Assembly (NCBI RefSeq): GCF_006974145.1
Contig: NZ_CP039456.1
Coordinates: 186,001-250,000, forward strand
From: Changchengzhania lutea
Lineage (GTDB): Bacteria; Bacteroidota; Bacteroidia; Flavobacteriales; Flavobacteriaceae
DNA length: 64,000 nucleotides
Reading direction: 5' to 3'
Part shown: positions 1 through 64,000 of the stretch, one piece after another
Layout of the letters: every line of letters starts with the position of its first letter
Position numbering within the stretch: position 1 is the stretch's first letter
Program-made: the position numbers and the translations under genes
The notes under the pieces: model-generated
Told to the model about the DNA's origin: nothing
The model's input: only the letters and a program-made list of their open reading frames with translations
The model's database searches: none

Positions 1-262
1 AACTTAAAATATGATCTATCGTTTCTGAGCTTGTTCTGCCAGATTCACTTGGTTTGTAGCTTAAATCCATAGCTCGTAAACCCTCCGTAGCCCAGTAATA
101 CCTAAACCCTAAACCGTCAATCATTCTAGCGGCGACCGTGCCTGCTGTATAATTCTCTGATGGCTCCGGAATTTCGTAATATGGCAACTTTTCTTCAAGC
201 ATATCTTGTGCGTTTAATTGAGTAATAACAAGAACCATCACACCAAGTATAATTTTATTCAT
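1..262 (-). CDS. Secreted DinB-like protein, partial (C-terminus outside window)
   Basis: An open frame starts with ATG at 262 and runs off the left edge without a stop (87 codons visible). The first 19 residues are a hydrophobic signal peptide ending in LNAQ, so the product is exported. The mature part, with YWATEGLRAMDLSYKP and an SSETIDHIL helix, resembles the first helices of the DinB/DUF1572 four-helix fold; this assignment is by recall and is tentative. It lies 8 bases downstream of the M28 peptidase gene and is probably co-transcribed with it. Confidence 0.6.
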   Translation of the reverse strand, partial: MNKIILGVMVLVITQLNAQDMLEEKLPYYEIPEPSENYTAGTVAARMIDGLGFRYYWATEGLRAMDLSYKPSESGRTSSETIDHILS

Positions 263-270
263 CTTAATTT

Positions 271-1683
271 CTAGTCTTTTATCTGTGTGTCTTTATTTAT
301 AGGGTTTACACCATATTTATCAAACAAATACACCAATGCCGTCATTGTTGCAGCACCAAGTTCCAACTCCCGTTTATTTACCGCATCAAATGTATCGTTG
401 CTGGCATGGTGATGATCAAAATAGCGTTGTGAGTCTGGTCTTAAACCAGCAAGCACATTCGATTTTGTTTTTAATGGCCCAACGTCTGCACCGCTTCCAC
501 CCTTTTCAAAATAGTGAATAAGATAAGGTTTGAATAGTGGTTGCCAACTTAACACTTGATTAAAAGTAGCATCGTTACAATCGAAACTAAACCCACGAGG
601 TGTAAACCCACCTGAATCACTTTCCAAAGCAAATACATGGTTTTCACCTTTTTGTTTTGCAAGCTCAGCATATTTTTTACCGCCACGTAAACCGTTTTCT
701 TCATTCATAAACAACACGACTCTGATGCTTCGTTTTGGTTTTATTCCTGACTCTTTTAGTAATCTTAAAACATCCATAGATTGCACCACTCCTGCGCCAT
801 CGTCATGAGCACCATCTCCTAAATCCCAAGAATCTAAATGGCCCCCTACAATCATGTATTCATCTGGAAATTCACTTCCTGTAATTTCTCCAATCACATT
901 ATAGGATTGCACATCTTTTAACTGGCGGCAATTTTGCTTAAAATAAAAATTAACAGCGGGGTCTAATTGTAGCATGGTACTCAGTAATTCGGCATCGTTG
1001 GTGCTTATAGCTGCAGATGGAATACGCTGCTCATTAGGTAAATCATTATAAGTCATACTACCTGTATGTGGTAAATCATCCATCCTCAAATTCATAGAAC
1101 GCACAATAACCCCAACAGCGCCATATTTTGCAGCTTCAACAGCTCCCATATAGCGTTGGTTTACGCAACCGCCGTAAGCCTCAAACGTAAGTATTAAATC
1201 GGCTTGCATGGACCTGTTATAAAACACAATTTTGCCTTCAATTTCAGCTTTGCCCAAAGCCTCTAGATCTTCAAAATTCTTAACTTCAATAACATTTGCT
1301 TTTAAACCTAAAGCCGGCGTTGCAACAGAGCCGCCCAAAGCACAAATATTTACTGTGGTCGTTTTTCCGGATTCCGATTCTATAAACGCGTATTCTTTAA
1401 TGCCCCTCACCCATTTTGGCACCATAACAGGTTGTAACCAGACTTTGTTCAACCCTAACTTTTCAAGTTCTTCTTTGGTGTATTCCACGGCTTTTTCGGC
1501 ATTTAGAGAACCTGACAAACGCCCACCGATTTGATTAGATAAATGATTTAACCATGCGTAACTTTTCCCATTGGTTAGGGCTTTTTTGTAAATATCTTTA
1601 ATGACTTGCTCATCTGTTTGTGATTGAACGTTCACAGACACTAAGAATAAACAAAAGATAAGCGTAAATTTCAATTTATACAT
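271..1683 (-). CDS. Secreted M28-family zinc metallopeptidase
   Basis: The 470-residue product begins with a signal peptide of about 21 residues (ends VNVQSQ), so it acts in the periplasm or outside the cell. Residues about 110-260 match a PA (protease-associated) insert and about 260-460 the M28 catalytic domain. The two-zinc site is complete: His282, Asp294 (HDDGAG), the Glu328-Glu329 pair (NEEN), Asp356 (ESDSGG) and a His at 424-426 (DHHHASND). Family members are aminopeptidases or carboxypeptidase-Q-like dipeptidases that take single residues from peptides. The downstream DinB-like secreted protein follows after 8 bases, which suggests a two-gene operon. The exact substrate cannot be read from the sequence. 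Confidence 0.9.
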   Translation of the reverse strand: MYKLKFTLIFCLFLVSVNVQSQTDEQVIKDIYKKALTNGKSYAWLNHLSNQIGGRLSGSLNAEKAVEYTKEELEKLGLNKVWLQPVMVPKWVRGIKEYAFIESESGKTTTVNICALGGSVATPALGLKANVIEVKNFEDLEALGKAEIEGKIVFYNRSMQADLILTFEAYGGCVNQRYMGAVEAAKYGAVGVIVRSMNLRMDDLPHTGSMTYNDLPNEQRIPSAAISTNDAELLSTMLQLDPAVNFYFKQNCRQLKDVQSYNVIGEITGSEFPDEYMIVGGHLDSWDLGDGAHDDGAGVVQSMDVLRLLKESGIKPKRSIRVVLFMNEENGLRGGKKYAELAKQKGENHVFALESDSGGFTPRGFSFDCNDATFNQVLSWQPLFKPYLIHYFEKGGSGADVGPLKTKSNVLAGLRPDSQRYFDHHHASNDTFDAVNKRELELGAATMTALVYLFDKYGVNPINKDTQIKD

Positions 1684-1763
1684 AGTAACATTTTTAAGCT
1701 AAAAATAGTTCTTATTGATTGGATTGTTTCTAAAGAAATCATAAAAGTTTTAAACTCTCACAA

Positions 1764-2642
1764 TCATTCGCTTTTAAGTTGTTTTTTATATTGCTCCAAG
1801 TTATCCTTAATATCCTCATCGAGCTCTGGTTCTTGAATATTGGTGTACTGACTTAATGTGTCATACATTATTTTAGCTACAATGTAACGTGCTGTGGGTT
1901 TATCGTCTGCGGGAATGTTATACCAAGGTGCGTAGTCTTTAGATGTTCTATTTATAGCATCTTCATAGCAAGCCTGATACTCATCCCATAGTTTGCGCTC
2001 TTTTAAATCGCCTGGTGAGAATTTCCAGTTCTTTTCTTGTTTTTCGAGGCGTCGCAATAGTCGGTTTTTTTGTTCGTCCTTAGATAGATTCAGAAAAAAC
2101 TTAAAGATAATAGTACCATTATCTGCAATGTGCTTTTCAAAATTATTGATCTGTTCAAAACGCTTATCCCAAAAAGCGTCATTAATATCTTCAACTGAAT
2201 TGATATTTGGAATATTTTCACCTAAAATATACTCTGGATGCACTCGAGTGACCAAAACATTTTCATAGTGCGTTCTATTAAAAATTCCGAATTTCCCACG
2301 TTCTGGTAATGCTATATAATGACGCCACAAATAGTCATGACTTAATTCTAACTCCGTTGGCACTTTAAAACTATGTACTATTATACCTCTAACGTTAAAT
2401 TCATTAAACACTTCCCGTACTAAACTGTCCTTACCCGATGTGTCCATGCCTTGCAAACAAACTAAAACGGCATATTTATCATGGGCATACATGGTATTCT
2501 GTAGTTTAGCAAGCTTACGACTTATTTTTTGCTGTTCTTTTTCTATATTCTTTTCGCCTTCATTTAGATCAAAGGTTGTGGGTTGGTTTTTAATATCAAT
2601 TTTGGAAGTTATTTTAAAATCATCAATTTCTATTTTCTTCAT
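1764..2642 (-). CDS. Polyphosphate kinase 2 family protein (class III-like)
   Basis: This 292-residue protein has the PPK2 fold: a Walker A loop at 65-73 (GMDTSGKDS), then a lid module around 113-137 with PERGKFGIFNRTHYE and TRVHPE. PPK2 enzymes move phosphate between polyphosphate and nucleotides in the cytoplasm. The lid sequence is closest to what is known for class III enzymes, which can phosphorylate AMP and ADP; class is inference. It stands alone, divergent from the 2767 gene. Length is usual for a single-domain PPK2. Confidence 0.9.
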   Translation of the reverse strand: MKKIEIDDFKITSKIDIKNQPTTFDLNEGEKNIEKEQQKISRKLAKLQNTMYAHDKYAVLVCLQGMDTSGKDSLVREVFNEFNVRGIIVHSFKVPTELELSHDYLWRHYIALPERGKFGIFNRTHYENVLVTRVHPEYILGENIPNINSVEDINDAFWDKRFEQINNFEKHIADNGTIIFKFFLNLSKDEQKNRLLRRLEKQEKNWKFSPGDLKERKLWDEYQACYEDAINRTSKDYAPWYNIPADDKPTARYIVAKIMYDTLSQYTNIQEPELDEDIKDNLEQYKKQLKSE

Positions 2643-2766
2643 AGTTTCAGTGTATACATTAATTTTTTATAAATATAGTAAATCCATAATTTCGATGAAC
2701 GGTACATTACTTCGTGGTCTTTTTGATACATTTGCTCACCTACTTATTAATATAGCTCCAAATATT

Positions 2767-3501
2767 ATGGAAAAAAAATACATTTTTTTGTTATTCCTAT
2801 CCCTATCATTATTTAGTTTTGGTCAAACAAATTGTGAGGATGCCAACTCAGATTTAATTTATGCCTATTCTAATGTAAAATCGTCTTATGATTCAAACAA
2901 TATTAGTCATTTAAAGTATTACGCCAATAAATCCCTAGAGGCTTTTAATCGTTCTAAAAAAAGTTTAGAAAATTGTGGTTGTGATGCGGCCTATAACCTA
3001 AGTTATGATGCCGCGGAACTTTTAGCTAAGGTTGAAAATGAAGCGACTTTTGAAGATGGTCGCTTTTATGTTAAACGCGCCAGAGAGATAGCAAAACAGA
3101 GTATTACTGAGCTTGATAAATGTACGGTACCTACTACCGAAACAAACGATTTGTTAGCCTTAGAAAATGAACAAGAAAGACTTGAGCAAATGCAAAATGC
3201 TTTAAAAGCGGAAGAAGCTGCTATTAAGGCAAAACTTGTAGCCCAAAAGCAACAGACATTAGCGCTGAAAAAAGAAGTTTTAATCAATGTTTATAAACAA
3301 GCTATGTCGTCAAATCTTGAAACGTATAACAGCACATTGGAAGTTTGCGATTGTGCCGATAAGCCATTAAAAGATGTGTCTAGCAATACCGATGAGATTA
3401 GCACAAAAAGTCTTGAAGATATTAAATCACATTTTATAGAAAACATGAAGGATTTGGCATCCAACTATCTCGCTCAGCTTGATCTCTGTTTGGATGATTA
3501 A
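2767..3501 (+). CDS. Secreted coiled-coil protein of unknown function
   Basis: I do not recognise a named family. The frame is open from 2440, but the ATG at 2767 starts a good signal peptide (MEKKYIFLLFLSLSLFSFGQ), while the upstream extension is antisense to the PPK2 gene, so 2767 is chosen. The 244-residue product has two similar Cys-containing repeats around NCGCDAAYN and VCDCADKP and a charged helical stretch (about 140-180, rich in E, Q, K, A) likely to form a coiled coil. The export signal suggests a periplasmic or surface protein. It ends 2 bases before the convergent membrane protein gene. Confidence 0.75.
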   Translation: MEKKYIFLLFLSLSLFSFGQTNCEDANSDLIYAYSNVKSSYDSNNISHLKYYANKSLEAFNRSKKSLENCGCDAAYNLSYDAAELLAKVENEATFEDGRFYVKRAREIAKQSITELDKCTVPTTETNDLLALENEQERLEQMQNALKAEEAAIKAKLVAQKQQTLALKKEVLINVYKQAMSSNLETYNSTLEVCDCADKPLKDVSSNTDEISTKSLEDIKSHFIENMKDLASNYLAQLDLCLDD

Positions 3502-3503
3502 CT

Positions 3504-4049
3504 TTATTTATTTATATCAGTTTCATCATCCTCTTGATAAACCAATGGATGATCTTCAATACCCAAGCCAACAATTTTAATAATGCTGGTGACCGCGTTG
3601 AACAGCATGAGCACGACACTAATTAAGCCACCGCTCAGTAAAGATGAAATGCCTAAACTGGCGTAATAAATTGAAGTATACCAAGTACTGGGAACATTAT
3701 CTGCCTCTGTAATTGGGATATTAAATAACTGAAATGCGATCATAGAGACCACGAATACAATTGTATCAATTTTTGCAATGAGCAACACGTGCCTATAATG
3801 TTCTTCATTTAATTTGGATTTGGTGCTGGAGCTCACACTTAAAAGCGTTAATAATAAGGCTAGAATAGTTGCGGAAGCCAAGACAATGGTATTACACAAG
3901 GTATTGATACCTGGTAATGAAGACTTTATTAAAACCTTAGCCTCGTAACCACTTAAATTACCCAAAAAATAGGCTCCCAATCCTGTAATTATAGCAGCGA
4001 TGATACCGCCATAAAGCGCTCTTTTATTATATACTGTTAGTTTTATCAT
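3504..4049 (-). CDS. Four-helix integral membrane protein, unknown function
   Basis: The 181-residue product shows about four hydrophobic segments, near residues 11-31, 51-72, 91-112 and 128-155, and an acidic C-terminal tail (YQEDDETDINK). No catalytic motif is visible and no family is recognised. It lies 6 bases downstream of the response regulator gene and is the last gene of a minus-strand run with the regulator, a beta-barrel protein and MscS, so it may share their envelope role. That link is inference from position only. Confidence 0.75.
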   Translation of the reverse strand: MIKLTVYNKRALYGGIIAAIITGLGAYFLGNLSGYEAKVLIKSSLPGINTLCNTIVLASATILALLLTLLSVSSSTKSKLNEEHYRHVLLIAKIDTIVFVVSMIAFQLFNIPITEADNVPSTWYTSIYYASLGISSLLSGGLISVVLMLFNAVTSIIKIVGLGIEDHPLVYQEDDETDINK

Positions 4050-4055
4050 GTTTTT

Positions 4056-5219
4056 TTATTTTGAAGCAAATAGTTTAACGTCTGTTTCACTTACCTCAGT
4101 TCCACCTAAAATAATTAAACGTTCTACGACATTTCGAAGTTCTCTAATATTCCCAGTCCAATCGTAATCTTGCAATAATTTTATGGCTTTATCTGAAAAG
4201 GTTTTTTGTACAGTGCCTTGCTCTGTTGATATTTTTTTGGTGAAATAGTCGATTAACAATGGAATATCTTCCCGTCGTTCGTTCAATGCTGGTACATTTA
4301 TTAGAATCACTGCCAGTCTATGATACAAATCCTCTCTGAATCTACCTTCAGCTATTTCCTTTTTTAAGTTTTTATTGGTAGCAGCTACTACTCTAACGTC
4401 TACCTTAATATCCCTATCACTACCTACACGTTGAATTTTACTTTCTTGCAATGCTCTCAAGACTTTGGCTTGCGCCGATAAACTCATATCACCAATTTCA
4501 TCTAAGAAAATGGTCCCGCCATTGGCTGCTTCAAATTTACCTGCTCTATCTTTTGCGGCACTGGTAAAGGCACCTTTGACATGACCGAAAAGTTCACTTT
4601 CAATAAGTTCACTTGGTATCGCGGCACAATTAACTTCAATCATATTACCCTTGGCACGATTACTTTTTTGATGTAGCCAATGCGCCACTAGTTCTTTTCC
4701 CGTTCCATTGGGACCTGTTATTAATACTCTGGCATCTGTGGGCGCCACTTTATCGATAATATCCTTAATTTGAGAAATGGCATCGCTATCACCAATCATT
4801 TCATACTTTTTACTGACCTTCTTTTTAAGAATTTTATTCTCGACTACTAATTCTTTTCGGTCTAATGCATTTCTGACCGTATTCAATAATCGATTTAAAT
4901 CGGGCGGTTTGGAAATATAATCAAAGGCACCTAAGCGCATGGTGTTGACGGCTGTATCTAAATCGCCATGACCAGAAATCATAACAATAGGGATTTCTGG
5001 TTTAATTTTTTTTACCGCTTCCAACACTTCAACACCATCCATTTTCGGCATTTTTATGTCACACAGTATCAAATCAAAATCTTCATTTTTAATCTTTTCA
5101 ATACCCGCTAAACCATCTTCAGCTTCATCAACATGGTAGCCTTCATTTTCTTCAGAAAGTATTTTAACAAGCACCCGTCTTATTGCTGCTTCATCTTCTA
5201 CTATTAATATTTTTGACAT
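4056..5219 (-). CDS. NtrC-type response regulator without DNA-binding domain
   Basis: The 387-residue protein has a receiver domain (about 1-120, phosphoacceptor Asp54 in LCDIKMPKMDG) and a sigma-54 AAA+ domain with Walker A GPNGTGKE at 169-176 and Walker B FLDE at 238-241. The sigma-54 contact loop reads GAFTSA (216-221) instead of the usual GAFTGA. The chain ends just after the NIRELRNVVERL region, so the C-terminal Fis-type helix-turn-helix that most NtrC proteins carry is absent. It may act without specific enhancer binding or through a partner. No sensor kinase gene lies beside it. It follows the DUF6268 gene by 1 base. Confidence 0.92.
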   Translation of the reverse strand: MSKILIVEDEAAIRRVLVKILSEENEGYHVDEAEDGLAGIEKIKNEDFDLILCDIKMPKMDGVEVLEAVKKIKPEIPIVMISGHGDLDTAVNTMRLGAFDYISKPPDLNRLLNTVRNALDRKELVVENKILKKKVSKKYEMIGDSDAISQIKDIIDKVAPTDARVLITGPNGTGKELVAHWLHQKSNRAKGNMIEVNCAAIPSELIESELFGHVKGAFTSAAKDRAGKFEAANGGTIFLDEIGDMSLSAQAKVLRALQESKIQRVGSDRDIKVDVRVVAATNKNLKKEIAEGRFREDLYHRLAVILINVPALNERREDIPLLIDYFTKKISTEQGTVQKTFSDKAIKLLQDYDWTGNIRELRNVVERLIILGGTEVSETDVKLFASK

Positions 5220-5220
5220 C

Positions 5221-6105
5221 TTATATTTTAAATTTAATTCCTGATCTTAAATAGAACGCATTCACGTCATCCAATTTAAAGACCTCATCTCTATTTTCGT
5301 TACGTAAAACATTATTTAATCTGAACGTATACCCCGTATATAAATAACCGACTACATGCTTGGTAAAACCATATTCATAACCCACTCCCCCTACTACTAC
5401 GGACAATGATACGTTATCTACATTTTTTCCGTTAACTACAGAAGGTTCTTGCAAATGCGCCAAATAACCATCTAAACCTACAAAGGCTTGAATGTCGTTA
5501 TTTTCATTGATAGCATATTTTAAGTTCGATTTTGGCACGCCTACACTAAAGCTCCAAGTGTCATTAATTTCCCTAAAATAACTAACAAAAGGCAACGGGA
5601 ATGGAATACCGGTAGTCGCATTATAAGTTAAACCTAAAATTAATCGATATGGGCTTTTTAAACTTTCTTCCTTCGTTCTGTCGTTAATAAAATAGATTCC
5701 ACCGTTCATAAATATATCATCAGAAGTAATGGATTTTGTTAATGTGGATGCTATCCTAGGATTGAATTTTGCACCAAAACGCCATTTTTCATTCATTTTA
5801 AAGGTATAGCCCAGACTGAAATCGATAATATTTATAGTTTCTACTTTTTCTGTATCAAATGGATACTTGTCCTCTAAATTTAGAATAATTCTATTGTACT
5901 CGCCTCCAATAATTAGATAAGACTCCTTTTTCATTTCAATAGGATAATTCAACATGGCCCTCAAACGTGTATATTGATCTTCTGAATTACTCTTAGGAAT
6001 AAAAGAGTATTCCAAACGTGCCAAATCCGTGAGTTGTGCATATACAGAGGTTGACATAAATATAAAGCACACAATAAAGAGGCATTTCAACGATTTAGGT
6101 ATCAT
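5221..6105 (-). CDS. DUF6268-like outer membrane beta-barrel protein
   Basis: A signal peptide of about 23 residues (ends SVYA) is followed by alternating amphipathic strands with aromatic ends, such as IDFSLGYTF, WRFGAKFNP, YRLILGLTYN and YLYTGYTFRL, and the chain ends in a strand with a terminal hydrophobic residue (YLRSGIKFKI). This is the pattern of an outer membrane barrel of 294 residues and fits the DUF6268 family of Bacteroidetes; family name by recall. The substrate, if it is a pore, is unknown. It sits between mscS (6 bases upstream) and the response regulator (1 base downstream), so an operon is likely. Confidence 0.8.
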   Translation of the reverse strand: MIPKSLKCLFIVCFIFMSTSVYAQLTDLARLEYSFIPKSNSEDQYTRLRAMLNYPIEMKKESYLIIGGEYNRIILNLEDKYPFDTEKVETINIIDFSLGYTFKMNEKWRFGAKFNPRIASTLTKSITSDDIFMNGGIYFINDRTKEESLKSPYRLILGLTYNATTGIPFPLPFVSYFREINDTWSFSVGVPKSNLKYAINENNDIQAFVGLDGYLAHLQEPSVVNGKNVDNVSLSVVVGGVGYEYGFTKHVVGYLYTGYTFRLNNVLRNENRDEVFKLDDVNAFYLRSGIKFKI

Positions 6106-6111
6106 AACTTA

Positions 6112-7065
6112 TTATTTAGGGGTATTATTATCATCATCATTCACGGACTTTCCGTTTGAATCTTTCATACGTATTTGTACATTTTGATCTGGTTTTTGAA
6201 TGATATGAAGATCCCTTTGAGGAAATGGAATGCTCACGTTGTTCTCTCTAAACAACTTATCAATTTCAAAACGAATATCACTTTTAGGAAACTGTGCCTT
6301 AAAACTATCATTGATCGTGAAAACAATTTTAAAATCCAAAGAACTTTCGCCAAAATCTGTAAAAACAACAGTAGGTTCAGGAGAACCAATTACATCTGGG
6401 TGTGTACTGGCGGCTTGAATCAATAACTTTTTAACCAATTGCACATCACTGCCGTAAGCCACCCCAACACTTACAGCCTCTCTTGTGGTTGTCCCATTTT
6501 GAGTCCAGTTGTATAAACTATTTTCTAAATATAAATGATTAGGAATGACCAATACTTTATTATCGATAGTGACCGCTCTTGTAGTTCTAAGCTTAATTTC
6601 TTCTACCCGACCTACTTTACCTTCAATTTCAATAATATCACCAACGTGAACCGATTGATCAATCAAAATAAACACCCCAGATATAATATCTTGAAAGAGG
6701 GTTTGTAATGCCAAACCAATACCGATAAGCAATGCGGCAGAAGCGGCAAACACTGCTGTAACGTTAACACCCAAAGAATTGAGTGTAATTAATAATATGA
6801 TGATATATATGAGCCATTGAAAATAGCCGAAGACCACATTAAATTTAACTTTATCTGGTTTTGGTAAATTTCGGGTAAGCACCCTCAATACGAGCCTTAA
6901 CAATAATGTTGTAATAAATATAACGGTGATAACGATAAGCACATCTTGAACAGAAATACTGATTTCCTCAGTAAAATCATAATGCTGATCTAGCACCGAT
7001 CTAATCTTTTCCCAAGCAGAACTTTCCTTAATGGCCTCCTCTATCTTTTCTAAATCTTGATTCAT
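6112..7065 (-). CDS. MscS-family mechanosensitive ion channel
   Basis: This 317-residue inner membrane protein has about three transmembrane helices in residues 20-140, the last being the glycine/alanine-rich pore helix (TAVFAASAALLIGIGLA followed by LQTLFQDIISG), and then the MscS beta domain (VHVGDIIEIEG, GRVEEIKLRTT, IPNHLYLEN) and a C-terminal alpha/beta domain. Such channels open on membrane tension to release solutes after osmotic downshock. Length is close to E. coli MscS (286) with a somewhat longer tail. It is followed by a barrel protein gene and preceded 1 base upstream by the ABC permease gene. Confidence 0.93.
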   Translation of the reverse strand: MNQDLEKIEEAIKESSAWEKIRSVLDQHYDFTEEISISVQDVLIVITVIFITTLLLRLVLRVLTRNLPKPDKVKFNVVFGYFQWLIYIIILLITLNSLGVNVTAVFAASAALLIGIGLALQTLFQDIISGVFILIDQSVHVGDIIEIEGKVGRVEEIKLRTTRAVTIDNKVLVIPNHLYLENSLYNWTQNGTTTREAVSVGVAYGSDVQLVKKLLIQAASTHPDVIGSPEPTVVFTDFGESSLDFKIVFTINDSFKAQFPKSDIRFEIDKLFRENNVSIPFPQRDLHIIQKPDQNVQIRMKDSNGKSVNDDDNNTPK

Positions 7066-7066
7066 A

Positions 7067-8380
7067 TTAATATTTAATCCACTTTATAAGTTCTTTATAA
7101 CTTGGTTTTTTTCCATACATTAAAATACCCACACGGTAAATTTTTGCTGCAAACCACACGGTAAAAATAAATGTAGCAATTAAAATTGACAGTGATAGTA
7201 CCTGTTGCCAAATGGGTACACCAAATGGTATCCGCATTAGCATCACCACTGGAGACGTTAACGGTATAAATGAAAACACCGTTGAGACCGTCCCATGCGG
7301 ATCTTCAATTACTGTAAAAAAGCCTATATATACTGCCAGAATTAACGGCATCATGATAGGCAGTAAAAATTGTTGTGTATCGGTTTCATTATCAACAGCC
7401 GCACCAATGGCCGCATAAAACGAACTGTACAGTAAATAGCCAGCAATAAAGAACAGAATAAATGCCACTATTAAATTAGTGATAGGGAGATTGTAAAATG
7501 CGGTAATGAAATCTTGAACTTGCATATTGGCATCTGGATTGGTCATGGCCTGTTGCATCATATCCTGCTGTGGCGTTTGCACTTGTGCAATATCGATTCC
7601 GAAAATAGACGATACGATAACTGCTAAAAGTACTGCTAAAATAATCCAAATGATAAATTGGGTAATACCTGCTAAAGAGGTTCCTATAATTTTCCCCAAC
7701 ATCAATTGCATGGGTTTTACTGATGATATAATGATCTCTATAATACGACTCGTTTTCTCCTCAATGACGCTTCGCATAATCATATTGCCGTATATGATGA
7801 TAAACATAAATAACAAATAACCCGCAGCTCCACCAAAAATGAGCTTGACAACGCTATCCGTTTTTGAGGTTCTTTCACCTTTAAAACTCTCTTGTTCAAT
7901 TGTAACTTGCATTTTAGAGGCTTTAATCATGGCGACATCTACACCTTTATTTTCCAACTTAATGTTAGTTAATTTATTACTAACCTGACTTTCTAAATCT
8001 GATATGAGACTCAGTGAAGGAGATTCTTCTGAGTAAAATTTGATGTGATTGGAAACTTGATTAACCTCTTTAAACCTATCAATGTGAAGTAAGCCAAAAG
8101 CACCACTTTCTTTTGAAAGTTCTTTAGCGTCTTCCAATGACATATTTTCGAGAATATGATAGGTTATATTATCGGTATTTGAAAAAACATCAGATACCAA
8201 TCCAGATTCATCCAAAACAGAAACAACACGAACTTTATCATTGTTAATTTGTGATAAGTAGGCCACTACGCTAAATAAGGCAATCATAATGATTGGACTT
8301 AGAAAGGTCATGACTATAAAGGATTTATTTTTAACCTTGGTTAAATATTCACGCTTTATAATGAGTGGTAAATGGTTCAT
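7067..8380 (-). CDS. ABC-2 type exporter permease (NatB-like)
   Basis: The 437-residue product has one N-terminal transmembrane helix (about 22-42), a large extracytoplasmic domain (about 43-175) and then a group of five or six helices in 180-420, including the IIEEKTSRIIEIIISSVKP signature that is typical of ABC-2 permeases of the NatB/YhaP kind. It pairs with the ATPase gene that ends 5 bases upstream. The pair is expected to export an unknown substrate such as sodium, a lipid or a small toxic molecule. Substrate cannot be inferred from sequence. Confidence 0.9.
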   Translation of the reverse strand: MNHLPLIIKREYLTKVKNKSFIVMTFLSPIIMIALFSVVAYLSQINNDKVRVVSVLDESGLVSDVFSNTDNITYHILENMSLEDAKELSKESGAFGLLHIDRFKEVNQVSNHIKFYSEESPSLSLISDLESQVSNKLTNIKLENKGVDVAMIKASKMQVTIEQESFKGERTSKTDSVVKLIFGGAAGYLLFMFIIIYGNMIMRSVIEEKTSRIIEIIISSVKPMQLMLGKIIGTSLAGITQFIIWIILAVLLAVIVSSIFGIDIAQVQTPQQDMMQQAMTNPDANMQVQDFITAFYNLPITNLIVAFILFFIAGYLLYSSFYAAIGAAVDNETDTQQFLLPIMMPLILAVYIGFFTVIEDPHGTVSTVFSFIPLTSPVVMLMRIPFGVPIWQQVLSLSILIATFIFTVWFAAKIYRVGILMYGKKPSYKELIKWIKY

Positions 8381-8385
8381 ATAAA

Positions 8386-9312
8386 TTAGTTATTCTTAAC
8401 GGTTTGAATAAAGATATCGTTGACATTGGGAATCAATTCAACAAAATGAGATACCTCGCCTTTTGAGGTAAGGTAATTTAAAAGATCATTAGGTTTTTCG
8501 TGTGTTTCCAGTTTAATATTTAATTTTAAATCATCTTCCAAACTTTTAAAATTCGCTGGTGACAACTCATATTTCGAAGACAATTCGCTTTTTAACATAT
8601 CGTTATTTGCTGTTCTAATACCGACTTCAAACGTGTTAATTTTATATTGCCTTTTTACATCAATCAGCTTACCGTCTAAGATTTTATTTGATTTGTGAAT
8701 TAGAGCAATATCGTCACAAAGCTCTTCAACAGACTCCATCCTGTGCGTTGAAAAAATCACGGTTGCCCCTTCTTCTCGTAATCTTAAAATTTCATCTTTT
8801 ATTAAATTAGCATTGATGGGGTCAAAGCCAGAAAACGGTTCATCAAATATTAAGAGTTTAGGTTGATGCAACACCGTTACAATAAACTGTATTTTTTGCG
8901 CCATCCCTTTGGAAAGTTCCTGTATTTTCTTATTCCACCAGTCGCCAATTTCTAAACGTTCAAACCAAAATTTCAATCGCGCTTTGGCCTCGGCTTTACT
9001 TAAGCCTTTTAATTGCGCTAAATATAGTGCCTGTTCACCCACTTTCATTGATTTATACAAACCCCGCTCCTCTGGTAAATAACCAATATCCTTTATGTGC
9101 ATATCATTCAACGGTTCTCCATCTAAAATTACTGACCCCGAATCTGGCATGGTTATTTGGTTAATCACTCTAATCAAGGTGGTTTTCCCAGCGCCATTAG
9201 GCCCTAAAAGCCCAAAAATACTACCCTCAGGAACCATTATAGAAATATTATTTAAGGCAGTGTGATTTCCAAAATTTTTAGAAACATTATGAACTTCAAG
9301 TAAGTTACTCAT
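8386..9312 (-). CDS. ABC transporter ATP-binding protein (NatA-like)
   Basis: The 308-residue ATPase has Walker A GPNGAGKTT (about 38-46), signature LSKGMAQKIQ (about 134-143), Walker B LLIFDEP (about 153-159) and the switch His in STHRMESVEE. The C-terminal 80 residues form the DUF4162-type tail found in NatA-like exporter ATPases. It is the first gene of a two-gene exporter unit with the ABC-2 permease 5 bases downstream and powers that permease from the cytoplasmic face. Confidence 0.93.
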   Translation of the reverse strand: MSNLLEVHNVSKNFGNHTALNNISIMVPEGSIFGLLGPNGAGKTTLIRVINQITMPDSGSVILDGEPLNDMHIKDIGYLPEERGLYKSMKVGEQALYLAQLKGLSKAEAKARLKFWFERLEIGDWWNKKIQELSKGMAQKIQFIVTVLHQPKLLIFDEPFSGFDPINANLIKDEILRLREEGATVIFSTHRMESVEELCDDIALIHKSNKILDGKLIDVKRQYKINTFEVGIRTANNDMLKSELSSKYELSPANFKSLEDDLKLNIKLETHEKPNDLLNYLTSKGEVSHFVELIPNVNDIFIQTVKNN

Positions 9313-9449
9313 TCTTATTTTTTAGCTGATCTCATTCGTGGTAAATATATTAAATGTTAAACGAGAAGTTTAACCCAAACGGTACAATTTAAGACTTTAA
9401 TTGCTGAATGCTTAAAGATTGTGAGGTATATGAAAACAATATGGTATTA

Positions 9450-9485
9450 AAAACAAAACCCACCCTTAAAAAAATTAAGGATGGG
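9450..9485 (-). terminator. Rho-independent terminator candidate downstream of dnaJ
   Basis: Bases 9459-9469 pair with 9475-9485 (11 pairs, one mismatch, loop of five). Read on the minus strand the hairpin is followed by TTTTGTTTTTAAT, a T-rich tail, so it would end transcripts that come from grpE-dnaJ about 150 bases upstream. Confidence 0.5.
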
Positions 9486-9543
9486 AAAAAAATTGCTATG
9501 AAAAAGAAAAATTACCACTAGCGTTAACTAGTGATACATCAAA

Positions 9544-9578
9544 TATAGTTTTTTTTTCTCAAATAGAGAAAAACTATA
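9544..9578. repeat. AT-rich inverted repeat with a second small palindrome beside it
   Basis: TATAG (9544-9548) pairs with CTATA (9574-9578), and TTTTCTC (9554-9560) pairs with GAGAAAA (9566-9572) around a 5-base loop. A separate perfect repeat, CACTAG and CTAGTG with a 6-base loop, lies at 9516-9533. Both are between dnaJ and its likely terminator; they could be extra terminators or mRNA 3' end stabilisers. Confidence 0.4.
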
Positions 9579-9633
9579 GCGTAAGTTATCTAAAAAAATC
9601 ACTCACAGATATATTAGTAACTTTGATGTATGT

Positions 9634-10755
9634 TTAAGAAAACATATCTTTCACTTTCTCAAAAAATGATTTGTCTGAACTTTCTGGTTTTGGTGCAAAA
9701 TGCTCATCATCCTGCATGGCTTCAAAAAATTCCTTTTGTTGTTTATTTAGGGTCTTTGGGGTCCAAACATTCACGTGTACCAGTAAATCTCCTTTGCCAT
9801 ACCCGTTAATATTTGGGATTCCTTTTCCGCGCAAGCGCAATATTTTACCCGACTGAACGCCAGCCTCTACTTTAATGCGCACTTTACCTGTAACGGTATC
9901 AATTTCTTTTGAGGTTCCTAAAACCGCATCTGGGTAACTCACATACAAATCGTAATGCAAATTATCTCCTTCACGTTGTAATTTATCATGATCAACTTCT
10001 TCGATAGCGACAAGTAAATCTCCTGAAATCCCATTGCCTGGTGCTTCATTTCCTTTTCCTGACACTTTGAGCTGCATACCATCAACAACGCCTGGCGGAA
10101 TTTTAATCGATACTGTTTCCTCTGCTACTTTTAAACCTTGTGCATCAGCATCTGCAGGTTTCTTATCTATAGTTTGACCCGCACCACCACAAGCATTACA
10201 TGGCGCTGCTGTTTGCATTCTTCCTAAAATAGTATTGGTAATGCGCGTTACTTGTCCGCTACCGTTACAGGTAGGACACGTTCTATATGTAGTACCAGGA
10301 GCCTGAACTTTACGTTTGACTTTTATTTTCTTTTCAACGCCGTTAGCTATTTCTTCTAAAGTGAGTTTTACGCGGATGCGCAAATTACTGCCTTTTACAC
10401 GACGCTGACCGCCACCGCCGCCAAATCCTGAAAAACCGCCGCCACCACCAAAAGCACCACCGAAGATATCTCCAAACTGACTGAATATATCATCCATATT
10501 CATACCGCCACCGTTGAAGCCACCACCGTTTTCGAACGCTTGATGACCAAATTGATCATACCGTGCTTTCTTGTCGCCATCGCTTAAAATCTCGTAAGCC
10601 TCCGCGGCCTCTTTAAATTTAGTTTCGGCTTCCTTATCATCAGGATTTTTATCAGGATGATGTTCAATCGCCTTTTTACGGTATGCTTTTTTAATTTCTG
10701 CCGTAGATGCACTTTTATTGACACCCAATATTTCGTAGTAATCTCTTTTCGCCAT
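9634..10755 (-). CDS. dnaJ: Chaperone protein DnaJ (two-motif zinc region)
   Basis: The 373-residue Hsp40 co-chaperone has a J domain with HPD at 33-35, a Gly/Phe-rich linker (about 75-117), and C-terminal client-binding domains. It stimulates the ATPase of DnaK and hands over unfolded proteins. The zinc region holds only two CxxCxGxG motifs, Cys160-Cys163 and Cys186-Cys189, which correspond to motifs 2 and 3 of E. coli DnaJ; motifs 1 and 4 are absent ([11 protein letters not shown] before, [13 protein letters not shown] after). I recall the same in other flavobacteria, so it is likely a lineage trait. grpE lies 9 bases upstream in the same operon. Confidence 0.96.
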
Positions 10756-10764
10756 GGTTTTGGT

Positions 10765-11316
10765 TTATTGTCCGATAACAACTTTTGGAAAACGAATAAC
10801 TTTATCTCCTAATTTGTAGCCCTTCTCTATGATATCTATAATTTTCCCTTTTAAATCATCGGTAGGCGCTGGTATTTGTGTTATGGCCTCATGATTATCA
10901 GCATTAAAAGCTTCCCCTTTTTCAACTTTGATGACTTTTAAACCTTTTTGCTCTAAGGTATTTACCAATTTCTGATAAATTAAAAGCACCCCTTTTCTTA
11001 ATTCTTCTGCCTCTTTGTCTTCTTCAATATGACTTAAAGCACGTTCAAAATCATCAAGAACAGGTAACATGGTTTTCATGACATCTTCACTAGCCGTTGA
11101 AAATAATTCAATACGTTCTCTAGAGGTACGTTTTTTATAATTTTCAAACTCAGCAAAAAGTCTTAAAAATTTCTCTTTTTCTTGTTTTAGTTCGCCCTCA
11201 AGCTTTTCTTCGACCGTTTCTTCAATAACCTCTTGCTCATCAACTTCAACAGTTTCATTCTCAAAACCATCTACTTGTTGGTCTTCAATATCTTGTGTTT
11301 TATGCTTCTTACTCAT
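10765..11316 (-). CDS. grpE: Nucleotide exchange factor GrpE
   Basis: The 183-residue protein has a variable acidic N-terminus (about 1-40), a long dimerising helix (about 40-90, KLEGELKQEKEKFLRLFAEFENYKKRT split by charge), and the C-terminal beta wing with the GEAFNADNHEAI and GYKLGDKVIRFPKVVI signatures. It releases ADP from DnaK. It is the first gene of a grpE-dnaJ operon; a TACTTTTG box that fits the Bacteroidetes -7 element lies about 40 bases upstream. Confidence 0.96.
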   Translation of the reverse strand: MSKKHKTQDIEDQQVDGFENETVEVDEQEVIEETVEEKLEGELKQEKEKFLRLFAEFENYKKRTSRERIELFSTASEDVMKTMLPVLDDFERALSHIEEDKEAEELRKGVLLIYQKLVNTLEQKGLKVIKVEKGEAFNADNHEAITQIPAPTDDLKGKIIDIIEKGYKLGDKVIRFPKVVIGQ

Positions 11317-11354
11317 TACTGTATATAATTTTTACAAACTCTAAATTAAGTTGG

Positions 11355-11362
11355 CAAAAGTA
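11355..11362 (-). promoter_or_regulatory. -7 box (TACTTTTG) of the grpE-dnaJ operon
   Basis: On the minus strand TACTTTTG matches the TAnnTTTG consensus of Bacteroidetes primary promoters exactly. No clear TTTG is found at the -33 position (TGGC there), which could mean weak basal activity or use of a stress factor. Distance to the grpE ATG is about 39 bases. Confidence 0.45.
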
Positions 11363-11463
11363 CTGCCATTATTATAAAAATGCCATAATGTCATTACTTT
11401 ATTTGTACTAAGCATTAAAATAATTTTGTTTAATTATTGTTTTAATAAATAAAACAATTTGTT

Positions 11464-11471
11464 TAAATTTG
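11464..11471 (+). promoter_or_regulatory. -7 box (TAAATTTG) of the YceI gene
   Basis: TAAATTTG matches TAnnTTTG and lies 29 bases before the ATG at 11501. The -33 element is not at its best distance (nearest TTG ends 24 bases upstream), so only this half of the promoter is supported. Confidence 0.4.
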
Positions 11472-11500
11472 CGACCTAACACTAAAACAATTAATTAGAT

Positions 11501-12139
11501 ATGAAAAACAAATTTGCAACAATTTTTATAATGAGCGCCTTAACAGTTTCTGTTATGGGCTGTAAGGATAAGGCTAACGAAGCTACTACTACAGAAGCTG
11601 AAGAAGTCATGACCCCAGAAGTGGTTACAGACAAATATATAGCTGATGTTGAAACCTCTACTATTACCTGGACGGGCTACAAGCCCACTGGATCCCATAC
11701 TGGTAATATCAACTTAGAAAATGGTGTTTTAAATACTGCTGATGGTAAAATTGCCGGTGGAACGTTTTTAATAGATATGGCTTCTTTAAAAGATGGGGAA
11801 GGCAGTGCTAAATTAGAAGGCCATTTAAAAAGTCCTGATTTTTTCGATGTTGAAAATCATCCTACGGCAGCTTTTGAAATTACAGGTTTAGAAGAAGTTG
11901 ATGGCAAAATGATGTTATCTGGAAATTTAGCGCTTAAAGATGTTAAAAACAATGTAACATTCCCTGTTTCTGTAAGCAATGACGGCGACATGATGACGCT
12001 TACTAGCGACACCTTTACTATTGATCGTTCTAAATGGAATGTAAAATACGGCTCTAAATCATTTTTTGATGATTTAGGCGATAAATTTATTAATGATGAT
12101 ATAGAGTTAAAAATCATGGTAAAAGCTAAAAAAGCTTAA
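11501..12139 (+). CDS. YceI-family lipocalin-like lipoprotein
   Basis: The 212-residue product has a lipoprotein signal (hydrophobic core then SVMGC, Cys at residue 21), so it is expected to be lipid-anchored in the envelope. After an acidic linker the YceI domain (about 45-210) shows the expected ITWTGYKPTG strand, SLKDGEG, the HLKSPDFFDVENHPTAAFE stretch and the RSKWNVKYGS motif. YceI proteins bind isoprenoid-like lipids in a beta barrel. It is monocistronic: own -7 box upstream and a strong terminator about 30 bases downstream. Confidence 0.93.
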   Translation: MKNKFATIFIMSALTVSVMGCKDKANEATTTEAEEVMTPEVVTDKYIADVETSTITWTGYKPTGSHTGNINLENGVLNTADGKIAGGTFLIDMASLKDGEGSAKLEGHLKSPDFFDVENHPTAAFEITGLEEVDGKMMLSGNLALKDVKNNVTFPVSVSNDGDMMTLTSDTFTIDRSKWNVKYGSKSFFDDLGDKFINDDIELKIMVKAKKA

Positions 12140-12169
12140 GTATCACATAATTGCACATAAATTATAACG

Positions 12170-12200
12170 AAACCGCTTGATTTATTTAAGCGGTTTTTTT
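12170..12200 (+). terminator. Rho-independent terminator of the YceI gene
   Basis: AACCGCTT (12171-12178) pairs with AAGCGGTT (12188-12195) around a 9-base loop, extended by an A-T pair and followed by a run of T. It lies 31 bases after the YceI stop. Confidence 0.88.
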
Positions 12201-12412
12201 ATGTTCTATTATTAATAAGATTAATTAGTTAAGAATAAATTTATTAGTTGTTGTAGCCCTCTTTATATCTACTACTTTCATTTAGTTCCAATCGTCTAAT
12301 AATCGATTATTTTAGTATATTTTCTATAAGTGATTTTCTAGAATCAAAAATTTTGTTTAATTTATTATTAAAATTGTTAAACATTTTGTAAATTTGAAAA
12401 AAATGATATCAA

Positions 12413-12841
12413 GTGATTTTAAATTCTACATTTAAAAATAGAGAAGAAAAACAAATTCTTTTAGATTTGGTAGGGCGTCCGTTTTCTTTTTTTGAGACAT
12501 TAAAATTAAGAGGTGTTGGATCGAAACGTATGATTGTTGATGATGTGAGTCCAAACCTTAAATCTTACATGAATTCGGTGGCAGATATAAATTATGCCAA
12601 TATAGAGTTACGAACTGGTGGCATCCTTATTTACATTAATAAAGGCTTAAAAAAATTTACCTGGGCAATTCCGTATTATCAGCTCGTCATGTATAAAACA
12701 AATGGTGCCAGTATTCATGCTCAAGGCAAGTATGTTCATTTTTTGAATAATATTTTTTTTAAAGAAAACAAAACATTTTTTAGTAAAATGCTCGATAAAA
12801 AAATTGAATACGATACAAAATACAACTTTTATCCAGCATGA
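12413..12841 (+). CDS. Conserved hypothetical protein, GTG start
   Basis: The 142-residue product is not a family I can name with confidence. The frame has a stop at 12404-12406, so the GTG at 12413 is the first available start; the nearby ATG at 12403 opens a different, 10-codon frame. A TAAATTTG box at 12389-12396 would put the transcript start very close to the GTG. The protein is basic, alpha/beta in look, without signal or membrane segments. Its stop overlaps the next start (ATGA), so it is translationally coupled to the TIGR03643 gene. Confidence 0.7.
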   Translation: MILNSTFKNREEKQILLDLVGRPFSFFETLKLRGVGSKRMIVDDVSPNLKSYMNSVADINYANIELRTGGILIYINKGLKKFTWAIPYYQLVMYKTNGASIHAQGKYVHFLNNIFFKENKTFFSKMLDKKIEYDTKYNFYPA

Positions 12842-13110
12842 ATTTAAGTGTCGAAGCAATTGATAGAATAATTGAAATAGCCTTGGAAGACCGAACCACT
12901 TTTGAAGCAATAGAATTTCAGTTCGGTTTAAAAGAACAAGAAGTGATTGGTTTAATGCGCTATGAAATGATACCTAGTAGTTTCAAAATGTGGAGTAAAC
13001 GGGTGCAGGGAAGAAAGACCAAGCATGAAAAATTAGGAGGTTTTGATAAAGGCCGATTTAAATGCTCAAGACAAAAACAAATCACTCAAAACAGTATTTC
13101 TAAAAGATAG
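12838..13110 (+). CDS. TIGR03643/DUF2805 family protein
   Basis: The 90-residue protein begins with the helix-rich segment VEAIDRIIEIALEDRTTFEA and continues EFQFGLKEQEVIGLMR, then SFKMWSKRVQGRKTKHEKL, which is the pattern of the small TIGR03643 (DUF2805) family. The layout resembles a helix-turn-helix followed by a basic tail, suggesting nucleic acid binding, but no function is established that I know of. The start overlaps the stop of the preceding gene by 4 bases. Confidence 0.8.
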   Translation: MNLSVEAIDRIIEIALEDRTTFEAIEFQFGLKEQEVIGLMRYEMIPSSFKMWSKRVQGRKTKHEKLGGFDKGRFKCSRQKQITQNSISKR

Positions 13111-13147
13111 AGAATCAGTAATTAATTAACTTTTAAATATTTACATT

Positions 13148-13372
13148 ATGGAATTAATCGATAGGGCCTTAGCGTTTGAACAGACCAAAATGAGATCATT
13201 ATCCACTAGTGATAGGGTGAAGCTTTCTAGAGAAGCCAAAGCTCTAATATTGGGATTAAATGAGATATATAAAGTTAAGAAAGACGAAAAAATCATGGAT
13301 ATCATGAAACGCTTAACTGTTATAAAGAGAAAAATTGAAAAGCGGTTAAAAGGAAAGCCGTTGGTAGCCTAA
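13148..13372 (+). CDS. Small conserved protein, paralogue A
   Basis: The 74-residue product is charged, basic at its C-terminus (KRKIEKRLKGKP) and predicted to be all helical. It is clearly related to the product of 13538-13753: both share E-x-IDxALAFEQ at the start, SREAKALIL or SREVKALIL in the middle and MKRLTVIKxKIEKRLKG at the end. No domain or function is recognised. Confidence 0.75.
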   Translation: MELIDRALAFEQTKMRSLSTSDRVKLSREAKALILGLNEIYKVKKDEKIMDIMKRLTVIKRKIEKRLKGKPLVA

Positions 13373-13537
13373 TTATTTAAAGAAGAATATAAAAAGGTGC
13401 TTAATCAAATAAAATATTAAATTTTACTTAATTAATCTCTATTAAAATAGTAAATCTGTCAAATTTTATTATATTGTGAAATTGTGAAAATAACAAGATT
13501 TCACGAGTTATTAAATTAGATTAAAGATTAAAACATT

Positions 13538-13753
13538 ATGGAGATTATTGATAAAGCTTTAGCATTTGAGCAACGCAGACATACGTTTAAAACAACGAGT
13601 GAGCGTATTGAATCGTCTAGAGAAGTTAAAGCCCTTATTTTAGACTTAAACACAATATATAAAGAAAAAAAAGATCCTGAAATTATGGATTTGATGAAGC
13701 GGTTAACCGTAATCAAACAGAAAATTGAAAAGCGCCTTAAAGGTAGGCCTTAG
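13538..13753 (+). CDS. Small conserved protein, paralogue B
   Basis: This 71-residue protein is the tandem paralogue of the 13148 gene, with roughly 60 percent identity by eye, highest in the last 25 residues. The variable part is residues 13-28. The two genes are separated by 165 AT-rich bases, so each may have its own promoter. Function unknown. Confidence 0.75.
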   Translation: MEIIDKALAFEQRRHTFKTTSERIESSREVKALILDLNTIYKEKKDPEIMDLMKRLTVIKQKIEKRLKGRP

Positions 13754-13771
13754 AAAAACCCTAATTAAATA

Positions 13772-14455
13772 ATGAAAACAATTATAGTTGTTGGCGGAAG
13801 TAAAGGAATAGGAAACGCCATTATAAACAGTCTTCTTCAACACTATAAAGTCATTAATATTAGTAGAACTGCTCCAGAGCAATCGCACAATCATTTATCA
13901 CATTACACTTGTGATATCCTTGAAGATGAATTACCAGAATTAAATTCAGCTGATGGATTGGTGTATTGCCCTGGAAGCATTAATTTAAAACCAATAAATA
14001 GATTACGCTTAGAAGATTTTAGAGCAGATTTTGAAATCAATGTTCTGGGCGCCGTAAAATCTATTCAAGCATACTTACCTCTTCTTAAAAAAAGTACAAA
14101 CCCTGCCATTTTATTGTTTAGCACGGTAGCCAGTAAATTAGGCATGCCATATCATGCTAGTATTGCCACGGCAAAATCTGGTGTTGAGGGCTTGGTAAAA
14201 TCATTAGGAGCAGAACTCGCCCCACACATACGTATCAATGCCATTGCTCCAACCGTAACTAACACAGATTTAGCATCGAAGCTCTTGCGCAATGAAAAGA
14301 TGATTGAAAACATCACGGATAGACACCCGCTTAAAAAGTTCTTAGAACCCAACGAAGTAGCGCATTTAGCAGAATTTCTGTTATCTGACAAAGCCCTCTC
14401 GATGTCAGGACAAGTTTTTGAAATGGATTGTGGCATTGTAAGTTTTAAAATTTAG
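13772..14455 (+). CDS. SDR-family oxidoreductase
   Basis: The 227-residue cytoplasmic enzyme has a Rossmann fold with the cofactor loop VGGSKGIGNA (residues about 6-15, of the GxxxGIG type), the YCPGS stretch in place of the NNAG motif, a catalytic Ser in LFSTVAS and the Tyr-Lys pair in YHASIATAKSGVEG, where the spacing Tyr-x(7)-Lys is unusual versus YxxxK (the Lys in ATAKSG follows His-Ala-Ser-Ile). Substrate is unknown. It is followed after 3 bases by a glutathione peroxidase gene, so a shared redox or stress role is possible. Confidence 0.88.
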   Translation: MKTIIVVGGSKGIGNAIINSLLQHYKVINISRTAPEQSHNHLSHYTCDILEDELPELNSADGLVYCPGSINLKPINRLRLEDFRADFEINVLGAVKSIQAYLPLLKKSTNPAILLFSTVASKLGMPYHASIATAKSGVEGLVKSLGAELAPHIRINAIAPTVTNTDLASKLLRNEKMIENITDRHPLKKFLEPNEVAHLAEFLLSDKALSMSGQVFEMDCGIVSFKI

Positions 14456-14458
14456 GCA

Positions 14459-14998
14459 ATGAATCCTCTAAAAATCTTTGCAGCGACGCTTTTTTCAAAG
14501 TCAGAACATTCAAAAAGCAATGTTCAAACATCTATTTATAATATCACCATTAAATCCCTCAGTGGTGAACCCGTATCGTTTTCAGACTTTAAAGGAAAAT
14601 ACATACTCATTGTTAACGTCGCCTCTAAATGTGGTTTCACAACGCAGTATAAACAACTCCAAGAATTACATGAATTATACGGAGACAAATTACAGGTTAT
14701 TGGTGTGCCCTGTAATCAATTTGGAAATCAGGAACCTGGAGATTCCAGTGCTATCGAATCTTTTTGTGAAATAAATTATGGCGCTACATTCTTGATCACG
14801 GAAAAAGTAGATGTAAAAGGAAACAACCAGCATCCGTTGTATAAATGGCTCACGCAAAAGAATAAAAATGGAAAATCTAATTCTACAGTCAAGTGGAATT
14901 TTCAAAAATACTTAGTGAATAAAGAAGGGTATTTAGCAGATTATTATTTTTCTACAACGAGTCCTTTAGCACCTAAAATAGTAAATCGTTTAAAATAA
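14459..14998 (+). CDS. Glutathione peroxidase family protein
   Basis: The 179-residue enzyme has the peroxidatic Cys58 in NVASKCGFT, the Gln87 of PCNQFGNQEPG and the Trp-Asn of KWNFQKYLV, the catalytic tetrad of thiol peroxidases of this family. It reduces hydroperoxides, in bacteria probably with thioredoxin as the donor rather than glutathione. The first 20 residues have a short hydrophobic stretch but no clear cleavage site. It is in a plus-strand run with SDR, Lacal_2735 and TspO genes spaced by a few bases. Confidence 0.93.
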   Translation: MNPLKIFAATLFSKSEHSKSNVQTSIYNITIKSLSGEPVSFSDFKGKYILIVNVASKCGFTTQYKQLQELHELYGDKLQVIGVPCNQFGNQEPGDSSAIESFCEINYGATFLITEKVDVKGNNQHPLYKWLTQKNKNGKSNSTVKWNFQKYLVNKEGYLADYYFSTTSPLAPKIVNRLK

Positions 14999-15002
14999 AA
15001 CT

Positions 15003-15170
15003 ATGTTTAAATTATTCAAGAAGAAGACAAAGCTTGAAAAGCTACAAGAGCAATATAAATCTCTTATGAAAGATTGGCATGCTTTATCTACAACAAATCG
15101 TACTGAAAGCGATAGGAAATACGCTGAAGCTGAAGCCATTTCAAAAGAAATAGAACAGCTTTTAAAATAG
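15003..15170 (+). CDS. Lacal_2735 family small protein
   Basis: The 55-residue frame starts 4 bases after the peroxidase stop and ends 4 bases before tspO. It reads MFKLFKKKTKLEKLQEQYK, then a MKDWHALSTTNRTESDRKYAEAEAI core and ISKEIEQLL. The basic amphipathic start and charged helices match the small flavobacterial Lacal_2735 family (by recall). Function is unknown; tight spacing says it is co-transcribed with its neighbours. Confidence 0.8.
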   Translation: MFKLFKKKTKLEKLQEQYKSLMKDWHALSTTNRTESDRKYAEAEAISKEIEQLLK

Positions 15171-15174
15171 GTTT

Positions 15175-15636
15175 ATGAAATTTCTAAAAACCGTTTTTGT
15201 TTTCCTAATTATTAACTTTGGAGCACTAGCCATTGGTAGCCTACTCATGGCAAATGGGCCAATGACAGATTGGTACAATAGTCTCAATCAAGCACCATGG
15301 ACACCTCCTGGTTGGGTATTTGGAACGGCTTGGACTACTATAATGATCTGCTTTTCTGTATATATGGCATACCTATACTTTGAGCATCCAAGCACTAAGT
15401 TAAAATTGATGTTTTTGGTACAGTTTATACTTAACATCATTTGGAATTACATGTTCTTTAATCAACACATGGTCTTACTCGGGCTTGTTGTTATTGTAGC
15501 CTTGACATTAGTGGTTGCTAAATTTTTATTCGGTTATAAAAATCAGCTCAAAGCCAAGAGCTTACTGATATTGCCATATTTTATTTGGCTTATCATCGCC
15601 ACATCTTTAAATGCTTACATCTTCTTGTACAATTAA
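15175..15636 (+). CDS. TspO/MBR family membrane protein
   Basis: The 153-residue protein has five hydrophobic segments and the TspO signatures WYNSLNQAPWTPPGWVFG near residues 33-50 and WNYMFFNQH near 99-107. TspO proteins bind porphyrins and lipids and take part in tetrapyrrole and light/oxygen stress responses. The neighbouring photolyase and peroxidase genes fit a light or oxidative stress setting, which is inference from position. Confidence 0.93.
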   Translation: MKFLKTVFVFLIINFGALAIGSLLMANGPMTDWYNSLNQAPWTPPGWVFGTAWTTIMICFSVYMAYLYFEHPSTKLKLMFLVQFILNIIWNYMFFNQHMVLLGLVVIVALTLVVAKFLFGYKNQLKAKSLLILPYFIWLIIATSLNAYIFLYN

Positions 15637-15640
15637 TTAT

Positions 15641-16102
15641 ATGAAAATTTATCGGTTACATAAAAAGCAAAACCTTCCTATCTCCGTTATTCAAGCTTGG
15701 GCGTTTTTATCGGATCCTAAAAATCTAAAAATCATTACTCCAGATTATATGGGTTTTCATATACTCTCAGGAGCAGACAGACCTATGTTTACAGGACAAA
15801 TAATTCAATATATTGTCACGCCTGTTTTGGGGATCAAAACCAAGTGGGTTACTGAGATTACACATTCTGAAGAAAACAAATATTTTGTTGACGAGCAACG
15901 CTTTGGCCCTTATGCCCTTTGGCACCATAAGCATTTTATAAAAGCTATAGATGGCGGTGTTGAAATGGAAGACATTATTGATTATAAAGTGCCATTTGGG
16001 ATTTTGGGCCAACTTGTGCATCCCATATTGGTAAAACCTAAATTGGAAGAAATATTTAATTACAGAACTAAAAAATTAGAAGCACTCTTTGGCAAATATT
16101 AA
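15641..16102 (+). CDS. SRPBCC-fold protein
   Basis: The frame is open from 15611, but the ATG at 15641 avoids overlap with tspO and gives the usual SRPBCC start (MKIYRLHKKQNLPI). The 153-residue protein has the family's pattern: a first strand, the AWAFLSDPKNLKIITP helix, middle strands with HKHFIKAIDGGVEMEDIIDYKVPFG, and a C-terminal helix (EEIFNYRTKKLEALF). Similar proteins sit beside photolyase genes in many bacteria. It probably binds a hydrophobic ligand; which one is unknown. Confidence 0.85.
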   Translation: MKIYRLHKKQNLPISVIQAWAFLSDPKNLKIITPDYMGFHILSGADRPMFTGQIIQYIVTPVLGIKTKWVTEITHSEENKYFVDEQRFGPYALWHHKHFIKAIDGGVEMEDIIDYKVPFGILGQLVHPILVKPKLEEIFNYRTKKLEALFGKY

Positions 16103-16193
16103 CATGAAACATCCATAACTAAAACTTGATACCCAAGTGAAATGATTAAATGGATGTCGCATGTGACCAATAAAAAACAATAAATATAAACAC

Positions 16194-17498
16194 ATGAAAC
16201 AGCCTATAAATATTTTTTGGTTTCGCCGTGATCTAAGACTAGATGATAATGTTGGTTTCTACGAAGCTCTAAATGGCAATCTTCCCGTATTACCGATATT
16301 TATTTTTGATTCAGACATTTTACAAAAACTACCAAAAACTGATGCTCGTGTGACGTTTATTTACCAAACGTTACAAAAGTTACGCAGCACTTTACAAAAC
16401 AAACACAGCAGTAGCATCGGTTTATATTATGGCAAACCGCTTGACATTCACAAACAGTTAGTTGACAGCTACGATATAAATACAGTCTATACCAATCATG
16501 ATTATGAACCTTATGCGACTAAACGTGACACTGAGATTGGTCACTTTTTATCGCAAAATGCTATTCCATTTCAAACTTATAAAGATCAGGTCATATTTGA
16601 AAAAGACGAGATCGTAAAGAAGGATGGCACACCATATATGGTATATACGCCTTATATGAAACTATGGAAACAGACCTTTAGATCCCAAAAACTTAAGATC
16701 TTCGATACAGCCAACCACTTAAATAATTTAATTAATCAGGTAGACTTACCCGATTTGAATTTATCCGACATAGGATTTGAAACGTCTGATCAAAAAGTTG
16801 CTAGCTATACCGTAACACCATCACTTATTCAACACTATGAAAGCACCCGAAATTTTCCTGCGAAAGATACGACATCTCGATTAGGACCACATTTGCGTTT
16901 TGGCACGGTCAGCATCAGGAAGATCGTAAACAAGTCCATTGCTGAGAATAATGAGATTTTTTGGCAGGAATTGATTTGGCGTGAATTTTTCACTCAAATC
17001 CTATGGCATTTTCCACATACTGAAACCAAAAGCTTTAAACCGCAATACGACCGTATTGAATGGCGAAATAATGAAATAGAATTCAAAGCTTGGTGCAATG
17101 GAGAAACGGGGTACCCTTTGGTCGATGCGGGAATGCGGCAATTAAATGAAACTGGTTTTATGCACAACAGGGTTAGAATGCTAGTAGGGAGTTTTTTATG
17201 CAAGCATTTACTTATCGATTGGCGCTGGGGAGAATCTTATTTTGCCGAGAAACTCCACGATTACGATATGGCCAGTAACGTAGGGAACTGGCAATGGGTG
17301 GCAGGCTCTGGGGTAGATGCCTCTCCTTATTTCAGGATTTTCAATCCCATGACACAAATTGAAAAGTTCGATAAACAACTTAATTATATTAAAACTTGGG
17401 CACCCGATTTTCAAGAGCTTACCTACCCTAGACCTATTGTGGAACATAAATTTGCTAGAGAACGTGCTTTACAGGTTTATAAAGAGGCTTTGAACTAA
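16194..17498 (+). CDS. phrB: Deoxyribodipyrimidine photolyase (cryptochrome/photolyase family)
   Basis: The 434-residue flavoprotein starts with the FWFRRDLRLDDN antenna-domain motif and carries the FAD-binding C-terminal domain: TSRLGPHLRFGTVS, WREFFTQILWHFP, WCNGETGYPLVDAGMRQL, HNRVRMLVGSFLCKHLLIDW and NVGNWQWVAGSGVDASPYFRIFNP. These are the signatures of class I CPD photolyases, which split pyrimidine dimers with blue light. The Trp residues of the electron-transfer path are present. A cryptochrome-like role cannot be excluded. It follows SRPBCC and TspO genes. Confidence 0.93.
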   Translation: MKQPINIFWFRRDLRLDDNVGFYEALNGNLPVLPIFIFDSDILQKLPKTDARVTFIYQTLQKLRSTLQNKHSSSIGLYYGKPLDIHKQLVDSYDINTVYTNHDYEPYATKRDTEIGHFLSQNAIPFQTYKDQVIFEKDEIVKKDGTPYMVYTPYMKLWKQTFRSQKLKIFDTANHLNNLINQVDLPDLNLSDIGFETSDQKVASYTVTPSLIQHYESTRNFPAKDTTSRLGPHLRFGTVSIRKIVNKSIAENNEIFWQELIWREFFTQILWHFPHTETKSFKPQYDRIEWRNNEIEFKAWCNGETGYPLVDAGMRQLNETGFMHNRVRMLVGSFLCKHLLIDWRWGESYFAEKLHDYDMASNVGNWQWVAGSGVDASPYFRIFNPMTQIEKFDKQLNYIKTWAPDFQELTYPRPIVEHKFARERALQVYKEALN

Positions 17499-17720
17499 TA
17501 TTTCTAAACTTCATTGATTAATCATTTTACAAAAAAAATTTCGCTTATTGATTTAATAATACGCTTCGGTTATACATCAACACCTCAATTTCAACTATAA
17601 ATCAATCTTCTATATAGAAATCAATCCATAGTTTTTATATGATAAAAGTCACCTAATAAAGTCTATTAATTTAATACTTTTAAGCGTATTTGAAATTTTG
17701 ATGATTTAACTCTAAGCCAG

Positions 17721-19388
17721 ATGACCGATTTACAAATTGCTAAAACCATTACCCTAAAACCTATTACAACTATAGCTGAAAAATTGGGTATCCAACCAGA
17801 ACAAATTGAAATGTATGGCAAATACAAGGCTAAATTACCATTAAAAGCCATAAACAAAAAGGTGGCCGATAATAGTAATTTGATTCTAGTTTCGGCCATT
17901 TCGCCCACACCTGCAGGTGAAGGAAAAACAACCATGTCCATCGGTTTGTCTGAAGGTTTAAATAGATTGAATAAAAAGGCAACCGTAGTATTGAGAGAGC
18001 CATCCTTAGGGCCTGTTTTTGGAATTAAAGGTGGTGCTACTGGTGGTGGATACTCCCAGGTACTGCCTATGGAAGATATCAATCTGCATTTTACTGGCGA
18101 CTTTTCCGCAATTGAAAAAGCGCATAATTTATTAGCCGCAATTATTGATAATAATATTCAAAGCAAGACCAACTCGCTACGCATAGACTCCAGAACGATA
18201 AGCTGGAAACGCGTGGTCGATATGAACGATCGTGCCTTAAGACGCGTTATCGTAGGTTTAGGTGGTACCACATCGGGTGTCCCAAGAGAAACTGGTTTTG
18301 ATATTACAGCAGCTTCAGAAATTATGGCTATTCTGTGTTTAGCTGAAAACTTGATAGACCTAAAAACACGTTTGGGTAACATTTTTGTAGGTTATACCTA
18401 TGACAAAAAACCCATTTACGCTAAAGATTTAAAAGCGGAAGGCGCCATGGCCGTGTTACTAAAGGACGCCATAAAACCTAATTTGGTGCAGACTATTGAA
18501 AGCAACCCTGCCATCATTCATGGCGGCCCATTTGCAAATATTGCCCAAGGCACTAATTCTGTTATTGCTACCCTAATGGGGATGTCGCATTCTGAGTATA
18601 CCGTTACGGAAGCTGGTTTTGGATTTGATTTGGGTGCGGAGAAGTTCTTTGATATTAAATGTCAAAGTGCTGGACTTAAACCCAAAGCGGTCGTACTAAC
18701 CACAACCATTCGCGCCTTAAAATACCATGGTGGTGCCGATTTAAAAGCACTTACTACAGAAAACTTAGACGCCTTAAAAAAAGGACTTCCCAATTTGGAA
18801 AAGCATCTTGAAAACATCTCTAAGTTTAAAGTGGTATCCATTATTGCTATTAATAAATTTACAACTGATACGGACGCTGAAATCAAGCTCATTACAGAGT
18901 TTGCCGAATCAAAAGGTGTACGCGTGGCTTTAGCAGATGTTTGGGGCAAGGGCGGTGAAGGTGCTCTTGATTTAGCAAAATCAGTTATAGATGCTGTGGA
19001 ATCCAATACGTCTAACTTCACACCTTTATACAATTGGAACGCTAGTGTAACAGATAAAATTGAAACCATCTGTACCGAAATTTATGGTGCGGAATACGTC
19101 GATTACACCTCTAAAGCCAAAACTCATTTAAATAAAATAAACCATTTAGGATTAGATCATCTACCCATTTGTATTGCAAAGACCCAAAAATCACTTTCAG
19201 ATAATCCGAAGCTGTTAGGTCGCCCAAAGGATTTTATCATTACGGTTAGAGAAATTGAAATAGCCTCTGGTGCCGGTTTTTTAATTCCAATAACAGGAGA
19301 TATTATGCGGATGCCCGGGTTGCCAGCACATCCAGCTTCAGAAGGCATTGATATTAATGATGATGGTGAAATTACAGGATTGTTTTAA
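17721..19388 (+). CDS. fhs: Formate-tetrahydrofolate ligase
   Basis: The 555-residue enzyme makes 10-formyl-tetrahydrofolate from formate, THF and ATP in one-carbon metabolism. The ATP loop is at 61-70 (SPTPAGEGKT), followed by the REPSLGPVFGIKGGATGGGY stretch, which is highly conserved in the family, and the C-terminal GRPKDFIITVREIEIASGAGF and MRMPGLPAHPA segments. Length is the usual one. It stands alone, with a 222-base AT-rich leader upstream and a tail-to-tail arrangement with murA. Confidence 0.96.
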   Translation: MTDLQIAKTITLKPITTIAEKLGIQPEQIEMYGKYKAKLPLKAINKKVADNSNLILVSAISPTPAGEGKTTMSIGLSEGLNRLNKKATVVLREPSLGPVFGIKGGATGGGYSQVLPMEDINLHFTGDFSAIEKAHNLLAAIIDNNIQSKTNSLRIDSRTISWKRVVDMNDRALRRVIVGLGGTTSGVPRETGFDITAASEIMAILCLAENLIDLKTRLGNIFVGYTYDKKPIYAKDLKAEGAMAVLLKDAIKPNLVQTIESNPAIIHGGPFANIAQGTNSVIATLMGMSHSEYTVTEAGFGFDLGAEKFFDIKCQSAGLKPKAVVLTTTIRALKYHGGADLKALTTENLDALKKGLPNLEKHLENISKFKVVSIIAINKFTTDTDAEIKLITEFAESKGVRVALADVWGKGGEGALDLAKSVIDAVESNTSNFTPLYNWNASVTDKIETICTEIYGAEYVDYTSKAKTHLNKINHLGLDHLPICIAKTQKSLSDNPKLLGRPKDFIITVREIEIASGAGFLIPITGDIMRMPGLPAHPASEGIDINDDGEITGLF

Positions 19389-19408
19389 AGGTCATTAAAA
19401 TTAAAAAC

Positions 19409-20719
19409 CTACTCAACCCGCTCAATATGAGCGCCAATAGCACGTAAACGCTCATCAATGTTTTCGTAACCACGATCAATCTGTTCAATATTTTGAATAG
19501 ACGAGGTTCCTTTTGCAGAAAGCGCAGCAATTAATAAGGACACCCCCGCACGAATATCTGGAGAGGTCATCGTGGTGGCTTTTAAAGTGGATTTGAAATC
19601 GTGCCCGATAACGGTCGCACGATGCGGATCGCATAAAATAATTTTAGCGCCCATATCGATCAACTTATCTACAAAGAATAATCGGCTCTCAAACATTTTT
19701 TGATGTACCAAAACACTTCCTCTTGCCTGTGTGGCCACTACCAAAATTATACTTAATAGGTCTGGTGTAAACCCAGGCCATGGCGCATCAGAAATAGTTA
19801 AAATGGAACCATCGATAAAACTTTGTATTTCGTAACCATCGGTATGCGCAGGAATATGAATATCATCCCCTTGTTTTTCAACGGTAATTCCTAATTTTCT
19901 AAAAACGTTAGGTATCACGCCAAGGTCATCCCAACTCACATTTGTAATGGTCAGTTCGCTTTTGGTCATGGCAGCCAATCCTATCCAACTCCCAATTTCA
20001 ATCATATCAGGGAGCATGGTATGATCTGTTCCACCCAAACTATCAACACCGTCAATAATCAACATGTTTGATCCTAAGCCGCTAATTTTAGCACCCATGC
20101 GATTTAGCATTTTACAAAGTTGCTGCAAATAAGGCTCGCATGCCGCGTTATAAATAGTGGTTTGACCATCTGCTAAAACGGCGGCCATAACAATATTGGC
20201 AGTTCCTGTTACAGAAGCTTCTTCAAGAAGCATATAGGTACCTTTTAATTTATCGGCTTCAACACCATAAAACTGATCTTCTTTACTGTATCTAAATTTG
20301 GCACCCAGTTTAATAAGCCCTTCAAAGTGTGTATCTAAGCGTCTTCGACCTATTTTATCACCACCTGGTTTTGGTATATAACCTTTGCCAAATCGTGCTA
20401 ATAACGGACCAACAATCATGATAGACCCTCGTAAACCGCGTCCATCTATCTTGAACTCTTCAGACTCTAAGTACTTTAAATTAACATCATCAGCTTGAAA
20501 GGAATAAGATCCCTGTTTGAGCTTCTCAATTTTTACACCCAGTTTTTTAAGTAACTGAATGAGCTTGTTAACATCTACGATGTCTGGAATATTATTGATT
20601 GTAACAACGTCTGGAGTGAGAAGTACGGCACATAAAATTTGTAATGCTTCATTTTTGGCACCTTGTGGTTGAATACTTCCTTTTAATTGGTGCCCACCTT
20701 CAATTTTAAATGTTCCCAT
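19409..20719 (-). CDS. murA: UDP-N-acetylglucosamine 1-carboxyvinyltransferase with Asp at the fosfomycin site
   Basis: The 436-residue enzyme adds enolpyruvyl from PEP to UDP-GlcNAc, the first committed step of peptidoglycan synthesis. Lys22 and Asn23 (QPQGAKNEAL) and the later catalytic Asp region (SWDDLGVIP, TPDLLSI) are present. In E. coli the loop PGGCTIGAR holds Cys115, the target of fosfomycin; here the same loop reads PGGDKIGRR with Asp121. Cys to Asp at this place is known to keep activity and block the drug in Mycobacterium, Chlamydia and Borrelia, so intrinsic fosfomycin resistance is expected. DUF4290 lies 8 bases upstream. Confidence 0.96.
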   Translation of the reverse strand: MGTFKIEGGHQLKGSIQPQGAKNEALQILCAVLLTPDVVTINNIPDIVDVNKLIQLLKKLGVKIEKLKQGSYSFQADDVNLKYLESEEFKIDGRGLRGSIMIVGPLLARFGKGYIPKPGGDKIGRRRLDTHFEGLIKLGAKFRYSKEDQFYGVEADKLKGTYMLLEEASVTGTANIVMAAVLADGQTTIYNAACEPYLQQLCKMLNRMGAKISGLGSNMLIIDGVDSLGGTDHTMLPDMIEIGSWIGLAAMTKSELTITNVSWDDLGVIPNVFRKLGITVEKQGDDIHIPAHTDGYEIQSFIDGSILTISDAPWPGFTPDLLSIILVVATQARGSVLVHQKMFESRLFFVDKLIDMGAKIILCDPHRATVIGHDFKSTLKATTMTSPDIRAGVSLLIAALSAKGTSSIQNIEQIDRGYENIDERLRAIGAHIERVE

Positions 20720-20727
20720 ACTGTAAT

Positions 20728-21381
20728 TTAGTAGCGTTTTCTTTGTCGGTTACTCGAAGACTTTTTATGATGGCCTCCTTTTTTAGAGCTGCTTGAACTG
20801 TATTTGGTTTTTGTGCGCAATAAGTTGCTTGAATCGGAAAGTTCTTCTTCAGAATTTCGTAAATCTAAAGAGCCATTCGATAATTCATATAAGTGATTAT
20901 AGATTACAATATCCTCCACAGTATCCTTGTTCCAATTTAAGAAACACTTCTTCATGTGGTTTGCGATCGTATAAACTAAAGCTTCCTTAAGTTCGCCGTC
21001 TTCCCAAGTATTAGCAACATCAATCATGGTTTTGATATTGTTTCCGTAGAATCTATATTTTGGAAAATTCTGTGGATATTTTAAAGGTTCCGGTCGTTCT
21101 TCTAAAAGCTCTTTAGTAGGTTTGGGATACGGCGAATCTACATCCAATTCAAAATTGGCCATAATAAACAACTGATCCCAAAGCTTGTGCTGAAAATCTG
21201 GAACATCTCTTAAATGCGGTTGCATATTACCCATTATCGAGATAATGGCCTTGGCTAATTTATTACGCTCTTCTTTGGATTCTTTTGTTTTAGCGTAATT
21301 AATCATTTTTTGCATATGGCGTCCATATTCGGGAATGATTAAATGTTCACGCTCTGTGTTATATTCTAAATTGTCTATCAA
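20728..21381 (-). CDS. DUF4290 domain-containing protein
   Basis: The 217-residue protein opens with the DUF4290 pattern (LEYNTEREHLIIPEYGRHMQ) and ends in a low-complexity Ser/Lys/His-rich tail (SSSSSKKGGHHKKSSSNRQRKRY in parts) that could bind nucleic acid or acidic surfaces. It is placed directly upstream of murA, a pairing that I recall as common in Bacteroidetes, so it may help cell wall synthesis. No enzymatic motif is visible. Confidence 0.9.
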   Translation of the reverse strand: MIDNLEYNTEREHLIIPEYGRHMQKMINYAKTKESKEERNKLAKAIISIMGNMQPHLRDVPDFQHKLWDQLFIMANFELDVDSPYPKPTKELLEERPEPLKYPQNFPKYRFYGNNIKTMIDVANTWEDGELKEALVYTIANHMKKCFLNWNKDTVEDIVIYNHLYELSNGSLDLRNSEEELSDSSNLLRTKTKYSSSSSKKGGHHKKSSSNRQRKRY

Positions 21382-21447
21382 AATTATTGTGTAGAGTTAA
21401 ATATTTGTGCACGTAGTTACTATGCCTGCGCAAAATACAAAAAAAAA

Positions 21448-21741
21448 TTAAAGGCTTATCACCCCTTCCACCTTTTCTGCAACTTCTTTATATTTTTCAA
21501 CAACCTGATCTGGATTACGCATCAATAGATTAATTGAAACACTGGTATATTTGCCATTTTTGGAAGCTGTAGTATTGATTACAGCGCCCATATTATCAAA
21601 AACAGACTCTATTTTGGCAATATTCTTTACATCTGTTTTAATGATGAATTTGTACAAATACTCTGCTGGCCAACTACTCGTTTCGTGAAGTTGTCCTTTT
21701 AATTTTTCGTAGAATTCGTCTGAATTTGGAGGTGTGCCCAT
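21448..21741 (-). CDS. DUF493 family protein
   Basis: The 97-residue protein has a short ferredoxin-like alpha/beta pattern typical for DUF493/YbeD: FYEKLKGQLHETSSWP, YLYKFIIKTD, then TSVSINLLMRNPDQVVEKYKEVAEK. In other bacteria YbeD folds like an ACT-type regulator, but its role is unknown. It is the first gene of the DUF493-DUF4290-murA minus-strand run. Confidence 0.88.
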   Translation of the reverse strand: MGTPPNSDEFYEKLKGQLHETSSWPAEYLYKFIIKTDVKNIAKIESVFDNMGAVINTTASKNGKYTSVSINLLMRNPDQVVEKYKEVAEKVEGVISL

Positions 21742-21920
21742 TGTAATTTATAAAATGCAAATATACATTTTCATCTGTATAAATTAAATTATTTTTTAGG
21801 GTGATATGTAATACAAAACATGAACTATTGTATTTAAATAAACTTTTGCAGCGGATGTTTTTCCATACATTTTTTTTATAGCAGTTAAATTCCGAATTTT
21901 ACATCCAAAATATTGCCAAT

Positions 21921-22460
21921 TTGAATACTAAGAAAATAGTAATTACAGGTGGTCCCGGAACAGGGAAGTCTTCAATAATTAATGAATTAATAAAACGAGG
22001 TTACACATGTCTTGAAGAAATTTCTAGAGCGGTAACCTTAGACGCACAGGAACAAGGTATTGATCAGCTTTTTTTAACAAAGCCCTTATTATTTAGCGAA
22101 TTACTTTTAAAAGGGAGGAAGCAACAATATAAAGACGTCAAAAATTTAGACAGTAATGTGGTGTTTTTTGATAGAGGAATCCCAGATATTGTAGCTTATA
22201 TGGATTTTATTGGTGACAAGTATCCGCAAAAATTCATCAATGCTTGTGAGCGTTACCCTTATAATCAAGTATTCATTCTTAAGCCTTGGCAAGAAATTTA
22301 TACCATTGATAATGAGCGTTACGAAGATTTTGATCAAGCTTTGAAAATCCACGATCACCTTTTGAGCACCTATCAAAATTATAATTATAAGTTATTGGAT
22401 GTCCCTTTTGACACTGTTGAACGTAGAGCAGATTTTATATTACAATCCATTACTATGTAA
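21921..22460 (+). CDS. AAA_28-type ATPase, TTG start
   Basis: The 179-residue protein begins with TTG at 21921, placed so that the P-loop GGPGTGKSS (about residues 10-18) comes right after a short strand, the usual layout. Later come FFDRGIPDIVAYM (the DRG motif of the AAA_28 family, a nucleotide-kinase-like group) and the C-terminal VERRADFIL. It could be a nucleotide or vitamin kinase or an ATPase of unknown role. The recQ start comes 1 base after its stop, so the two are coupled. Confidence 0.85.
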   Translation: MNTKKIVITGGPGTGKSSIINELIKRGYTCLEEISRAVTLDAQEQGIDQLFLTKPLLFSELLLKGRKQQYKDVKNLDSNVVFFDRGIPDIVAYMDFIGDKYPQKFINACERYPYNQVFILKPWQEIYTIDNERYEDFDQALKIHDHLLSTYQNYNYKLLDVPFDTVERRADFILQSITM

Positions 22461-22461
22461 C

Positions 22462-24366
22462 GTGGCGCATCCTATAAACATACTAGAACGCTATTGGAAG
22501 TACACGGCATTTAAAGCTGGGCAAGAAGCCATTATCAATGCGGTTTTAGAGGGCGAAGACACTTTTGCATTACTACCAACTGGTGGTGGTAAATCTTTAT
22601 GTTTTCAAATTCCTGCATTAGCTAAGGAAGGTATTTGCATCGTTATTTCTCCCTTAATTGCACTTATGAAAAACCAAGTGCAACAACTTCAAGACAAAGG
22701 TATTAAGGCCATGTGCATTACTAGCGGCATACCTTACAGTGAGCTGGATACGATGCTTGATAATTGTATTTATGGTAACTATAAATTTTTATATTTATCG
22801 CCAGAGCGCTTACAACAAGAATTGGTACAGCATCGTATTGAACAAATGAACGTTAATCTAATTGCGGTGGACGAAGCCCATTGTATCTCACAATGGGGCA
22901 GTGATTTTAGACCCGCTTATAAAAATATTGTCAGCTTAAGACGACTTCATCCCCATATAAATATTATTGCGCTCACCGCATCTGCAAAACCAGAAGTGGT
23001 TGATGATATTATTAAAGAACTCGATTTTATTCATCCCAAAATTTTTAAACACTCGTTTTACAGACCCAATTTAGCATACATGGTTTTTCATGAAAATGAC
23101 AAATATTATAGATTGGAAACGATTTTAAAGAAGTACAAAGCGTCTTCTATTGTATATGTTCGCAATAGAAAATCGACTCATGAAATCAGTTCATTTTTAA
23201 ATTCAAAAAACATTTTGACAACGTTTTATCACGGCGGTCTCTCCAATAATGAAAAGGATACGCGTATGAATGATTGGTTGACAAATAAGAAACAGGTTAT
23301 GGTGGCTACAAATGCCTTTGGTATGGGTATTGACAAGCCAGATGTTAAAACCGTGATTCATTTAAATTTACCAGAAAGCATTGAAAGTTATTTCCAAGAA
23401 GCAGGACGTGCTGGTAGAAATGATGAAAAAGCGTTTGCTGTGATATTGAAGAACAACAGCGATTCTGTACTAGTTAAAAATCAATTTTTAAATGTGCTCC
23501 CAAAAGTAGATTTTGTTAAGCAAGTATACAGAAAATTATGTAATTATTTTCAAATATCTTATGGAGAAGGGGCCTTAACGACACATAACTTCAACTTTAA
23601 TACCTTTGCGAAAACCTATAAATTTAGTAGTATGCTTTGCTATAATGCTCTATTGATATTGGATAGAAATAGCATTATAAGTCTCACAAATCAATTCAAG
23701 AATAATGCCTCTGCCCAATTTATAATTAGCAGCGCCGCTCTTTTTAATTATTTAGAAACACATCAAGATTTCAATATCATCGTAAAATCGATACTTAGAA
23801 TGTACGGTGGCATATTTGACCATGATACTAAAATAAACACAGTTAGAATAGCAGAAAAGGCATCGGTTTCTGAGCAGAAACTCATAGAAACTTTAAGTAA
23901 GTTAGAGCACGATAATATTATTACCTTAAATTTAGCTAAAACTGATGCGCAAGTAACATTCCTTCAGCCTCGTGAAGATGATAAAACCATCAATAGAATT
24001 GCGTCCATTATTGAGCAGCAAAACAAACTAAAGACCAATCAGGTTAGCGCCATGCTTCGTTATATTGAAGACGATTCGACATGTAAAAGCATGCAGCTTC
24101 TATCCTATTTCGGGGAAAAAGACCTAAAACCTTGTGGTATTTGTTCAGTCTGTATCAAGAAAAAGCCAAATCAGCCTAAAAAAGGCAGCAAATCGCTCAA
24201 AAATCAGATCATTACTTTGCTCGAATCTGGTGATTTATCCTCAAGAGCTATTATTCAAAATTTGGATGATACTGAGGTAAACATAAAAGCGATGTTGAAA
24301 CTCTTGTTAGAGCATAATATCATAATTATTACGAAAACAAACACCTTTAAACTAAGTCATATATAA
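22462..24366 (+). CDS. recQ: RecQ-family ATP-dependent DNA helicase
   Basis: I choose GTG at 22462, one base after the upstream stop, because it gives the normal RecQ start (INILERYWKYTAFKAGQEAII); the frame is open 63 bases further. The 634-residue enzyme has Walker A LLPTGGGKSLCFQ, DEAHCISQWGSDFRP, motif VI QEAGRAGRNDEKA, and zinc-binding cysteines (SMQLLSYFGEK, then CGICSVC) followed by a C-terminal winged-helix-like segment. A classical HRDC domain is not evident. RecQ unwinds DNA 3' to 5' in recombination and fork repair. Confidence 0.94.
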   Translation: MAHPINILERYWKYTAFKAGQEAIINAVLEGEDTFALLPTGGGKSLCFQIPALAKEGICIVISPLIALMKNQVQQLQDKGIKAMCITSGIPYSELDTMLDNCIYGNYKFLYLSPERLQQELVQHRIEQMNVNLIAVDEAHCISQWGSDFRPAYKNIVSLRRLHPHINIIALTASAKPEVVDDIIKELDFIHPKIFKHSFYRPNLAYMVFHENDKYYRLETILKKYKASSIVYVRNRKSTHEISSFLNSKNILTTFYHGGLSNNEKDTRMNDWLTNKKQVMVATNAFGMGIDKPDVKTVIHLNLPESIESYFQEAGRAGRNDEKAFAVILKNNSDSVLVKNQFLNVLPKVDFVKQVYRKLCNYFQISYGEGALTTHNFNFNTFAKTYKFSSMLCYNALLILDRNSIISLTNQFKNNASAQFIISSAALFNYLETHQDFNIIVKSILRMYGGIFDHDTKINTVRIAEKASVSEQKLIETLSKLEHDNIITLNLAKTDAQVTFLQPREDDKTINRIASIIEQQNKLKTNQVSAMLRYIEDDSTCKSMQLLSYFGEKDLKPCGICSVCIKKKPNQPKKGSKSLKNQIITLLESGDLSSRAIIQNLDDTEVNIKAMLKLLLEHNIIIITKTNTFKLSHI

Positions 24367-24428
24367 AGATGCTTCAATGATGTAATAGTCTAAATTAAAA
24401 ATGAGGCATTTCAAAATAAAAATAAACC

Positions 24429-25376
24429 ATGAAAGATTTGAGAATCGTATTTATGGGTACCCCAGATTTTGCGGTAGCCACTTTAAAAACCCTAGTTGAG
24501 CACAACTATAATATAGTTGGTGTTATTACGGCGCCAGACAGACCTGCAGGCCGCGGTAGAAAACTAAACGAGAGTGCTGTGAAGCAATATGCTAAATCAC
24601 AGCATCTTCATGTTTTGCAACCTACTAATTTAAAAAGCAACACCTTTCTAGAAGCATTAAAATCTTTAAAAGCCAATTTGCATATTGTAGTCGCCTTTAG
24701 AATGTTACCAAAAGTCGTATGGCAAATGCCAGAATATGGTACATTCAATCTGCATGCGTCCTTACTACCTAATTACAGAGGTGCAGCTCCAATAAATTGG
24801 GCTATTATTAATGACGAGACAAAAACAGGCGTTTCCACATTTTTTATTGACGAAAAAATTGATACAGGTGAAATGATTCTACAAGATGAAATAACCATAG
24901 ATCCCAAAGAAAATGCAGGAAGTTTGCACAATAAATTAATGGATTTAGGAAGTACTTTGGTTTTAAAAACAGTACAGCTAATCGAGAAGGGTGATGTCAA
25001 AACCACACCTCAAATAGATTCTACAAATATTCAAACGGCGTATAAACTGAACAAAACCAACAGTAAAATTGATTGGACAGCATCACTAGATACCATTTAC
25101 AATAAAGTACGAGGCTTGAGCCCTTACCCAGGGGCATGGAGTACATTAATGAATGGAAGCGACACATTAGATATTAAAATATATGAGGTAGAAAAAGAAG
25201 TTACTAAGCACAATGAAAAAATTGGAAGCCTATTAACTTCTAAAGACACCTTAAAAGTTGCCGCAGCAAATGGTTACATATTAATCAAGGAAATAAAGCT
25301 TCCAGGGAAGCGCAGCTTAGACATTAAATCCTTACTTAATGGCTATACTTTTCACGCTGATGCCAAAGTGCTGTAA
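24429..25376 (+). CDS. fmt: Methionyl-tRNA formyltransferase
   Basis: The 315-residue enzyme formylates initiator Met-tRNA using 10-formyl-THF. The N-terminal domain carries FMGTPDFAV, the APDRPAGRGRK loop and the active-site region FNLHASLLPNYRGAAPINWAI; the C-terminal OB-like domain has GLSPYPGAW. Fhs, upstream in the window, makes its cofactor. It lies 62 bases after recQ and may have its own promoter. Confidence 0.96.
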   Translation: MKDLRIVFMGTPDFAVATLKTLVEHNYNIVGVITAPDRPAGRGRKLNESAVKQYAKSQHLHVLQPTNLKSNTFLEALKSLKANLHIVVAFRMLPKVVWQMPEYGTFNLHASLLPNYRGAAPINWAIINDETKTGVSTFFIDEKIDTGEMILQDEITIDPKENAGSLHNKLMDLGSTLVLKTVQLIEKGDVKTTPQIDSTNIQTAYKLNKTNSKIDWTASLDTIYNKVRGLSPYPGAWSTLMNGSDTLDIKIYEVEKEVTKHNEKIGSLLTSKDTLKVAAANGYILIKEIKLPGKRSLDIKSLLNGYTFHADAKVL

Positions 25377-25478
25377 ACCCTTATTAACACTCATATTTAA
25401 AAAATCCGACGAAATGCATATCTGTTATTAACAAATGGGCTAAGTTATCAACAATACTATGTATTTCCCTTGCTATTA

Positions 25479-25509
25479 CTTGCATGGTTGCATAATCCGT
25501 ATAAATTTG
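25479..25509 (+). promoter_or_regulatory. Promoter of the HU gene (CTTG-N19-TAAATTTG)
   Basis: CTTG at 25479-25482, a 19-base spacer, and TAAATTTG at 25502-25509 fit the Bacteroidetes primary promoter with one mismatch in the -33 box. The start of transcription would be about 50 bases before the HU ATG. Confidence 0.65.
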
Positions 25510-25563
25510 TAGAGGATTTAACAAAATGTTTAACCAATTTATTAATATTTTAAAATTTACATT

Positions 25564-25836
25564 ATGAACAAAACAGATTTAATTGATGCAATGGCAGAAC
25601 ACGCAGGTATTACTAAGGCAGCTGCAAAAAAAGCTTTAGAATGTGCGCTTATCGAAATTGAAGGTGCTTTACAAAAAGGCAATAGAGTTTCATTAGTAGG
25701 ATTTGGTTCTTGGTCAGTTTCCAAAAGAGCGGCAAGAGAAGGAAGAAACCCTCAAACAGGGCAAACTATTAAAATTAAAGCTAAAAACGTTGTTAAGTTT
25801 AAGGCTGGATCAGATTTATCAAGTGCAGTAAACTAA
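25564..25836 (+). CDS. HU-family DNA-binding protein
   Basis: The 90-residue protein follows HU exactly: MNKTDLIDAMAEHAGITKA, the GFGSW turn, the DNA-clamp arm RAAREGRNPQTGQTIKIKA and a C-terminal VKFKAGSDLSSAVN. It is a dimeric architectural protein that bends and packs DNA. It has its own promoter and terminator, as expected of a highly expressed single gene. Confidence 0.97.
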   Translation: MNKTDLIDAMAEHAGITKAAAKKALECALIEIEGALQKGNRVSLVGFGSWSVSKRAAREGRNPQTGQTIKIKAKNVVKFKAGSDLSSAVN

Positions 25837-25860
25837 GTTTTACTACAAATATATTATTTA

Positions 25861-25890
25861 AAAGCCTTCAAATGTTGAAGGCTTTTTCTT
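25861..25890 (+). terminator. Terminator of the HU gene
   Basis: AAAGCCTTCA (25861-25870) pairs with TTGAAGGCTTT (from 25875) around a 4-base loop, followed by TTTCTTT. It sits 25 bases after the HU stop. Confidence 0.88.
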
Positions 25891-25957
25891 TATATATGAA
25901 TAAACAGTTGCATTTTTAAAAAATAAATATTAGATTTAATTTATAATTCCTTGATAT

Positions 25958-26518
25958 ATGGTAACAACTAAACCGAAAAAAGGAGATTTATTAATCGCTG
26001 AGCCTTCCATAATTGGTGATATTTCTTTCAATCGTTCAATTGTATTGCTTGCTGACCATTCCGATGAAGGATCGATTGGCTTCATTTTAAATAAACCCTT
26101 AGAGTATACAATAAATGAATTGGTACCAGAGGTGGAAGCTACGTTTAAAGTATATAACGGCGGTCCTGTGGAGCAGGATAATCTGTATTTTATTCACAAA
26201 GTACCAGAATTAATACCAGATAGCATTGAAATTTCATTAGGTATTTTTTGGGGAGGCGATTTTAGCAAGGTGGCAGAATTAATCCATAATAATACTATTG
26301 AAGAAAATGATATTCGTTTCTTCTTAGGATATTCCGGTTGGGATAGTGAGCAACTAGAAAATGAATTAAAAAGTAATTCTTGGGTGGTAACCGAAAACAG
26401 CTACAAAAATCATATTATAGAGAAGCCTTATGAATCGTTTTGGAAAGAAAAAATGTTAGAATTTGGTGGCGATTATGTTATCTGGTCCAATGCCCCAGAA
26501 AACCCAAATTACAACTAA
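25958..26518 (+). CDS. YqgE/AlgH family protein
   Basis: The 186-residue cytoplasmic protein shows the family signatures KGDLLIAEPSIIGDISFNRSIVLL near the start, then EGSIGFILNKPL, VYNGGPVEQDNLYFIH and FFLGYSGWDSEQLENEL. AlgH was named for a link to alginate regulation in Pseudomonas, but the general function is unknown. Its stop overlaps the convergent aminotransferase gene stop by 3 bases. Confidence 0.93.
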   Translation: MVTTKPKKGDLLIAEPSIIGDISFNRSIVLLADHSDEGSIGFILNKPLEYTINELVPEVEATFKVYNGGPVEQDNLYFIHKVPELIPDSIEISLGIFWGGDFSKVAELIHNNTIEENDIRFFLGYSGWDSEQLENELKSNSWVVTENSYKNHIIEKPYESFWKEKMLEFGGDYVIWSNAPENPNYN

Positions 26519-27357
26519 GACAATCTGATCTTTATATTCAGCTTCTGCAAGAGTACTTTTGAGATGTCGTTTTTAAACAATTTTTTCCTGTATTTCGAAA
26601 TAGGCTGTACACCAGTTATCACGTTCGTAATAAAAATTTCATCCGCTTGTTGCAATTCAAATGGTGATACAGATTCTTCAAATAATTGGTAATCTGGTAG
26701 TTCAACAATAATCTCAATGATTTGTTTTCGCATAACACCCTTCAAACAGCCATCCGATAAAGGTGGCGTTTTTATAATATGCTTCTTAATAACAAAAATG
26801 TTTCCATTTAAGGCTTCAACCACGTGTTTATTCGTATTTAGCAATAAACAATTACTCAAATTATTTTCTTGAGCATAAATACTTCCCACCACATTAATCG
26901 CTTTATTATTGGTTTTCAATGTAGACAGCAAACCTGGTGATACAAAGAAATCTTTAAATAAATCTACCTCATAAGCGCCATCATCAAAAATATAAAAATC
27001 ATTTTCTATAGGCTTCGTGGTAACTACAAAACTGATGTGATTACTTTCTGGTAAATACAAACCGCCATCGTTTCTAAAAACAGATAATTTTATACGTGCA
27101 GACGCATTAGATAAATGATTTGCCTTTAGAGTTGTTTGGATCTCATTTTCTAAAAATTCCATAGTGAAATTCATAGGGATTTCCATGCGCATAATACGCA
27201 TTGACGCCATGAGCCTGAAATAATGATCTTCCCAAAAAAGTATTTTGCCATAAGATGTTCTAATCGTTTCAAATAAAGAATCACCATAAGCATAACCCCT
27301 GTTTTGAACAGATAATTGTTTAGAATCCTCTAAAATAGTTCCGTTAAAATTAATCAT
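26515..27357 (-). CDS. Class IV aminotransferase (PabC-like or branched-chain)
   Basis: The start is taken at the ATG at 27357 (MINFNGTILEDS), the normal N-terminus of fold-type IV PLP enzymes; an open frame 60 bases further up is likely noise. The 280-residue protein has YGDSLFETIRTSYGKI and FWEDHYFRL, the PLP-Lys in LKTNNKAIN, a LLLNTNKHVVEALNGNIFVI stretch and the phosphate loop near GVMRKQIIE. It could be 4-amino-4-deoxychorismate lyase (folate synthesis) or an amino acid aminotransferase; the sequence does not decide. The START-like gene lies 66 bases upstream. Confidence 0.88.
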   Translation of the reverse strand: MINFNGTILEDSKQLSVQNRGYAYGDSLFETIRTSYGKILFWEDHYFRLMASMRIMRMEIPMNFTMEFLENEIQTTLKANHLSNASARIKLSVFRNDGGLYLPESNHISFVVTTKPIENDFYIFDDGAYEVDLFKDFFVSPGLLSTLKTNNKAINVVGSIYAQENNLSNCLLLNTNKHVVEALNGNIFVIKKHIIKTPPLSDGCLKGVMRKQIIEIIVELPDYQLFEESVSPFELQQADEIFITNVITGVQPISKYRKKLFKNDISKVLLQKLNIKIRLS

Positions 27358-27423
27358 AAAAAAATGTCCAACTCTATATTTTTTAAGAGTCGGACAAATA
27401 TAATTTAAAATTGGCAATACCTT

Positions 27424-27813
27424 TTAGGAAGAACCCAATACTTGTTTTAAACTAGAGATTTGGTTTTCCCAAAGCATTTTGGCTTCATCAACTTCATCAT
27501 CCTCTGCAAAATCTGTAACCATTAACGAAACGTCTTTGGTAATTTCATCTACCTGAATCTTAATTTCAAAATATGAAGTATCATCGTCGTCGTCATTTAT
27601 CCACCTAAATTTAATACGCTCCCCTGTTTTTTTACTTAACAATTTTGCTTGCTCTTCACTATCATCCCATATAAAAGTAAATAATTCACCACGAGAATTT
27701 ACATTATCCGAAAACCATTCAGACAAGCCTGAAGGCGTAGAAATATATTGATACAATAATTGCGGTGATGCGTGAATTGGGAATTCTATATCAAATTTTA
27801 CTTTATCGTCCAT
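27424..27813 (-). CDS. START-like (SRPBCC) domain protein
   Basis: The 129-residue protein has the pattern VKFDIEFPIHASPQLLYQYIS, PSGLSEWFSDNVN, FIWDDSEEQAKLL, then an acidic turn (NDDDDDTSYFE) and a C-terminal helix (MLWENQISSLKQVLG). This is the AHSA1/START-like group often seen in Bacteroidetes as a single-copy gene. Ligand and role are unknown. It is the first gene of a short minus-strand unit with the aminotransferase. Confidence 0.85.
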   Translation of the reverse strand: MDDKVKFDIEFPIHASPQLLYQYISTPSGLSEWFSDNVNSRGELFTFIWDDSEEQAKLLSKKTGERIKFRWINDDDDDTSYFEIKIQVDEITKDVSLMVTDFAEDDEVDEAKMLWENQISSLKQVLGSS

Positions 27814-27898
27814 AAGTAGCTAAAAATTTATATTGCCAATATATACATTAATTGATAAGTACTACAACTATTTTTAATAATAATTTAGCTAGGTTATG

Positions 27899-27929
27899 TT
27901 TGCTGACAATAATATTGTTTTTATATTTG
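27899..27929 (+). promoter_or_regulatory. Perfect promoter of the tRNA gene (TTTG-N19-TATATTTG)
   Basis: TTTG at 27899-27902, exactly 19 bases, then TATATTTG at 27922-27929: a full match to TTTG-N19-TAnnTTTG, the primary promoter of Bacteroidetes. The transcript would start a few bases before the tRNA at 27944. Confidence 0.85.
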
Positions 27930-27943
27930 CAGCCTTAAATTAT

Positions 27944-28017
27944 GGCGAGGTAGCTCAGTTGGTTAGAGCGTCGGATTCATAACCCGGAGGTCGGGGGATC
28001 GTGCCCCCCTCTCGCTA
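27944..28017 (+). tRNA. tRNA with anticodon CAT (probably elongator tRNA-Met)
   Basis: The 74-base cloverleaf has an acceptor stem of GGCGAGG with TCTCGCT, a D arm GCTC-AGTTGGTTA-GAGC, an anticodon loop TTCATAA (anticodon CAT), and a T stem of five G-C pairs. Odd points: the T loop reads ATCGTGC, so the usual T54-A58 pair is swapped to A54-T58, and the innermost anticodon-stem pair is A-C. Lysidine-type tRNA-Ile is an alternative reading of CAT; an initiator is unlikely (the first pair is G-T and not a C-A mismatch). Its 3' half is the probable prophage attachment site. Confidence 0.93.
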
Positions 28018-28020
28018 CAA
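27993..28020. other. Inferred att site at the tRNA 3' end
   Basis: The integrase frame begins just after the tRNA, the classic layout for integration into the 3' part of a tRNA gene with the tRNA restored. I searched by eye for a second copy of the 3' end (around CTCTCGCTAC) in the rest of the window and found none, so the partner site should lie beyond 64000. The exact core cannot be set from one copy. Confidence 0.5.
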
Positions 28021-28114
28021 ATTTATGAAGCCTTTGTTTACAGTGCGTACAACACTTTTTACAATGGCTTCTTTACTTAAAATACTATCTACCGAATACG
28101 CAACCGAATACAAA

Positions 28115-29230
28115 ATGAAGCGTTATAAGAAGCCTAATATCTATCATGGTGGCAAAGACTTTGATTTGTCAAAAAGATGGTACGTATATTATTCTTTTCT
28201 TAATCCTGACACCAATCAATTCGAGCGCCAAAACCCAATTTATTTAAAAATAAATCAACGGCACAAAACAAAAAGAGACAGGCTCTATCACTTCAAAGCG
28301 CTCAGAAATGCTCTAGAAAATTTATTAAAAAGAGGTTACTCGCCGTATGATATTGATGAGAGCGAATTTCACACTGCTTCTAATGCGCTTGATGCTGCAT
28401 TAAACATTAAAAAGAAGGATGTAAAAGAAACCACTTATAAAGATTACTATAATAGGGTTTCTCAGTTCAAAAAATATTTAAAAAATAGAGGGTTTAGATA
28501 TTCCTACATTTCAGATATCGATAAAAAATGTGTCATTGGGTTCCTAAATACATTTGATGGCCCTAAAAACAGGAATAATACCAAGGCAGCTTTAAGTTCA
28601 ATTTTTTCAGTGCTTGCAGATCAGGACTATATTAAAACAAACTTTATTAAAGAAATTCAGAATAAATCGGTTAGAAAAAAATCGAAAACCCTTGTTGATG
28701 ATAAATACTTTACTGAAGCTGAAAAGCTCTTAAAAGAAAACGATTTCATGCTCTTTATGTATGTTGATCTGGTGAGTGTGATGTTCTGGAGGACCATAGA
28801 GAATGTTAGAATTGAGATTAAAGATATCGACTTTATTAAAGGCACCATGAGCGTCGACACAAAGTCAAAAGATTCTAAAACGAAAATTATTCCTAGCTTT
28901 ATAGAATTAAATTTAAAAGAATTTGTTGGCCATAGAAAAGGCAGACTTTTTGAACTCAACGCTAAAAGCGATATCGATAAACGTAACTATATGACAAATC
29001 GTTTTAGAAAATTTCGTTCGAAGCACAATCTGAATCCTAAGTTAACGCCCTATATGTTTAGGCATTATAGAATTACAAAGTTCTATTTAAAACTGAGAGA
29101 ATCCTTATCTAAAGAAGACACTATTAAAAAACTTAGTTTAATTACCGGCCATACTTCATCTGCTATTTGGGAGTACATCCATGTTAATGATATTGAACTT
29201 CCAGAAGATTATAGCGAATTATTTAATTAG
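28115..29230 (+). CDS. int: Phage tyrosine integrase next to tRNA
   Basis: The open frame extends back into the tRNA gene, with ATGs at 28025 and 28064, but members of this Bacteroidetes integrase group usually start with a segment like MKRYKKPNIYHGG, so the ATG at 28115 (371 residues) is preferred. An N-terminal arm-binding part is followed by a core-binding domain (about 110-210) and a catalytic domain: Arg in FWRTIENVRI, Lys in KSKDSKTK, the box YMFRHYR where the first His of HxLRH is replaced by Tyr, ITGHTS, and a nucleophile Tyr in IWEYIHVN. It catalyses integration at the tRNA. Its end overlaps the last lysis gene tail-to-tail by 12 bases. Confidence 0.92.
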   Translation: MKRYKKPNIYHGGKDFDLSKRWYVYYSFLNPDTNQFERQNPIYLKINQRHKTKRDRLYHFKALRNALENLLKRGYSPYDIDESEFHTASNALDAALNIKKKDVKETTYKDYYNRVSQFKKYLKNRGFRYSYISDIDKKCVIGFLNTFDGPKNRNNTKAALSSIFSVLADQDYIKTNFIKEIQNKSVRKKSKTLVDDKYFTEAEKLLKENDFMLFMYVDLVSVMFWRTIENVRIEIKDIDFIKGTMSVDTKSKDSKTKIIPSFIELNLKEFVGHRKGRLFELNAKSDIDKRNYMTNRFRKFRSKHNLNPKLTPYMFRHYRITKFYLKLRESLSKEDTIKKLSLITGHTSSAIWEYIHVNDIELPEDYSELFN

Positions 29231-29584
29231 AATAAAACCAATAATGGCCGCGCCACCGAATATGACATTTCGAGTATTGCGACGTTTAAGTCGCTTAATT
29301 TCTTTTTCTGAAAGCCTATTTTTATCTTTACTATTTAAGATTTGAGCATCCTTATTATCTACTAATTTACTATACTCAAAAATTTGTTTTTCTAAATTTA
29401 GGATTATTAATTTTTGATTTTTGATTAATTGATCTGCTGCATCTAATTCTGCTAAAACGACAGGATAGGCTTCTAAGGTTGAAACGATTTCTTTTTTACT
29501 CTCAACCGGGATGTTTATAGGTTGTGAGTATGCTATCGAGTTTGCTATCAGGATAAGCATCAACATTGCTAGGTATTTCATCAC
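29219..29584 (-). CDS. Spanin-like protein with signal peptide and C-terminal helix
   Basis: The 121-residue product has an N-terminal hydrophobic signal (MMKYLAMLMLILIANSIAYS), a coiled-coil middle (about 45-95) and a C-terminal transmembrane helix (NVIFGGAAIIGFILIK). It starts inside the preceding gene (83 bases overlap, other frame), as in Rz/Rz1 pairs of lysis cassettes. No lipobox Cys is present, so it is not a classic outer membrane o-spanin lipoprotein. A role in the last step of lysis, joining the membranes, is inferred from place and layout. Confidence 0.7.
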   Translation of the reverse strand: MMKYLAMLMLILIANSIAYSQPINIPVESKKEIVSTLEAYPVVLAELDAADQLIKNQKLIILNLEKQIFEYSKLVDNKDAQILNSKDKNRLSEKEIKRLKRRNTRNVIFGGAAIIGFILIK

Positions 29585-29849
29585 GTATTATTTTAAATTT
29601 ACTTTTAACATCTATTAGGCTATCCACTTTAATTTGCTGTTTTTGGGTCAAGTATTTTAATTTTAAAATGCTATCATTAATTTTTAGAGCTTCATCAACT
29701 AAAATTTTATTTTGCTTTTTGAGGTCCTTAATTTTTTCTTTGTAATCTAAAGCTTCATCTTTATTCTTTACAATAACAAGCATAATTAATGCACCGATGA
29801 CTATGCATATGGTATATTTCCAAAGGTTATGCATATTAAAAACCTTCAA
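29502..29849 (-). CDS. Rz-like inner membrane spanin candidate
   Basis: The 115-residue product has one N-terminal transmembrane helix (about 11-27, YTICIVIGALIMLVIV) and a long charged helix (about 30-95) able to form a coiled coil in the periplasm, the layout of an i-spanin. It follows the amidase and the small holin-like gene and overlaps both neighbours (14 bases with the holin-like frame, 83 bases with the next gene). The assignment rests on architecture and context, because spanins are poorly conserved in sequence. Confidence 0.7.
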   Translation of the reverse strand: MKVFNMHNLWKYTICIVIGALIMLVIVKNKDEALDYKEKIKDLKKQNKILVDEALKINDSILKLKYLTQKQQIKVDSLIDVKSKFKIIRDEIPSNVDAYPDSKLDSILTTYKHPG

Positions 29850-30006
29850 ATTTATCTTTCAACCATTTCCACAAACTTGGAACGTTTAATAAAATATAAG
29901 TTATTGCCGTAGCAAAAGCCCAAAATTTACCTAATACCACTGTAAGGAATAAGCCTAATAATACTACTATGGCTTCTGTTGTTTTAAAAAAATCTTCTAA
30001 TTTCAT
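29836..30006 (-). CDS. Small holin-like membrane protein
   Basis: This 56-residue frame begins 15 bases after the amidase stop. It has two hydrophobic stretches, TTEAIVVLLGLFLTVVLG and FWAFATAITYILLNV, a short acidic N-terminus and a basic C-terminus (WKWLKDKFEGF). The place between endolysin and spanin candidates and the two-helix hairpin suggest a class II-like holin, which makes the inner membrane holes that let endolysin act. Confidence 0.7.
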   Translation of the reverse strand: MKLEDFFKTTEAIVVLLGLFLTVVLGKFWAFATAITYILLNVPSLWKWLKDKFEGF

Positions 30007-30021
30007 GGTTTATGTATTTAG

Positions 30022-30576
30022 TTAATAAAATAGTTTTTGCTTCAATTGTTTATAAACGTTCTCACCAGGACACAAAGTAGGGCTCGTGTCTCTATGCCCT
30101 CTTATACCTATGATATGAAATGTTTTACACAACGCATCAGATAGCTGATTTGCTGAATTATAAGCCTCTTTAGATAATAAGTATGTTTCGTAATTACCCA
30201 CGAAAACAACCCCTATACTATTTGTATTTTGTCCGCTATCGTGCCATGTGGTTTCTTCAATATCATTTACAGCATACACGCTACCATCTTCGTAAATAGC
30301 AAAATGATACGCAAATTCTGCAAAGCCTCTTTTAATTTGATCTTTAGCGATGCTCTCAACGGTTTGATTTTTGTTACCAGCTGTGTGATGGAAAGTAATG
30401 TATAAAGGCTTCTCTAAAGTTCTTTTTTTGAAAGCCTTTGTTAAATGTTTGGGCAGTGTTCCCGTTTTAACGGTTTCGCCGCTTTCAAGAACAACGTCTT
30501 CTCCTGTGTAGTTAAATATGGTCACGCCTGTCCCCATCATAAGGGTAATTATTAATGCAATAGCTCTATTTTTCAT
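30022..30576 (-). CDS. N-acetylmuramoyl-L-alanine amidase (endolysin, Amidase_2/PGRP)
   Basis: The 184-residue enzyme has the zinc ligands of the PGRP fold: His63-His64 region in TFHHTAGN, the substrate-shaping AYHFAIYEDG, His161 in GHRDTSPTLCPG and Cys169. It cuts the amide between muramic acid and L-Ala. The N-terminal 20 residues are hydrophobic (RAIALIITLMMGTGVTIF), so it is either exported by a signal peptide or a SAR-type endolysin. Its start overlaps the stop of the GAF-like gene by 1 base. Confidence 0.93.
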   Translation of the reverse strand: MKNRAIALIITLMMGTGVTIFNYTGEDVVLESGETVKTGTLPKHLTKAFKKRTLEKPLYITFHHTAGNKNQTVESIAKDQIKRGFAEFAYHFAIYEDGSVYAVNDIEETTWHDSGQNTNSIGVVFVGNYETYLLSKEAYNSANQLSDALCKTFHIIGIRGHRDTSPTLCPGENVYKQLKQKLFY

Positions 30577-31271
30577 TAGTATGCAGTTTTTAACAACTTT
30601 TGGATGTTGGGCTTAAACCCATTATTGTTGTTTAGATTAAAAATTGTTTTTTCAGCTAAAGTGAATTCTGAATCTGTATGCTTTGCAATACTGACATAAA
30701 CCAAAAAATCATTATCCTCATCTATTGGCAATCGAGATATCGGTAACATCCTTGCGTGTTTTACACCTTCTGTCTCATAAAAATGTTTTAAGATCTGAGA
30801 TGCCATTTTAGCAGTTTCAACATCAAAAAAACCATAATACTCTGTGTCTTTTAACATTTTAACATAATGAGGGTCTAATTCTACATTCGTGTAAACACGA
30901 ACAGCATCTAATCTTTCATAACCATTTTTATAAAAATCGATAATAGCATCCGCCGATTTAAAAGAGCTTTTACCATTTCTTGCTGTTAATATTAGAATTC
31001 TATCTGCAGAAGTAGTTTTAAATATTCTTTCTACACAATCTTGTATAGAATTAACAATTACCAGTTTTATTATATCATCGTAAAAGCTTAATTTTTCATG
31101 TTGTTCAGTTTTTAAAAATTTTAATTCTTCCTGCTCGATTCTTAGTTTTTTGTTCTCAAGCTGTAAATTTTCTATTTCTAGTTTTTTCTTTTTTTGATCT
31201 CCTTTATATTTTAAAAGGCCCAATATGAATGCGGTAATAGCACCGATAAAGCCAACTACATCTAAATCCAT
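30576..31271 (-). CDS. Membrane-anchored coiled-coil protein with GAF-like domain
   Basis: The 231-residue product has one N-terminal transmembrane helix (VVGFIGAITAFILGLLKY), a charged coiled coil (about 25-65) and a C-terminal alpha/beta domain (about 75-225) with strands such as ADRILILTARNG, DFLVYVSIAK and a final helix, reminiscent of a GAF fold. I do not recognise a named family. Its place, just before the endolysin, makes a role in lysis timing or superinfection sensing possible; that is inference. A copy of the GAAACTACCGA element lies 88 bases upstream. Confidence 0.7.
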   Translation of the reverse strand: MDLDVVGFIGAITAFILGLLKYKGDQKKKKLEIENLQLENKKLRIEQEELKFLKTEQHEKLSFYDDIIKLVIVNSIQDCVERIFKTTSADRILILTARNGKSSFKSADAIIDFYKNGYERLDAVRVYTNVELDPHYVKMLKDTEYYGFFDVETAKMASQILKHFYETEGVKHARMLPISRLPIDEDNDFLVYVSIAKHTDSEFTLAEKTIFNLNNNNGFKPNIQKLLKTAY

Positions 31272-31358
31272 TAAAACCTATTTAAACCTAATTTTAACTT
31301 AATAAGTTACTAATGAATAAATAATTGTGACAAATAAATAATTCTACTGTTTCCTTTT

Positions 31359-31370
31359 TCGGTAGTTTCT
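31359..31370 (-). promoter_or_regulatory. Third copy of the GAAACTACCGA element
   Basis: On the minus strand AGAAACTACCGA lies just after the stop of the 31370 gene and 88 bases before the start at 31271. It is identical over 12 bases to the copy at 43069-43080. The second box found with the other two copies (ATACTTTTAA, 40 bases further) is not at that distance here, so only half of the element is conserved. Confidence 0.4.
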
Positions 31371-31687
31371 CACAATTTTAAAAAGGCATAAGGCTTGCGT
31401 TTTCTTAAATAATTCGCTTGGTGTTGATATTTATAGGCTTCTATCTCAAAAACAATGTTTCTATATGCTAAATTCCAATTCTTGTACTTTAAGTATTTTA
31501 TTAAGAAATCAAGAAAATACCAAACGAAAAAAAACACAAGCAACAGCTCTAATTGCTGTCTTAAATGAATTTTTTCGTGGTTTAGTCTTACTGGGTTTAT
31601 GTATTCTTTTTTCTTAAAAAATATAAATGGAAATAGCGCTATTGCCGCATATCCATTTGGAACTAAATATTTGTTTATTATCACCAT
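31370..31687 (-). CDS. Small membrane protein with HExxH motif
   Basis: The 105-residue protein has the sequence RLNHEKIHLRQQLE, a HExxH zinc-peptidase motif (about 37-41), next to a hydrophobic helix (LLLVFFFVWYFLDFLI) and a downstream Glu in IVFEIEAYKYQ about 40 residues later that could be the third ligand. A further hydrophobic stretch is near residues 13-24. It is 4 bases downstream of the tail tip gene. It may be a miniature membrane metallopeptidase; activity is not proven by the sequence. Confidence 0.7.
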   Translation of the reverse strand: MVIINKYLVPNGYAAIALFPFIFFKKKEYINPVRLNHEKIHLRQQLELLLVFFFVWYFLDFLIKYLKYKNWNLAYRNIVFEIEAYKYQHQANYLRKRKPYAFLKL

Positions 31688-31691
31688 AGTA

Positions 31692-34600
31692 TTAAACTGT
31701 CAATATAACATTCGCACACCAGTAAGTACCGTCGTATACAAGAATTGCTAGCCTGCCATCATTGATGGATATTGATGAAACGTTAGTTGTTGTTAATAAA
31801 TCTATACCATTGCCCTGAATCAGAACCCCGCCATTAATACGCTTAATATAAATTACTCTTCCAATATACCTGTTAGATGTAGGCAGGTAAATATTTGTAG
31901 TTCCTGTATTATAACAAGAGATATAATCTTCTGAACCTGATACATAATGACTAGATCCAGTTATTGTTTTTACATTAATGAAAAACCCGTAGGATTTTAA
32001 TCCAAAAAACAAACCCCCATAACTAGGCGCGGGGTCACTTGATGAATTTGAGGCCATGCCCACAACTCCACATATTGCATTGTTGCTTGAGTATGCCGTT
32101 CTGTCCAATTTACCATTTCCAAGCCCAACGACTGATCCTTTAATTTCAATTCCAGAACTGGCAGGCAACGCTTGAGTTCCTGCGAAGTTTGCAAAGACCC
32201 CCTCACTGTCTACATATGAAACTCCTGAATTTTGGAACGAATCTCCAGTATGCCTAGCTTCTATCCTCCCATTTGCACTATCTAACTCTAAAGTGTGCTC
32301 GTATGTTCTTGTGCCCCCTGAACCGGTATAGGTCGTTATAGGGCTTATCAATGTTAGTTTTCCGTTTGTACCATCTAATTGTGCCCTAGGACTTCCATTA
32401 TATTCGGCCTGTGAGGTGATTTTACCGTTTTGGATTATCCAATCAGCAATATTGGCATTTTCTGATAATAATGTATTGGTTGCAACGCTTTCAAACTGAG
32501 CTCCAAAACTTTCCCAATTAGAAGCTGACCACGCCAGCGCAACTCCATCTGTTCCATTATATATATAATATACATCGTCGGTATATTTAACCACATCCCT
32601 TCGCTTATCGTTGTTATAATAAACTTCCGAAGCGGAGAACAAACCCCTAAAAACAATGCTCGGACCTGTTTGTCCATCAGATCCATTAACACCATCTACA
32701 CCATCGGCACCATCGGCACCATTGTCTCCCTTAAATTTTGACCAAGTATAATCTGTTTTATCAGTGCTTTCGGTAGCGGTGGTTTTGTTGACCGCTATAC
32801 CAATATAAAGCGTACTGGCCGTTGGTATGTCGTATAATCCAGTACCATCTGCGCTATCGGAATATTTAACCCAAGTGTAAGTGGTTTGTCCATCTGCTCC
32901 AGCTGGGCCTGGAACTCCTTCTCCTGATAGCAAAGCCCAAGTATAATCACCTGGCGTATTGCTTTCTAAGGGACTGGTTTTGTTATAGGCAAAACCTATA
33001 AAAGTTTTTCCGGTTGGGTCATTTGTTATTCCGGTACCGTTAACATCATCTGCGTAACGTATCCATGTATAAGTTGGTTGTCCGTCCGCTCCGTCCACTC
33101 CTTGAATGCCCTGTGGCCCTTGAGCACCATCAAGACCATCCGCTCCGTCCTCGCCTTTATCTACATATAGCTCATAATACGTGGGATTTGGTGGAGCTGT
33201 TCCAACTATAGTTGAAAGTGTATGATAAACAACACCATTATAGGTGAACGTATCTCCCTCATTATAGGTTGTTCCTATATTAAAAAGACCCCTATAATTG
33301 GTTATGTTTATGGGTACTCCTGCGGATGTCTGTATAACACTTCCCTTAATGGTCAGTTTATTGGGATTGGTAACGTTCCAATCCAAACTGCTGTTGCTGT
33401 CACCTATAAAAAATTGACCTGTATCTAAATCAAAGTAATTTATGCCATCAACTGATTGCACCCTTCCCGTAGTTATAAATTTACCATTTATGGTTGTCTG
33501 TCCATAGGTAAGGCTGATACCTCTAACGCCGTTTTGAGCAGAATGGATCACGCCTATAAGAAAGTAATAATAAGTAGATCCTGTGTCTACCTTATATTGT
33601 ATTGAGGTGGACAAAAAATCCCCCGTAGTTCCACTTCTATTGCATCTGGCATATATGTAGTAATACTGATTTAAATCTGCATGTGTTTTAACGGCGCCAG
33701 TTAGTGACCATTCTTTTATCGTGTCCTCTATTTGAAAATGAACCAAGACTCCATTGCCTATATTTGTTTTATTGGGATCCGATTGATAATTTGCCTCAAT
33801 TAACAATTCACGAATCAAGAACTGTTGACTTTTGCTTCCTACGGTAAGCATATTGGTCTCGATGCTCAATGGCCGTATATTTCCTGTGTCAAAATACCCA
33901 TCAGGATCAAATACAGAATCCCGTAGCTCGTCAATATTTCTTAAATTTCTGCGTATCCTGTTATAATGAACGGTTCTATCATACCTTTCAATAGTTATGT
34001 TATCATCTAATTCACCTAGGCCTCCTAAAACTTTTGTAATATAATTTACGGTTAATTTATCGCCTACCTTAATCGAATATATATAAGGGTTCGATAAACT
34101 TTGGGTAATATTTAATATCCTCGTTTGATATTCGATTTCAAAATCATCATCCTTGACGGTCACCAAATCCCCTACATTTAATTGAATAAGATTTTCTCTT
34201 AAATATGGGGGGTGGGGCAATATGGAATAAATAACGTTAGGCTTGCTGTTTAAATTAATATATTCTGTCGCTTTGACGAGTAATTCAGCCTCTGCATTAT
34301 TTATGTAAATTTGAGGCATAATAATATCGTGCAGCACATATTCATCTCCAATATTGGGTTTAAGTGTTGCGTTTGGCAATACCAATCCGTTCTCATCTTC
34401 ATAAGATATAATCTCGAACTGTTTTAAAGAACTATTATAATTAAGGATTTCAAAATCATATCCCGCTAAATCCCCGGTATTGAATGTCACCTTTGCTTTT
34501 ACCCCCGGCATCAGCTGGTCGTTTAAATTAAAATCAATACCAGAATCAATAAATATAAATTCATCAGGACCTAACGACGTAATTGTGCCCTCTCTATGTG

Positions 34601-35345
34601 GATAGATATCATCAAATGTCACTACACCTTCAATAGCCCCAAACAAACCAGTGTTCTGTTCAATGGGATTGATCTTTAATCGTTTACTGCCATAATCATT
34701 TGTAATGTTTCGCTCTCCCCCAAAAGCATACAATCGTGTTACCAAGCTTGTGTCTGATATTTTTTGTCGTTCAATATGTCTTAATCCTTGTTTAAACTGA
34801 AATACTAGAGCGGTGTCAACACCGATTTTGTCAACAAAATTAATAGTGGTGCCATCTGTTGAAAATTCAAATTCTTTACCAAATTCACTTGCAATTTGTT
34901 GAAGCACCAACAAACAATTAGAATTAGAAAAGTTTAAGTTTTTAACATCTGTTGCGGGTACGGTACCTAATTGGTAAAAAGATTCTCCTGCAAGCCTATT
35001 AAGGTTTACCACAAGCAGGTTTGCAAATTTTTGTAGATCGCCCAACAAAAAGAACTCTCCTTGACTATCCAATAAATATACAGCATTTAGTAATCTATAG
35101 ATATCACTACCAAATTCAAGGTTGTACTGAATTTGATTGGTTTGAATCTTTTTAACAGAAGGCTGTTTAAAAATTGTATATTTCTTCCCTCTCCAATTTA
35201 TATAATCGCCTATCTTAAATTCATAATAATGCTCTAAGGTAAAATTAGATTGTACAACATCTTCCCCTTGTAATTCTTGTTTTAGCTGTGTGTTGTTATC
35301 AATTTCTAAAGATAATAACTCGTATATGCCCCTGTATATTATCAT
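31692..35345 (-). CDS. Phage tail tip/hub protein with collagen-like and repeat modules
   Basis: The 1217-residue protein starts with a tail-hub-like domain (about 1-450; MIIYRGIYELLSLEI, then strands with YINWRGKKYTIFKQP), an N-terminus seen in Tal-like proteins of siphoviruses. Residues about 750-1010 hold three collagen-like Gly-x-y runs (such as GADGLDGAQGPQGIQG) that alternate with two copies of a 50-residue module with TYTWxxYxDxxxGTG and DYTW. The C-terminal 200 residues look like a beta-rich knob. It should form the tip of the tail and help host contact. Fibre and Dit genes lie upstream. Confidence 0.88.
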   Translation of the reverse strand: MIIYRGIYELLSLEIDNNTQLKQELQGEDVVQSNFTLEHYYEFKIGDYINWRGKKYTIFKQPSVKKIQTNQIQYNLEFGSDIYRLLNAVYLLDSQGEFFLLGDLQKFANLLVVNLNRLAGESFYQLGTVPATDVKNLNFSNSNCLLVLQQIASEFGKEFEFSTDGTTINFVDKIGVDTALVFQFKQGLRHIERQKISDTSLVTRLYAFGGERNITNDYGSKRLKINPIEQNTGLFGAIEGVVTFDDIYPHREGTITSLGPDEFIFIDSGIDFNLNDQLMPGVKAKVTFNTGDLAGYDFEILNYNSSLKQFEIISYEDENGLVLPNATLKPNIGDEYVLHDIIMPQIYINNAEAELLVKATEYINLNSKPNVIYSILPHPPYLRENLIQLNVGDLVTVKDDDFEIEYQTRILNITQSLSNPYIYSIKVGDKLTVNYITKVLGGLGELDDNITIERYDRTVHYNRIRRNLRNIDELRDSVFDPDGYFDTGNIRPLSIETNMLTVGSKSQQFLIRELLIEANYQSDPNKTNIGNGVLVHFQIEDTIKEWSLTGAVKTHADLNQYYYIYARCNRSGTTGDFLSTSIQYKVDTGSTYYYFLIGVIHSAQNGVRGISLTYGQTTINGKFITTGRVQSVDGINYFDLDTGQFFIGDSNSSLDWNVTNPNKLTIKGSVIQTSAGVPINITNYRGLFNIGTTYNEGDTFTYNGVVYHTLSTIVGTAPPNPTYYELYVDKGEDGADGLDGAQGPQGIQGVDGADGQPTYTWIRYADDVNGTGITNDPTGKTFIGFAYNKTSPLESNTPGDYTWALLSGEGVPGPAGADGQTTYTWVKYSDSADGTGLYDIPTASTLYIGIAVNKTTATESTDKTDYTWSKFKGDNGADGADGVDGVNGSDGQTGPSIVFRGLFSASEVYYNNDKRRDVVKYTDDVYYIYNGTDGVALAWSASNWESFGAQFESVATNTLLSENANIADWIIQNGKITSQAEYNGSPRAQLDGTNGKLTLISPITTYTGSGGTRTYEHTLELDSANGRIEARHTGDSFQNSGVSYVDSEGVFANFAGTQALPASSGIEIKGSVVGLGNGKLDRTAYSSNNAICGVVGMASNSSSDPAPSYGGLFFGLKSYGFFINVKTITGSSHYVSGSEDYISCYNTGTTNIYLPTSNRYIGRVIYIKRINGGVLIQGNGIDLLTTTNVSSISINDGRLAILVYDGTYWCANVILTV

Positions 35346-35374
35346 ATTAATATTTCTTGAGTGCTTTAACCTTT

Positions 35375-38368
35375 TTAATTAAATGCTGTGCCGTTCCAAT
35401 GTTCAACAGTAAGAGTTTCTGTGTTTTTATATTCTGCTAATAATTTTATTTCAGTATAATTATTAAGTCCACCTATAGTTGGTCTTTGAGACGTTGTGCC
35501 AGATTTACCACCTGTGTAAACTTTTCTAAATTGTGTGTCTGTAGGTATGTACATAATGACATCATTTGCTCCTGGAGGTGTCACAAAAGAGAATGTACTG
35601 CCTGTGAGAGTATAGTCTGTTGTCAACACCTGTAAACTATTGTTTACCAATAGTTGATACCCTGCTGCTGGAATTCCTGTAACCGTCCAATCTGTTTCTG
35701 TGCCAGTAAATGTTGCGCTAGGTGCTGTTTGTGCAAAATCTTCACGCATAATATAAAATTCATCACTTGAATAAGCATCGCCATTTTCTCCAAACCAATC
35801 AACTATAAGAGTAGAAGTTAAATTAGAATTACCTACCTCGTCGTGTCTTACAACAATTCTATAACTATTATTACCTGTTCTCGGATTTACGCTTTCTGTT
35901 GGATCTGAAGAATACCAACCATTTTCAACTGCTCCTTGATTTTCGTTACTATTTCTATAAGAAGGTGTGTCTGTTGATAACCATGTTTCACTTACTCCAG
36001 CGCCTTGAGCTGATGAATTATTAGTGATTATTTTTAAAAAAGCACTAACTCTTGGTACATGAATGACATAAGCTTCATCTCCGTCAATAGTGTTTGGCTT
36101 AGCATTAAATCTCGTGTTCGCTCCAAATGAATGAACACCCCATTTACCATAACTTCCATAGTTAGAGTCAATGATATTATCAAATTCCCTTGTACTTTCG
36201 TCAACATCTATAGACCCATAACTTCCATATTTTGACAATGTTTGAGCGTCGATGCTCCAAGTGTTGTCAATAACACTTTTAAGAGCTTTGGTCACTCCTA
36301 ATGTAGCCATAGAACCGCTTGTACTTACCACGTTTATAAAGTGGTTACCTTTTACTTCCGCGCCTTCTACATCCACATAAAGTCTACCTAAAGTGACACC
36401 TGTATTGGCAAAATTAGGATTATCAGTAAACACCTTAACAAAGTTGTCTTTAATAATTGTTCTTCTATGAAAACCATTAGAGAAATAATCGCCTACATCG
36501 GTAATGTTTAGAGGATTAAAACTTGTCTCTTCAACCATTGGAGGATAACCTCCAGTTCCTTGTTGGGTGTCTGGATAATTTGTAAAATACATCTTATTTC
36601 CAGTAATATGAGCTCCACCTGCTCTGGCATCTATTGTGCCATTATAAAATTTATTATCTACAATCGTAGCATTACCAGTCGTTTCTTCAACAGAATCCTG
36701 CGGTGAATAGTAGCCGTCGTTTATGAATATACAATCTCGAACGGTAGTGTTTATTGACCCCCAATGGTCTTGCAAGCCACCACCAAAATTACTGTCAAAC
36801 GTAACCCTAATAAATGAAACGTTCCATTGTCCTCTATTAGCCTTATCAACTATACTACTGTTGCTCGATTCCATGTCTACTCCAGAACTTGTGCTATGGG
36901 TCATGTATCTACCATAAGCTAAGCCTGTACCAGAACCTACTCCAGTCGAAATGAATGTTTCGCCTACTGTAGGTGTTCCAGAAGCGCCTATCGAAGTCCA
37001 GTTTGTATCACCTAAAGAATAGATAGTATATTGATGTGCAGGTTGAATTTGAAATGCTTCATGCATACCAAGAACCTTTCCCGTATGTGAAAATTCACAA
37101 TCATAAAATGTGATGTCTGAATGACCAACATTTGCGAGCCCTGTTCTATAATTATATAAAGCCTTGCAATTTTTAAATGAGCCTCCTAAACCCGCATCTA
37201 CACCAGATGAAGTTCCAAGAACAAAGCCATCCATAACACAATATTGTGCGGTTACATTTTCAAATTGTGGGTTTTTACAAGATTTAATAGCAAATCCATG
37301 TTGTGAGTTTTTAGATGAAACTCCAGTCATATACATATTTCGTTGGAATATATTTCCATCGTATGTTAAATCTTTAACTACTAGATTGTCACAATAACTA
37401 AATGCAAATCCCCTGTTATCAAGAACATTTGTTTGGTTTGGGTTTGCTTTAATGGTTGCACCGTTTCCTAATATTGTTAAGTTTGTATAATTAGAAAATT
37501 CAAAACCTTGCAACTCGCCTACATAATTGCTTCCGCTATCTGGAACAACATCTGTAAAATCACCATCAGATATACCCAAGAACGGATTTGTAGTATAGCC
37601 ATAATCCGGATTAGTACCATCACCTTGCATCATTCTTGCTTTTGGTGGTACAGAAATAATACCTCCTGTCAATGGTGTCACAGACATTGCATTTTGTACA
37701 GCTTTATGGTCTGATAGCGCTCCATTTAAAGTTGCTGGATAAACAGTATTATCAACTAGATGTTCATTTTTATTAGGGCCAAACCATTCTATATATACTA
37801 TTTTATCAAGGCACTCTCCAGTGATAGTTCCGCTCTGGTCAAAATACACAGCGTTCGGGTTTCCGTCTGTCCTAAAATTTCCCAAATTAATAGAAGTGAA
37901 ATTGGTTAATTTGCCACCCCCGTCTTTTAGTGTGATGTTGTAAGCGGAAAGATCTATAACAGCACCAGCACAATCTATATCGGCTTGTAGTTCCCATATT
38001 CTATTGGCATTAGTACTTTGGTCTCCAGTAATATCGCTAATGTCATTAACGATATAAATATTAGGGTTCGTACTTCCCCCTCCACCAGACGGCCCTTGTG
38101 GCCCTTCTGGTCCAACCAAAGATGCTAACCAAGTAGCTTCATCACCCACATAGCCATTTGCAACAGCTACTTCGTATGCGCTATCCCCATCGGCACCTGC
38201 AGCTCCACCACTTAGCTCAACAGCCTTAACTTTGGTTGCTAACTCATCTACAGAATTATAACCAGCTTGTGATGATTTTGTTCTGTCGTCCAATTCTTTA
38301 ATCAACTCAGCACCTTCTGCTGCCGAATATTGATTATTGTTCCATTCTCTTATCGTTTTTTGTACCAT
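35375..38368 (-). CDS. Tail fibre/spike with right-handed beta-helix
   Basis: The 997-residue protein has a helical N-terminus, the common phage fibre linker DGDSAYEVAVANGYVGDEATW, a short GPEGPQGPSG hinge, and from about 110 to 700 a beta-helix-like region with many N-rich turns (for example SYCDNLVVKDLTYDG, FKNCKALYNY). A frequent phage insert, YTIYSLGDTNWTSIGASG, sits at about 450. The end has SGTTSQRPTIGG, a tail fibre signature. It probably binds or degrades the host surface polysaccharide; no catalytic residues were assigned. Confidence 0.85.
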   Translation of the reverse strand: MVQKTIREWNNNQYSAAEGAELIKELDDRTKSSQAGYNSVDELATKVKAVELSGGAAGADGDSAYEVAVANGYVGDEATWLASLVGPEGPQGPSGGGGSTNPNIYIVNDISDITGDQSTNANRIWELQADIDCAGAVIDLSAYNITLKDGGGKLTNFTSINLGNFRTDGNPNAVYFDQSGTITGECLDKIVYIEWFGPNKNEHLVDNTVYPATLNGALSDHKAVQNAMSVTPLTGGIISVPPKARMMQGDGTNPDYGYTTNPFLGISDGDFTDVVPDSGSNYVGELQGFEFSNYTNLTILGNGATIKANPNQTNVLDNRGFAFSYCDNLVVKDLTYDGNIFQRNMYMTGVSSKNSQHGFAIKSCKNPQFENVTAQYCVMDGFVLGTSSGVDAGLGGSFKNCKALYNYRTGLANVGHSDITFYDCEFSHTGKVLGMHEAFQIQPAHQYTIYSLGDTNWTSIGASGTPTVGETFISTGVGSGTGLAYGRYMTHSTSSGVDMESSNSSIVDKANRGQWNVSFIRVTFDSNFGGGLQDHWGSINTTVRDCIFINDGYYSPQDSVEETTGNATIVDNKFYNGTIDARAGGAHITGNKMYFTNYPDTQQGTGGYPPMVEETSFNPLNITDVGDYFSNGFHRRTIIKDNFVKVFTDNPNFANTGVTLGRLYVDVEGAEVKGNHFINVVSTSGSMATLGVTKALKSVIDNTWSIDAQTLSKYGSYGSIDVDESTREFDNIIDSNYGSYGKWGVHSFGANTRFNAKPNTIDGDEAYVIHVPRVSAFLKIITNNSSAQGAGVSETWLSTDTPSYRNSNENQGAVENGWYSSDPTESVNPRTGNNSYRIVVRHDEVGNSNLTSTLIVDWFGENGDAYSSDEFYIMREDFAQTAPSATFTGTETDWTVTGIPAAGYQLLVNNSLQVLTTDYTLTGSTFSFVTPPGANDVIMYIPTDTQFRKVYTGGKSGTTSQRPTIGGLNNYTEIKLLAEYKNTETLTVEHWNGTAFN

Positions 38369-38372
38369 AATA

Positions 38373-39248
38373 TTATCTTTGAAAAATTCCTGTTTTAAAT
38401 AAATTGTATTCGAAAAGTGATTCTTTTATTTTTTTCTGATTTCCGTTAAAGAACAGGGTTGAACCGAATAAAGAATCCGTAAAAAGACCAACCTGACTAA
38501 AAATGTTTAGGTATATAGTAAATTGAATTTTCTCTTTCTCAATTTTTACTGAAAACCCATCTGTTATAAAACATTTATAATCAACACTTTTATAGACCAC
38601 TTGTCTAAAATCACTTTGTGACAGTAGTTTTTTTAATCTGTTTATATTGTTTATATAATCATCAGATTTTAGCATATGACACTTGATCTCGATGTTTTTA
38701 AATGTCCTAAAATCTGTTAATTGTTTTTGAGGCGTGCTCGTTGTAATACGAGATTGCTTTAAGGTGGCAATATTATCGTTAAGCTTAACGATCTCGGTTA
38801 ACACCTTAAAGTCTGAGAATAGACTATATCCATCTATAGTTAAATATAATCCGCCAACGGCCGCGGGAATTGCACCTATAAACATCGGTTCTTCTTCAAC
38901 AAAAACAAGTCTATAGACTACATTCAAGTCATTAAAGTGCTTTAATTTATTGACCTCTTTTAGTTTTACATTAAAAGTTCCGAATTCATTAGTTATAGGA
39001 AAAAAACCAACTATAGAACTCAATTCATTTACCGATTGATTAAATGTTTTTAATGTTAAGCGATTATCGAAAAAAACATCAATTTTAAATTCCCTGCTTT
39101 TCCAAAATAAATCATCTTCATGTACAAGTGGCTCAATATATTCGCCCCAATCATAAAATGTTTCTCCTAACCTTGAGGGCATATCAAGAAACCCATAAAA
39201 ATTTATAGGTATAAATCCATAATCACTATATGGTTTACCGTTTATCAT
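38373..39248 (-). CDS. Distal tail (Dit-like) protein
   Basis: The 291-residue protein follows the tape measure gene with a 4-base overlap (start at 39248, tape measure stop at 39245), the classic place for Dit. The N-terminus has short strands (YSDYGFIPINFYGFLDMPSR) with the SREFKIDVFFDN strand typical of tail tube/Dit belts. The C-terminal half has further strands (VYKSVDYKCFITDGF, IQFTIYLNIFSQVG). It would form the ring between tube and tip. Sequence similarity is low, so position carries much of the call. Confidence 0.75.
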   Translation of the reverse strand: MINGKPYSDYGFIPINFYGFLDMPSRLGETFYDWGEYIEPLVHEDDLFWKSREFKIDVFFDNRLTLKTFNQSVNELSSIVGFFPITNEFGTFNVKLKEVNKLKHFNDLNVVYRLVFVEEEPMFIGAIPAAVGGLYLTIDGYSLFSDFKVLTEIVKLNDNIATLKQSRITTSTPQKQLTDFRTFKNIEIKCHMLKSDDYINNINRLKKLLSQSDFRQVVYKSVDYKCFITDGFSVKIEKEKIQFTIYLNIFSQVGLFTDSLFGSTLFFNGNQKKIKESLFEYNLFKTGIFQR

Positions 39249-42200
39249 CCTGTCAACCCTTTAGATTCAAATTGAGAGATAGCCGTTTCTATATTAGACA
39301 TCTTAATATCAATGCTTTCCAGATACCTGTTGTAGGTTGTATTTTGAACGATTTCGGATAAATAGAGCGAGCTTTGTTGCGCTATTTGAATACCGTTTGA
39401 TACATCTATTCTAATGCTGTTAAGTGTGCCTGCCAATATATTAGCCGTATCTTCTGTGATTGTAGAAATTGCCCCGGACAAGCCTTTCCTGCTTGAATCA
39501 TCACTTCCCAATGCGCCTATTCCAGATTCCTCTAATATTTGATTGATGGCGTCCAAATCGCTTTCTGCCCCGTTAATCATTTGAGCGTATAGGTTGCGCA
39601 ACGACTCAATTTCCTCTGCCGTATAATTACTATCTGATCCTGCATCGGCAAAGGCATCATAAAACTTCTCTATCTCTTTCTCTAAATATTTAATTTGAAA
39701 CGCCTGCAATAATGCGTCCTGCATTAGATCTTTAAAATCGTCCGCAAAATCTGCAACGCTTCGCTTGCCCTCTTTTAATCCTGAAATGATGCTATCAACA
39801 ATGGTTTGTTCTGTGGTACCTGTATATAGCTCGTCGAGCTGCTCTCTTAATTCTTGAGCCTTGCGCCTAGCGTCTTCTGCTTTTTGCTCAAACTCTTCGA
39901 GCTTTGCAGGATCCGTTCCGCTTCCTTTACCTTTTTTACCAATTCTTACTCCTAAGAATTTAACTTCCTTACGCGCTGCAAGCTCTGCCTCGGTTGCTAA
40001 TTTGGTCTGTTCTTCGAGGTCTTTTAAATCTTCAATAGCTTGCTTTCTGCCTGTGACCCTATCTTTACCAACACTTTGAGAAATTACATAGTCTAATTTA
40101 TCGATAGCTTTTTCCAAGTCTTTTATAGCCGCTTCAAATTTTGGTGTATCTGAATCTATTTCAACTGTTATAGCAGAATTTAGGACTTTTAAACCCCCAC
40201 TAATAATATCTAAAGGATTGCCAGATGCTATCCCTTTAGCAATATCTCCAGCACCTTGAGCAACTCCTGCTAATTGATCTAGTAGTTGCCCCATATCCTC
40301 GTCACCAAACTTTTTAAATAAGGATGATGCCTCTGATAAAACCCCTGAAACTTCTTGAAAAGTACCAGAAATGTTATTTCCTATTTGTTCCCCGGCAGAC
40401 TGAATATTGCTTTCGGCCTCGGCTGCTTCTTTAGATCCTTTTTTGGCTACTTTAAGCTTTTTTTGCCAATATTTTATATACGCCCTAAGCGCTTTATTGT
40501 TTAAATCGCCTAGGCTACGGGTAAGGTTTTCATATAGGTTTTGCTCTTCGTTAACAGCTCTGTTTGCAATATCCAATTCTTTACGCTTTGCATCGATCTT
40601 AGCTTGAAGTATATCCCTTTCAGATTGAGTTATAGCAGCTTTACGCTTTTCTTCCAATTGCTTTATCTGTCTTTCAATTGCATTTATTGAAGTGGTATCA
40701 ATTTTAACATCCTCTACAGTAGGATTAGGTTTTAAAGCGCTAACGGCTTTTTGTATTTCTCTAGGCTTAAGATTTAGATTATTTTGTGATGCAGTATCTA
40801 CAATAGCTTTCTTTTTCGCTTCGTTTTCTTGAAACTCTTTTAACTGGCTTCTTAAGTACTCAGTAAAATTTGCACCTTGTTTTAAAAGCGTTTCAAACTC
40901 TTTATCTGCGGCTTCTTTCCCTAATTGAGCAACATAGTTATTGTAACTATCGTATTGTTTTTTTCGCTCTTTTAAATCATCCTCAAAACGCTCGATATCT
41001 GTTCTATCATCATCACTTGAGCCAGATGGATTTGGTTTAAAATTGAAAAAGGCTTCACGTTTTTTGGCGGCTTCTTTAATTTCCTTATTTTCTGAGGCCA
41101 AGTAATCCTTAAGTATGTTTTTATTTGATTTGTACTGCTCGGCCGTTACATTACCAATCTTTTCAAGATCAGTTATTATCTTAATTCTGTTTTTATAAGC
41201 AGTCTCTACATCTTCAAACCCTGAATCTTTAAACTGTGAAATATCCTGTTCTTTTGAAGCTGCATTAATCCTTCTTATGGCTTCCTCCCTACCTTCGGCA
41301 CGCTTAAGGTCTAGTTTTAGGGCTTTTTCATTTTTTTGGAGTATTTCATCAACTATAGATGTTTGTGTAATTAATTCTTTATTTAGTTTTTTTTCATTTT
41401 CTACCAAATAAAATAATTGCTGACCTAATTTGCTAAATCCAGTTCCAGTTCCTAATCCTTTTATAGCAGTAATACCTAAAGATTTTTCTCCTTCATCTAT
41501 TTGTTTTCTAACATCCTTAAAAATTTCTTCATTAGGTAATGAATAATCAATATTTATTTTTAATCCTTTATTATCAGCTACTTGTTGAATTTTAGAAAGT
41601 TGATCATTAATTTCACTTTGTACATCTTCGATTTTAATTTCAATATTACCTTGCTTTTCAAGTTCTTTTTGAAAATCTTGTTGACGTTGAGCAAACTTAT
41701 AGCGTGTTTTATAGGCTTCATTTACTTTATCCAAAATGCCTAGCAACTCTGTATTTGTTACTTTTTCAGCATCTACACCTTTTAAAAATTCAGGGTATTC
41801 TTTTATAATATCTTGAATCAGTTTTTTACGCTCATCACTCTCTTCATTTAATCTGCCTAATTGCGTTTTTAATTCAAATACTTTTAATCGTTGGTCATCA
41901 AAACTTTTCTTTAGTTTTTCACTATCCGCTAGGGTGTCATCAAACAAACCGTTTAAAGCTCCAGCGATATCATTACTCATATCAAGAACTGCATCTCCAA
42001 CGCCTTTTGTGGTGGCTTTAATTCTATTACTAAATATCTCCCATTGATTAGCATTTGTAGAAGTTATCGTTTTAAAAGACCTATCCACACTTCCTGCAGC
42101 ATCTTTCATCGCTTCCAAATCATCAGCAGCGCCTTGCATATTTGGTCCAGCAATACCTATAATAGCGTTAACAGCTTCTATTCTACCTGCTAGCTCCTTT

Positions 42201-43003
42201 AGTTTGTTTTGGCTACCATCTGCTTGTTCAAATAGTTTTTGAAGTCCTTCCTGGAGTGACAATGTTTTAAATGCGCCATCTCCCAATACTTCATTTGCGG
42301 CAATAACAGCCGAACGTATTTGTGTCATAGCTACACTTGCGGGAACACCCTGTTTTGTAAGTGTAGAAATTGCGGCACCTATTTCTTGAAATGAGATATT
42401 GCTTGATGCCGCTAAAGGTGCTACGGTTGCAATTTGACTTGAAAGTTCTTCAAAAGATATCTTACCACGGTCAACGGTCGCAAACATAATATCTGCGACT
42501 TCCTGAGCATCTTGGGTGGTTAATTTGAATGCATTTAAAATAGTAGTTAAACCATCAGCGGCAACCGCAGTTTCAGTAACACCAGCAGTAGCAGATTTAG
42601 AAGCTATTTCTAAAATGTTTAAAGCATCTCCAGCTTCAAAGCCAGCACCTATAATTTCATAAAGACCATTTGCTAATTTATCAGGCGGTTCGGTGCCCAA
42701 ACGCTTATAAATATCAAAAACGTTTTTTTGGAGCTTGCTAAATTCTTTTTCAGAAACATTGGCAATGGTCTTAACTTCGGCCATAGCAGATTCAAAACTC
42801 TCGGCCATTTTATAGCCCTCATTAGCTATAATGGTAAATGCGCCAACTGCAGCAACTGCTAAAGCAGCAAACGGGTTTATCTTAGATATACCACTTGCCA
42901 TGCTCTGTATAATATTTACAGCATCTAATTTACCACGTTGTAAACCACTGTTATCTATTGCCGTAGCAAAAAACAATGAATTATCTCCACTAACCACACC
43001 CAT
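39245..43003 (-). CDS. Tail tape measure protein (TP901 type)
   Basis: The 1252-residue protein carries the TP901 core domain near the N-terminus (about 60-330; FESAMAEVKTIANVSEKEF, ATAGVTETAVAADGLTTIL, TAAPLA-like TVAPLAASSN) and then long charged helices (about 370-900) with several coiled coils. A Gly/Ala hydrophobic region at about 930-960 and a later helical end follow. It sets tail length and may help DNA entry. The length implies a tail near 180-190 nm by the usual 0.15 nm per residue rule. The two-box element lies just upstream. Confidence 0.93.
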   Translation of the reverse strand: MGVVSGDNSLFFATAIDNSGLQRGKLDAVNIIQSMASGISKINPFAALAVAAVGAFTIIANEGYKMAESFESAMAEVKTIANVSEKEFSKLQKNVFDIYKRLGTEPPDKLANGLYEIIGAGFEAGDALNILEIASKSATAGVTETAVAADGLTTILNAFKLTTQDAQEVADIMFATVDRGKISFEELSSQIATVAPLAASSNISFQEIGAAISTLTKQGVPASVAMTQIRSAVIAANEVLGDGAFKTLSLQEGLQKLFEQADGSQNKLKELAGRIEAVNAIIGIAGPNMQGAADDLEAMKDAAGSVDRSFKTITSTNANQWEIFSNRIKATTKGVGDAVLDMSNDIAGALNGLFDDTLADSEKLKKSFDDQRLKVFELKTQLGRLNEESDERKKLIQDIIKEYPEFLKGVDAEKVTNTELLGILDKVNEAYKTRYKFAQRQQDFQKELEKQGNIEIKIEDVQSEINDQLSKIQQVADNKGLKINIDYSLPNEEIFKDVRKQIDEGEKSLGITAIKGLGTGTGFSKLGQQLFYLVENEKKLNKELITQTSIVDEILQKNEKALKLDLKRAEGREEAIRRINAASKEQDISQFKDSGFEDVETAYKNRIKIITDLEKIGNVTAEQYKSNKNILKDYLASENKEIKEAAKKREAFFNFKPNPSGSSDDDRTDIERFEDDLKERKKQYDSYNNYVAQLGKEAADKEFETLLKQGANFTEYLRSQLKEFQENEAKKKAIVDTASQNNLNLKPREIQKAVSALKPNPTVEDVKIDTTSINAIERQIKQLEEKRKAAITQSERDILQAKIDAKRKELDIANRAVNEEQNLYENLTRSLGDLNNKALRAYIKYWQKKLKVAKKGSKEAAEAESNIQSAGEQIGNNISGTFQEVSGVLSEASSLFKKFGDEDMGQLLDQLAGVAQGAGDIAKGIASGNPLDIISGGLKVLNSAITVEIDSDTPKFEAAIKDLEKAIDKLDYVISQSVGKDRVTGRKQAIEDLKDLEEQTKLATEAELAARKEVKFLGVRIGKKGKGSGTDPAKLEEFEQKAEDARRKAQELREQLDELYTGTTEQTIVDSIISGLKEGKRSVADFADDFKDLMQDALLQAFQIKYLEKEIEKFYDAFADAGSDSNYTAEEIESLRNLYAQMINGAESDLDAINQILEESGIGALGSDDSSRKGLSGAISTITEDTANILAGTLNSIRIDVSNGIQIAQQSSLYLSEIVQNTTYNRYLESIDIKMSNIETAISQFESKGLTG

Positions 43004-43018
43004 GAAAAAAGACTTTTT

Positions 43019-43080
43019 TTAAAAGTATTTGGTTGCTCGCTCTTAAAGAATTAATTTGCGGTCTGGTTTCGGTAGTTTCT
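43019..43080 (-). promoter_or_regulatory. Two-box element upstream of the tape measure gene
   Basis: On the minus strand AGAAACTACCGA (43080-43069), then 40 bases, then ATACTTTTAA (43028-43019), 16 bases before the tape measure ATG. The same two boxes with the same 40-base gap occur at 49483-49544. The downstream box contains TACTTTTA, close to the TAnnTTTG -7 element. It looks like a phage late promoter with an activator site; function is inferred. Confidence 0.55.
43028..43058 (+). promoter_or_regulatory. Host-type promoter of the lone plus-strand gene
   Basis: TTTG at 43028-43031, a 19-base spacer and TTAATTTG at 43051-43058 fit TTTG-N19-TAnnTTTG with one mismatch. It points to the gene at 43089, opposite to all neighbours, and overlaps the two-box element of the tape measure gene, so the two promoters may compete. 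Confidence 0.55.
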
Positions 43081-43088
43081 CTAAGTTT

Positions 43089-43541
43089 ATGTTTAAGCTC
43101 ATTATAGGTAAAAGCTCATCAAGAATGTTTCAAAAGGCAGTCCATACAGCTTTGTTTTTGGGTGGCACTATTGAGGGCGATAAAATAATCGTAGTTGTAA
43201 ATGAAGATATGAAGGCCTACCAAAAGCTATTCCCATTATTTAGATTAAATGTTTTAAGCTGGAAAAACACAAGGGCTTATTGTGATGGTAAAAAAGTAAA
43301 TCCTTATCGGTTTATGTTGAAAATGGACCAGCAAAGACAAACCTTTTACGCTCAAGTTTTAGAGCAAATTGATGACGGCCATTTATTTGATGAAACCGAA
43401 CCGTTTTTGTATTACAAAAGAGAAGGCAATAGATTCTATTTTCAAGGGATTGATACCCGCTTCCATCTTGATTTTAAAGACAGAGTGTTATTTGATTTTG
43501 TGGATAAATACAATGTTGGTGATATTGTTTATTTTGAGTAG
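43089..43541 (+). CDS. Plus-strand gene inside tail operon (moron candidate)
   Basis: I choose the ATG at 43089 (MFKLIIGKSSSRMFQ) rather than the one at 43056, which would lie in the promoter. The 150-residue product has no signal or membrane segment and no recognised domain. It contains a hydrophobic strand (DKIIVVVNED), a motif RAYCDGKKVNPYRFMLKM and an aromatic C-terminal part (FYYFQGIDTRF-like). It is the only gene on the plus strand in 34 kb of phage minus-strand genes, with its own promoter, so it is likely an accessory gene expressed from the prophage. Confidence 0.7.
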   Translation: MFKLIIGKSSSRMFQKAVHTALFLGGTIEGDKIIVVVNEDMKAYQKLFPLFRLNVLSWKNTRAYCDGKKVNPYRFMLKMDQQRQTFYAQVLEQIDDGHLFDETEPFLYYKREGNRFYFQGIDTRFHLDFKDRVLFDFVDKYNVGDIVYFE

Positions 43542-43545
43542 AAAT

Positions 43546-43572
43546 GAACTGTAAAATAATACTTGACAGTTC
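43546..43572. repeat. Inverted repeat after the plus-strand gene
   Basis: GAACTGT (43546-43552) pairs with ACAGTTC (43566-43572) around 13 bases, 4 bases after the stop of the moron candidate, followed by a run of A on the plus strand. On the minus strand it is preceded by T. It could be a weak terminator or an operator. Confidence 0.35.
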
Positions 43573-43639
43573 AAAAAAAAAGACACACCCGTCGATGCGC
43601 CTTCATTGTCAATTTTAAAAATAACTACAAAATGAATAG

Positions 43640-43837
43640 TTATGCTTTTACCAATTGGTAATCTTTTATGACAGTTTCAATGTTTGTTTGAAATGTTATC
43701 TCTTCGTTTTTTAATGTTACAGCAATTATATAATCTTGTGGAGACTCTATATTAGAACAACTTATATCTATAATCTCAAAAACTTCATCTTTAAGTTTTC
43801 GTTTTTGATTGATATGTACTTCTGCAAAATAACCCAT
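43640..43837 (-). CDS. Small hypothetical protein
   Basis: The 65-residue product has alternating short beta segments (YFAEVHIN, VFEIIDISC, YIIAVTL, ITFQTNIETVIKDYQ) and no membrane segment. No family is recognised. It follows the solenoid gene by 50 bases that include a 10-base inverted repeat, and precedes the convergent moron candidate. It may be an accessory gene of the same insert. Confidence 0.55.
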   Translation of the reverse strand: MGYFAEVHINQKRKLKDEVFEIIDISCSNIESPQDYIIAVTLKNEEITFQTNIETVIKDYQLVKA

Positions 43838-43842
43838 GAAGC

Positions 43843-43867
43843 AAATATAAGCTGATTGCTTATATTT
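43843..43867. repeat. 10-bp inverted repeat between two accessory genes
   Basis: AAATATAAGC (43843-43852) pairs exactly with GCTTATATTT (43858-43867), loop TGATT. On the plus strand it is followed by T-rich sequence. It could be a terminator for plus-strand transcripts from the 43089 gene, or an operator. Confidence 0.4.
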
Positions 43868-43887
43868 TTATTGAGGTTAACCGTAAT

Positions 43888-44457
43888 CTAAATAATAATA
43901 GTATGTGAATTTTGTGAATTTTCAACCTGAACCTTATCATGAGCCATGACACAACTATAAGTCTCTGCTTTTACATTTGAATTGTCCCAAGCTTCAACCT
44001 TTGAAAAATCTTTGGCAGTAACCCTGCAATTATGAAACACATCAGCTGCACAGTTTTTTAATTCAATTTCAGTATCATTAAAACCTGTAACAAAGGAACT
44101 ATCAAAAGCTTTGCATTTTGCGTTATCAAAAAGAATAATTCTACTATGGCCAACGGCTTCAATTTCAACATCTTTTAAGCCAATAGCAAAACCATTATTT
44201 ATGTTTACGGATCCTTTATAAAATATATTGTTTTCGGATAATTTTTCCTCAGAGAACCATTCTATGAGTTCATCGGTTGTGATGCTTCCAGTATTAATTG
44301 TCCATTCTATGTTATCAATAAGTAATTCCCAGCAATCAGATTCATTAAAATTAAGGTGCAATTTCTTAAGCTTTAACCAAAATCCTTTACAAAGTGTGTT
44401 CTCTGAAAAGTTAGCTTCTTTTAATCGTTCAAAAAAGATGTTGAATTTAGTTTCCAT
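43888..44457 (-). CDS. Beta-solenoid repeat protein, accessory
   Basis: The 189-residue protein has a helical N-terminal half (about 1-75) and a C-terminal half with a repeat of about 8 residues: an alternating pattern of A-x-D/G-x-S/N-x-V, seen in VEAWDNSNVKA, VTAKDFSKVEA, VMAHDKVQVEN and FDNAKCKAFDSSFVTGF. This predicts a narrow beta-solenoid with Asn/Ser turns. Similar repeat proteins are known in phages, without a clear role. Its ATG lies inside the end of the tail chaperone extension (11-base overlap), which ties its translation to the frameshift product. Confidence 0.65.
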   Translation of the reverse strand: METKFNIFFERLKEANFSENTLCKGFWLKLKKLHLNFNESDCWELLIDNIEWTINTGSITTDELIEWFSEEKLSENNIFYKGSVNINNGFAIGLKDVEIEAVGHSRIILFDNAKCKAFDSSFVTGFNDTEIELKNCAADVFHNCRVTAKDFSKVEAWDNSNVKAETYSCVMAHDKVQVENSQNSHTIII

Positions 44458-44644
44458 GTTTTGCTAGTATATCAAATAATGTTTTTGGCTCTTTTTCTTT
44501 TTCGCGCTCTTCTTTGGTTTTTACTTTTGGCACCGATGCCGATAATAGAATTAAATTCTGAAAGGAAATTTGTCTAAAAACAAAATCGAATGTGTAATTA
44601 TAATAATTAGAAACGCTCCCTATTAATTGGTAGGGGTTGAATCG
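44447..44644 (-). CDS. Tail assembly chaperone GT extension (-1 frame)
   Basis: The region after the 156-residue chaperone frame is open in the -1 frame for 65 codons and stops at 44447-44449. It reads RFNPYQLIGSVSNYYNYTF and then DFVFRQISFQNLILLSASVP, the typical look of the T part of G/GT tail chaperones, followed by a charged tail (KTKEEREKEKEPKTLFDILAKHG). Shifting at the G-AAA-AAC heptamer at 44644-44650 (codons 149-150 of the zero frame) would give a GT protein of about 215 residues. No start codon is needed. Confidence 0.8.
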   Translation of the reverse strand, partial: RFNPYQLIGSVSNYYNYTFDFVFRQISFQNLILLSASVPKVKTKEEREKEKEPKTLFDILAKHGN

Positions 44645-45093
44645 TTTTTCGGGTTCATCATCATCGGATTGCTGGTGCTTGCAATTTGGAAAGAGTTCAA
44701 AAAAAAATCAGTCTGTAATTTTAGAACACTTTCATAGAACAGCATGTACAGCTCTTTAGCTGTTACGTTGTTCAAAATAAACGAAACATACCAATCCGGA
44801 TAATCATCTTGTTTTCCATGTGCAAGAATAGAAAATACCTGAGCCATTTCGGAACGGTACCTTACAGCTTCATCAATATTTAAATCTTTAGATTCTCTAA
44901 TATCCTCAGGGATGCCCATAACTATTGAAGCGCATTTTGATAACACTTCTAAAGTTGGAGGTTTTACAGTAAACTTTAAGGTTTGTTTTCCCTTTAAATC
45001 ATCTGGGAGCATTGATGCATCTTTAACATCAATAGTATACGTTGTTGGCTTTTCTATCAAAGCCTTGAGTATGTCTTGCTTCTGTTTGTCCAT
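44623..45093 (-). CDS. Tail assembly chaperone, G part
   Basis: The 156-residue protein sits between the tail tube gene and the tape measure, the position of lambda gpG. Its N-terminus has TYTIDVKDASMLPDDLKGK with an extended strand, then a mostly helical part. The last residues NPMMMNPKNDSTPTN include the slippery AAA-AAC codons near residues 149-150. It coats the tape measure during tail assembly; the G and GT forms should be made at a fixed ratio. A terminator just upstream may limit read-through from the tail tube gene. Confidence 0.8.
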   Translation of the reverse strand: MDKQKQDILKALIEKPTTYTIDVKDASMLPDDLKGKQTLKFTVKPPTLEVLSKCASIVMGIPEDIRESKDLNIDEAVRYRSEMAQVFSILAHGKQDDYPDWYVSFILNNVTAKELYMLFYESVLKLQTDFFLNSFQIASTSNPMMMNPKNDSTPTN

Positions 45094-45097
45094 ATTC

Positions 45098-45133
45098 TAA
45101 AAAAAGGGTTTCTTAAATTCATAAAAAACCCTT
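45098..45133 (-). terminator. Terminator between tail tube and tail chaperone genes
   Basis: On the minus strand AAGGGTTT pairs with AAACCCTT (45126-45133 with 45104-45111) around a 14-base loop and is followed by TTTTTTTAG. It lies between the tail tube stop (45151) and the chaperone start (45093), so it likely cuts most transcripts and keeps chaperone levels well below those of the tube protein. Confidence 0.72.
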
Positions 45134-45150
45134 CAAACTAAACTAAAAAA

Positions 45151-45672
45151 CTAAACTTGGAATTTTATTTCGAAAGGCGCGCCTTCAACACTTGCAGCCG
45201 ATACTGGAGTATTAGCCGTAAGTTGGACGTCCAATGAAAGCAATCCGTTTTTTGTGATATTACCGTCGAATTTCGCTACTACTTTAGCATAAGCAAATGT
45301 AATTTCTGTTTTTTTGCCTTCGGTCACGTCTGTTGTAATAACTACCGATAAATATTTATTTGGTACTGTTTTAGGAGCACTCCATACTTTATTGATATCA
45401 TCCCAAGCGCCACCCATAAGCATGACCGCGCTATCTCCCGTAACTTCGTAAAGTTTAAAGTTTGCGGTTGCTGGATTAGCACCTGTGTTTACTGTTAAAT
45501 AAGAATCATCTTGCTCTGTTGAAATAGTTTCTTCAGTAGCTTCACTTCCTGTTAAGGTCAATGAATTTAATACTACTGCCGCGAATGTCGTTAAAGTTGC
45601 GCCTACTACCCCGTCTCCAGGTAAACCGATCTCGATTTTTTCGACACCTCTGATATTATCTGATTTTGCCAT
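45151..45672 (-). CDS. Major tail (tube) protein
   Basis: The 173-residue protein is rich in small beta strands: GVEKIEIGLPGDG, TFAAVVLNSLTLTGSEATEE, KYLSVVITTDVTEGKKTEITFAYAKVVAKFDG split in turn, and GLLSLDVQLTANTP. This is the immunoglobulin-like or tube-fold look of siphovirus major tail proteins. Location after the tail terminator gene and before the chaperone supports it. It is followed by a terminator. Confidence 0.85.
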   Translation of the reverse strand: MAKSDNIRGVEKIEIGLPGDGVVGATLTTFAAVVLNSLTLTGSEATEETISTEQDDSYLTVNTGANPATANFKLYEVTGDSAVMLMGGAWDDINKVWSAPKTVPNKYLSVVITTDVTEGKKTEITFAYAKVVAKFDGNITKNGLLSLDVQLTANTPVSAASVEGAPFEIKFQV

Positions 45673-45675
45673 TTT

Positions 45676-46062
45676 TTACAATGTTTGAAATGTTAATTTT
45701 AAATTATAGAAATACATGCTATCTCTGTCTTTGTCTTTGAAAATGCCCTTATCATCATCAATTTGAAATGAAAGGCCATCATAAATGTTATCTTTTACAA
45801 GTGGCAATACCACTGCTAATATATCTTGAAACCTATTTAAATTAGCCCTTCCAGATATGACCTCCGGTACATAAATATTCAAATTGGCATAACCAACCTG
45901 TAGATATCTGTTCGGATTTGTCAACGTCTTTACTGATATGTTTTCTAACTGATCGCCATCCGGCACATCATTTATATAAACCTTTCCTGTAATTTCATCT
46001 GTTACAGATGCCACATTCAGTACTTTGTATAATTTAGATGCTATATCAATACTAGATTTCAC
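45676..46062 (-). CDS. Tail terminator/completion protein
   Basis: The 128-residue protein has the alpha/beta look of tail completion proteins (SSIDIASKLYKVLNVASVT, DQLENISVKTLTNP, YANLNIYVPEV, FQIDDDKGIFKD, YFYNLKLTFQTL). It lies after the HK97 gp10-like gene with a 1-base overlap and before the tail tube gene, the normal place for the ring that caps the tail. Call rests mainly on position. Confidence 0.65.
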   Translation of the reverse strand: MKSSIDIASKLYKVLNVASVTDEITGKVYINDVPDGDQLENISVKTLTNPNRYLQVGYANLNIYVPEVISGRANLNRFQDILAVVLPLVKDNIYDGLSFQIDDDKGIFKDKDRDSMYFYNLKLTFQTL

Positions 46063-46484
46063 TATATTAAACTTTTTATAATTGAACCTAATTCATCACT
46101 ATCTGGTGATGACCCCGTAATTACATCGAAACCTTTAGCCTCTACATAAGCAGCATAACTCATGCCTGCCACTCCAATTAATACATATCCCTTTGGATAT
46201 TTTAAAGCAATCTCGTTTGCAAAACTTTGCGCTTGCGACTGACCTTCTGTATTACCTTGAAAATTACGATCTTCTATCTTGCCATCTATTAGAATAATAT
46301 ATCCTATAGAGCTTCTTAGATTTCCAGTTCTATCTGTATAATTACCACTTATTCTCGCCTCATTTACAAATTGCTCTCCAATATATTGAAGCGTTTGCAG
46401 TGCTTTATTATCAACATCTTTTTGAAGTTGATTAAAAATGCTTTCAATTTGCTTGCCTTTAAATAGCGCTCTTATTCCAGCCAT
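46062..46484 (-). CDS. HK97 gp10-like head-tail joining protein
   Basis: The 140-residue protein has an N-terminal helix (KGKQIESIFNQLQKDVDNK, ALQTLQYIGEQFVNEAR) and a middle with NYTDRTGNLRSSIGYII, a strong match to the gp10 family, where TGNLRxSI is a hallmark. The C-terminal part has YVEAKGFDVITGS. It overlaps the connector gene by 13 bases. Predicted to act at head completion or tail joining. Confidence 0.82.
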   Translation of the reverse strand: MAGIRALFKGKQIESIFNQLQKDVDNKALQTLQYIGEQFVNEARISGNYTDRTGNLRSSIGYIILIDGKIEDRNFQGNTEGQSQAQSFANEIALKYPKGYVLIGVAGMSYAAYVEAKGFDVITGSSPDSDELGSIIKSLI

Positions 46485-46753
46485 ATCTCGCAGTGTGTTT
46501 GATAGGGAAATAATTGTACGATTTTAAACTGCTTGCCGTTAAATACAAAATTTTGACCATCATACTGAAACACGTTCGCCCCAAAATTTTTACAATAAAA
46601 CTTAGCTGAATAATCCAAAGTCTTTTGTTGTGAATTTGGCTCAAATCTTCCCTGTAATATTGTTTCAACTTTTGTTGATGTTGATATGCCATCGGCATTA
46701 TCGACTTCAGTTGCAACTACAATTTTACCTGTATGTGGATATCTAGTAATCAT
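46472..46753 (-). CDS. Head closure protein
   Basis: The frame is open from 46771, but ATG at 46753 (MITRYPHTGKIVVATE) is preferred because it overlaps the upstream stop by only 11 bases. The 93-residue product has strands typical of a small beta-barrel head closure protein (ILQGRFEPNSQQKTLDYSAK, FVFNGKQFKIVQLFPY). The genome position, after the gp6-like connector and before the gp10-like gene, supports this. Confidence 0.7.
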   Translation of the reverse strand: MITRYPHTGKIVVATEVDNADGISTSTKVETILQGRFEPNSQQKTLDYSAKFYCKNFGANVFQYDGQNFVFNGKQFKIVQLFPYQTHCEIWLE

Positions 46754-47075
46754 TGCTAGCGTCTGAAACACCTACATTAATGGGTTGCGGACTGTATTCT
46801 AAAGCTTTAGAATCTTCATATTTGTTGTATAATGCCAACGCTCTATTTTTTAAGAGCGACGTATTATATTCAACAGATAGTTGACCTTCTTTAAACTTAG
46901 GCAACAGCACTTTATCCATATATAGATCAGCGGTTACTAACTCAACATCTTTCAAAGAACTTTCTGTATAGGTAGCAGACCCATCAATAGATCTGCTACT
47001 TAACACAGTATTTATGTGGTTTACAGAAACATCTATAAACACAGGATTAGCTTGTATGGCTTCAAGAACCGTCAT
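46743..47075 (-). CDS. Head-tail connector protein (gp6-like)
   Basis: The 110-residue protein is mostly helical (EAIQANPVFIDVSVNHINTV, SLKDVELVTADLYMDKVLLP, SLLKNRALALYNKYEDSKAL), as expected for a connector ring below the portal. Its start overlaps the capsid stop by 1 base, so translation is coupled. Call depends on place and helical content. Confidence 0.7.
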   Translation of the reverse strand: MTVLEAIQANPVFIDVSVNHINTVLSSRSIDGSATYTESSLKDVELVTADLYMDKVLLPKFKEGQLSVEYNTSLLKNRALALYNKYEDSKALEYSPQPINVGVSDASNDY

Positions 47076-48373
47076 TATATGCTAGCTACCAACTCAGCTT
47101 CAAACAATACGATACCTTCTTTTGAGAGTGCATCTATTTTGTTTGATAACGTGCTGTCTTGCTGTGCAACAGTTGCCACAGGCACTTGTTTATCTACTTC
47201 ACGCGCTGCGTTAATACCAGCTACAACAGATACTTTAGTATAATTCGTTCCGTTATAATTGAAATTAGCATCGCCTTCTGTTTGTGCGTCATCATCTGAT
47301 TCGGCTTCGTTTGTGTCCATGATATAGATAGAGTCAACATTGTCCAAAACAGGAATTGCGAGCGCTTGTACACTTGTATTTTCCTTCAAAGGATTGTTGG
47401 TTCTAAATAAAGAGCCTAAAATGAAGTCATCAATAACGCTATATTCAACATTTTCAACAGGATGGTCAACTTCGGCTAATTCGCCATAAGTTAAAGTTCC
47501 CATATCTAAAGTAGAAGTCAAGGTTACGTTACCTCGTTTCCATGGCTCAACTGCTACTTTTTTACCACCTTTTTCAATTTGTACCATCTTATCAATTATG
47601 ATAAGCGTTACTCCAAATTCATCGGTTAAATAGCTTTGGATATCCTCTTTTTTCAATCTAAAAATTAAAGCAGCATCTACTTTTTGAAACCCTGCAAAAG
47701 CATCTTTAAGTTGTGCATTCTTTTTAAAGAGATTAAAAGTGGTTTTATCCATCCATAGATATTTTAATGCATGTCCGTTGCCTCTAGCTTTATTGATAAC
47801 ATTTTCAATATCATCAACTGGCGTTGCATTGGCGTCATTCCAAAGTTTCCCAACTCCAAACTGATTTCCTGATGGAATACCAAAATCAATACGAATCCCT
47901 ACACCTGTGTTATTAGTATCGTCAATAAGCGTTACACCTTCAGACATAGCTTGTAAGAACATGATATCTAATCGCTCATGAACGCCTTTTACACTATCAG
48001 CCAAATCTTCAAAAATCTTTTGAACCAATTGAAGCTCTTTACCACCTCTGGCTTTTAAGTTTTTTAAGGCTTGTAATGCGCTTTCAGTTAAAGCCTTAAT
48101 CATTCCTAATTTTGGCACTTCACCTTCTGCAGAAGCGTAAGAACCTCTTTTCTTCAATGAAAGTTCAGAATCTAAAGAAACAACATCGGCAGCCACAACA
48201 CTTGTGTTAGAGCTTAATGATTGCCATTTCATATCTGTAGAGAAATCCTTCTTTAAATACTTTTTGTATTCATACTGAATTTCATTTTCCGTATCGTTTA
48301 CCTTTTCGGTAATACCTTTTGCTATACTTGGAAAGTATTTAGCAATATAGTTTTTGAATATTGATGCTACCAT
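47075..48373 (-). CDS. Major capsid protein (HK97 fold)
   Basis: The 432-residue protein shows the long N-terminal helical part and the strand pattern of phage capsid proteins of the Phage_cap_E kind (EGVTLIDDTNNTGVGIRIDFG, ALKYLWMDKTTFNLFKK, LTDEFGVTLIIIDKMVQIE, KRGNVTLTSTLDMGTLTYGEL). It follows the decoration protein gene by 4 bases, and its C-terminal 100 residues are acidic and variable. It would form the icosahedral shell. Confidence 0.87.
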   Translation of the reverse strand: MVASIFKNYIAKYFPSIAKGITEKVNDTENEIQYEYKKYLKKDFSTDMKWQSLSSNTSVVAADVVSLDSELSLKKRGSYASAEGEVPKLGMIKALTESALQALKNLKARGGKELQLVQKIFEDLADSVKGVHERLDIMFLQAMSEGVTLIDDTNNTGVGIRIDFGIPSGNQFGVGKLWNDANATPVDDIENVINKARGNGHALKYLWMDKTTFNLFKKNAQLKDAFAGFQKVDAALIFRLKKEDIQSYLTDEFGVTLIIIDKMVQIEKGGKKVAVEPWKRGNVTLTSTLDMGTLTYGELAEVDHPVENVEYSVIDDFILGSLFRTNNPLKENTSVQALAIPVLDNVDSIYIMDTNEAESDDDAQTEGDANFNYNGTNYTKVSVVAGINAAREVDKQVPVATVAQQDSTLSNKIDALSKEGIVLFEAELVASI

Positions 48374-48377
48374 GGCC

Positions 48378-48749
48378 TTATTCGTTTATAAATCTGATTA
48401 AACTTAAATCCGTTTTAGCACCTGCGGGCACGGCATATTTTACCCACGCTTCATTTACTGTTCCGCGAACCAAGATTGCAGCTTGTGCATTTGTTGTAAG
48501 AATTGAAGCGATCAAAATACCTGCATAGGAATATCCAGCAGGTTTCGTTCCTGATGTTGGAAGCGGTTTAAAAATCTTACCAGTGGCATCATCTACGATT
48601 ATAACATGTCCGGCAGATATCTCTGTATCACCAAATCCTGTTACATCCAAAGTTCTGCCCCCAGCTACCGTTTCCAAACATTTTGTAATTACCACCGAAT
48701 CATTGGTGGTATCTACGCTGTTTTTACTCGTTAAATTAGCTGTTGCCAT
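48378..48749 (-). CDS. Head decoration protein
   Basis: The 123-residue protein has a Thr/Ser-rich start, then GGRTLDVTGFGDTEISAGHVI, TGKIFKPLPTSG and AAILVRGTVNEAWVKYAVPAG, the beta-tulip-like pattern seen in small decoration proteins such as lambda gpD. It sits between scaffold and capsid genes, typical for decoration or trimeric clamp proteins. The fold call is moderate. Confidence 0.72.
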   Translation of the reverse strand: MATANLTSKNSVDTTNDSVVITKCLETVAGGRTLDVTGFGDTEISAGHVIIVDDATGKIFKPLPTSGTKPAGYSYAGILIASILTTNAQAAILVRGTVNEAWVKYAVPAGAKTDLSLIRFINE

Positions 48750-48767
48750 TTTTTCGTTTTTTAAAGA

Positions 48768-49454
48768 TTAAATTAAATTAGCTACAATAGCATCAACATC
48801 TTCTTTGTTGGCTTCATCATTTTTAGATTGCCCCCCAACAGGTAAGCCTCTTCCAGAATTATCTCCCACAATAGCTGTGTGAATTTCTTGGTGTTCGGAT
48901 TCTAAGGATTTTACTTGATCTTCGAATGATGTTTCGCTTTCTAAATCGATTCTGGACAACCACTTCTCTTTGAGTTTGTCTGGTAGAGCTTCGGATTTTG
49001 TAATAGCAGCTTTTGCTTGTTCTAATTTAGATTCAGTGGTTTTAGATTTTTCGATTCCGTCAACCTTTTCCATTAAAGCTTTTGCCCAAGCAGGCATTTT
49101 ATTATCATTGTTTTGCGCGCCATCTTCGTCATCATCATTGTCATCTCCATCAATTTGCTTGAAGTATTTATCCTTAAATGTCTTAATGCCGGCAGTTACT
49201 TTTTTATCGTGCTCACTTTGCAATGATTTAGATAATTTAAGCACGCCGTCGAATCCATTTTTTTCGATAAAATCTGCAAATTCTTGAGATCCCAATACTT
49301 GAGAAAAGTCTAATTGTGAATCATTAGATTGAGTTGATTGCAATGAGATTATAATCCCCTCAATTTGATCTTCAGATGTAATATTAATGTTCTGTGCAAG
49401 TTCCTCGTTAAGCCCTGCCTTTTTGAGTGCCTTTTTGAGTTTCCCTTTTAACAT
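48768..49454 (-). CDS. Capsid scaffolding protein
   Basis: The 228-residue protein is highly charged, with long helices and an acidic linker (DGDDNDDDEDGAQNNDN) in the middle and a C-terminal part (EDVDAIVANLI) that would bind the capsid. No protease motif was seen. Scaffolds for siphovirus heads sit just before decoration and capsid genes, as here. The two-box element lies 29 bases upstream of its ATG. Confidence 0.78.
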   Translation of the reverse strand: MLKGKLKKALKKAGLNEELAQNINITSEDQIEGIIISLQSTQSNDSQLDFSQVLGSQEFADFIEKNGFDGVLKLSKSLQSEHDKKVTAGIKTFKDKYFKQIDGDDNDDDEDGAQNNDNKMPAWAKALMEKVDGIEKSKTTESKLEQAKAAITKSEALPDKLKEKWLSRIDLESETSFEDQVKSLESEHQEIHTAIVGDNSGRGLPVGGQSKNDEANKEDVDAIVANLI

Positions 49455-49482
49455 AGTAGATAATTTAGATTATTATTAGATG

Positions 49483-49544
49483 TTAAAAGTATATTGCAAA
49501 CCAAATACAATAAAGAGATTGCTGCTTATTTGTCGGTAGTTTCC
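49483..49544 (-). promoter_or_regulatory. Two-box element upstream of the scaffold gene
   Basis: On the minus strand GGAAACTACCGA (49544-49533), then exactly 40 bases, then ATACTTTTAA (49492-49483), 28 bases before the scaffold ATG. The upstream box overlaps the end of the 49526 gene. The -33 region contains TTG with a 16-base spacer to TACTTTTA. The same pair occurs upstream of the tape measure gene. Confidence 0.55.
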
Positions 49545-49855
49545 TTTAATAAGTCGATTTGAATCGTTTTTGTGGATGTAAAAAGCATTTCTGAAGCCTC
49601 AATCATTAAACTTTTAATATTTTTTTTGTTTTGGTTTTTTAAAAAATACCAATCGACAAATAGTTTTCGTTTTTCAAGTAGGCGTTTGTTCCTTTTCATT
49701 TTTTCCAAGTTTTCGTTAATTCCGTTTAGTTTTAGGTAGTATTCAAATTGATGATGGCTTTCTACAATGTGATTGAATTGTACAAATAATTCTTCTGGCG
49801 TTATGTTTAATCCGTGATCTATAATGTACTGTTCTACTGATTGTAATAAGTCCAA
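49526..49855 (-). CDS. Hypothetical phage protein, helical
   Basis: The 109-residue product is all helical in outlook (QSVEQYIIDHGLNITPEELF, NENLEKMKRNKRLLEKRKLF) with no signal. No family is recognised. It lies between the MuF gene (6 bases upstream) and the scaffold gene, a place where small head assembly or protease-like genes often sit. A phage regulator role is also possible. The end of the gene contains the GAAACTACCGA box. Confidence 0.6.
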   Translation of the reverse strand: MDLLQSVEQYIIDHGLNITPEELFVQFNHIVESHHQFEYYLKLNGINENLEKMKRNKRLLEKRKLFVDWYFLKNQNKKNIKSLMIEASEMLFTSTKTIQIDLLKETTDK

Positions 49856-49861
49856 ATTCGC

Positions 49862-52015
49862 TTATTTAGTTTTTAATGTTGATTTTTTAAGAGCAAACCC
49901 ATCCTTGGTATTCTTAAAATTATCCCTTATAAAATAAGGCTTACTGCTTAATCCTTTAATTTTATCGGCGTTCTCTTGTAGGTATTTATTTGCTCTATTT
50001 GGTATGGCGCTTATAAACTTGTTATCCGCAATAGACTTGCCTTTAAGTTGCTTAATAAAATCCTGCTTTGATGCTAGTTTGGTAGTGGTGAAGCATAGGC
50101 AATTAGCGTGCCATCCAACAAATTTAAATTCTTTTGGATAGTCGCCAACTAATTCGTCGCAATTATGAACCACTACTCCGTTAACTATATATGAATTATC
50201 TTCTTCAACTTGAAAATTCCATTTAGTTATAGGTGTAGTTTGCTTTTGTTTATAGTGTCTAACCTTTGAAATTGGATATTCTAAAAACTCATATTTTTCT
50301 TCATGATTATAAACAACTCTTTGAATTTCATCAGAAACACTTTTTAAATCATTTCTTATTTGACTTCCTTTAAATCTTAGAACCATATAACCCATAGATT
50401 CTAATTCACGTTGTCTTTCTAAGTCCTTTTTTACTGTCTTTGAGTGCCAAAAATCACCATCACATTCAATTATAATTTTGTAGTCGCTTAATACAAAATC
50501 AGGTTTAAAGTATCTTCTCTGTCCGTTTGGTTTTTTTGCTTTGTTTCTAAAAACTATTTTTTGTGTTTCGTTGCTTATTTTTAACTCACTTAATAACCAT
50601 TGCATTTTTTTTTCTATAAAAGAACGGTTGTGCGAATTACCAAGTGCTTGAGCTGATTTTCTAATGTTTTCTGGTTGAATAAATGGATGTGTACCATTTT
50701 TCATTTTTCTATCAGATATCGCTTTTAATGACTTTGTCCTTTTGGCTATAGCGGATTTAGACGTTATGTTTTTTACATTTTCTCCTGAATTAACCCAATC
50801 CTCAAGATATGGTATTCTACCACCATTATCTTTAATGACTTTCATTCTTTTTTCTGAAACCGACTTTACGTGCTCAGGGTTTTTCCATTGATTTGTAGCT
50901 GTGTTTCTTGAAGAACATGATTTTGAACAATATTCTCTATACATTGGAATTTTAGTATCACATGATTTACATCTAGTTGCTAAAATTTTAATAACATTAC
51001 CAGTTTTAGCCGAATCAATTCTTTTCCATTCTCCATTGATTAAAAAAGGATGATTTGAGGTTGCAGAAATGTTCTTTGTTTTACTTCTATTATCATAAGG
51101 CACTTCGTATTGGATTTCAGTTTTATCAACATCATAACAAGTACTTTTAAATAATTTCGATACTTTTCTAAATCTACCTTTATGGGTTAAAACTAAATCT
51201 CCGGCTTCTATGTCTTTTATGTACTTCTGTCCTTTGGACGTAGTTATTTTATATTGCCATGCTGTAAAACAAATATCATATTTAGGATGAGCCGGACTTA
51301 AATTAACGGTAACTCCTAAAACAAATGGCAGTTTCTTTCTACGTTCAAAATCGGCAGTTCTGTAAGCTATATTAACTTCGTTTCTGGCCAATCGCAAAGC
51401 ATTTTTATACGATGAACGATATACACCTCGACCAGGTTTGAAATTTTTGGCAGGATCACTTAGCTTTAATCTGCCGGTAGTCTTATCTCGAAGTCTTCTA
51501 AAACGTCTTGTTGGATGTTTAAGGTAGCGTTGCAAGTCTTTTGCTAAAGATGTGGCGCTTCTGCCCTCAGTTAATCCCGATGCAATGAAATATTCTAATT
51601 GACCTTTGGTTTGTTTGGAAAGATTCCAAACCCGATCAGATAAATTCAACCCGTTTTGAGAACGTTTTAAAAAAGCTTGAAGAGCTTCGGTGTTTCTTTG
51701 AAAGAATATACCGTCATTAGGTAGTGTAATCCCTTTTATATAGTCATTAACCATAACATCGTTATGGGTGTTAGATAATTCCCAGGCTTTAGACGATTGG
51801 CCATAAATATGGTTCAGAATTATAGGGCGGTGCTTGCTTAAAACGTTATCTACCGCTTTTTTAACGGTTTTGTTTTTAAACCATAATTTGGAACTATTGT
51901 TGACTTTATACTTCTTTAACACAGCTGCCAAGTCTCTGGCCATAGATGCATATATCTTACTTAATGATGCATCTTGGTTTGATAATAGGCTTAGGAGCTG
52001 TTTATGATTTGGCAT
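49862..52015 (-). CDS. MuF-like minor head protein interrupted by an intein
   Basis: The 717-residue product is read as two exteins (1-248 and 619-717) joined after removal of an intein (249-618), giving 347 residues. The N-extein is helical with RLARNEVNIAYRTADFERR, a Mu gpF family hallmark. The C-extein starts CDELVGDYPKEFKFVGWHANCLC, which would continue HPKYDI to form the conserved DxCDEL site near the C-x-C end. The Cys at the junction is the C+1 residue needed for splicing. MuF proteins help head assembly and are packaged or act as minor head proteins. The portal gene lies upstream with five small genes in between. Confidence 0.93.
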   Translation of the reverse strand: MPNHKQLLSLLSNQDASLSKIYASMARDLAAVLKKYKVNNSSKLWFKNKTVKKAVDNVLSKHRPIILNHIYGQSSKAWELSNTHNDVMVNDYIKGITLPNDGIFFQRNTEALQAFLKRSQNGLNLSDRVWNLSKQTKGQLEYFIASGLTEGRSATSLAKDLQRYLKHPTRRFRRLRDKTTGRLKLSDPAKNFKPGRGVYRSSYKNALRLARNEVNIAYRTADFERRKKLPFVLGVTVNLSPAHPKYDICFTAWQYKITTSKGQKYIKDIEAGDLVLTHKGRFRKVSKLFKSTCYDVDKTEIQYEVPYDNRSKTKNISATSNHPFLINGEWKRIDSAKTGNVIKILATRCKSCDTKIPMYREYCSKSCSSRNTATNQWKNPEHVKSVSEKRMKVIKDNGGRIPYLEDWVNSGENVKNITSKSAIAKRTKSLKAISDRKMKNGTHPFIQPENIRKSAQALGNSHNRSFIEKKMQWLLSELKISNETQKIVFRNKAKKPNGQRRYFKPDFVLSDYKIIIECDGDFWHSKTVKKDLERQRELESMGYMVLRFKGSQIRNDLKSVSDEIQRVVYNHEEKYEFLEYPISKVRHYKQKQTTPITKWNFQVEEDNSYIVNGVVVHNCDELVGDYPKEFKFVGWHANCLCFTTTKLASKQDFIKQLKGKSIADNKFISAIPNRANKYLQENADKIKGLSSKPYFIRDNFKNTKDGFALKKSTLKTK
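50162..51271 (-). mobile_element. Intein with zinc finger and Vsr-like homing nuclease
   Basis: The insertion of 370 residues starts with Cys249 (CFTAWQYKITTSKGQKYI, then IEAGDLVLTHKGRFRKVSK, block A) and has block B with T319-x-x-H322 (ATSNHPFLING), and ends with YIVNGVVVHN-C, block F/G with His617, Asn618 and C+1. Between them lie a Cys4 zinc finger (CKSC...CSKSC, about 349-367), a basic helix-rich part (NUMOD-like) and a PD-(D/E)XK domain of the Vsr/DUF559 kind (NHRSFIEKKMQWLL, then KPDFVL and IIECDGDFWHS). No LAGLIDADG motif is present. This looks like an active splicing and homing element. Confidence 0.92.
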
Positions 52016-52020
52016 TTAAT

Positions 52021-52260
52021 TTAATCTTTAGATTTAACCTTATGCTTTTCAACAAACTGATCAAAAGACAAATTACCATCCACGAACAAAGTTGTGTCTG
52101 TTTTTTTTGAAATATTATGCTTTACCAAAACATTGTGATAGTGGTTTGAATATCCATAGGCCACAGTTAAAGTGGTTTTGGTTTCATTAATAATTTCCTG
52201 TTTATCAAAATCTTTTGTTTTTGAAAACGCTTCAATTTTCTCTTCTTTTTTTGTTGCCAT
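52021..52260 (-). CDS. Small hypothetical phage protein
   Basis: The 79-residue protein is charged and lacks hydrophobic segments; middle strands (KTTLTVAYGYSNHYHNVLVKH, KTDTTLFVDGNLSF) suggest a small beta fold. It is 5 bases upstream of the MuF gene and 1 base after the 52262 gene. No family is recognised. Confidence 0.6.
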   Translation of the reverse strand: MATKKEEKIEAFSKTKDFDKQEIINETKTTLTVAYGYSNHYHNVLVKHNISKKTDTTLFVDGNLSFDQFVEKHKVKSKD

Positions 52261-52261
52261 T

Positions 52262-52597
52262 TTAATATAGATTTCTGGTTAAACTTATGGGGTTAATCCC
52301 AAATTCACCATCGATAGATGGTTTATAAGCTTCACTTTCACAAAGCATTCTTGCTTTTATTTTTTTACGATGACCGCCTGCTATAACAATAATATCTGCA
52401 TCAAACATTGTAGTAGAGATTGGTTCAATAGATTTTATTTCAAAAGACTTAATTCTTACTGTAATTAGCTTCTTTAAATCTGACTTACTGTGTTTTGTTT
52501 TCCACGTTTTATTTGTAAGCGCGTACATCTTTTTAAAATCAAGATCTTTCCAAGCTTGTAGAAATGAATTTATTTTAGTTTGGGCTTCATTTTTCAT
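52262..52597 (-). CDS. NTF2-like small phage protein
   Basis: The 111-residue protein begins INSFLQAWKDLDFKKMYALTNKTWK, the helix that opens many NTF2-like (DUF4878) proteins, followed by a short beta part (SFEIKSIEPISTTMFDADIIVIA). The match is by pattern only. It overlaps the 52587 gene by 11 bases, in the group of tiny genes between portal and MuF. Confidence 0.5.
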   Translation of the reverse strand: MKNEAQTKINSFLQAWKDLDFKKMYALTNKTWKTKHSKSDLKKLITVRIKSFEIKSIEPISTTMFDADIIVIAGGHRKKIKARMLCESEAYKPSIDGEFGINPISLTRNLY

Positions 52598-52805
52598 TAA
52601 TACCTAATTTTATTAATGTATTTTGAATTGATGTTAACTCATAATCATATACCTCTATCTCGTATCCATTATTAGAGACAGCTATTTTTACACCTTCTTT
52701 TCTAATTATAATACCAACAACTATGTGTATTTTTTGTTCTTCGTCAGTTATTAAATAAACCGTTTGCCCTATTTGAAAAGGCACTTTAATTTCATTCATA
52801 TCCAT
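52587..52805 (-). CDS. Small hypothetical phage protein
   Basis: The 72-residue product looks like a compact beta-barrel (IKVPFQIGQTVYLITDEEQ, IHIVVGIIIRKEG, VKIAVSNNGYEIEVYDYEL), similar in outline to small SH3-like proteins. It starts inside the end of the HTH frame (10 bases overlap) and overlaps the next gene by 11 bases. Function unknown. Confidence 0.6.
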   Translation of the reverse strand: MDMNEIKVPFQIGQTVYLITDEEQKIHIVVGIIIRKEGVKIAVSNNGYEIEVYDYELTSIQNTLIKLGINEK

Positions 52806-52957
52806 TTGGGTGCTTTTCTTTTGTTGTTTTTAATTGAAAATAAATTGTTTTGCCCCCAAATATTATAGACCTGGGATAGTGAGCATCCGCAAGCTTTAGC
52901 TGTTGATTTAGCAATTAAATTGCCATGACATGCTAATATTTTATCTTTTAATTTCAT
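52796..52957 (-). CDS. Small helix-turn-helix protein
   Basis: This 53-residue frame, with ATG at 52957, reads KDKILACHGNLIAKSTAKACGCSLSQVYNIWGQNN in part: two helices, ALIA then a turn and CSLSQVYNI, the form of a homeodomain-like HTH. A basic C-terminus (KNNKRKAPKW) follows. Its start overlaps the stop of the 52957 gene (TAATG). It may be a DNA-binding protein or a fragment of one. Confidence 0.6.
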   Translation of the reverse strand: MKLKDKILACHGNLIAKSTAKACGCSLSQVYNIWGQNNLFSIKNNKRKAPKWI

Positions 52958-53154
52958 TAACACTTTTTAAATCCTTTAATAGAATGCCTTTTAGTTGAAG
53001 CATAGTGTGGGTTTCTAATCTTATTCGTTTTACTGTGTACTATTCTCAAGCCCCTAACCTCATTAATCTTTTTTACGGTATGCTTTGGATTACCACCAAA
53101 CAAAACCCATTTGAGTTTTATAAAAAAGATTCTTATGTTTTTAAAGAGCTTCAT
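52957..53154 (-). CDS. Small basic protein of unknown function
   Basis: The 65-residue protein has a short hydrophobic N-terminal part (IRIFFIKLKWVLFGG) and a strongly basic rest (KHTVKKINEVRGLRI, STKRHSIKGFKKC). It could bind DNA or membrane. Its stop overlaps the HTH start. No family is recognised. Confidence 0.55.
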   Translation of the reverse strand: MKLFKNIRIFFIKLKWVLFGGNPKHTVKKINEVRGLRIVHSKTNKIRNPHYASTKRHSIKGFKKC

Positions 53155-53161
53155 TATGGAT

Positions 53162-53347
53162 TTAAACCTTATCAGATTCTAATTGATTTAGATAGATCTC
53201 CTTTTTTCCGATTTTTTGCTGAATGATATTTTTCTTTTTAGCTAATTCCGCTTTTTCATTTTCTAATTCGTCTAGCCTCCTATTGTAATGGTCAATATCA
53301 TTTTGAACTAAGGCTTGTTTTTTTTCAATCATCTCATTTGGTGTCAT
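53162..53347 (-). CDS. Small coiled-coil protein
   Basis: The 61-residue protein is nearly all charged helix (QNDIDHYNRRLDELENEKAE and LAKKKNIIQQKIGKKE), predicted to form one coiled coil. It lies 47 bases downstream of the portal gene and begins the group of tiny genes. Possible role in head assembly; not known. Confidence 0.6.
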   Translation of the reverse strand: MTPNEMIEKKQALVQNDIDHYNRRLDELENEKAELAKKKNIIQQKIGKKEIYLNQLESDKV

Positions 53348-53394
53348 ATATAATTTTGATTATTTATTGTATATAATTTTCGATAAACATTGTA

Positions 53395-54771
53395 TTAATT
53401 AACAGTATCTCCCAACTCCAATTGCCCTTCAGATTTAATATTCTCAAGTTCTTCATCATTATTGTTGACTAAGGGGTTAAAGCTAACGGCTGTTTTTTGG
53501 CTCATAACAGGCTTGTTACCCGTGGCATCAGATAATATTTCAATAATTTCCTTAAGGTTTTCAGGGAGCACACTCGTAAATTCTACATCAATCTTTAATG
53601 CATCCAGTTTGGCCTTAAGGCTAGTATTAGATATATTGGATATCCCGGCCTTCATGACATTGATTATCCGACTAATTAAAATTTGATAATCGCCCTTACC
53701 TTCCTTAGCTTTTAACATGGGACCTAAGAACATAAGTTTTAAGGCAATTCCAGATATATTACCTATGCCTTTTACGTTATCGAAAGATAGATCCGGCGTA
53801 TCTGTGAGCCCATATATTAATGCCTTTTCTGTTTCAAATTCAAGCTTTAAAGCCTCTGGTGCACGATCCCAACCAATTACTTCTAGATCGGCTTCAATAA
53901 CATTCCCTTTATCGGTTTCAACGATATCCAATTTAACCATTTTGCCTGTTTCATCTTTTTTAGGAATCGATTTAACAGCACCTTTCACTTTGTACATGGG
54001 CGAGGCGAAATAATCATTGGTGTCCCCAAACTTAGAGAAAGACATCTCGAATCTATCAATTAAGTCTTGAACCTCCCACCACTCAGGATGGTCCTGTGAT
54101 AAATATACCGCGGGGATCTTTTTAAATAAATTTGTCTCTTTGTTTTCTTCTACCCAATCTTTAGATGTTCTCTTAAATGTATATTTAACGTCATTCGTCC
54201 ACACATATAAATAGCCAACATCCTTATCGCTTTCTTTGGTAGTGTATTCCCATCCAAAGGCAATCATATCTCCAAAGGCATCAAACACAGGCAATAGCTT
54301 TCCGTTTTTAGAGGTTTTAAGACTGGATTTTATCTTAACTTCCTTCTCACCTTCCTTTTTAACATCAAAAAATATGATGGCTGCCTCGGTTTCAGATTTA
54401 ACTGCTCTGCATAGTTTTAGCAACATAGGATCCATTCGCAAATCATCCCATAAATCGATTATTGCTAAAAAGGCGTCTTTGTTTTGATCATCGCTTTGGT
54501 CCTGATTTTTTCGTTCAACCAATTTCACAGGGTTTCCAAATAGAAAAGTCGATGCTGTTTTTACAATCTGGCGCTGAAAAGGAATAGGGATTTTAGTGAC
54601 TTTGATCGTTTCGTTTTTTGAGATTTTATCTTTACGTTTTCCTACCTGTGTGTCCCTTATATCACGCTCATTATTGAACTCTTTGGTATAGTTCTCGACA
54701 TCGGGCTTTTTAGACATCATAGGAATAGCCTCATTAATTTTACCCGTTTTTAATAATTCTAAAAAATCCAT
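53395..54771 (-). CDS. Portal protein (SPP1 gp6-like)
   Basis: The 458-residue protein has an alpha/beta outlook with PIPFQRQIVKTASTFLFGNP near the N-terminus, a stretch that is typical for SPP1-type portals, then LDLWDDLRMDPMLLKLCRAV, AVYLSQDHPEWWEVQDLIDR and a long C-terminal helical stem. It would form the 12-fold ring through which DNA is packed. terL lies 30 bases upstream and the MuF gene downstream, as usual. Confidence 0.88.
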   Translation of the reverse strand: MDFLELLKTGKINEAIPMMSKKPDVENYTKEFNNERDIRDTQVGKRKDKISKNETIKVTKIPIPFQRQIVKTASTFLFGNPVKLVERKNQDQSDDQNKDAFLAIIDLWDDLRMDPMLLKLCRAVKSETEAAIIFFDVKKEGEKEVKIKSSLKTSKNGKLLPVFDAFGDMIAFGWEYTTKESDKDVGYLYVWTNDVKYTFKRTSKDWVEENKETNLFKKIPAVYLSQDHPEWWEVQDLIDRFEMSFSKFGDTNDYFASPMYKVKGAVKSIPKKDETGKMVKLDIVETDKGNVIEADLEVIGWDRAPEALKLEFETEKALIYGLTDTPDLSFDNVKGIGNISGIALKLMFLGPMLKAKEGKGDYQILISRIINVMKAGISNISNTSLKAKLDALKIDVEFTSVLPENLKEIIEILSDATGNKPVMSQKTAVSFNPLVNNNDEELENIKSEGQLELGDTVN

Positions 54772-54785
54772 ATTTTTCTAATTGT

Positions 54786-54797
54786 GGCGAATTCGCC
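54786..54797. repeat. 12-bp GC-rich palindrome upstream of the portal gene
   Basis: GGCGAATTCGCC is a perfect 12-base palindrome in the 30 bases between terL and portal. It could form a small hairpin or be a protein binding site. It stands out in a region that is otherwise AT-rich. Confidence 0.4.
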
Positions 54798-54801
54798 GTA
54801 T

Positions 54802-56322
54802 TTAAAACAACCCGAGGTCGTTTGCGCTTATTTCTGTTTCGTGAACGTAAATTTTAGGCATAATATCAAAGTATTCATTCATCATAAAACCGTCTAGTAA
54901 ATCAGGACTACCCCCTGTTAAATACTTTTGTTTCATTTCGTCTTTACCAATCAATCTAACAGGCTCTTCATCTCGTTGGACTTTGGTTTTAATAGCTTTT
55001 CTTTCAAACATCAATCGCTGCCGAACTGTCATTTTATCATCATACATGGTATTGGCAACGTTTTCAGAAATAAAGCTTTCGCTTCGTGAAACGCGTTCAC
55101 CCGAATAGATGAAGCATTGTGTTTTTAGATTGTAGAATTTTCTTTTATCGTTTGTTTCAATAGCTTTAGATCCATTATGAAAAGCTATAGCACCTTCAAT
55201 AAAACCATTGTTCTCACCTCCAATAAATGCACCCACGCCATCTGCATCGTAAATAACTTTAGAGTTTCCAACTTGGTGTTTACTTTGAAAAAGGGTAATT
55301 GCATCAATAACATCTTTCCCAGATGATTTATCAATAATCAGAATATCTTCTAATCGATAGCCTTCAAAATAGCTTATGATAAGCTTATCCTTACCGCCCA
55401 TTGCGACATCAACAGTAATTCTTTTATCTGAGGGTTTTACGAAATTATTTTTAAATACATCCCTGAAATGATTATAATCATAAACGTCTGAAGGATTTAA
55501 TGACACTTTCCAGTTACCGTCGAGAAGTTGCAGCTTTGAGTCTGAACTCTGAGCTGCTAAGTTTGCTAAATACTCAGGATTTACACTTAAAAGCGCTTTG
55601 TTTTCATAAACAGAGCCACCAATAAACGTAAGTGATTTGATAAAGTTTTCTGGAGGTAAACCTGCTTTTTCTGATAAAGGAAAAATAAAATATGAGGCTT
55701 TTTTAATGCATTCATCTACAGTGCTCGCCCAAATCATGGTATCACCATCTTTGGCAAAATATCTTATAACACCTTGTCGTTCTGGAATTGGAAAACCATC
55801 ATCACCTATCCACCATTTAATAATTTCGTATAACCAACTATCAGGATCAGGATTGCAGGTTGCTCTAACTCTTGGTTTTACACCACAGGTTGAACGGTTA
55901 CGTGATAAAAGATAAAAGAAAGTGTCTTTTGAAAAGTGTGTAAGCTCATCAAGCCCAATAAATGGTATCTGAGAACCTTGCCATGAAGTTACATTCTTTT
56001 CATGTTCTAAATGGCTGAATTTTAGTTTTGATCCGGTAGGAAACGTCCAATTTAATTGCGTTTCATTAGCTTTACCAGCAACATACGGATATAACTTTTT
56101 GCTTTCATCCCACAAACCACCAGCTGCTGTAATTTGTGGCGTTGTTCTTCTGAATATAACAGCATTAAAATCAGGTATCTTAATATCCCTTAACGGGTCT
56201 AAAAGCAACGAAAATGTTTTACCAGCTCCAGCAGCACCACCACCAATAACAATATCAGCACTAGAAGAAAGTGCCATCATCTGATATCCTGGTTGTGGCG
56301 AAATTACCTTAGCCTCTGCCAT
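54802..56322 (-). CDS. terL: Terminase large subunit
   Basis: The ATG at 56322 (MAEAKVISPQPGYQMM) is preferred; the frame is open to 56388, but the added residues are the shadow of terS. The 506-residue enzyme has Walker A GAAGAGKT (29-36) and Walker B FIGLDE (121-126), followed by the coupling segment (FYLLSRNRSTCG), and a C-terminal nuclease with Asp in VDVAMGGKD, YDADGVGAFIGG and SPDLLDGFMM. It packs and cuts DNA at the portal. It overlaps terS by 14 bases. Confidence 0.93.
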   Translation of the reverse strand: MAEAKVISPQPGYQMMALSSSADIVIGGGAAGAGKTFSLLLDPLRDIKIPDFNAVIFRRTTPQITAAGGLWDESKKLYPYVAGKANETQLNWTFPTGSKLKFSHLEHEKNVTSWQGSQIPFIGLDELTHFSKDTFFYLLSRNRSTCGVKPRVRATCNPDPDSWLYEIIKWWIGDDGFPIPERQGVIRYFAKDGDTMIWASTVDECIKKASYFIFPLSEKAGLPPENFIKSLTFIGGSVYENKALLSVNPEYLANLAAQSSDSKLQLLDGNWKVSLNPSDVYDYNHFRDVFKNNFVKPSDKRITVDVAMGGKDKLIISYFEGYRLEDILIIDKSSGKDVIDAITLFQSKHQVGNSKVIYDADGVGAFIGGENNGFIEGAIAFHNGSKAIETNDKRKFYNLKTQCFIYSGERVSRSESFISENVANTMYDDKMTVRQRLMFERKAIKTKVQRDEEPVRLIGKDEMKQKYLTGGSPDLLDGFMMNEYFDIMPKIYVHETEISANDLGLF

Positions 56323-56833
56323 TGTCAGGAATATTAAAAATAACAACGTTATTTGATTCCTTTTGATTATTGTCTTTTTCATAACCACCTAAGTGTTTCA
56401 TAAGTTCAATTATGTTTGCCCTACGGCTTGATAATTTCAGTTTCTTGGTATAGCCTACTGTAACAGGGCCATCTTTAATTTCATCAATATCCAAACCTTC
56501 AATAACCAATCTAGTGTCTTTAGGGATATCTTTTAAAAGCTTCATCGTTCCATCATCGTTAAAAATATCAGCAACATCAAATTTTGACATTAACGAAAGC
56601 ATTTGGACACAATCATCAACATTCATTTTATTTCTTTCCCTAATGTCTTTTTGAAGTTTTTTGATATATTCTTTTACCTTAACAGACCTTAACAGCCGAC
56701 TAGCTTGGTTTTCTGCTGTTTTAATGGAATATCCAGAACGAATAGCTGCTTGTTTTCCGTTTAAATCTTTGACATATTCTTGACAGAAACGTTTCTTTTT
56801 TGGGGTAAGCTTTATTTCTTTAGATGTTGCCAT
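56309..56833 (-). CDS. terS: Terminase small subunit
   Basis: The start is chosen at ATG 56833 (MATSKEIKLTPKKKRFCQEY), with the classic terminase_2 sequence TPKKKRFCQEYVKDLNGKQA and SGYSIKTAENQASRLLRS, an HTH domain that recognises the packaging site. The 174-residue protein also has an oligomerisation helix (VKEYIKKLQKDIRERN) and a C-terminal part with DGPVTVGYTKKLKL. The end overlaps terL. Confidence 0.92.
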   Translation of the reverse strand: MATSKEIKLTPKKKRFCQEYVKDLNGKQAAIRSGYSIKTAENQASRLLRSVKVKEYIKKLQKDIRERNKMNVDDCVQMLSLMSKFDVADIFNDDGTMKLLKDIPKDTRLVIEGLDIDEIKDGPVTVGYTKKLKLSSRRANIIELMKHLGGYEKDNNQKESNNVVIFNIPDNGRG

Positions 56834-56874
56834 ATGTCTTAAAAAAAGATAGTCTTTCCTATCAGTCAGAATCA

Positions 56875-57102
56875 CTATTCAATTCGGTCAGATAATTCTT
56901 TTTGATAATCATCTGCTTGATACACAAATACACTTACCAGTACTAGATATTGATTTACTACACTTATCAATTCAACAGGATGGACTTCTCCAACAACTGC
57001 ATTGATTTCCGAATTTTGGCTCAGGTCAGTAGTAGTTAAACTGAATCCCGTTGCACTCACAATCAGTGAGAATACAATTAGAAGCCGCGAAATCGCTTTC
57101 AT
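56875..57102 (-). CDS. Small exported or membrane phage protein
   Basis: The 75-residue product has a signal-like N-terminus (MKAISRLLIVFSLIVSATGFS) and a second hydrophobic stretch (LISVVNQYLVLVSVFVYQA), followed by a short acidic end. No family is recognised. It lies 42 bases before the terS start. It may modify the envelope in the lysogen or after infection; inferred only from its hydrophobic form. Confidence 0.55.
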   Translation of the reverse strand: MKAISRLLIVFSLIVSATGFSLTTTDLSQNSEINAVVGEVHPVELISVVNQYLVLVSVFVYQADDYQKELSDRIE

Positions 57103-57114
57103 TAATTTTTAATA

Positions 57115-57342
57115 TTATGCTTCGGTAAAATCAACATAGTATTCTTTACCAATTTCAAAGGCGTTTGATCCCTCAGTTTCATTTGAAATTTGCAGATTAA
57201 TTAAACCTGCAGGTGTATATTTAGAAAATGATTTATTCTCATCACTTCCATCAATTACTGGTGAAAATGAAACATGTTTACTTTCGTTTTGTGAATCTTC
57301 TACTAATTCAACACATTCAAATTTTGCTCTTACTTTTGACAT
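57115..57342 (-). CDS. Small conserved phage protein
   Basis: The 75-residue protein reads VRAKFECVELVEDSQNESK, VSFSPVIDGSDENKSFSKYT and FEIGKEYYVDFTEA, a short beta-rich protein that I recall from many tailed phages of different hosts as a conserved hypothetical. No function is known. It is separated from the next gene (57403) by about 60 bases with no clear promoter. Confidence 0.65.
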   Translation of the reverse strand: MSKVRAKFECVELVEDSQNESKHVSFSPVIDGSDENKSFSKYTPAGLINLQISNETEGSNAFEIGKEYYVDFTEA

Positions 57343-57402
57343 AATTCTAAATGTTTTTTCGCGTTATATGACATACATTGACATCAAAAATAACACATTA
57401 TG

Positions 57403-57828
57403 TTATAAAATCAATAATTTTTTTAAATCTTTTTCAATATTTTGATAATTATTTGCTGTGTAACGCAATACTTTCCAACCCATAATTTGAGCTAAATTAT
57501 ATTTTTCACAGTCTGTTGTAAAACCTTTTATCGTGGTGTGCCGGCTCTTTTTAGAGAATATACCTTCGTATTCAATAGCAATTTTCAAATCTGGTAATGC
57601 CCAATCAAAACGAAATTTTCTAACATCATCAAACTGTAGCTCTTCAACATAGTTTTCAATCATACCTTCACGTTTGAGCACCCAAAGCAATGTCTTAATC
57701 GATTTTTTTCCTGCCGAAATCTTGCCATTTATGATATTTTTTTTTACTAAAACGTTAGATTTATTTTTATTTTCTTTGAAATTGTGCTTCAAATTGAGCC
57801 TATCTAAGTCTTTTTTGGTCCAGGACAT
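57403..57828 (-). CDS. PD-(D/E)XK nuclease (Vsr/DUF559-like)
   Basis: The 141-residue protein has a basic N-terminal part (KKDLDRLNLKHNFKENK) and a nuclease-like core: FDWALPDLKIAIEYEGIF with the Asp and the E-x-E pair, then HTTIKGFTTDCEKY and AQIMGWKVLRYTANNY, the GW-V-R-T pattern of Vsr/DUF559 proteins. It overlaps nothing but lies 2 bases after dnaB, so it likely acts in phage replication or recombination, for instance as a junction or debranching nuclease. It is related in fold to the nuclease domain of the intein. Confidence 0.75.
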   Translation of the reverse strand: MSWTKKDLDRLNLKHNFKENKNKSNVLVKKNIINGKISAGKKSIKTLLWVLKREGMIENYVEELQFDDVRKFRFDWALPDLKIAIEYEGIFSKKSRHTTIKGFTTDCEKYNLAQIMGWKVLRYTANNYQNIEKDLKKLLIL

Positions 57829-57830
57829 AG

Positions 57831-59321
57831 CTAAAACGGTAAATCATCCTTCTCATCTTCGATAGGAACGTTTTTAGTTCCAAAAGCATCCTCAGGTTTT
57901 TGAACCGGCGGCGGTAGCGGTTCCCAAACATCATCAGGGTTAGGTAAATCCTCAAATCGCATGTATTTTAATTTACAACCAACACGAGTATAACCTGTTA
58001 AGCCTTCTCTGATTTTAGCTACGTCAATTTCACATTGATCTTTAGTAGACCCTCTTTCATCATCATCCCATTCATCGATTTTATAATATTCCGGGCGGTA
58101 AATAAAAGCAACAACATCTGCATCTTGTTCAATAGCTCCTGACTCTCTTAAATCGGACAAAATTGGGCGTTTACTACCTCCTCTAGTTTCTACAGCTCTT
58201 GAGAGTTGAGACAAAGCAATTATGGGTATTTCGAATTCCTTTGCTATGCCTTTTAAAGTTCTTGAAATGTATGATATCTCCTGTTCTCGATTTCCGAAAC
58301 TCTTTTTACCAGACACTTCCATTAGTTGTAAATAATCTATATAAACAATTTTAACACCGTTCTGTCTTACCCACTTGCCAATGATTGTTTTTGCACTCAT
58401 AATATTCAAATTACCTTCGTCGTGCATTTGAATAGGTAAGTTGGATATTTTAAAACCTTCTTTTTTTAAAACTTCTCTTTCTGACGGAGTTTGTTTTTTT
58501 GGATCTTTAATTCTTTCAGCATCAATTGAAAATTCCTCTGCAGCTAATCTTCCAATAATTTGAATGTTCATCATTTCCAATGACAGGATACCAACTGGAA
58601 TTTTTAATTTTGCTTGATGCTTAGCCTCATTTAAAATAAGTGCTGTTTTGCCCATTCCTGGACGAGCTGCTATAATAATTAAATCGCCAGGGTAATAGCT
58701 TAGTTTTCTACTAAGTAATTTGCTTGGAATTCCTGCTGTTGGATTTTGGTTATTTTCTAAAAATTTATCATAACCGGACTTTAAGTCTGTTGGTTTCTTT
58801 CGTAGCAACCATTTTGATGTGTCATCCAAAGATCTTTGCGACTCTTCAAGTAAATCGAAAACGTCTTTTGTTTCATCATAAGACTCTTCAATCATTTGAC
58901 TGGCAACCCAAATAGCGTGGCGTTTAACGTAGGTTTGCATTATAATTCTACAATGATAATCTATGTGAGCTGATGAAGTAACGTTTTGTGATAATTCAAT
59001 TAGATAGAAATCGCCGCCTATCAATTCTAATTTTTTTTTGCTTTTAAGTTTTGTAGAAACCGTTAATAAATCAATTGGCTCGCTATCTGTGAACAAATCC
59101 AGCATGGCCAAGTAAATATGCCGATGCGCTTCTTTGTAAAACACAGTATCGTTGTCGCTTATAATTTCTACAATCTCCGACATAACATATTTAAATTGAA
59201 GTGCACACCCAAGTATTGATTTTTCGTAATCGATAGCCTGAGGAGGAATTTTACCTTTTTCAAGGGTTATAACAGAACTTCTATCTAATTTTAAGTTTGA
59301 TATTTGTTTTGGTTGATTCAT
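57831..59321 (-). CDS. dnaB: Replicative DNA helicase DnaB
   Basis: The 496-residue helicase has the N-terminal DnaB domain (about 25-130; PPQAIDYEKSILGCAL) and the RecA-like C-terminal domain with Walker A ARPGMGKTA at 219-227, Walker B IVYIDYLQLM and the RESGAIEQDADVVAFIYRPEYY stretch. It unwinds DNA 5' to 3' at the fork of the phage. It is preceded by the initiator gene (1-base gap) and followed by the nuclease gene. Confidence 0.93.
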   Translation of the reverse strand: MNQPKQISNLKLDRSSVITLEKGKIPPQAIDYEKSILGCALQFKYVMSEIVEIISDNDTVFYKEAHRHIYLAMLDLFTDSEPIDLLTVSTKLKSKKKLELIGGDFYLIELSQNVTSSAHIDYHCRIIMQTYVKRHAIWVASQMIEESYDETKDVFDLLEESQRSLDDTSKWLLRKKPTDLKSGYDKFLENNQNPTAGIPSKLLSRKLSYYPGDLIIIAARPGMGKTALILNEAKHQAKLKIPVGILSLEMMNIQIIGRLAAEEFSIDAERIKDPKKQTPSEREVLKKEGFKISNLPIQMHDEGNLNIMSAKTIIGKWVRQNGVKIVYIDYLQLMEVSGKKSFGNREQEISYISRTLKGIAKEFEIPIIALSQLSRAVETRGGSKRPILSDLRESGAIEQDADVVAFIYRPEYYKIDEWDDDERGSTKDQCEIDVAKIREGLTGYTRVGCKLKYMRFEDLPNPDDVWEPLPPPVQKPEDAFGTKNVPIEDEKDDLPF

Positions 59322-59322
59322 T

Positions 59323-60126
59323 TTAAAATCGGTTTCTTTTTTGAGGTTTATGGGTTTGATCTGTTTTCTGAAATTTTTGTTTGTCTTTTATTTCGTTTTT
59401 TATCCAAGTGTTAAGGAGCATTTTAAATTGTGGCATTAGCTGTTTTGGTTCAAATTCAATTTCATCTTTAGATAACATAAAATCCATTTTATTATTAAAA
59501 TATTTTATGAGTTCTTCTTTATCTGAAATCATTCTATGATTTTGCATCCATAATTCATCCAAACGTTGTTGGTTAAATTTTTTTAAAATATGAAATGGGG
59601 TTAAATTTTTTATACTCTCCTTTTCTTTTATTTCCTCTTCTTTACTATACTCTTCTTTACTTTGTGGGTTTCCGTCACCTTTAAGGTTACTTTTTATAGG
59701 TTTAGGGTTACTTTTTGCTAGTTTCCGTATCCCTAAACTACTTAAAAGTATGAGTAATGAATTTTTATCTATACATTCATTTTTACGTTTCTTGTAAGCG
59801 TCTTTTATACTTTCTGTGAATTTTTCATTAAATAAAATGTTATTTTCCTCCCATAATTGTTTATCAAATTCCTTCAATCTTACTAGATCGTTTATAATAT
59901 TTTTAAGCAATTCCTCACTTATTAAACATCGGTCTGACAGAAACATAATTTGTACTTCATCGGATAAGTCTAAATAATGAAAATCCGTATTACCTAGCTC
60001 TTCTAGTATTTTAAACCACGTTGCATATCCATCGTTTTTATATTTTTTTTCTAGGTAACTCATTTTCTTACCATGATTTACGGGATGTGGAAAATATTCT
60101 ACTTTATTTAATTGATGTCTGGCCAT
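59323..60126 (-). CDS. Phage replication initiator (DUF4373/Lin1244-like)
   Basis: The 267-residue protein starts with the Lin1244/DUF4373 layout: VEYFPHPVNHGKKMSYLEKK, then YATWFKILEELGNTDFHYLDL and a winged-helix like region up to about 130. A charged linker (SKEEEIKEKESIKN) and a C-terminal helical part (FNNKMDFMLSKDEIEF) that may load DnaB follow. It is just before dnaB, supporting an initiator or helicase loader role. Confidence 0.8.
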   Translation of the reverse strand: MARHQLNKVEYFPHPVNHGKKMSYLEKKYKNDGYATWFKILEELGNTDFHYLDLSDEVQIMFLSDRCLISEELLKNIINDLVRLKEFDKQLWEENNILFNEKFTESIKDAYKKRKNECIDKNSLLILLSSLGIRKLAKSNPKPIKSNLKGDGNPQSKEEYSKEEEIKEKESIKNLTPFHILKKFNQQRLDELWMQNHRMISDKEELIKYFNNKMDFMLSKDEIEFEPKQLMPQFKMLLNTWIKNEIKDKQKFQKTDQTHKPQKRNRF

Positions 60127-60129
60127 AGT

Positions 60130-60567
60130 CTAATATTTTTTATTTGTGAAGTGGATAACACACGCATCGTGAGCATCTTCTGTAAACCAGCTCCAAAAAT
60201 CGGTAGTAGATAAACCATCATTTTCCTCTATTTTAAAACGGTTTAACTGTTCAGTTATATGATCGTCAATAAATACAAATTCAGAATCAGCTAGGACTTG
60301 ACATTTTTGAATACCCACTTCCCCCTTTCCAAGAATTTTAATAGATTTTTGAGGAGATATAAAAGGTCTGTCGGTCCAAGTTCTAACATGAAGCTCTGCA
60401 ACGCCTGCATTTACTTCATCAATCTTTTTCTTCCAATGCTTATAGCTTTTTCTAAGCGTGTGTATTTTTGTGCCATCTAATACCTTATCTGGAAATCCTG
60501 TAAATTCCCCAGCTCTAGGATGTGCCTTTAAAAATCTAGTCGATACTATTATTACATGTTTTTTCAT
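60130..60567 (-). CDS. ASCH-like phage protein
   Basis: The 145-residue protein has FPDKVLDGTKIHTLRKSYKHW, the T-x-R-x(n)-W pattern seen in ASCH/PUA-like domains, and later strands (AELHVRTWTDRPF, GKGEVGIQKCQVL) with a C-terminal WFTEDAHDACVIHFT. ASCH domains bind RNA or nucleotides and may cut RNA. The function in this phage is unknown. Its start overlaps the helicase-methylase stop by 1 base. Confidence 0.6.
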   Translation of the reverse strand: MKKHVIIVSTRFLKAHPRAGEFTGFPDKVLDGTKIHTLRKSYKHWKKKIDEVNAGVAELHVRTWTDRPFISPQKSIKILGKGEVGIQKCQVLADSEFVFIDDHITEQLNRFKIEENDGLSTTDFWSWFTEDAHDACVIHFTNKKY

Positions 60568-63110
60568 TATGAAATTATTTTAATTCTTTCGCCAATAGCT
60601 TTACTTAATTCTACCATATCAAACAAAGTTGGTACCGATAATTTATATTCTATGGATTTTAAATAATAAAGGCCGTCATCGTAATAATCTGGATTCAATT
60701 CCATGCTCCAAGATTTACGTTTCATAATTGCAGATACGTATGCTGTTGAAAACAATCCCCCAAAAGGATCTCCCACAATTTCACCTTCATTTGTGTATTG
60801 AAAAATCAAACGTTCAATAAGATCTAACTGAAGTGGACAAATATGCTTTTCTTTTTTACGATTAGCTTGATTGGCATTTAGGGTTTTAAGCCTATTTACA
60901 TCATTCATCACATCAGGGCCATTTGGACGGTTCATAAGAGTCATCATTTTTTTTGATAGCTTTCCAGCTTGATCTAAAGTCTCAGATGCTTCAATATGAA
61001 GTTGATAATCATATGGTACCACTCTACAATATTCCTTCCACCATGCATAAATGGTTTTCGGGTTCATGGTTTCTGCCTGTTCTAAGGTTAAAAAGCGATT
61101 ACCGTTACTTTGCCAAATAGCATGCGCATCTAATTGCCATCGTGCTAAAGAATAAGTTTCTTTACATTTTGCTACAGGCAAATCTGCATAAGCATTATTA
61201 TCATCGCTAGGTGTTTTTCTGAAGAGCAAAATGTATTCTGGCAATCCACATCCCATTTTAGTACTATCTTTTACAAGTTCACCCCACGTTAATCTGTAGG
61301 TTTGATTATTTTCTTGTACCACATCCGTAGGTACGGTAATTTTACCTATTAAATGAAATCCGTGCTTTGTAAAGCTTCTTACAGTTTCACCGCTAAAATC
61401 ATCAATACTCGTATAACTGATACCTTTTTGATATCCGTAACGAATCCTATCCTTAACATGAACGGCACATATTCGCCCAGGTATTAAAGATTTTAAAAGT
61501 TTAGGAACTAAATAATCCATCTGCTTAAAGAACTTTTCATTTGTTGCATTGTGACCAAAGTCGTTATAATTGTTACTATACTCGTAATGATTGCCAAACG
61601 GTATAGATGTAACTATTAAACCAGTACTATTTTCCTCAATGTAATCCATTGCTTTAACGCAATCTTGATTCCACACTTTAGCGTCACCAACTATAGCAGA
61701 TCTCTCATTATTAAAAATTTTTCTTTTCATATCACTTGAAATTTTATTTGTATTAAGGCCATATTCTCTAACCAGATTGATCATTTCGGTTTGAAGCTCG
61801 ATGTGCCGCTTCCATTTCGCTTTGAGTTCTTTTAGTACCTCACGTTCATTTTGTGTGTGAATGATGTAAATATGAACTTCTTTGTCTTGTTTAAATCGAT
61901 ATATCCGATGAACTGCTTGAATGAAATCATTGAACTTATAATCGATTCCAACAAATATGGCACGACTGCAATGATGTTGAAAATTACATCCTGAACCTGC
62001 TATCTTTGGTTTGGTTGATAAGATTTGAAATTTGCCTTCAGAATAATCAATTAGTAATTTTTCTTTATGTTCATTGGTTTGAGAACCATAAACAGATTTT
62101 AAAACCACATCTTTATTACATCGCTTTTCTATGGCCACACGTTCAGCTTCGCGATGATGCCAAAGTATTACATTTGAATAAGGGAATTCATTTTCAATAA
62201 TTTCAAAAGCCTTGTTAACACGTAAATCTATGGTTTCAGATTTCTCTCGAGATGTATCAATAAGACTTTTAGTAACGTCTTTAAACATCACTAATTTACC
62301 ACCTTTGTTGATAATGGGCTTATTGCTTAAATTTTCAACCTCTATTTCGTGGATGTGCATTTTAGGTAAATCATACCCATCATCGCTATAACCTAAATCA
62401 CTTGGCTTATTTATAAAAACAGCCCAACTGCTCACCCATTTCCAAAAGTCCTCGCGCTGTGTATCATTTAGTTTTAAGTTACCTGCTTTTTTAGGATCAC
62501 GTTTAAAGAATTGAGTAAGTGCATGACCTCGATCAATAACACCTAAAAATTGCGCATAGTTTAATATCTCTATGTAATTATTAGGTGTAGGCGTGGCTGT
62601 GAAAACAAATCGATAAGGTACTTTAGAAAAATGCTTGAGCACATAATTTGTGGTTTCGGTTTTTAAGTTTCTTAGAACAGATGCTTCATCAAAAGAAATC
62701 CCACCAAATTTTGAGGCATCGATATCTCCTTTACGGATCCGTTCGTAGTTTGTTAGATAAATGATTGGTTTAATGTCTTCAATGCTATCAGTATCGGTTA
62801 TGTATATAATTTCAATTCCGTTATTAAGCATTTCATTATCGCGCTTAAATTCACCAATAACACCCAACGGTAAACCGATTAAAAAAGGCTTTTTAGTTTT
62901 CTTAATTATCTGTTCGGCAATAGCTAATTGCATGACGGTTTTACCTAAACCAAAGGATGCAAATACAGCTCTACGACCTCCTTCTAAACTCCATTTAGTG
63001 ATGTCTTTTTGATGGTCCATAAGTATTTTAGGCAGTGCATTGCTTTTTACCTTAAAACCGTAAGATTCTGCGATAATTATTTTATCTTTTATAAAATTAT
63101 TGTAACTCAT
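60567..63110 (-). CDS. Helicase-DNA methyltransferase fusion
   Basis: The 847-residue protein has an N-terminal SF2 helicase of SNF2-like type (about 1-450): FASFGLGKTVMQLA (GLGKT 54-58), SFDEASVLRN (141), FVFTATPTPNNY and QAVHRIYRFKQ. The C-terminal half (about 480-830) is a methyltransferase: motif IV TSIPFGNHYEYSNNY, where the usual SPPF is SIPF, and motif I VGDPFGGLFSTAYVS near 780. The order IV then I is of the beta class. It likely modifies phage DNA while moving along it, or acts in early takeover. It is next to a recombinase (12 bases) and an ASCH-like gene. Confidence 0.88.
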   Translation of the reverse strand: MSYNNFIKDKIIIAESYGFKVKSNALPKILMDHQKDITKWSLEGGRRAVFASFGLGKTVMQLAIAEQIIKKTKKPFLIGLPLGVIGEFKRDNEMLNNGIEIIYITDTDSIEDIKPIIYLTNYERIRKGDIDASKFGGISFDEASVLRNLKTETTNYVLKHFSKVPYRFVFTATPTPNNYIEILNYAQFLGVIDRGHALTQFFKRDPKKAGNLKLNDTQREDFWKWVSSWAVFINKPSDLGYSDDGYDLPKMHIHEIEVENLSNKPIINKGGKLVMFKDVTKSLIDTSREKSETIDLRVNKAFEIIENEFPYSNVILWHHREAERVAIEKRCNKDVVLKSVYGSQTNEHKEKLLIDYSEGKFQILSTKPKIAGSGCNFQHHCSRAIFVGIDYKFNDFIQAVHRIYRFKQDKEVHIYIIHTQNEREVLKELKAKWKRHIELQTEMINLVREYGLNTNKISSDMKRKIFNNERSAIVGDAKVWNQDCVKAMDYIEENSTGLIVTSIPFGNHYEYSNNYNDFGHNATNEKFFKQMDYLVPKLLKSLIPGRICAVHVKDRIRYGYQKGISYTSIDDFSGETVRSFTKHGFHLIGKITVPTDVVQENNQTYRLTWGELVKDSTKMGCGLPEYILLFRKTPSDDNNAYADLPVAKCKETYSLARWQLDAHAIWQSNGNRFLTLEQAETMNPKTIYAWWKEYCRVVPYDYQLHIEASETLDQAGKLSKKMMTLMNRPNGPDVMNDVNRLKTLNANQANRKKEKHICPLQLDLIERLIFQYTNEGEIVGDPFGGLFSTAYVSAIMKRKSWSMELNPDYYDDGLYYLKSIEYKLSVPTLFDMVELSKAIGERIKIIS

Positions 63111-63122
63111 TTATTAGAAGTA

Positions 63123-63929
63123 TTAAATAGCTTGTCTTATGGTTTTTAATGAATTATTTGAAACGTGGTAATATATTTCCGTGGTCTTTGTGTTTTGGTG
63201 CCCCATTGATTTTGAAAGTGGAGCGAGTTCAGTTCCGTTGTCAAGGGCGTATGTAGCGAAACTATGCCTAAGAAAATGGAAAGATGCTTTTTGGTGTATG
63301 TGCTTTTTAACGATTCGCTGAATACTTGATTGAGAGTATTTATTTTTAAACTGTCCATTAAACACATAATCTTTAGGTTTATATTGCTTCCAATATTCTG
63401 TTAACAGATCAATCATGTTGTCGTTTAGAATGGTTGTACGGTCTTTTCGTCCTTTTCCGTTGATTACAGTCAAGGTGTTTCTTTTCCGGTCAAGGTGCTC
63501 CCATTTTAGATTTATGACCTCGGATATGCGCAACCCACAGCTTAGACCAAGAGATAAAATAGCCTTATGTTTTAAATTATTTATTTTGTTTATTTTTTCT
63601 GCTAATAATTCAGCATCAATAATCTTTGGCAACTTCTTTTCTTTCCTGGGTCTGACAATGTTTAAAGTATTTAACTTTCTGCCAACAACATTTATATAAA
63701 GAAATTTAACTGAACTAATAATTTGGTTTTGTTGCGATATCGAGGTGTAAGGATATGATTCTAAATAATTTTCAGCTTCTTTAACCGAAATATGATATAC
63801 ATCCTTATTGAAACTAATTAAGAACTTTTCAGAGTAACTAAGATAAGTTTTTATAGTCTGTTCAGAATAGTTTCTAAACCTCAATTTTTTTTCTAACTTT
63901 TCGAGAGTTGACTTGCTTTTTTTGTTCAT
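63123..63929 (-). CDS. Second phage tyrosine recombinase (XerD-like)
   Basis: The 268-residue enzyme has a SAM-like N-terminal core-binding domain (about 8-90) and a complete catalytic set: Arg134 (CGLRISEVINL), Lys159 (INGKGRKDR), His218-x-x-Arg221 (FHFLRHSFATYAL), His244 (SMGHQNTKTT), and Tyr253 or Tyr254. It is similar to XerD and differs from the integrase near the tRNA. It starts the minus-strand run. It might resolve dimers or invert DNA, or be the real integrase with the other a remnant; the sequence does not decide. Confidence 0.92.
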   Translation of the reverse strand: MNKKSKSTLEKLEKKLRFRNYSEQTIKTYLSYSEKFLISFNKDVYHISVKEAENYLESYPYTSISQQNQIISSVKFLYINVVGRKLNTLNIVRPRKEKKLPKIIDAELLAEKINKINNLKHKAILSLGLSCGLRISEVINLKWEHLDRKRNTLTVINGKGRKDRTTILNDNMIDLLTEYWKQYKPKDYVFNGQFKNKYSQSSIQRIVKKHIHQKASFHFLRHSFATYALDNGTELAPLSKSMGHQNTKTTEIYYHVSNNSLKTIRQAI

Positions 63930-64000
63930 AATCAGTTATTTAAGTTATATGGTTGATATATAATAGTTACCTGCAAGTGCTAAGTTCCTGTTTCAATCAA

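Follow-up and report, generated by a model that had tools for sequence, protein, structure and literature searches.

The stretch of DNA analysed here, a window of 64,000 nucleotides from Changchengzhania lutea, carries a prophage of about 53 kb whose late genes are read from the minus strand (Table 1). Ahead of its scaffold and tape-measure genes, a pair of boxes, GAAACTACCGA-N40-ATACTTTTAA, can be read directly at 49543-49483 and 43079-43019, both on the minus strand. A preliminary description had placed this pair, with the same 40-base gap, at both sites, and this is what the sequence contains; its upper ends, 49544 and 43080, are each one base too high. The distance of 28 bases that it gave from the lower box to the scaffold ATG at 49454 is right, but the corresponding tape-measure distance is 15 bases (ATG at 43003), not 16. 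The pair with its 40-bp spacing occurs only twice in the C. lutea genome (4,130,958 bases), and 100 dinucleotide shuffles of the window never produced it. GAAACTACCGA alone has seven copies genome-wide, three of which are upper boxes of the prophage, all on the late strand.

Table 1. Features of the prophage discussed in the text, in coordinates of the window; target units are as proposed here.
Feature	Position	Strand	Basis
Candidate activator, 109 aa, predicted C-terminal helix-turn-helix	49526..49855	-	model, profile, co-occurrence
Upper box GAAACTACCGA, scaffold site	49533..49543	-	sequence match; conserved in relatives
CTTTA at -33 place, scaffold site	49511..49515	-	column statistics, columns 29-33
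Lower box TACTTTTA, -7 element, scaffold site	49484..49491	-	sequence; column statistics of relatives
First gene of target unit 1, assigned as scaffold from its position alone	48768..49454	-	upstream of capsid gene
Major capsid protein, target unit 1	47075..48373	-	PHROG 29
Terminator-like hairpin between unit 1 and tape gene	43579..43604	-	consensus match only
Gene divergent from tape gene	43056..43541	+	ORF from TTG; in-frame ATG 43089 by eye
Upper box GAAACTACCGA, tape-measure site	43069..43079	-	sequence match; conserved in relatives
Lower box TACTTTTA, -7 element, tape-measure site	43020..43027	-	sequence match
Tape measure, first gene of target unit 2	39245..43003	-	PHROG matches
Third upper box GAAACTACCGA, before lysis genes	31359..31369	-	exact match; third-best matrix score of prophage
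TTCATTAG at -7 place of third site, poor match	31310..31317	-	sequence
First gene of target unit 3, 231 aa, no assigned function	30576..31271	-	ORF
Endolysin/amidase, target unit 3	30022..30576	-	PHROG 1493/822

The gene assigned as scaffold has a PHROG match of unknown function. Directly upstream of its site, at the end of a run of terminase, portal and head morphogenesis genes, lies the 49526-49855 gene, whose last codons contain the upper box, and some of the conservation at this box could thus be coding. The upper box of the tape-measure site is non-coding if the divergent gene starts at its in-frame ATG. This divergent gene is present in four of five core relatives and in three further records. 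A small gene at 52957-53154 (65 aa) is likewise found in four of the five, and another small helix-turn-helix-like ORF was noted by eye at 52796-52963. The remaining late-strand genes common to all five core relatives are, by annotation or position, head, connector and tail genes.

The third upper box, which the preliminary description does not mention, begins 98 bases ahead of the 231-aa gene, which the endolysin gene follows. Third sites are also present in the relatives Aest, G003, G405 and G009; the G406 record shows none, and that of G404 falls within a coding stretch. Third sites have poor -7 elements, both in the prophage and in Aest (GAAATTAG) and G405 (GAAATTGA).

The two-box element is real and conserved. 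The preliminary description read it as a phage-specific late promoter that needs an activator on the upper box, and would have counted a lack of the pair in related phages as refutation; the opposite was observed, which supports that reading. The element precedes both the scaffold and the tape-measure gene in nine phages or prophages, namely the C. lutea prophage and eight relatives with capsid identities down to 40%. The distance from the upper box to a TAnnTTTR -7 element is 41 bp at all 18 scaffold and tape sites, and the spacer between the boxes has largely diverged. When gaps of 36-44 bp were allowed, all 16 late-strand matches, from eight phages, had a 41-bp gap, and the 11 records scanned held one other match, with a 42-bp gap and on the opposite strand. 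A MAFFT alignment of 14 sites, 60 columns long, needed no gap. We also scored all positions on both strands with a matrix from which the phage under test was excluded. Scaffold and tape sites were the top two in eight of nine records and ranked first and third in the ninth, where the third site of that phage came second; in each record, non-sites scored at least 7 bits under the weaker of the two.

Across 397 Flavobacteriaceae genomes, the pattern has two matches in C. lutea, Aest (G317) and G009, and each of these pairs is the scaffold/tape pair. The evidence here is the location of the pairs, not their number, given that 44 matches in 41 genomes hardly exceed the 38 of a reversed control, which likewise gave three genomes with two matches. 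A sample of 385 genomes of the class yielded 17 matches in 15 genomes, with two each in C. lutea and G652. The G652 copies are identical even in their spacer, and we therefore regard them as an internal repeat; no further phage pair was seen in this sample by pattern search.

The upper box has the asymmetric consensus GAMRCTAYNG, with a CTAY core. Exact GAAACTACCGA is absent from the relatives other than the twin L003, and an initial impression that the box lacked conservation proved mistaken, since its sequence changes from phage to phage; its conservation became visible once gene starts were aligned. Variants are common to both sites within a phage and differ between phages: scaffold and tape boxes show seven mismatches over the nine phages, and only 12 of 362,880 permutations pair them as well. 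This covariation points to a phage-encoded binder.

The lower box was described earlier as close to the host -7 element, and it does fit the Bacteroidetes -7 consensus apart from its last base. TAnnTTT is present at all 18 scaffold and tape sites (most of which were found using that pattern), followed by A at 15 and G at three. The -33 box had been called poor, and TTTG is indeed missing there, but columns 29-33 favour a weaker, CTTYA-like element (at column 33, 71% of 17 sites have A, the others T and none G), though the window's own tape site does not show it. Bacteroidetes primary sigma promoters (TAnnTTTG with TTTG) share the TAnnTTT -7 element and its place, but differ in their final G, which is mostly A here, in TTTG at -33 and in having no upper box at a fixed distance. 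The -7 element has been placed at -12 to -5, and a TAnnTTGY motif (SM5) has been described in Flavobacterium psychrophilum (PMC9723704); L051 and L077 match the latter with TACTTTGC at their tape sites. With the -7 box in use, the upper box of the scaffold site would span about -64 to -54, with its centre near -59, and transcripts are predicted to start near 49479 at the scaffold site and near 43015 at the tape-measure site.

These features bear on two readings that we consider improbable. Antitermination sites can be fixed two-part elements before genes, and the element might accordingly be an RNA or DNA structure, such as an antitermination or processing signal, instead of a promoter. However, RNAalifold predicted zero pairs over 14 sites, the lower box corresponds to a -7 element, and the tape site has a terminator-like hairpin upstream of it (one found versus a mean of 0.3 in shuffles, by consensus match only), which leaves a structural signal scarcely credible. 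A repressor that silences late genes in the lysogen could instead use the upper box as its operator. The element does belong to a prophage, and phage specificity would be expected of a repressor site as well, yet a repressor bound near -59 needs no exact 41-bp spacing, and the spacing never varies; moreover, neither the -7 nor the -33 element keeps to the host consensus, as one would expect of activated promoters. We hold a repressor operator to be doubtful in the extreme, if less so than the structural signal.

The protein encoded at 49526-49855, which the preliminary description did not name, is the best candidate for the binder. Of 87 loci with a capsid gene, 15 have both box and protein, none has the box alone, one has the protein alone, and 71 have neither; 68 of these 71 include 1,500 bases or more upstream of that gene. 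The 15 loci represent about 11 distinct phages, and 10 of the 15 are profile members or their twins; the profile left out the proteins of G009 (L100), L051, L077, L053 and L054. A short related protein is encoded elsewhere in locus L027, which carries no box. The base at box position 9 appears to follow the predicted recognition helix of the protein (K/R with G, N/E/S with T, and I with C) in eight of nine phages and half of the ninth, under a rule made after seeing the data, with G009 aligned by eye and with one common helix in G404 and G407.

The protein matched no Pfam or PHROG family at E 0.01. Its AlphaFold2 model (pLDDT 89.5) has helices at residues 80-91 and 95-102 and most resembles, weakly, the DeoR DNA-binding domain (Z 5.0 over 48 residues), followed by TrpR (Z 4.4). 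Foldseek returned nothing at E 0.001 or better from PDB and BFVD; among the BFVD rows, a 60-aa Flavobacterium phage protein (probability 0.98, E 0.63) is the most informative. Short relatives of the protein match HTH_22 and HTH_23 below the cut-off. Around eight of them in other Flavobacteriaceae, the same element was not found 40-65 bp above TAnnTTTG/TAnTTTG. G359 and G185 carry a different, AAACATTTTACAAA-like repeat of 14 bases at this distance, one copy of which lies beside a repressor-like gene. The repeat in G084 has two copies 107 bases apart, and the remaining regions hold short matches. One short relative is encoded by Chryseobacterium phage MA9V-3 among mostly unannotated genes.

The model is also weakly similar to the sigma factor chains 9e87_F (Z 4.7; presumably a sigma chain, judging from its place in the complex) and 7qh5_A (Z 4.3). 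Together with the -7 element that mostly ends in A, this might suggest that the entire element is an unusual promoter recognised by an alternative sigma factor or by one that the phage encodes. Apart from that base, however, the -7 element agrees with the primary sigma consensus, the 109-aa protein is large enough for one such domain only, and we know of no sigma contacts as far upstream as -59. Such a factor is therefore very improbable.

Another possibility is that these are indeed activator-dependent late promoters, but that the box is bound by a host factor or by a phage regulator made early, and the predicted helix-turn-helix protein acts in head assembly or packaging. That protein does sit among head genes, and other small candidates exist: 52957-53154 and 43056-43541, kept in four of five core relatives, and the ORF at 52796-52963. 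Against this stand the co-occurrence of box and protein (15 to 0) and the early region, where no gene was found in at least four of the five core relatives (E 1e-3, ORFs of at least 40 aa; the 40.6-kb G003 record may lack early genes). Boxes that differ by phage are contrary to one host factor. We consider another binder unlikely, though worth bearing in mind.

We favor, as the probable explanation, that the elements are activator-dependent late promoters of temperate, long-tailed phages of Flavobacteriaceae, driven by the predicted helix-turn-helix protein. Host RNA polymerase with its primary sigma factor would meet a weakened -7 element (TAnnTTTA for TAnnTTTG) and a non-consensus -33 element, which would keep the promoters off as long as no activator occupies the asymmetric upper box. 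Bound at its fixed distance, the activator would recruit polymerase from upstream. This activator is most likely the product of 49526-49855, which, once made, would switch on scaffold, capsid and connector genes, tape-measure and tail genes, and lysis genes.

In sister phages, the same promoter slot holds a quite different, palindromic sequence, presumably a control element. Exact copies of this palindrome number only two in the G787 genome (5.2 Mb), 14 kb apart on the prophage contig, and zero in the G007 genome. It resembles a Fur-type iron operator, but these copy numbers make a host iron operator unlikely. We are inclined to think that the activator represents a novel family of small late activators with a C-terminal helix-turn-helix, acting on Bacteroidetes-type promoters from a box fixed near -59, with box and recognition helix co-evolving in each phage, and that, the slot being palindromic in sister phages, the module can be swapped.

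Late gene control in temperate Bacteroidetes phages appears to be little described, judging from titles and partial abstracts in the limited literature searched. If our proposal is correct, the module would allow late operons, activators and lytic timing to be predicted for uncharacterised prophages of Flavobacteriaceae and would offer natural pairs of box and recognition helix for studying specificity. In our judgement, it could also provide a phage-derived genetic switch for Flavobacteriaceae.

Several known phages turn on their late genes by a small phage protein, as do Mu with C and phages with ArpU/RinA-type proteins, and the same kind of switch is proposed here. The 49526-49855 protein had no ArpU/RinA family among its Pfam matches (E 0.01, in a single-sequence scan that misses distant relatives). 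The site of the Ogr-type activator of P2 lies near -55. Phage P2 has four activated late promoters and a small phage-encoded Ogr-type protein with the zinc finger motif C-X2-C-X22-C-X4-C (PMC3931495). Ogr places a C4 zinc finger on TGT-N12-ACA, whereas our candidate, whose translation has zero cysteines and hence lacks this motif, would place a predicted helix-turn-helix on an asymmetric box with a CTAY core; none of the 23 sites searched, each of 90 bases, contains TGT-N12-ACA. In other respects the proposed system resembles P2 Ogr, P4 Delta and 186 B, with a small phage protein, several dispersed late operons and a site upstream of the core promoter. Such dispersed operons with a common site are seen in the C. 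lutea prophage itself, as two strong sites and a third upper box.

Both the scaffold gene and the tape measure gene of the prophage are preceded by an identical pair of boxes, GAAACTACCGA above and ATACTTTTAA below. The preliminary description had reported this pair with its 40-base gap at both places, and our matches reproduce it, except that each upper-end coordinate was off by one base (correct values are tabulated). The pair was never obtained in shuffles of the window, and these two sites are its only occurrences in the genome (4,130,958 bases). The upper-box 11-mer has seven copies in this genome, three of which are the scaffold, tape and third sites. The endolysin identity rests on PHROGs, and the lysis genes of relatives were named by eye.

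Features of the late-gene region and related loci (window positions unless a locus is named)
Feature	Position	Strand	Remarks
Scaffold-site pair, GAAACTACCGA-40 bases-ATACTTTTAA	49543-49483	minus	sequence match
Tape-site pair, GAAACTACCGA-40 bases-ATACTTTTAA	43079-43019	minus	sequence match
Third exact upper box	31369-31359	minus	alone, directly 3' of a stop codon; precedes the genes for a 231-aa protein and the endolysin
Terminator-like hairpin	43604-43579		between scaffold unit and tape unit
Candidate-activator gene	49526-49855	minus	between head morphogenesis and scaffold genes
Head morphogenesis gene	49862-52015	minus	
Opposite-strand gene	43056-43541	plus	within late cluster
Identical 426-aa ORFs (n = 3)	L013 1180-2460, 3349-4629, 5647-6927	minus	early region adjoining the window's right side
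Palindrome upstream of scaffold gene	L007, L008, L011, L044-L049, L055, L056, L058-L060 and others		

The window covers contig positions 186001-250000. Its minus-strand late genes encode terminase, portal, head morphogenesis, scaffold (assigned by position), capsid, tape measure, tail and lysis functions. L003, a 53,180-bp provirus from IMG/VR (L numbers denote viral or genome loci, G numbers genomes or joined records), has an identical capsid protein and, as computed from locus coordinates, matches approximately window positions 28025 to 81204, starting at tRNA-Met (27944-28018). The head morphogenesis protein carries an insertion (residues ~250-610) that is missing from several relatives, has a part similar to an HNH endonuclease family and resembles an intein. 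Because the gene within the late cluster that is present in four of five core relatives and three further records runs on the opposite strand, the tape-site box lies near a divergent start. The early-region ORFs, all within 6 kb, resemble by eye reverse transcriptases of the group II intron type.

Relatives were collected by a first capsid search (7 viral and 3 genome loci) and a wider one. From 263 confirmed viral loci the wider search kept the best 80, and among 397 family genomes it matched 6; of these six, three were used, two duplicated loci already in the set and one was a weak partial match. Among the relatives' loci, only the twin L003 had an exact box. When gene starts were lined up, a related box was seen ahead of both genes in each close relative, so the pair passes the conservation test that the preliminary description had set. 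Its forms are GAAACTACTG (Aestuariibaculum marinum, L010, and L005/L006), GACACTAC (L004), GAARCTACGGA (L022, L024) and GAARCTATTGA (L025), and the G406 tape site reads GCAACTACTGA. In all, there are 18 scaffold and tape sites from nine phages including our own. G009 (capsid identity 40%), also among the capsid-search matches, contributes both plus a third site. Every record has both sites, which is not a product of pattern selection.

Each phage was then scored, at all positions on both strands, with a matrix built from the other phages. The scaffold and tape sites were the top two positions in eight of nine records; in G003 they ranked first and third, with that phage's own third site second. 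Non-sites fell at least 7 bits under the weaker of the two sites in every record. A gene-independent search of 397 genomes with GAMACTACNGNN41TANNTTTR gave 44 matches in 41 genomes versus 38 for the reversed pattern, so most matches are due to chance. Two matches occurred in three genomes (our own, G009 and G317, the A. marinum genome, of the same family, Flavobacteriaceae), every pair being prophage scaffold and tape sites; the reversed control likewise gave two in three genomes. The G130 tape site is a further true match, and the G130 scaffold box deviates from the pattern. At class level, the pattern occurred in 15 of 385 genomes and yielded no new phage pair.

The geometry is strict. When 11 joined records were scanned with a loose box, gaps of 36-44 and TAnnTTT[ATG], 16 of 17 matches lay on the late strand of eight phages, all with gap 41, and the remaining one lay on the opposite strand and had gap 42; the same scan gave zero matches in G409, G410 and G006. 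Fourteen of the 18 sites align gap-free across 60 columns. In 17 sites, G1, A2, C5, T6, A7, G10, T53, A54 and T57-59 are invariant; the remaining one, the G406 tape site, departs from A2. The presence of TAnnTTT is partly due to selection, since the search pattern behind most sites demanded it. The lower box had been likened to the host -7 element; it resembles the TAnnTTT part of that element, and its last base is A in 15 of 18 sites and G in three. The -33 box, described as poor, is indeed non-consensus, but columns 29-33 show a preference for a weaker element, C, T, T, any, A, in the 17 sites, whose C and A our tape site lacks. In PMC9723704, TAnnTTTG sits at -12 to -5; counted from there, columns 29-33 would fall at -36 to -32, and the upper box would span roughly -64 to -54.

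A more distant variant of the box is seen in L051 and L077 (at 40% capsid identity), which have CACCTACGCA in common ahead of both genes, and L053/L054 carry CATCTACGCA at the scaffold site. In the scaffold sites of all four, CTAC to TTTR is 52 bases, as in the window. This distance is 51 at the two L051/L077 tape sites, which carry TACTTTGC, so CTAC to TA remains 48; these sites fit the shorter TAnnTTGY motif known from F. psychrophilum (PMC9723704). A third upper box precedes tail-end or lysis genes in our prophage, A. marinum, G003, G405 and G009. The lower box below it matches in G003 (TAAATTTG), comes close in G009 (CATTTTTG) and is poor in the others, and the matrix rank of the third site is second or third except in G405 (seventh). 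The G404 candidate lies within a coding stretch, 211 bases ahead of the next start, and inspection of G406 revealed no third site; G002 and G407 are fragments.

Within phages, scaffold and tape boxes differ at seven positions in total (nine phages), and only 12 of 362,880 reassignments among phages do as well, so the binder is probably phage-specific. A candidate is the small gene between head morphogenesis and scaffold genes, whose product has a predicted C-terminal helix-turn-helix. In each close relative read, the box lies in its final codons or its end is a few bases ahead of the box. A profile of the candidate protein picked up two small genes apiece upstream of scaffold in L051, L077, L053 and L054, and a single one in G009; the profile had been built without any of these proteins. 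Among 87 capsid-gene loci, 15 had box and protein, none box only, one protein only (L027, with its related protein elsewhere in the locus) and 71 neither, a count that would miss other box forms because two known forms and exact spacing were demanded. The Fisher p of 6e-16 overstates the link, given that the 15 loci represent ~11 distinct phages and 10 are profile phages or twins. Of the 71 loci with neither, 68 extend 1,500 bases or more beyond the capsid gene on its upstream side. Every other late-strand gene of the prophage that all five core relatives share is, by annotation or position, a head, connector or tail gene. Proteins of ~52 aa (one longer) resembling the C-terminal half of the candidate occur at eight other places in Flavobacteriaceae genomes (L114-L120, L123), some adjoining phage-like genes.

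Class I activators make contact with RNA polymerase, and the fixed distance between the boxes argues that the bound protein would do likewise. Both departures from the host consensus, at -33 and in the last base (A) of the -7 element, fit a promoter that is weak by itself; in F. columnare, TTTG at -33 is dispensable yet required for full activity (PMC2483708). The candidate gene is the last of the terminase-portal run, and the matrix scan gave no high-scoring site ahead of that run. Its product could thus appear first and go on to switch on the scaffold, tape and lysis units.

Sister phages seem, from sequence, to employ a different control element in the same promoter slot. The palindrome TTTAGAATNATTCTAAA, within four mismatches, precedes the scaffold gene in 50 of 69 box-less loci (three rows, L008, L011 and L020, being one phage) versus seven in a shuffled control that also took in box-bearing loci. 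In 39 of the 50, TAnnTTTG follows 14-17 bases below, and the G787 genome has just two exact copies of the palindrome, 14 kb apart on the prophage contig. These sites perhaps form a second, phage-specific late promoter class. Separately, in L139/L140 (G359) and L151/L152 (G185), a AAACATTTTACAAA-like repeat lies above TATATTTG at the spacing of the two-box element and precedes two separate gene starts, one copy adjoining a repressor-like gene.

We found no description of late promoters of Flavobacteriaceae prophages in the literature searched, many journals being outside its coverage. PMC3931495 describes four late promoters of P2 with TGT-N12-ACA and the zinc-finger protein Ogr. Because the candidate activator has no cysteine and TGT-N12-ACA is absent from all 23 element sites searched, neither protein nor element belongs to the P2 Ogr type, whereas the mode of working proposed for our prophage would be like that described for Ogr.
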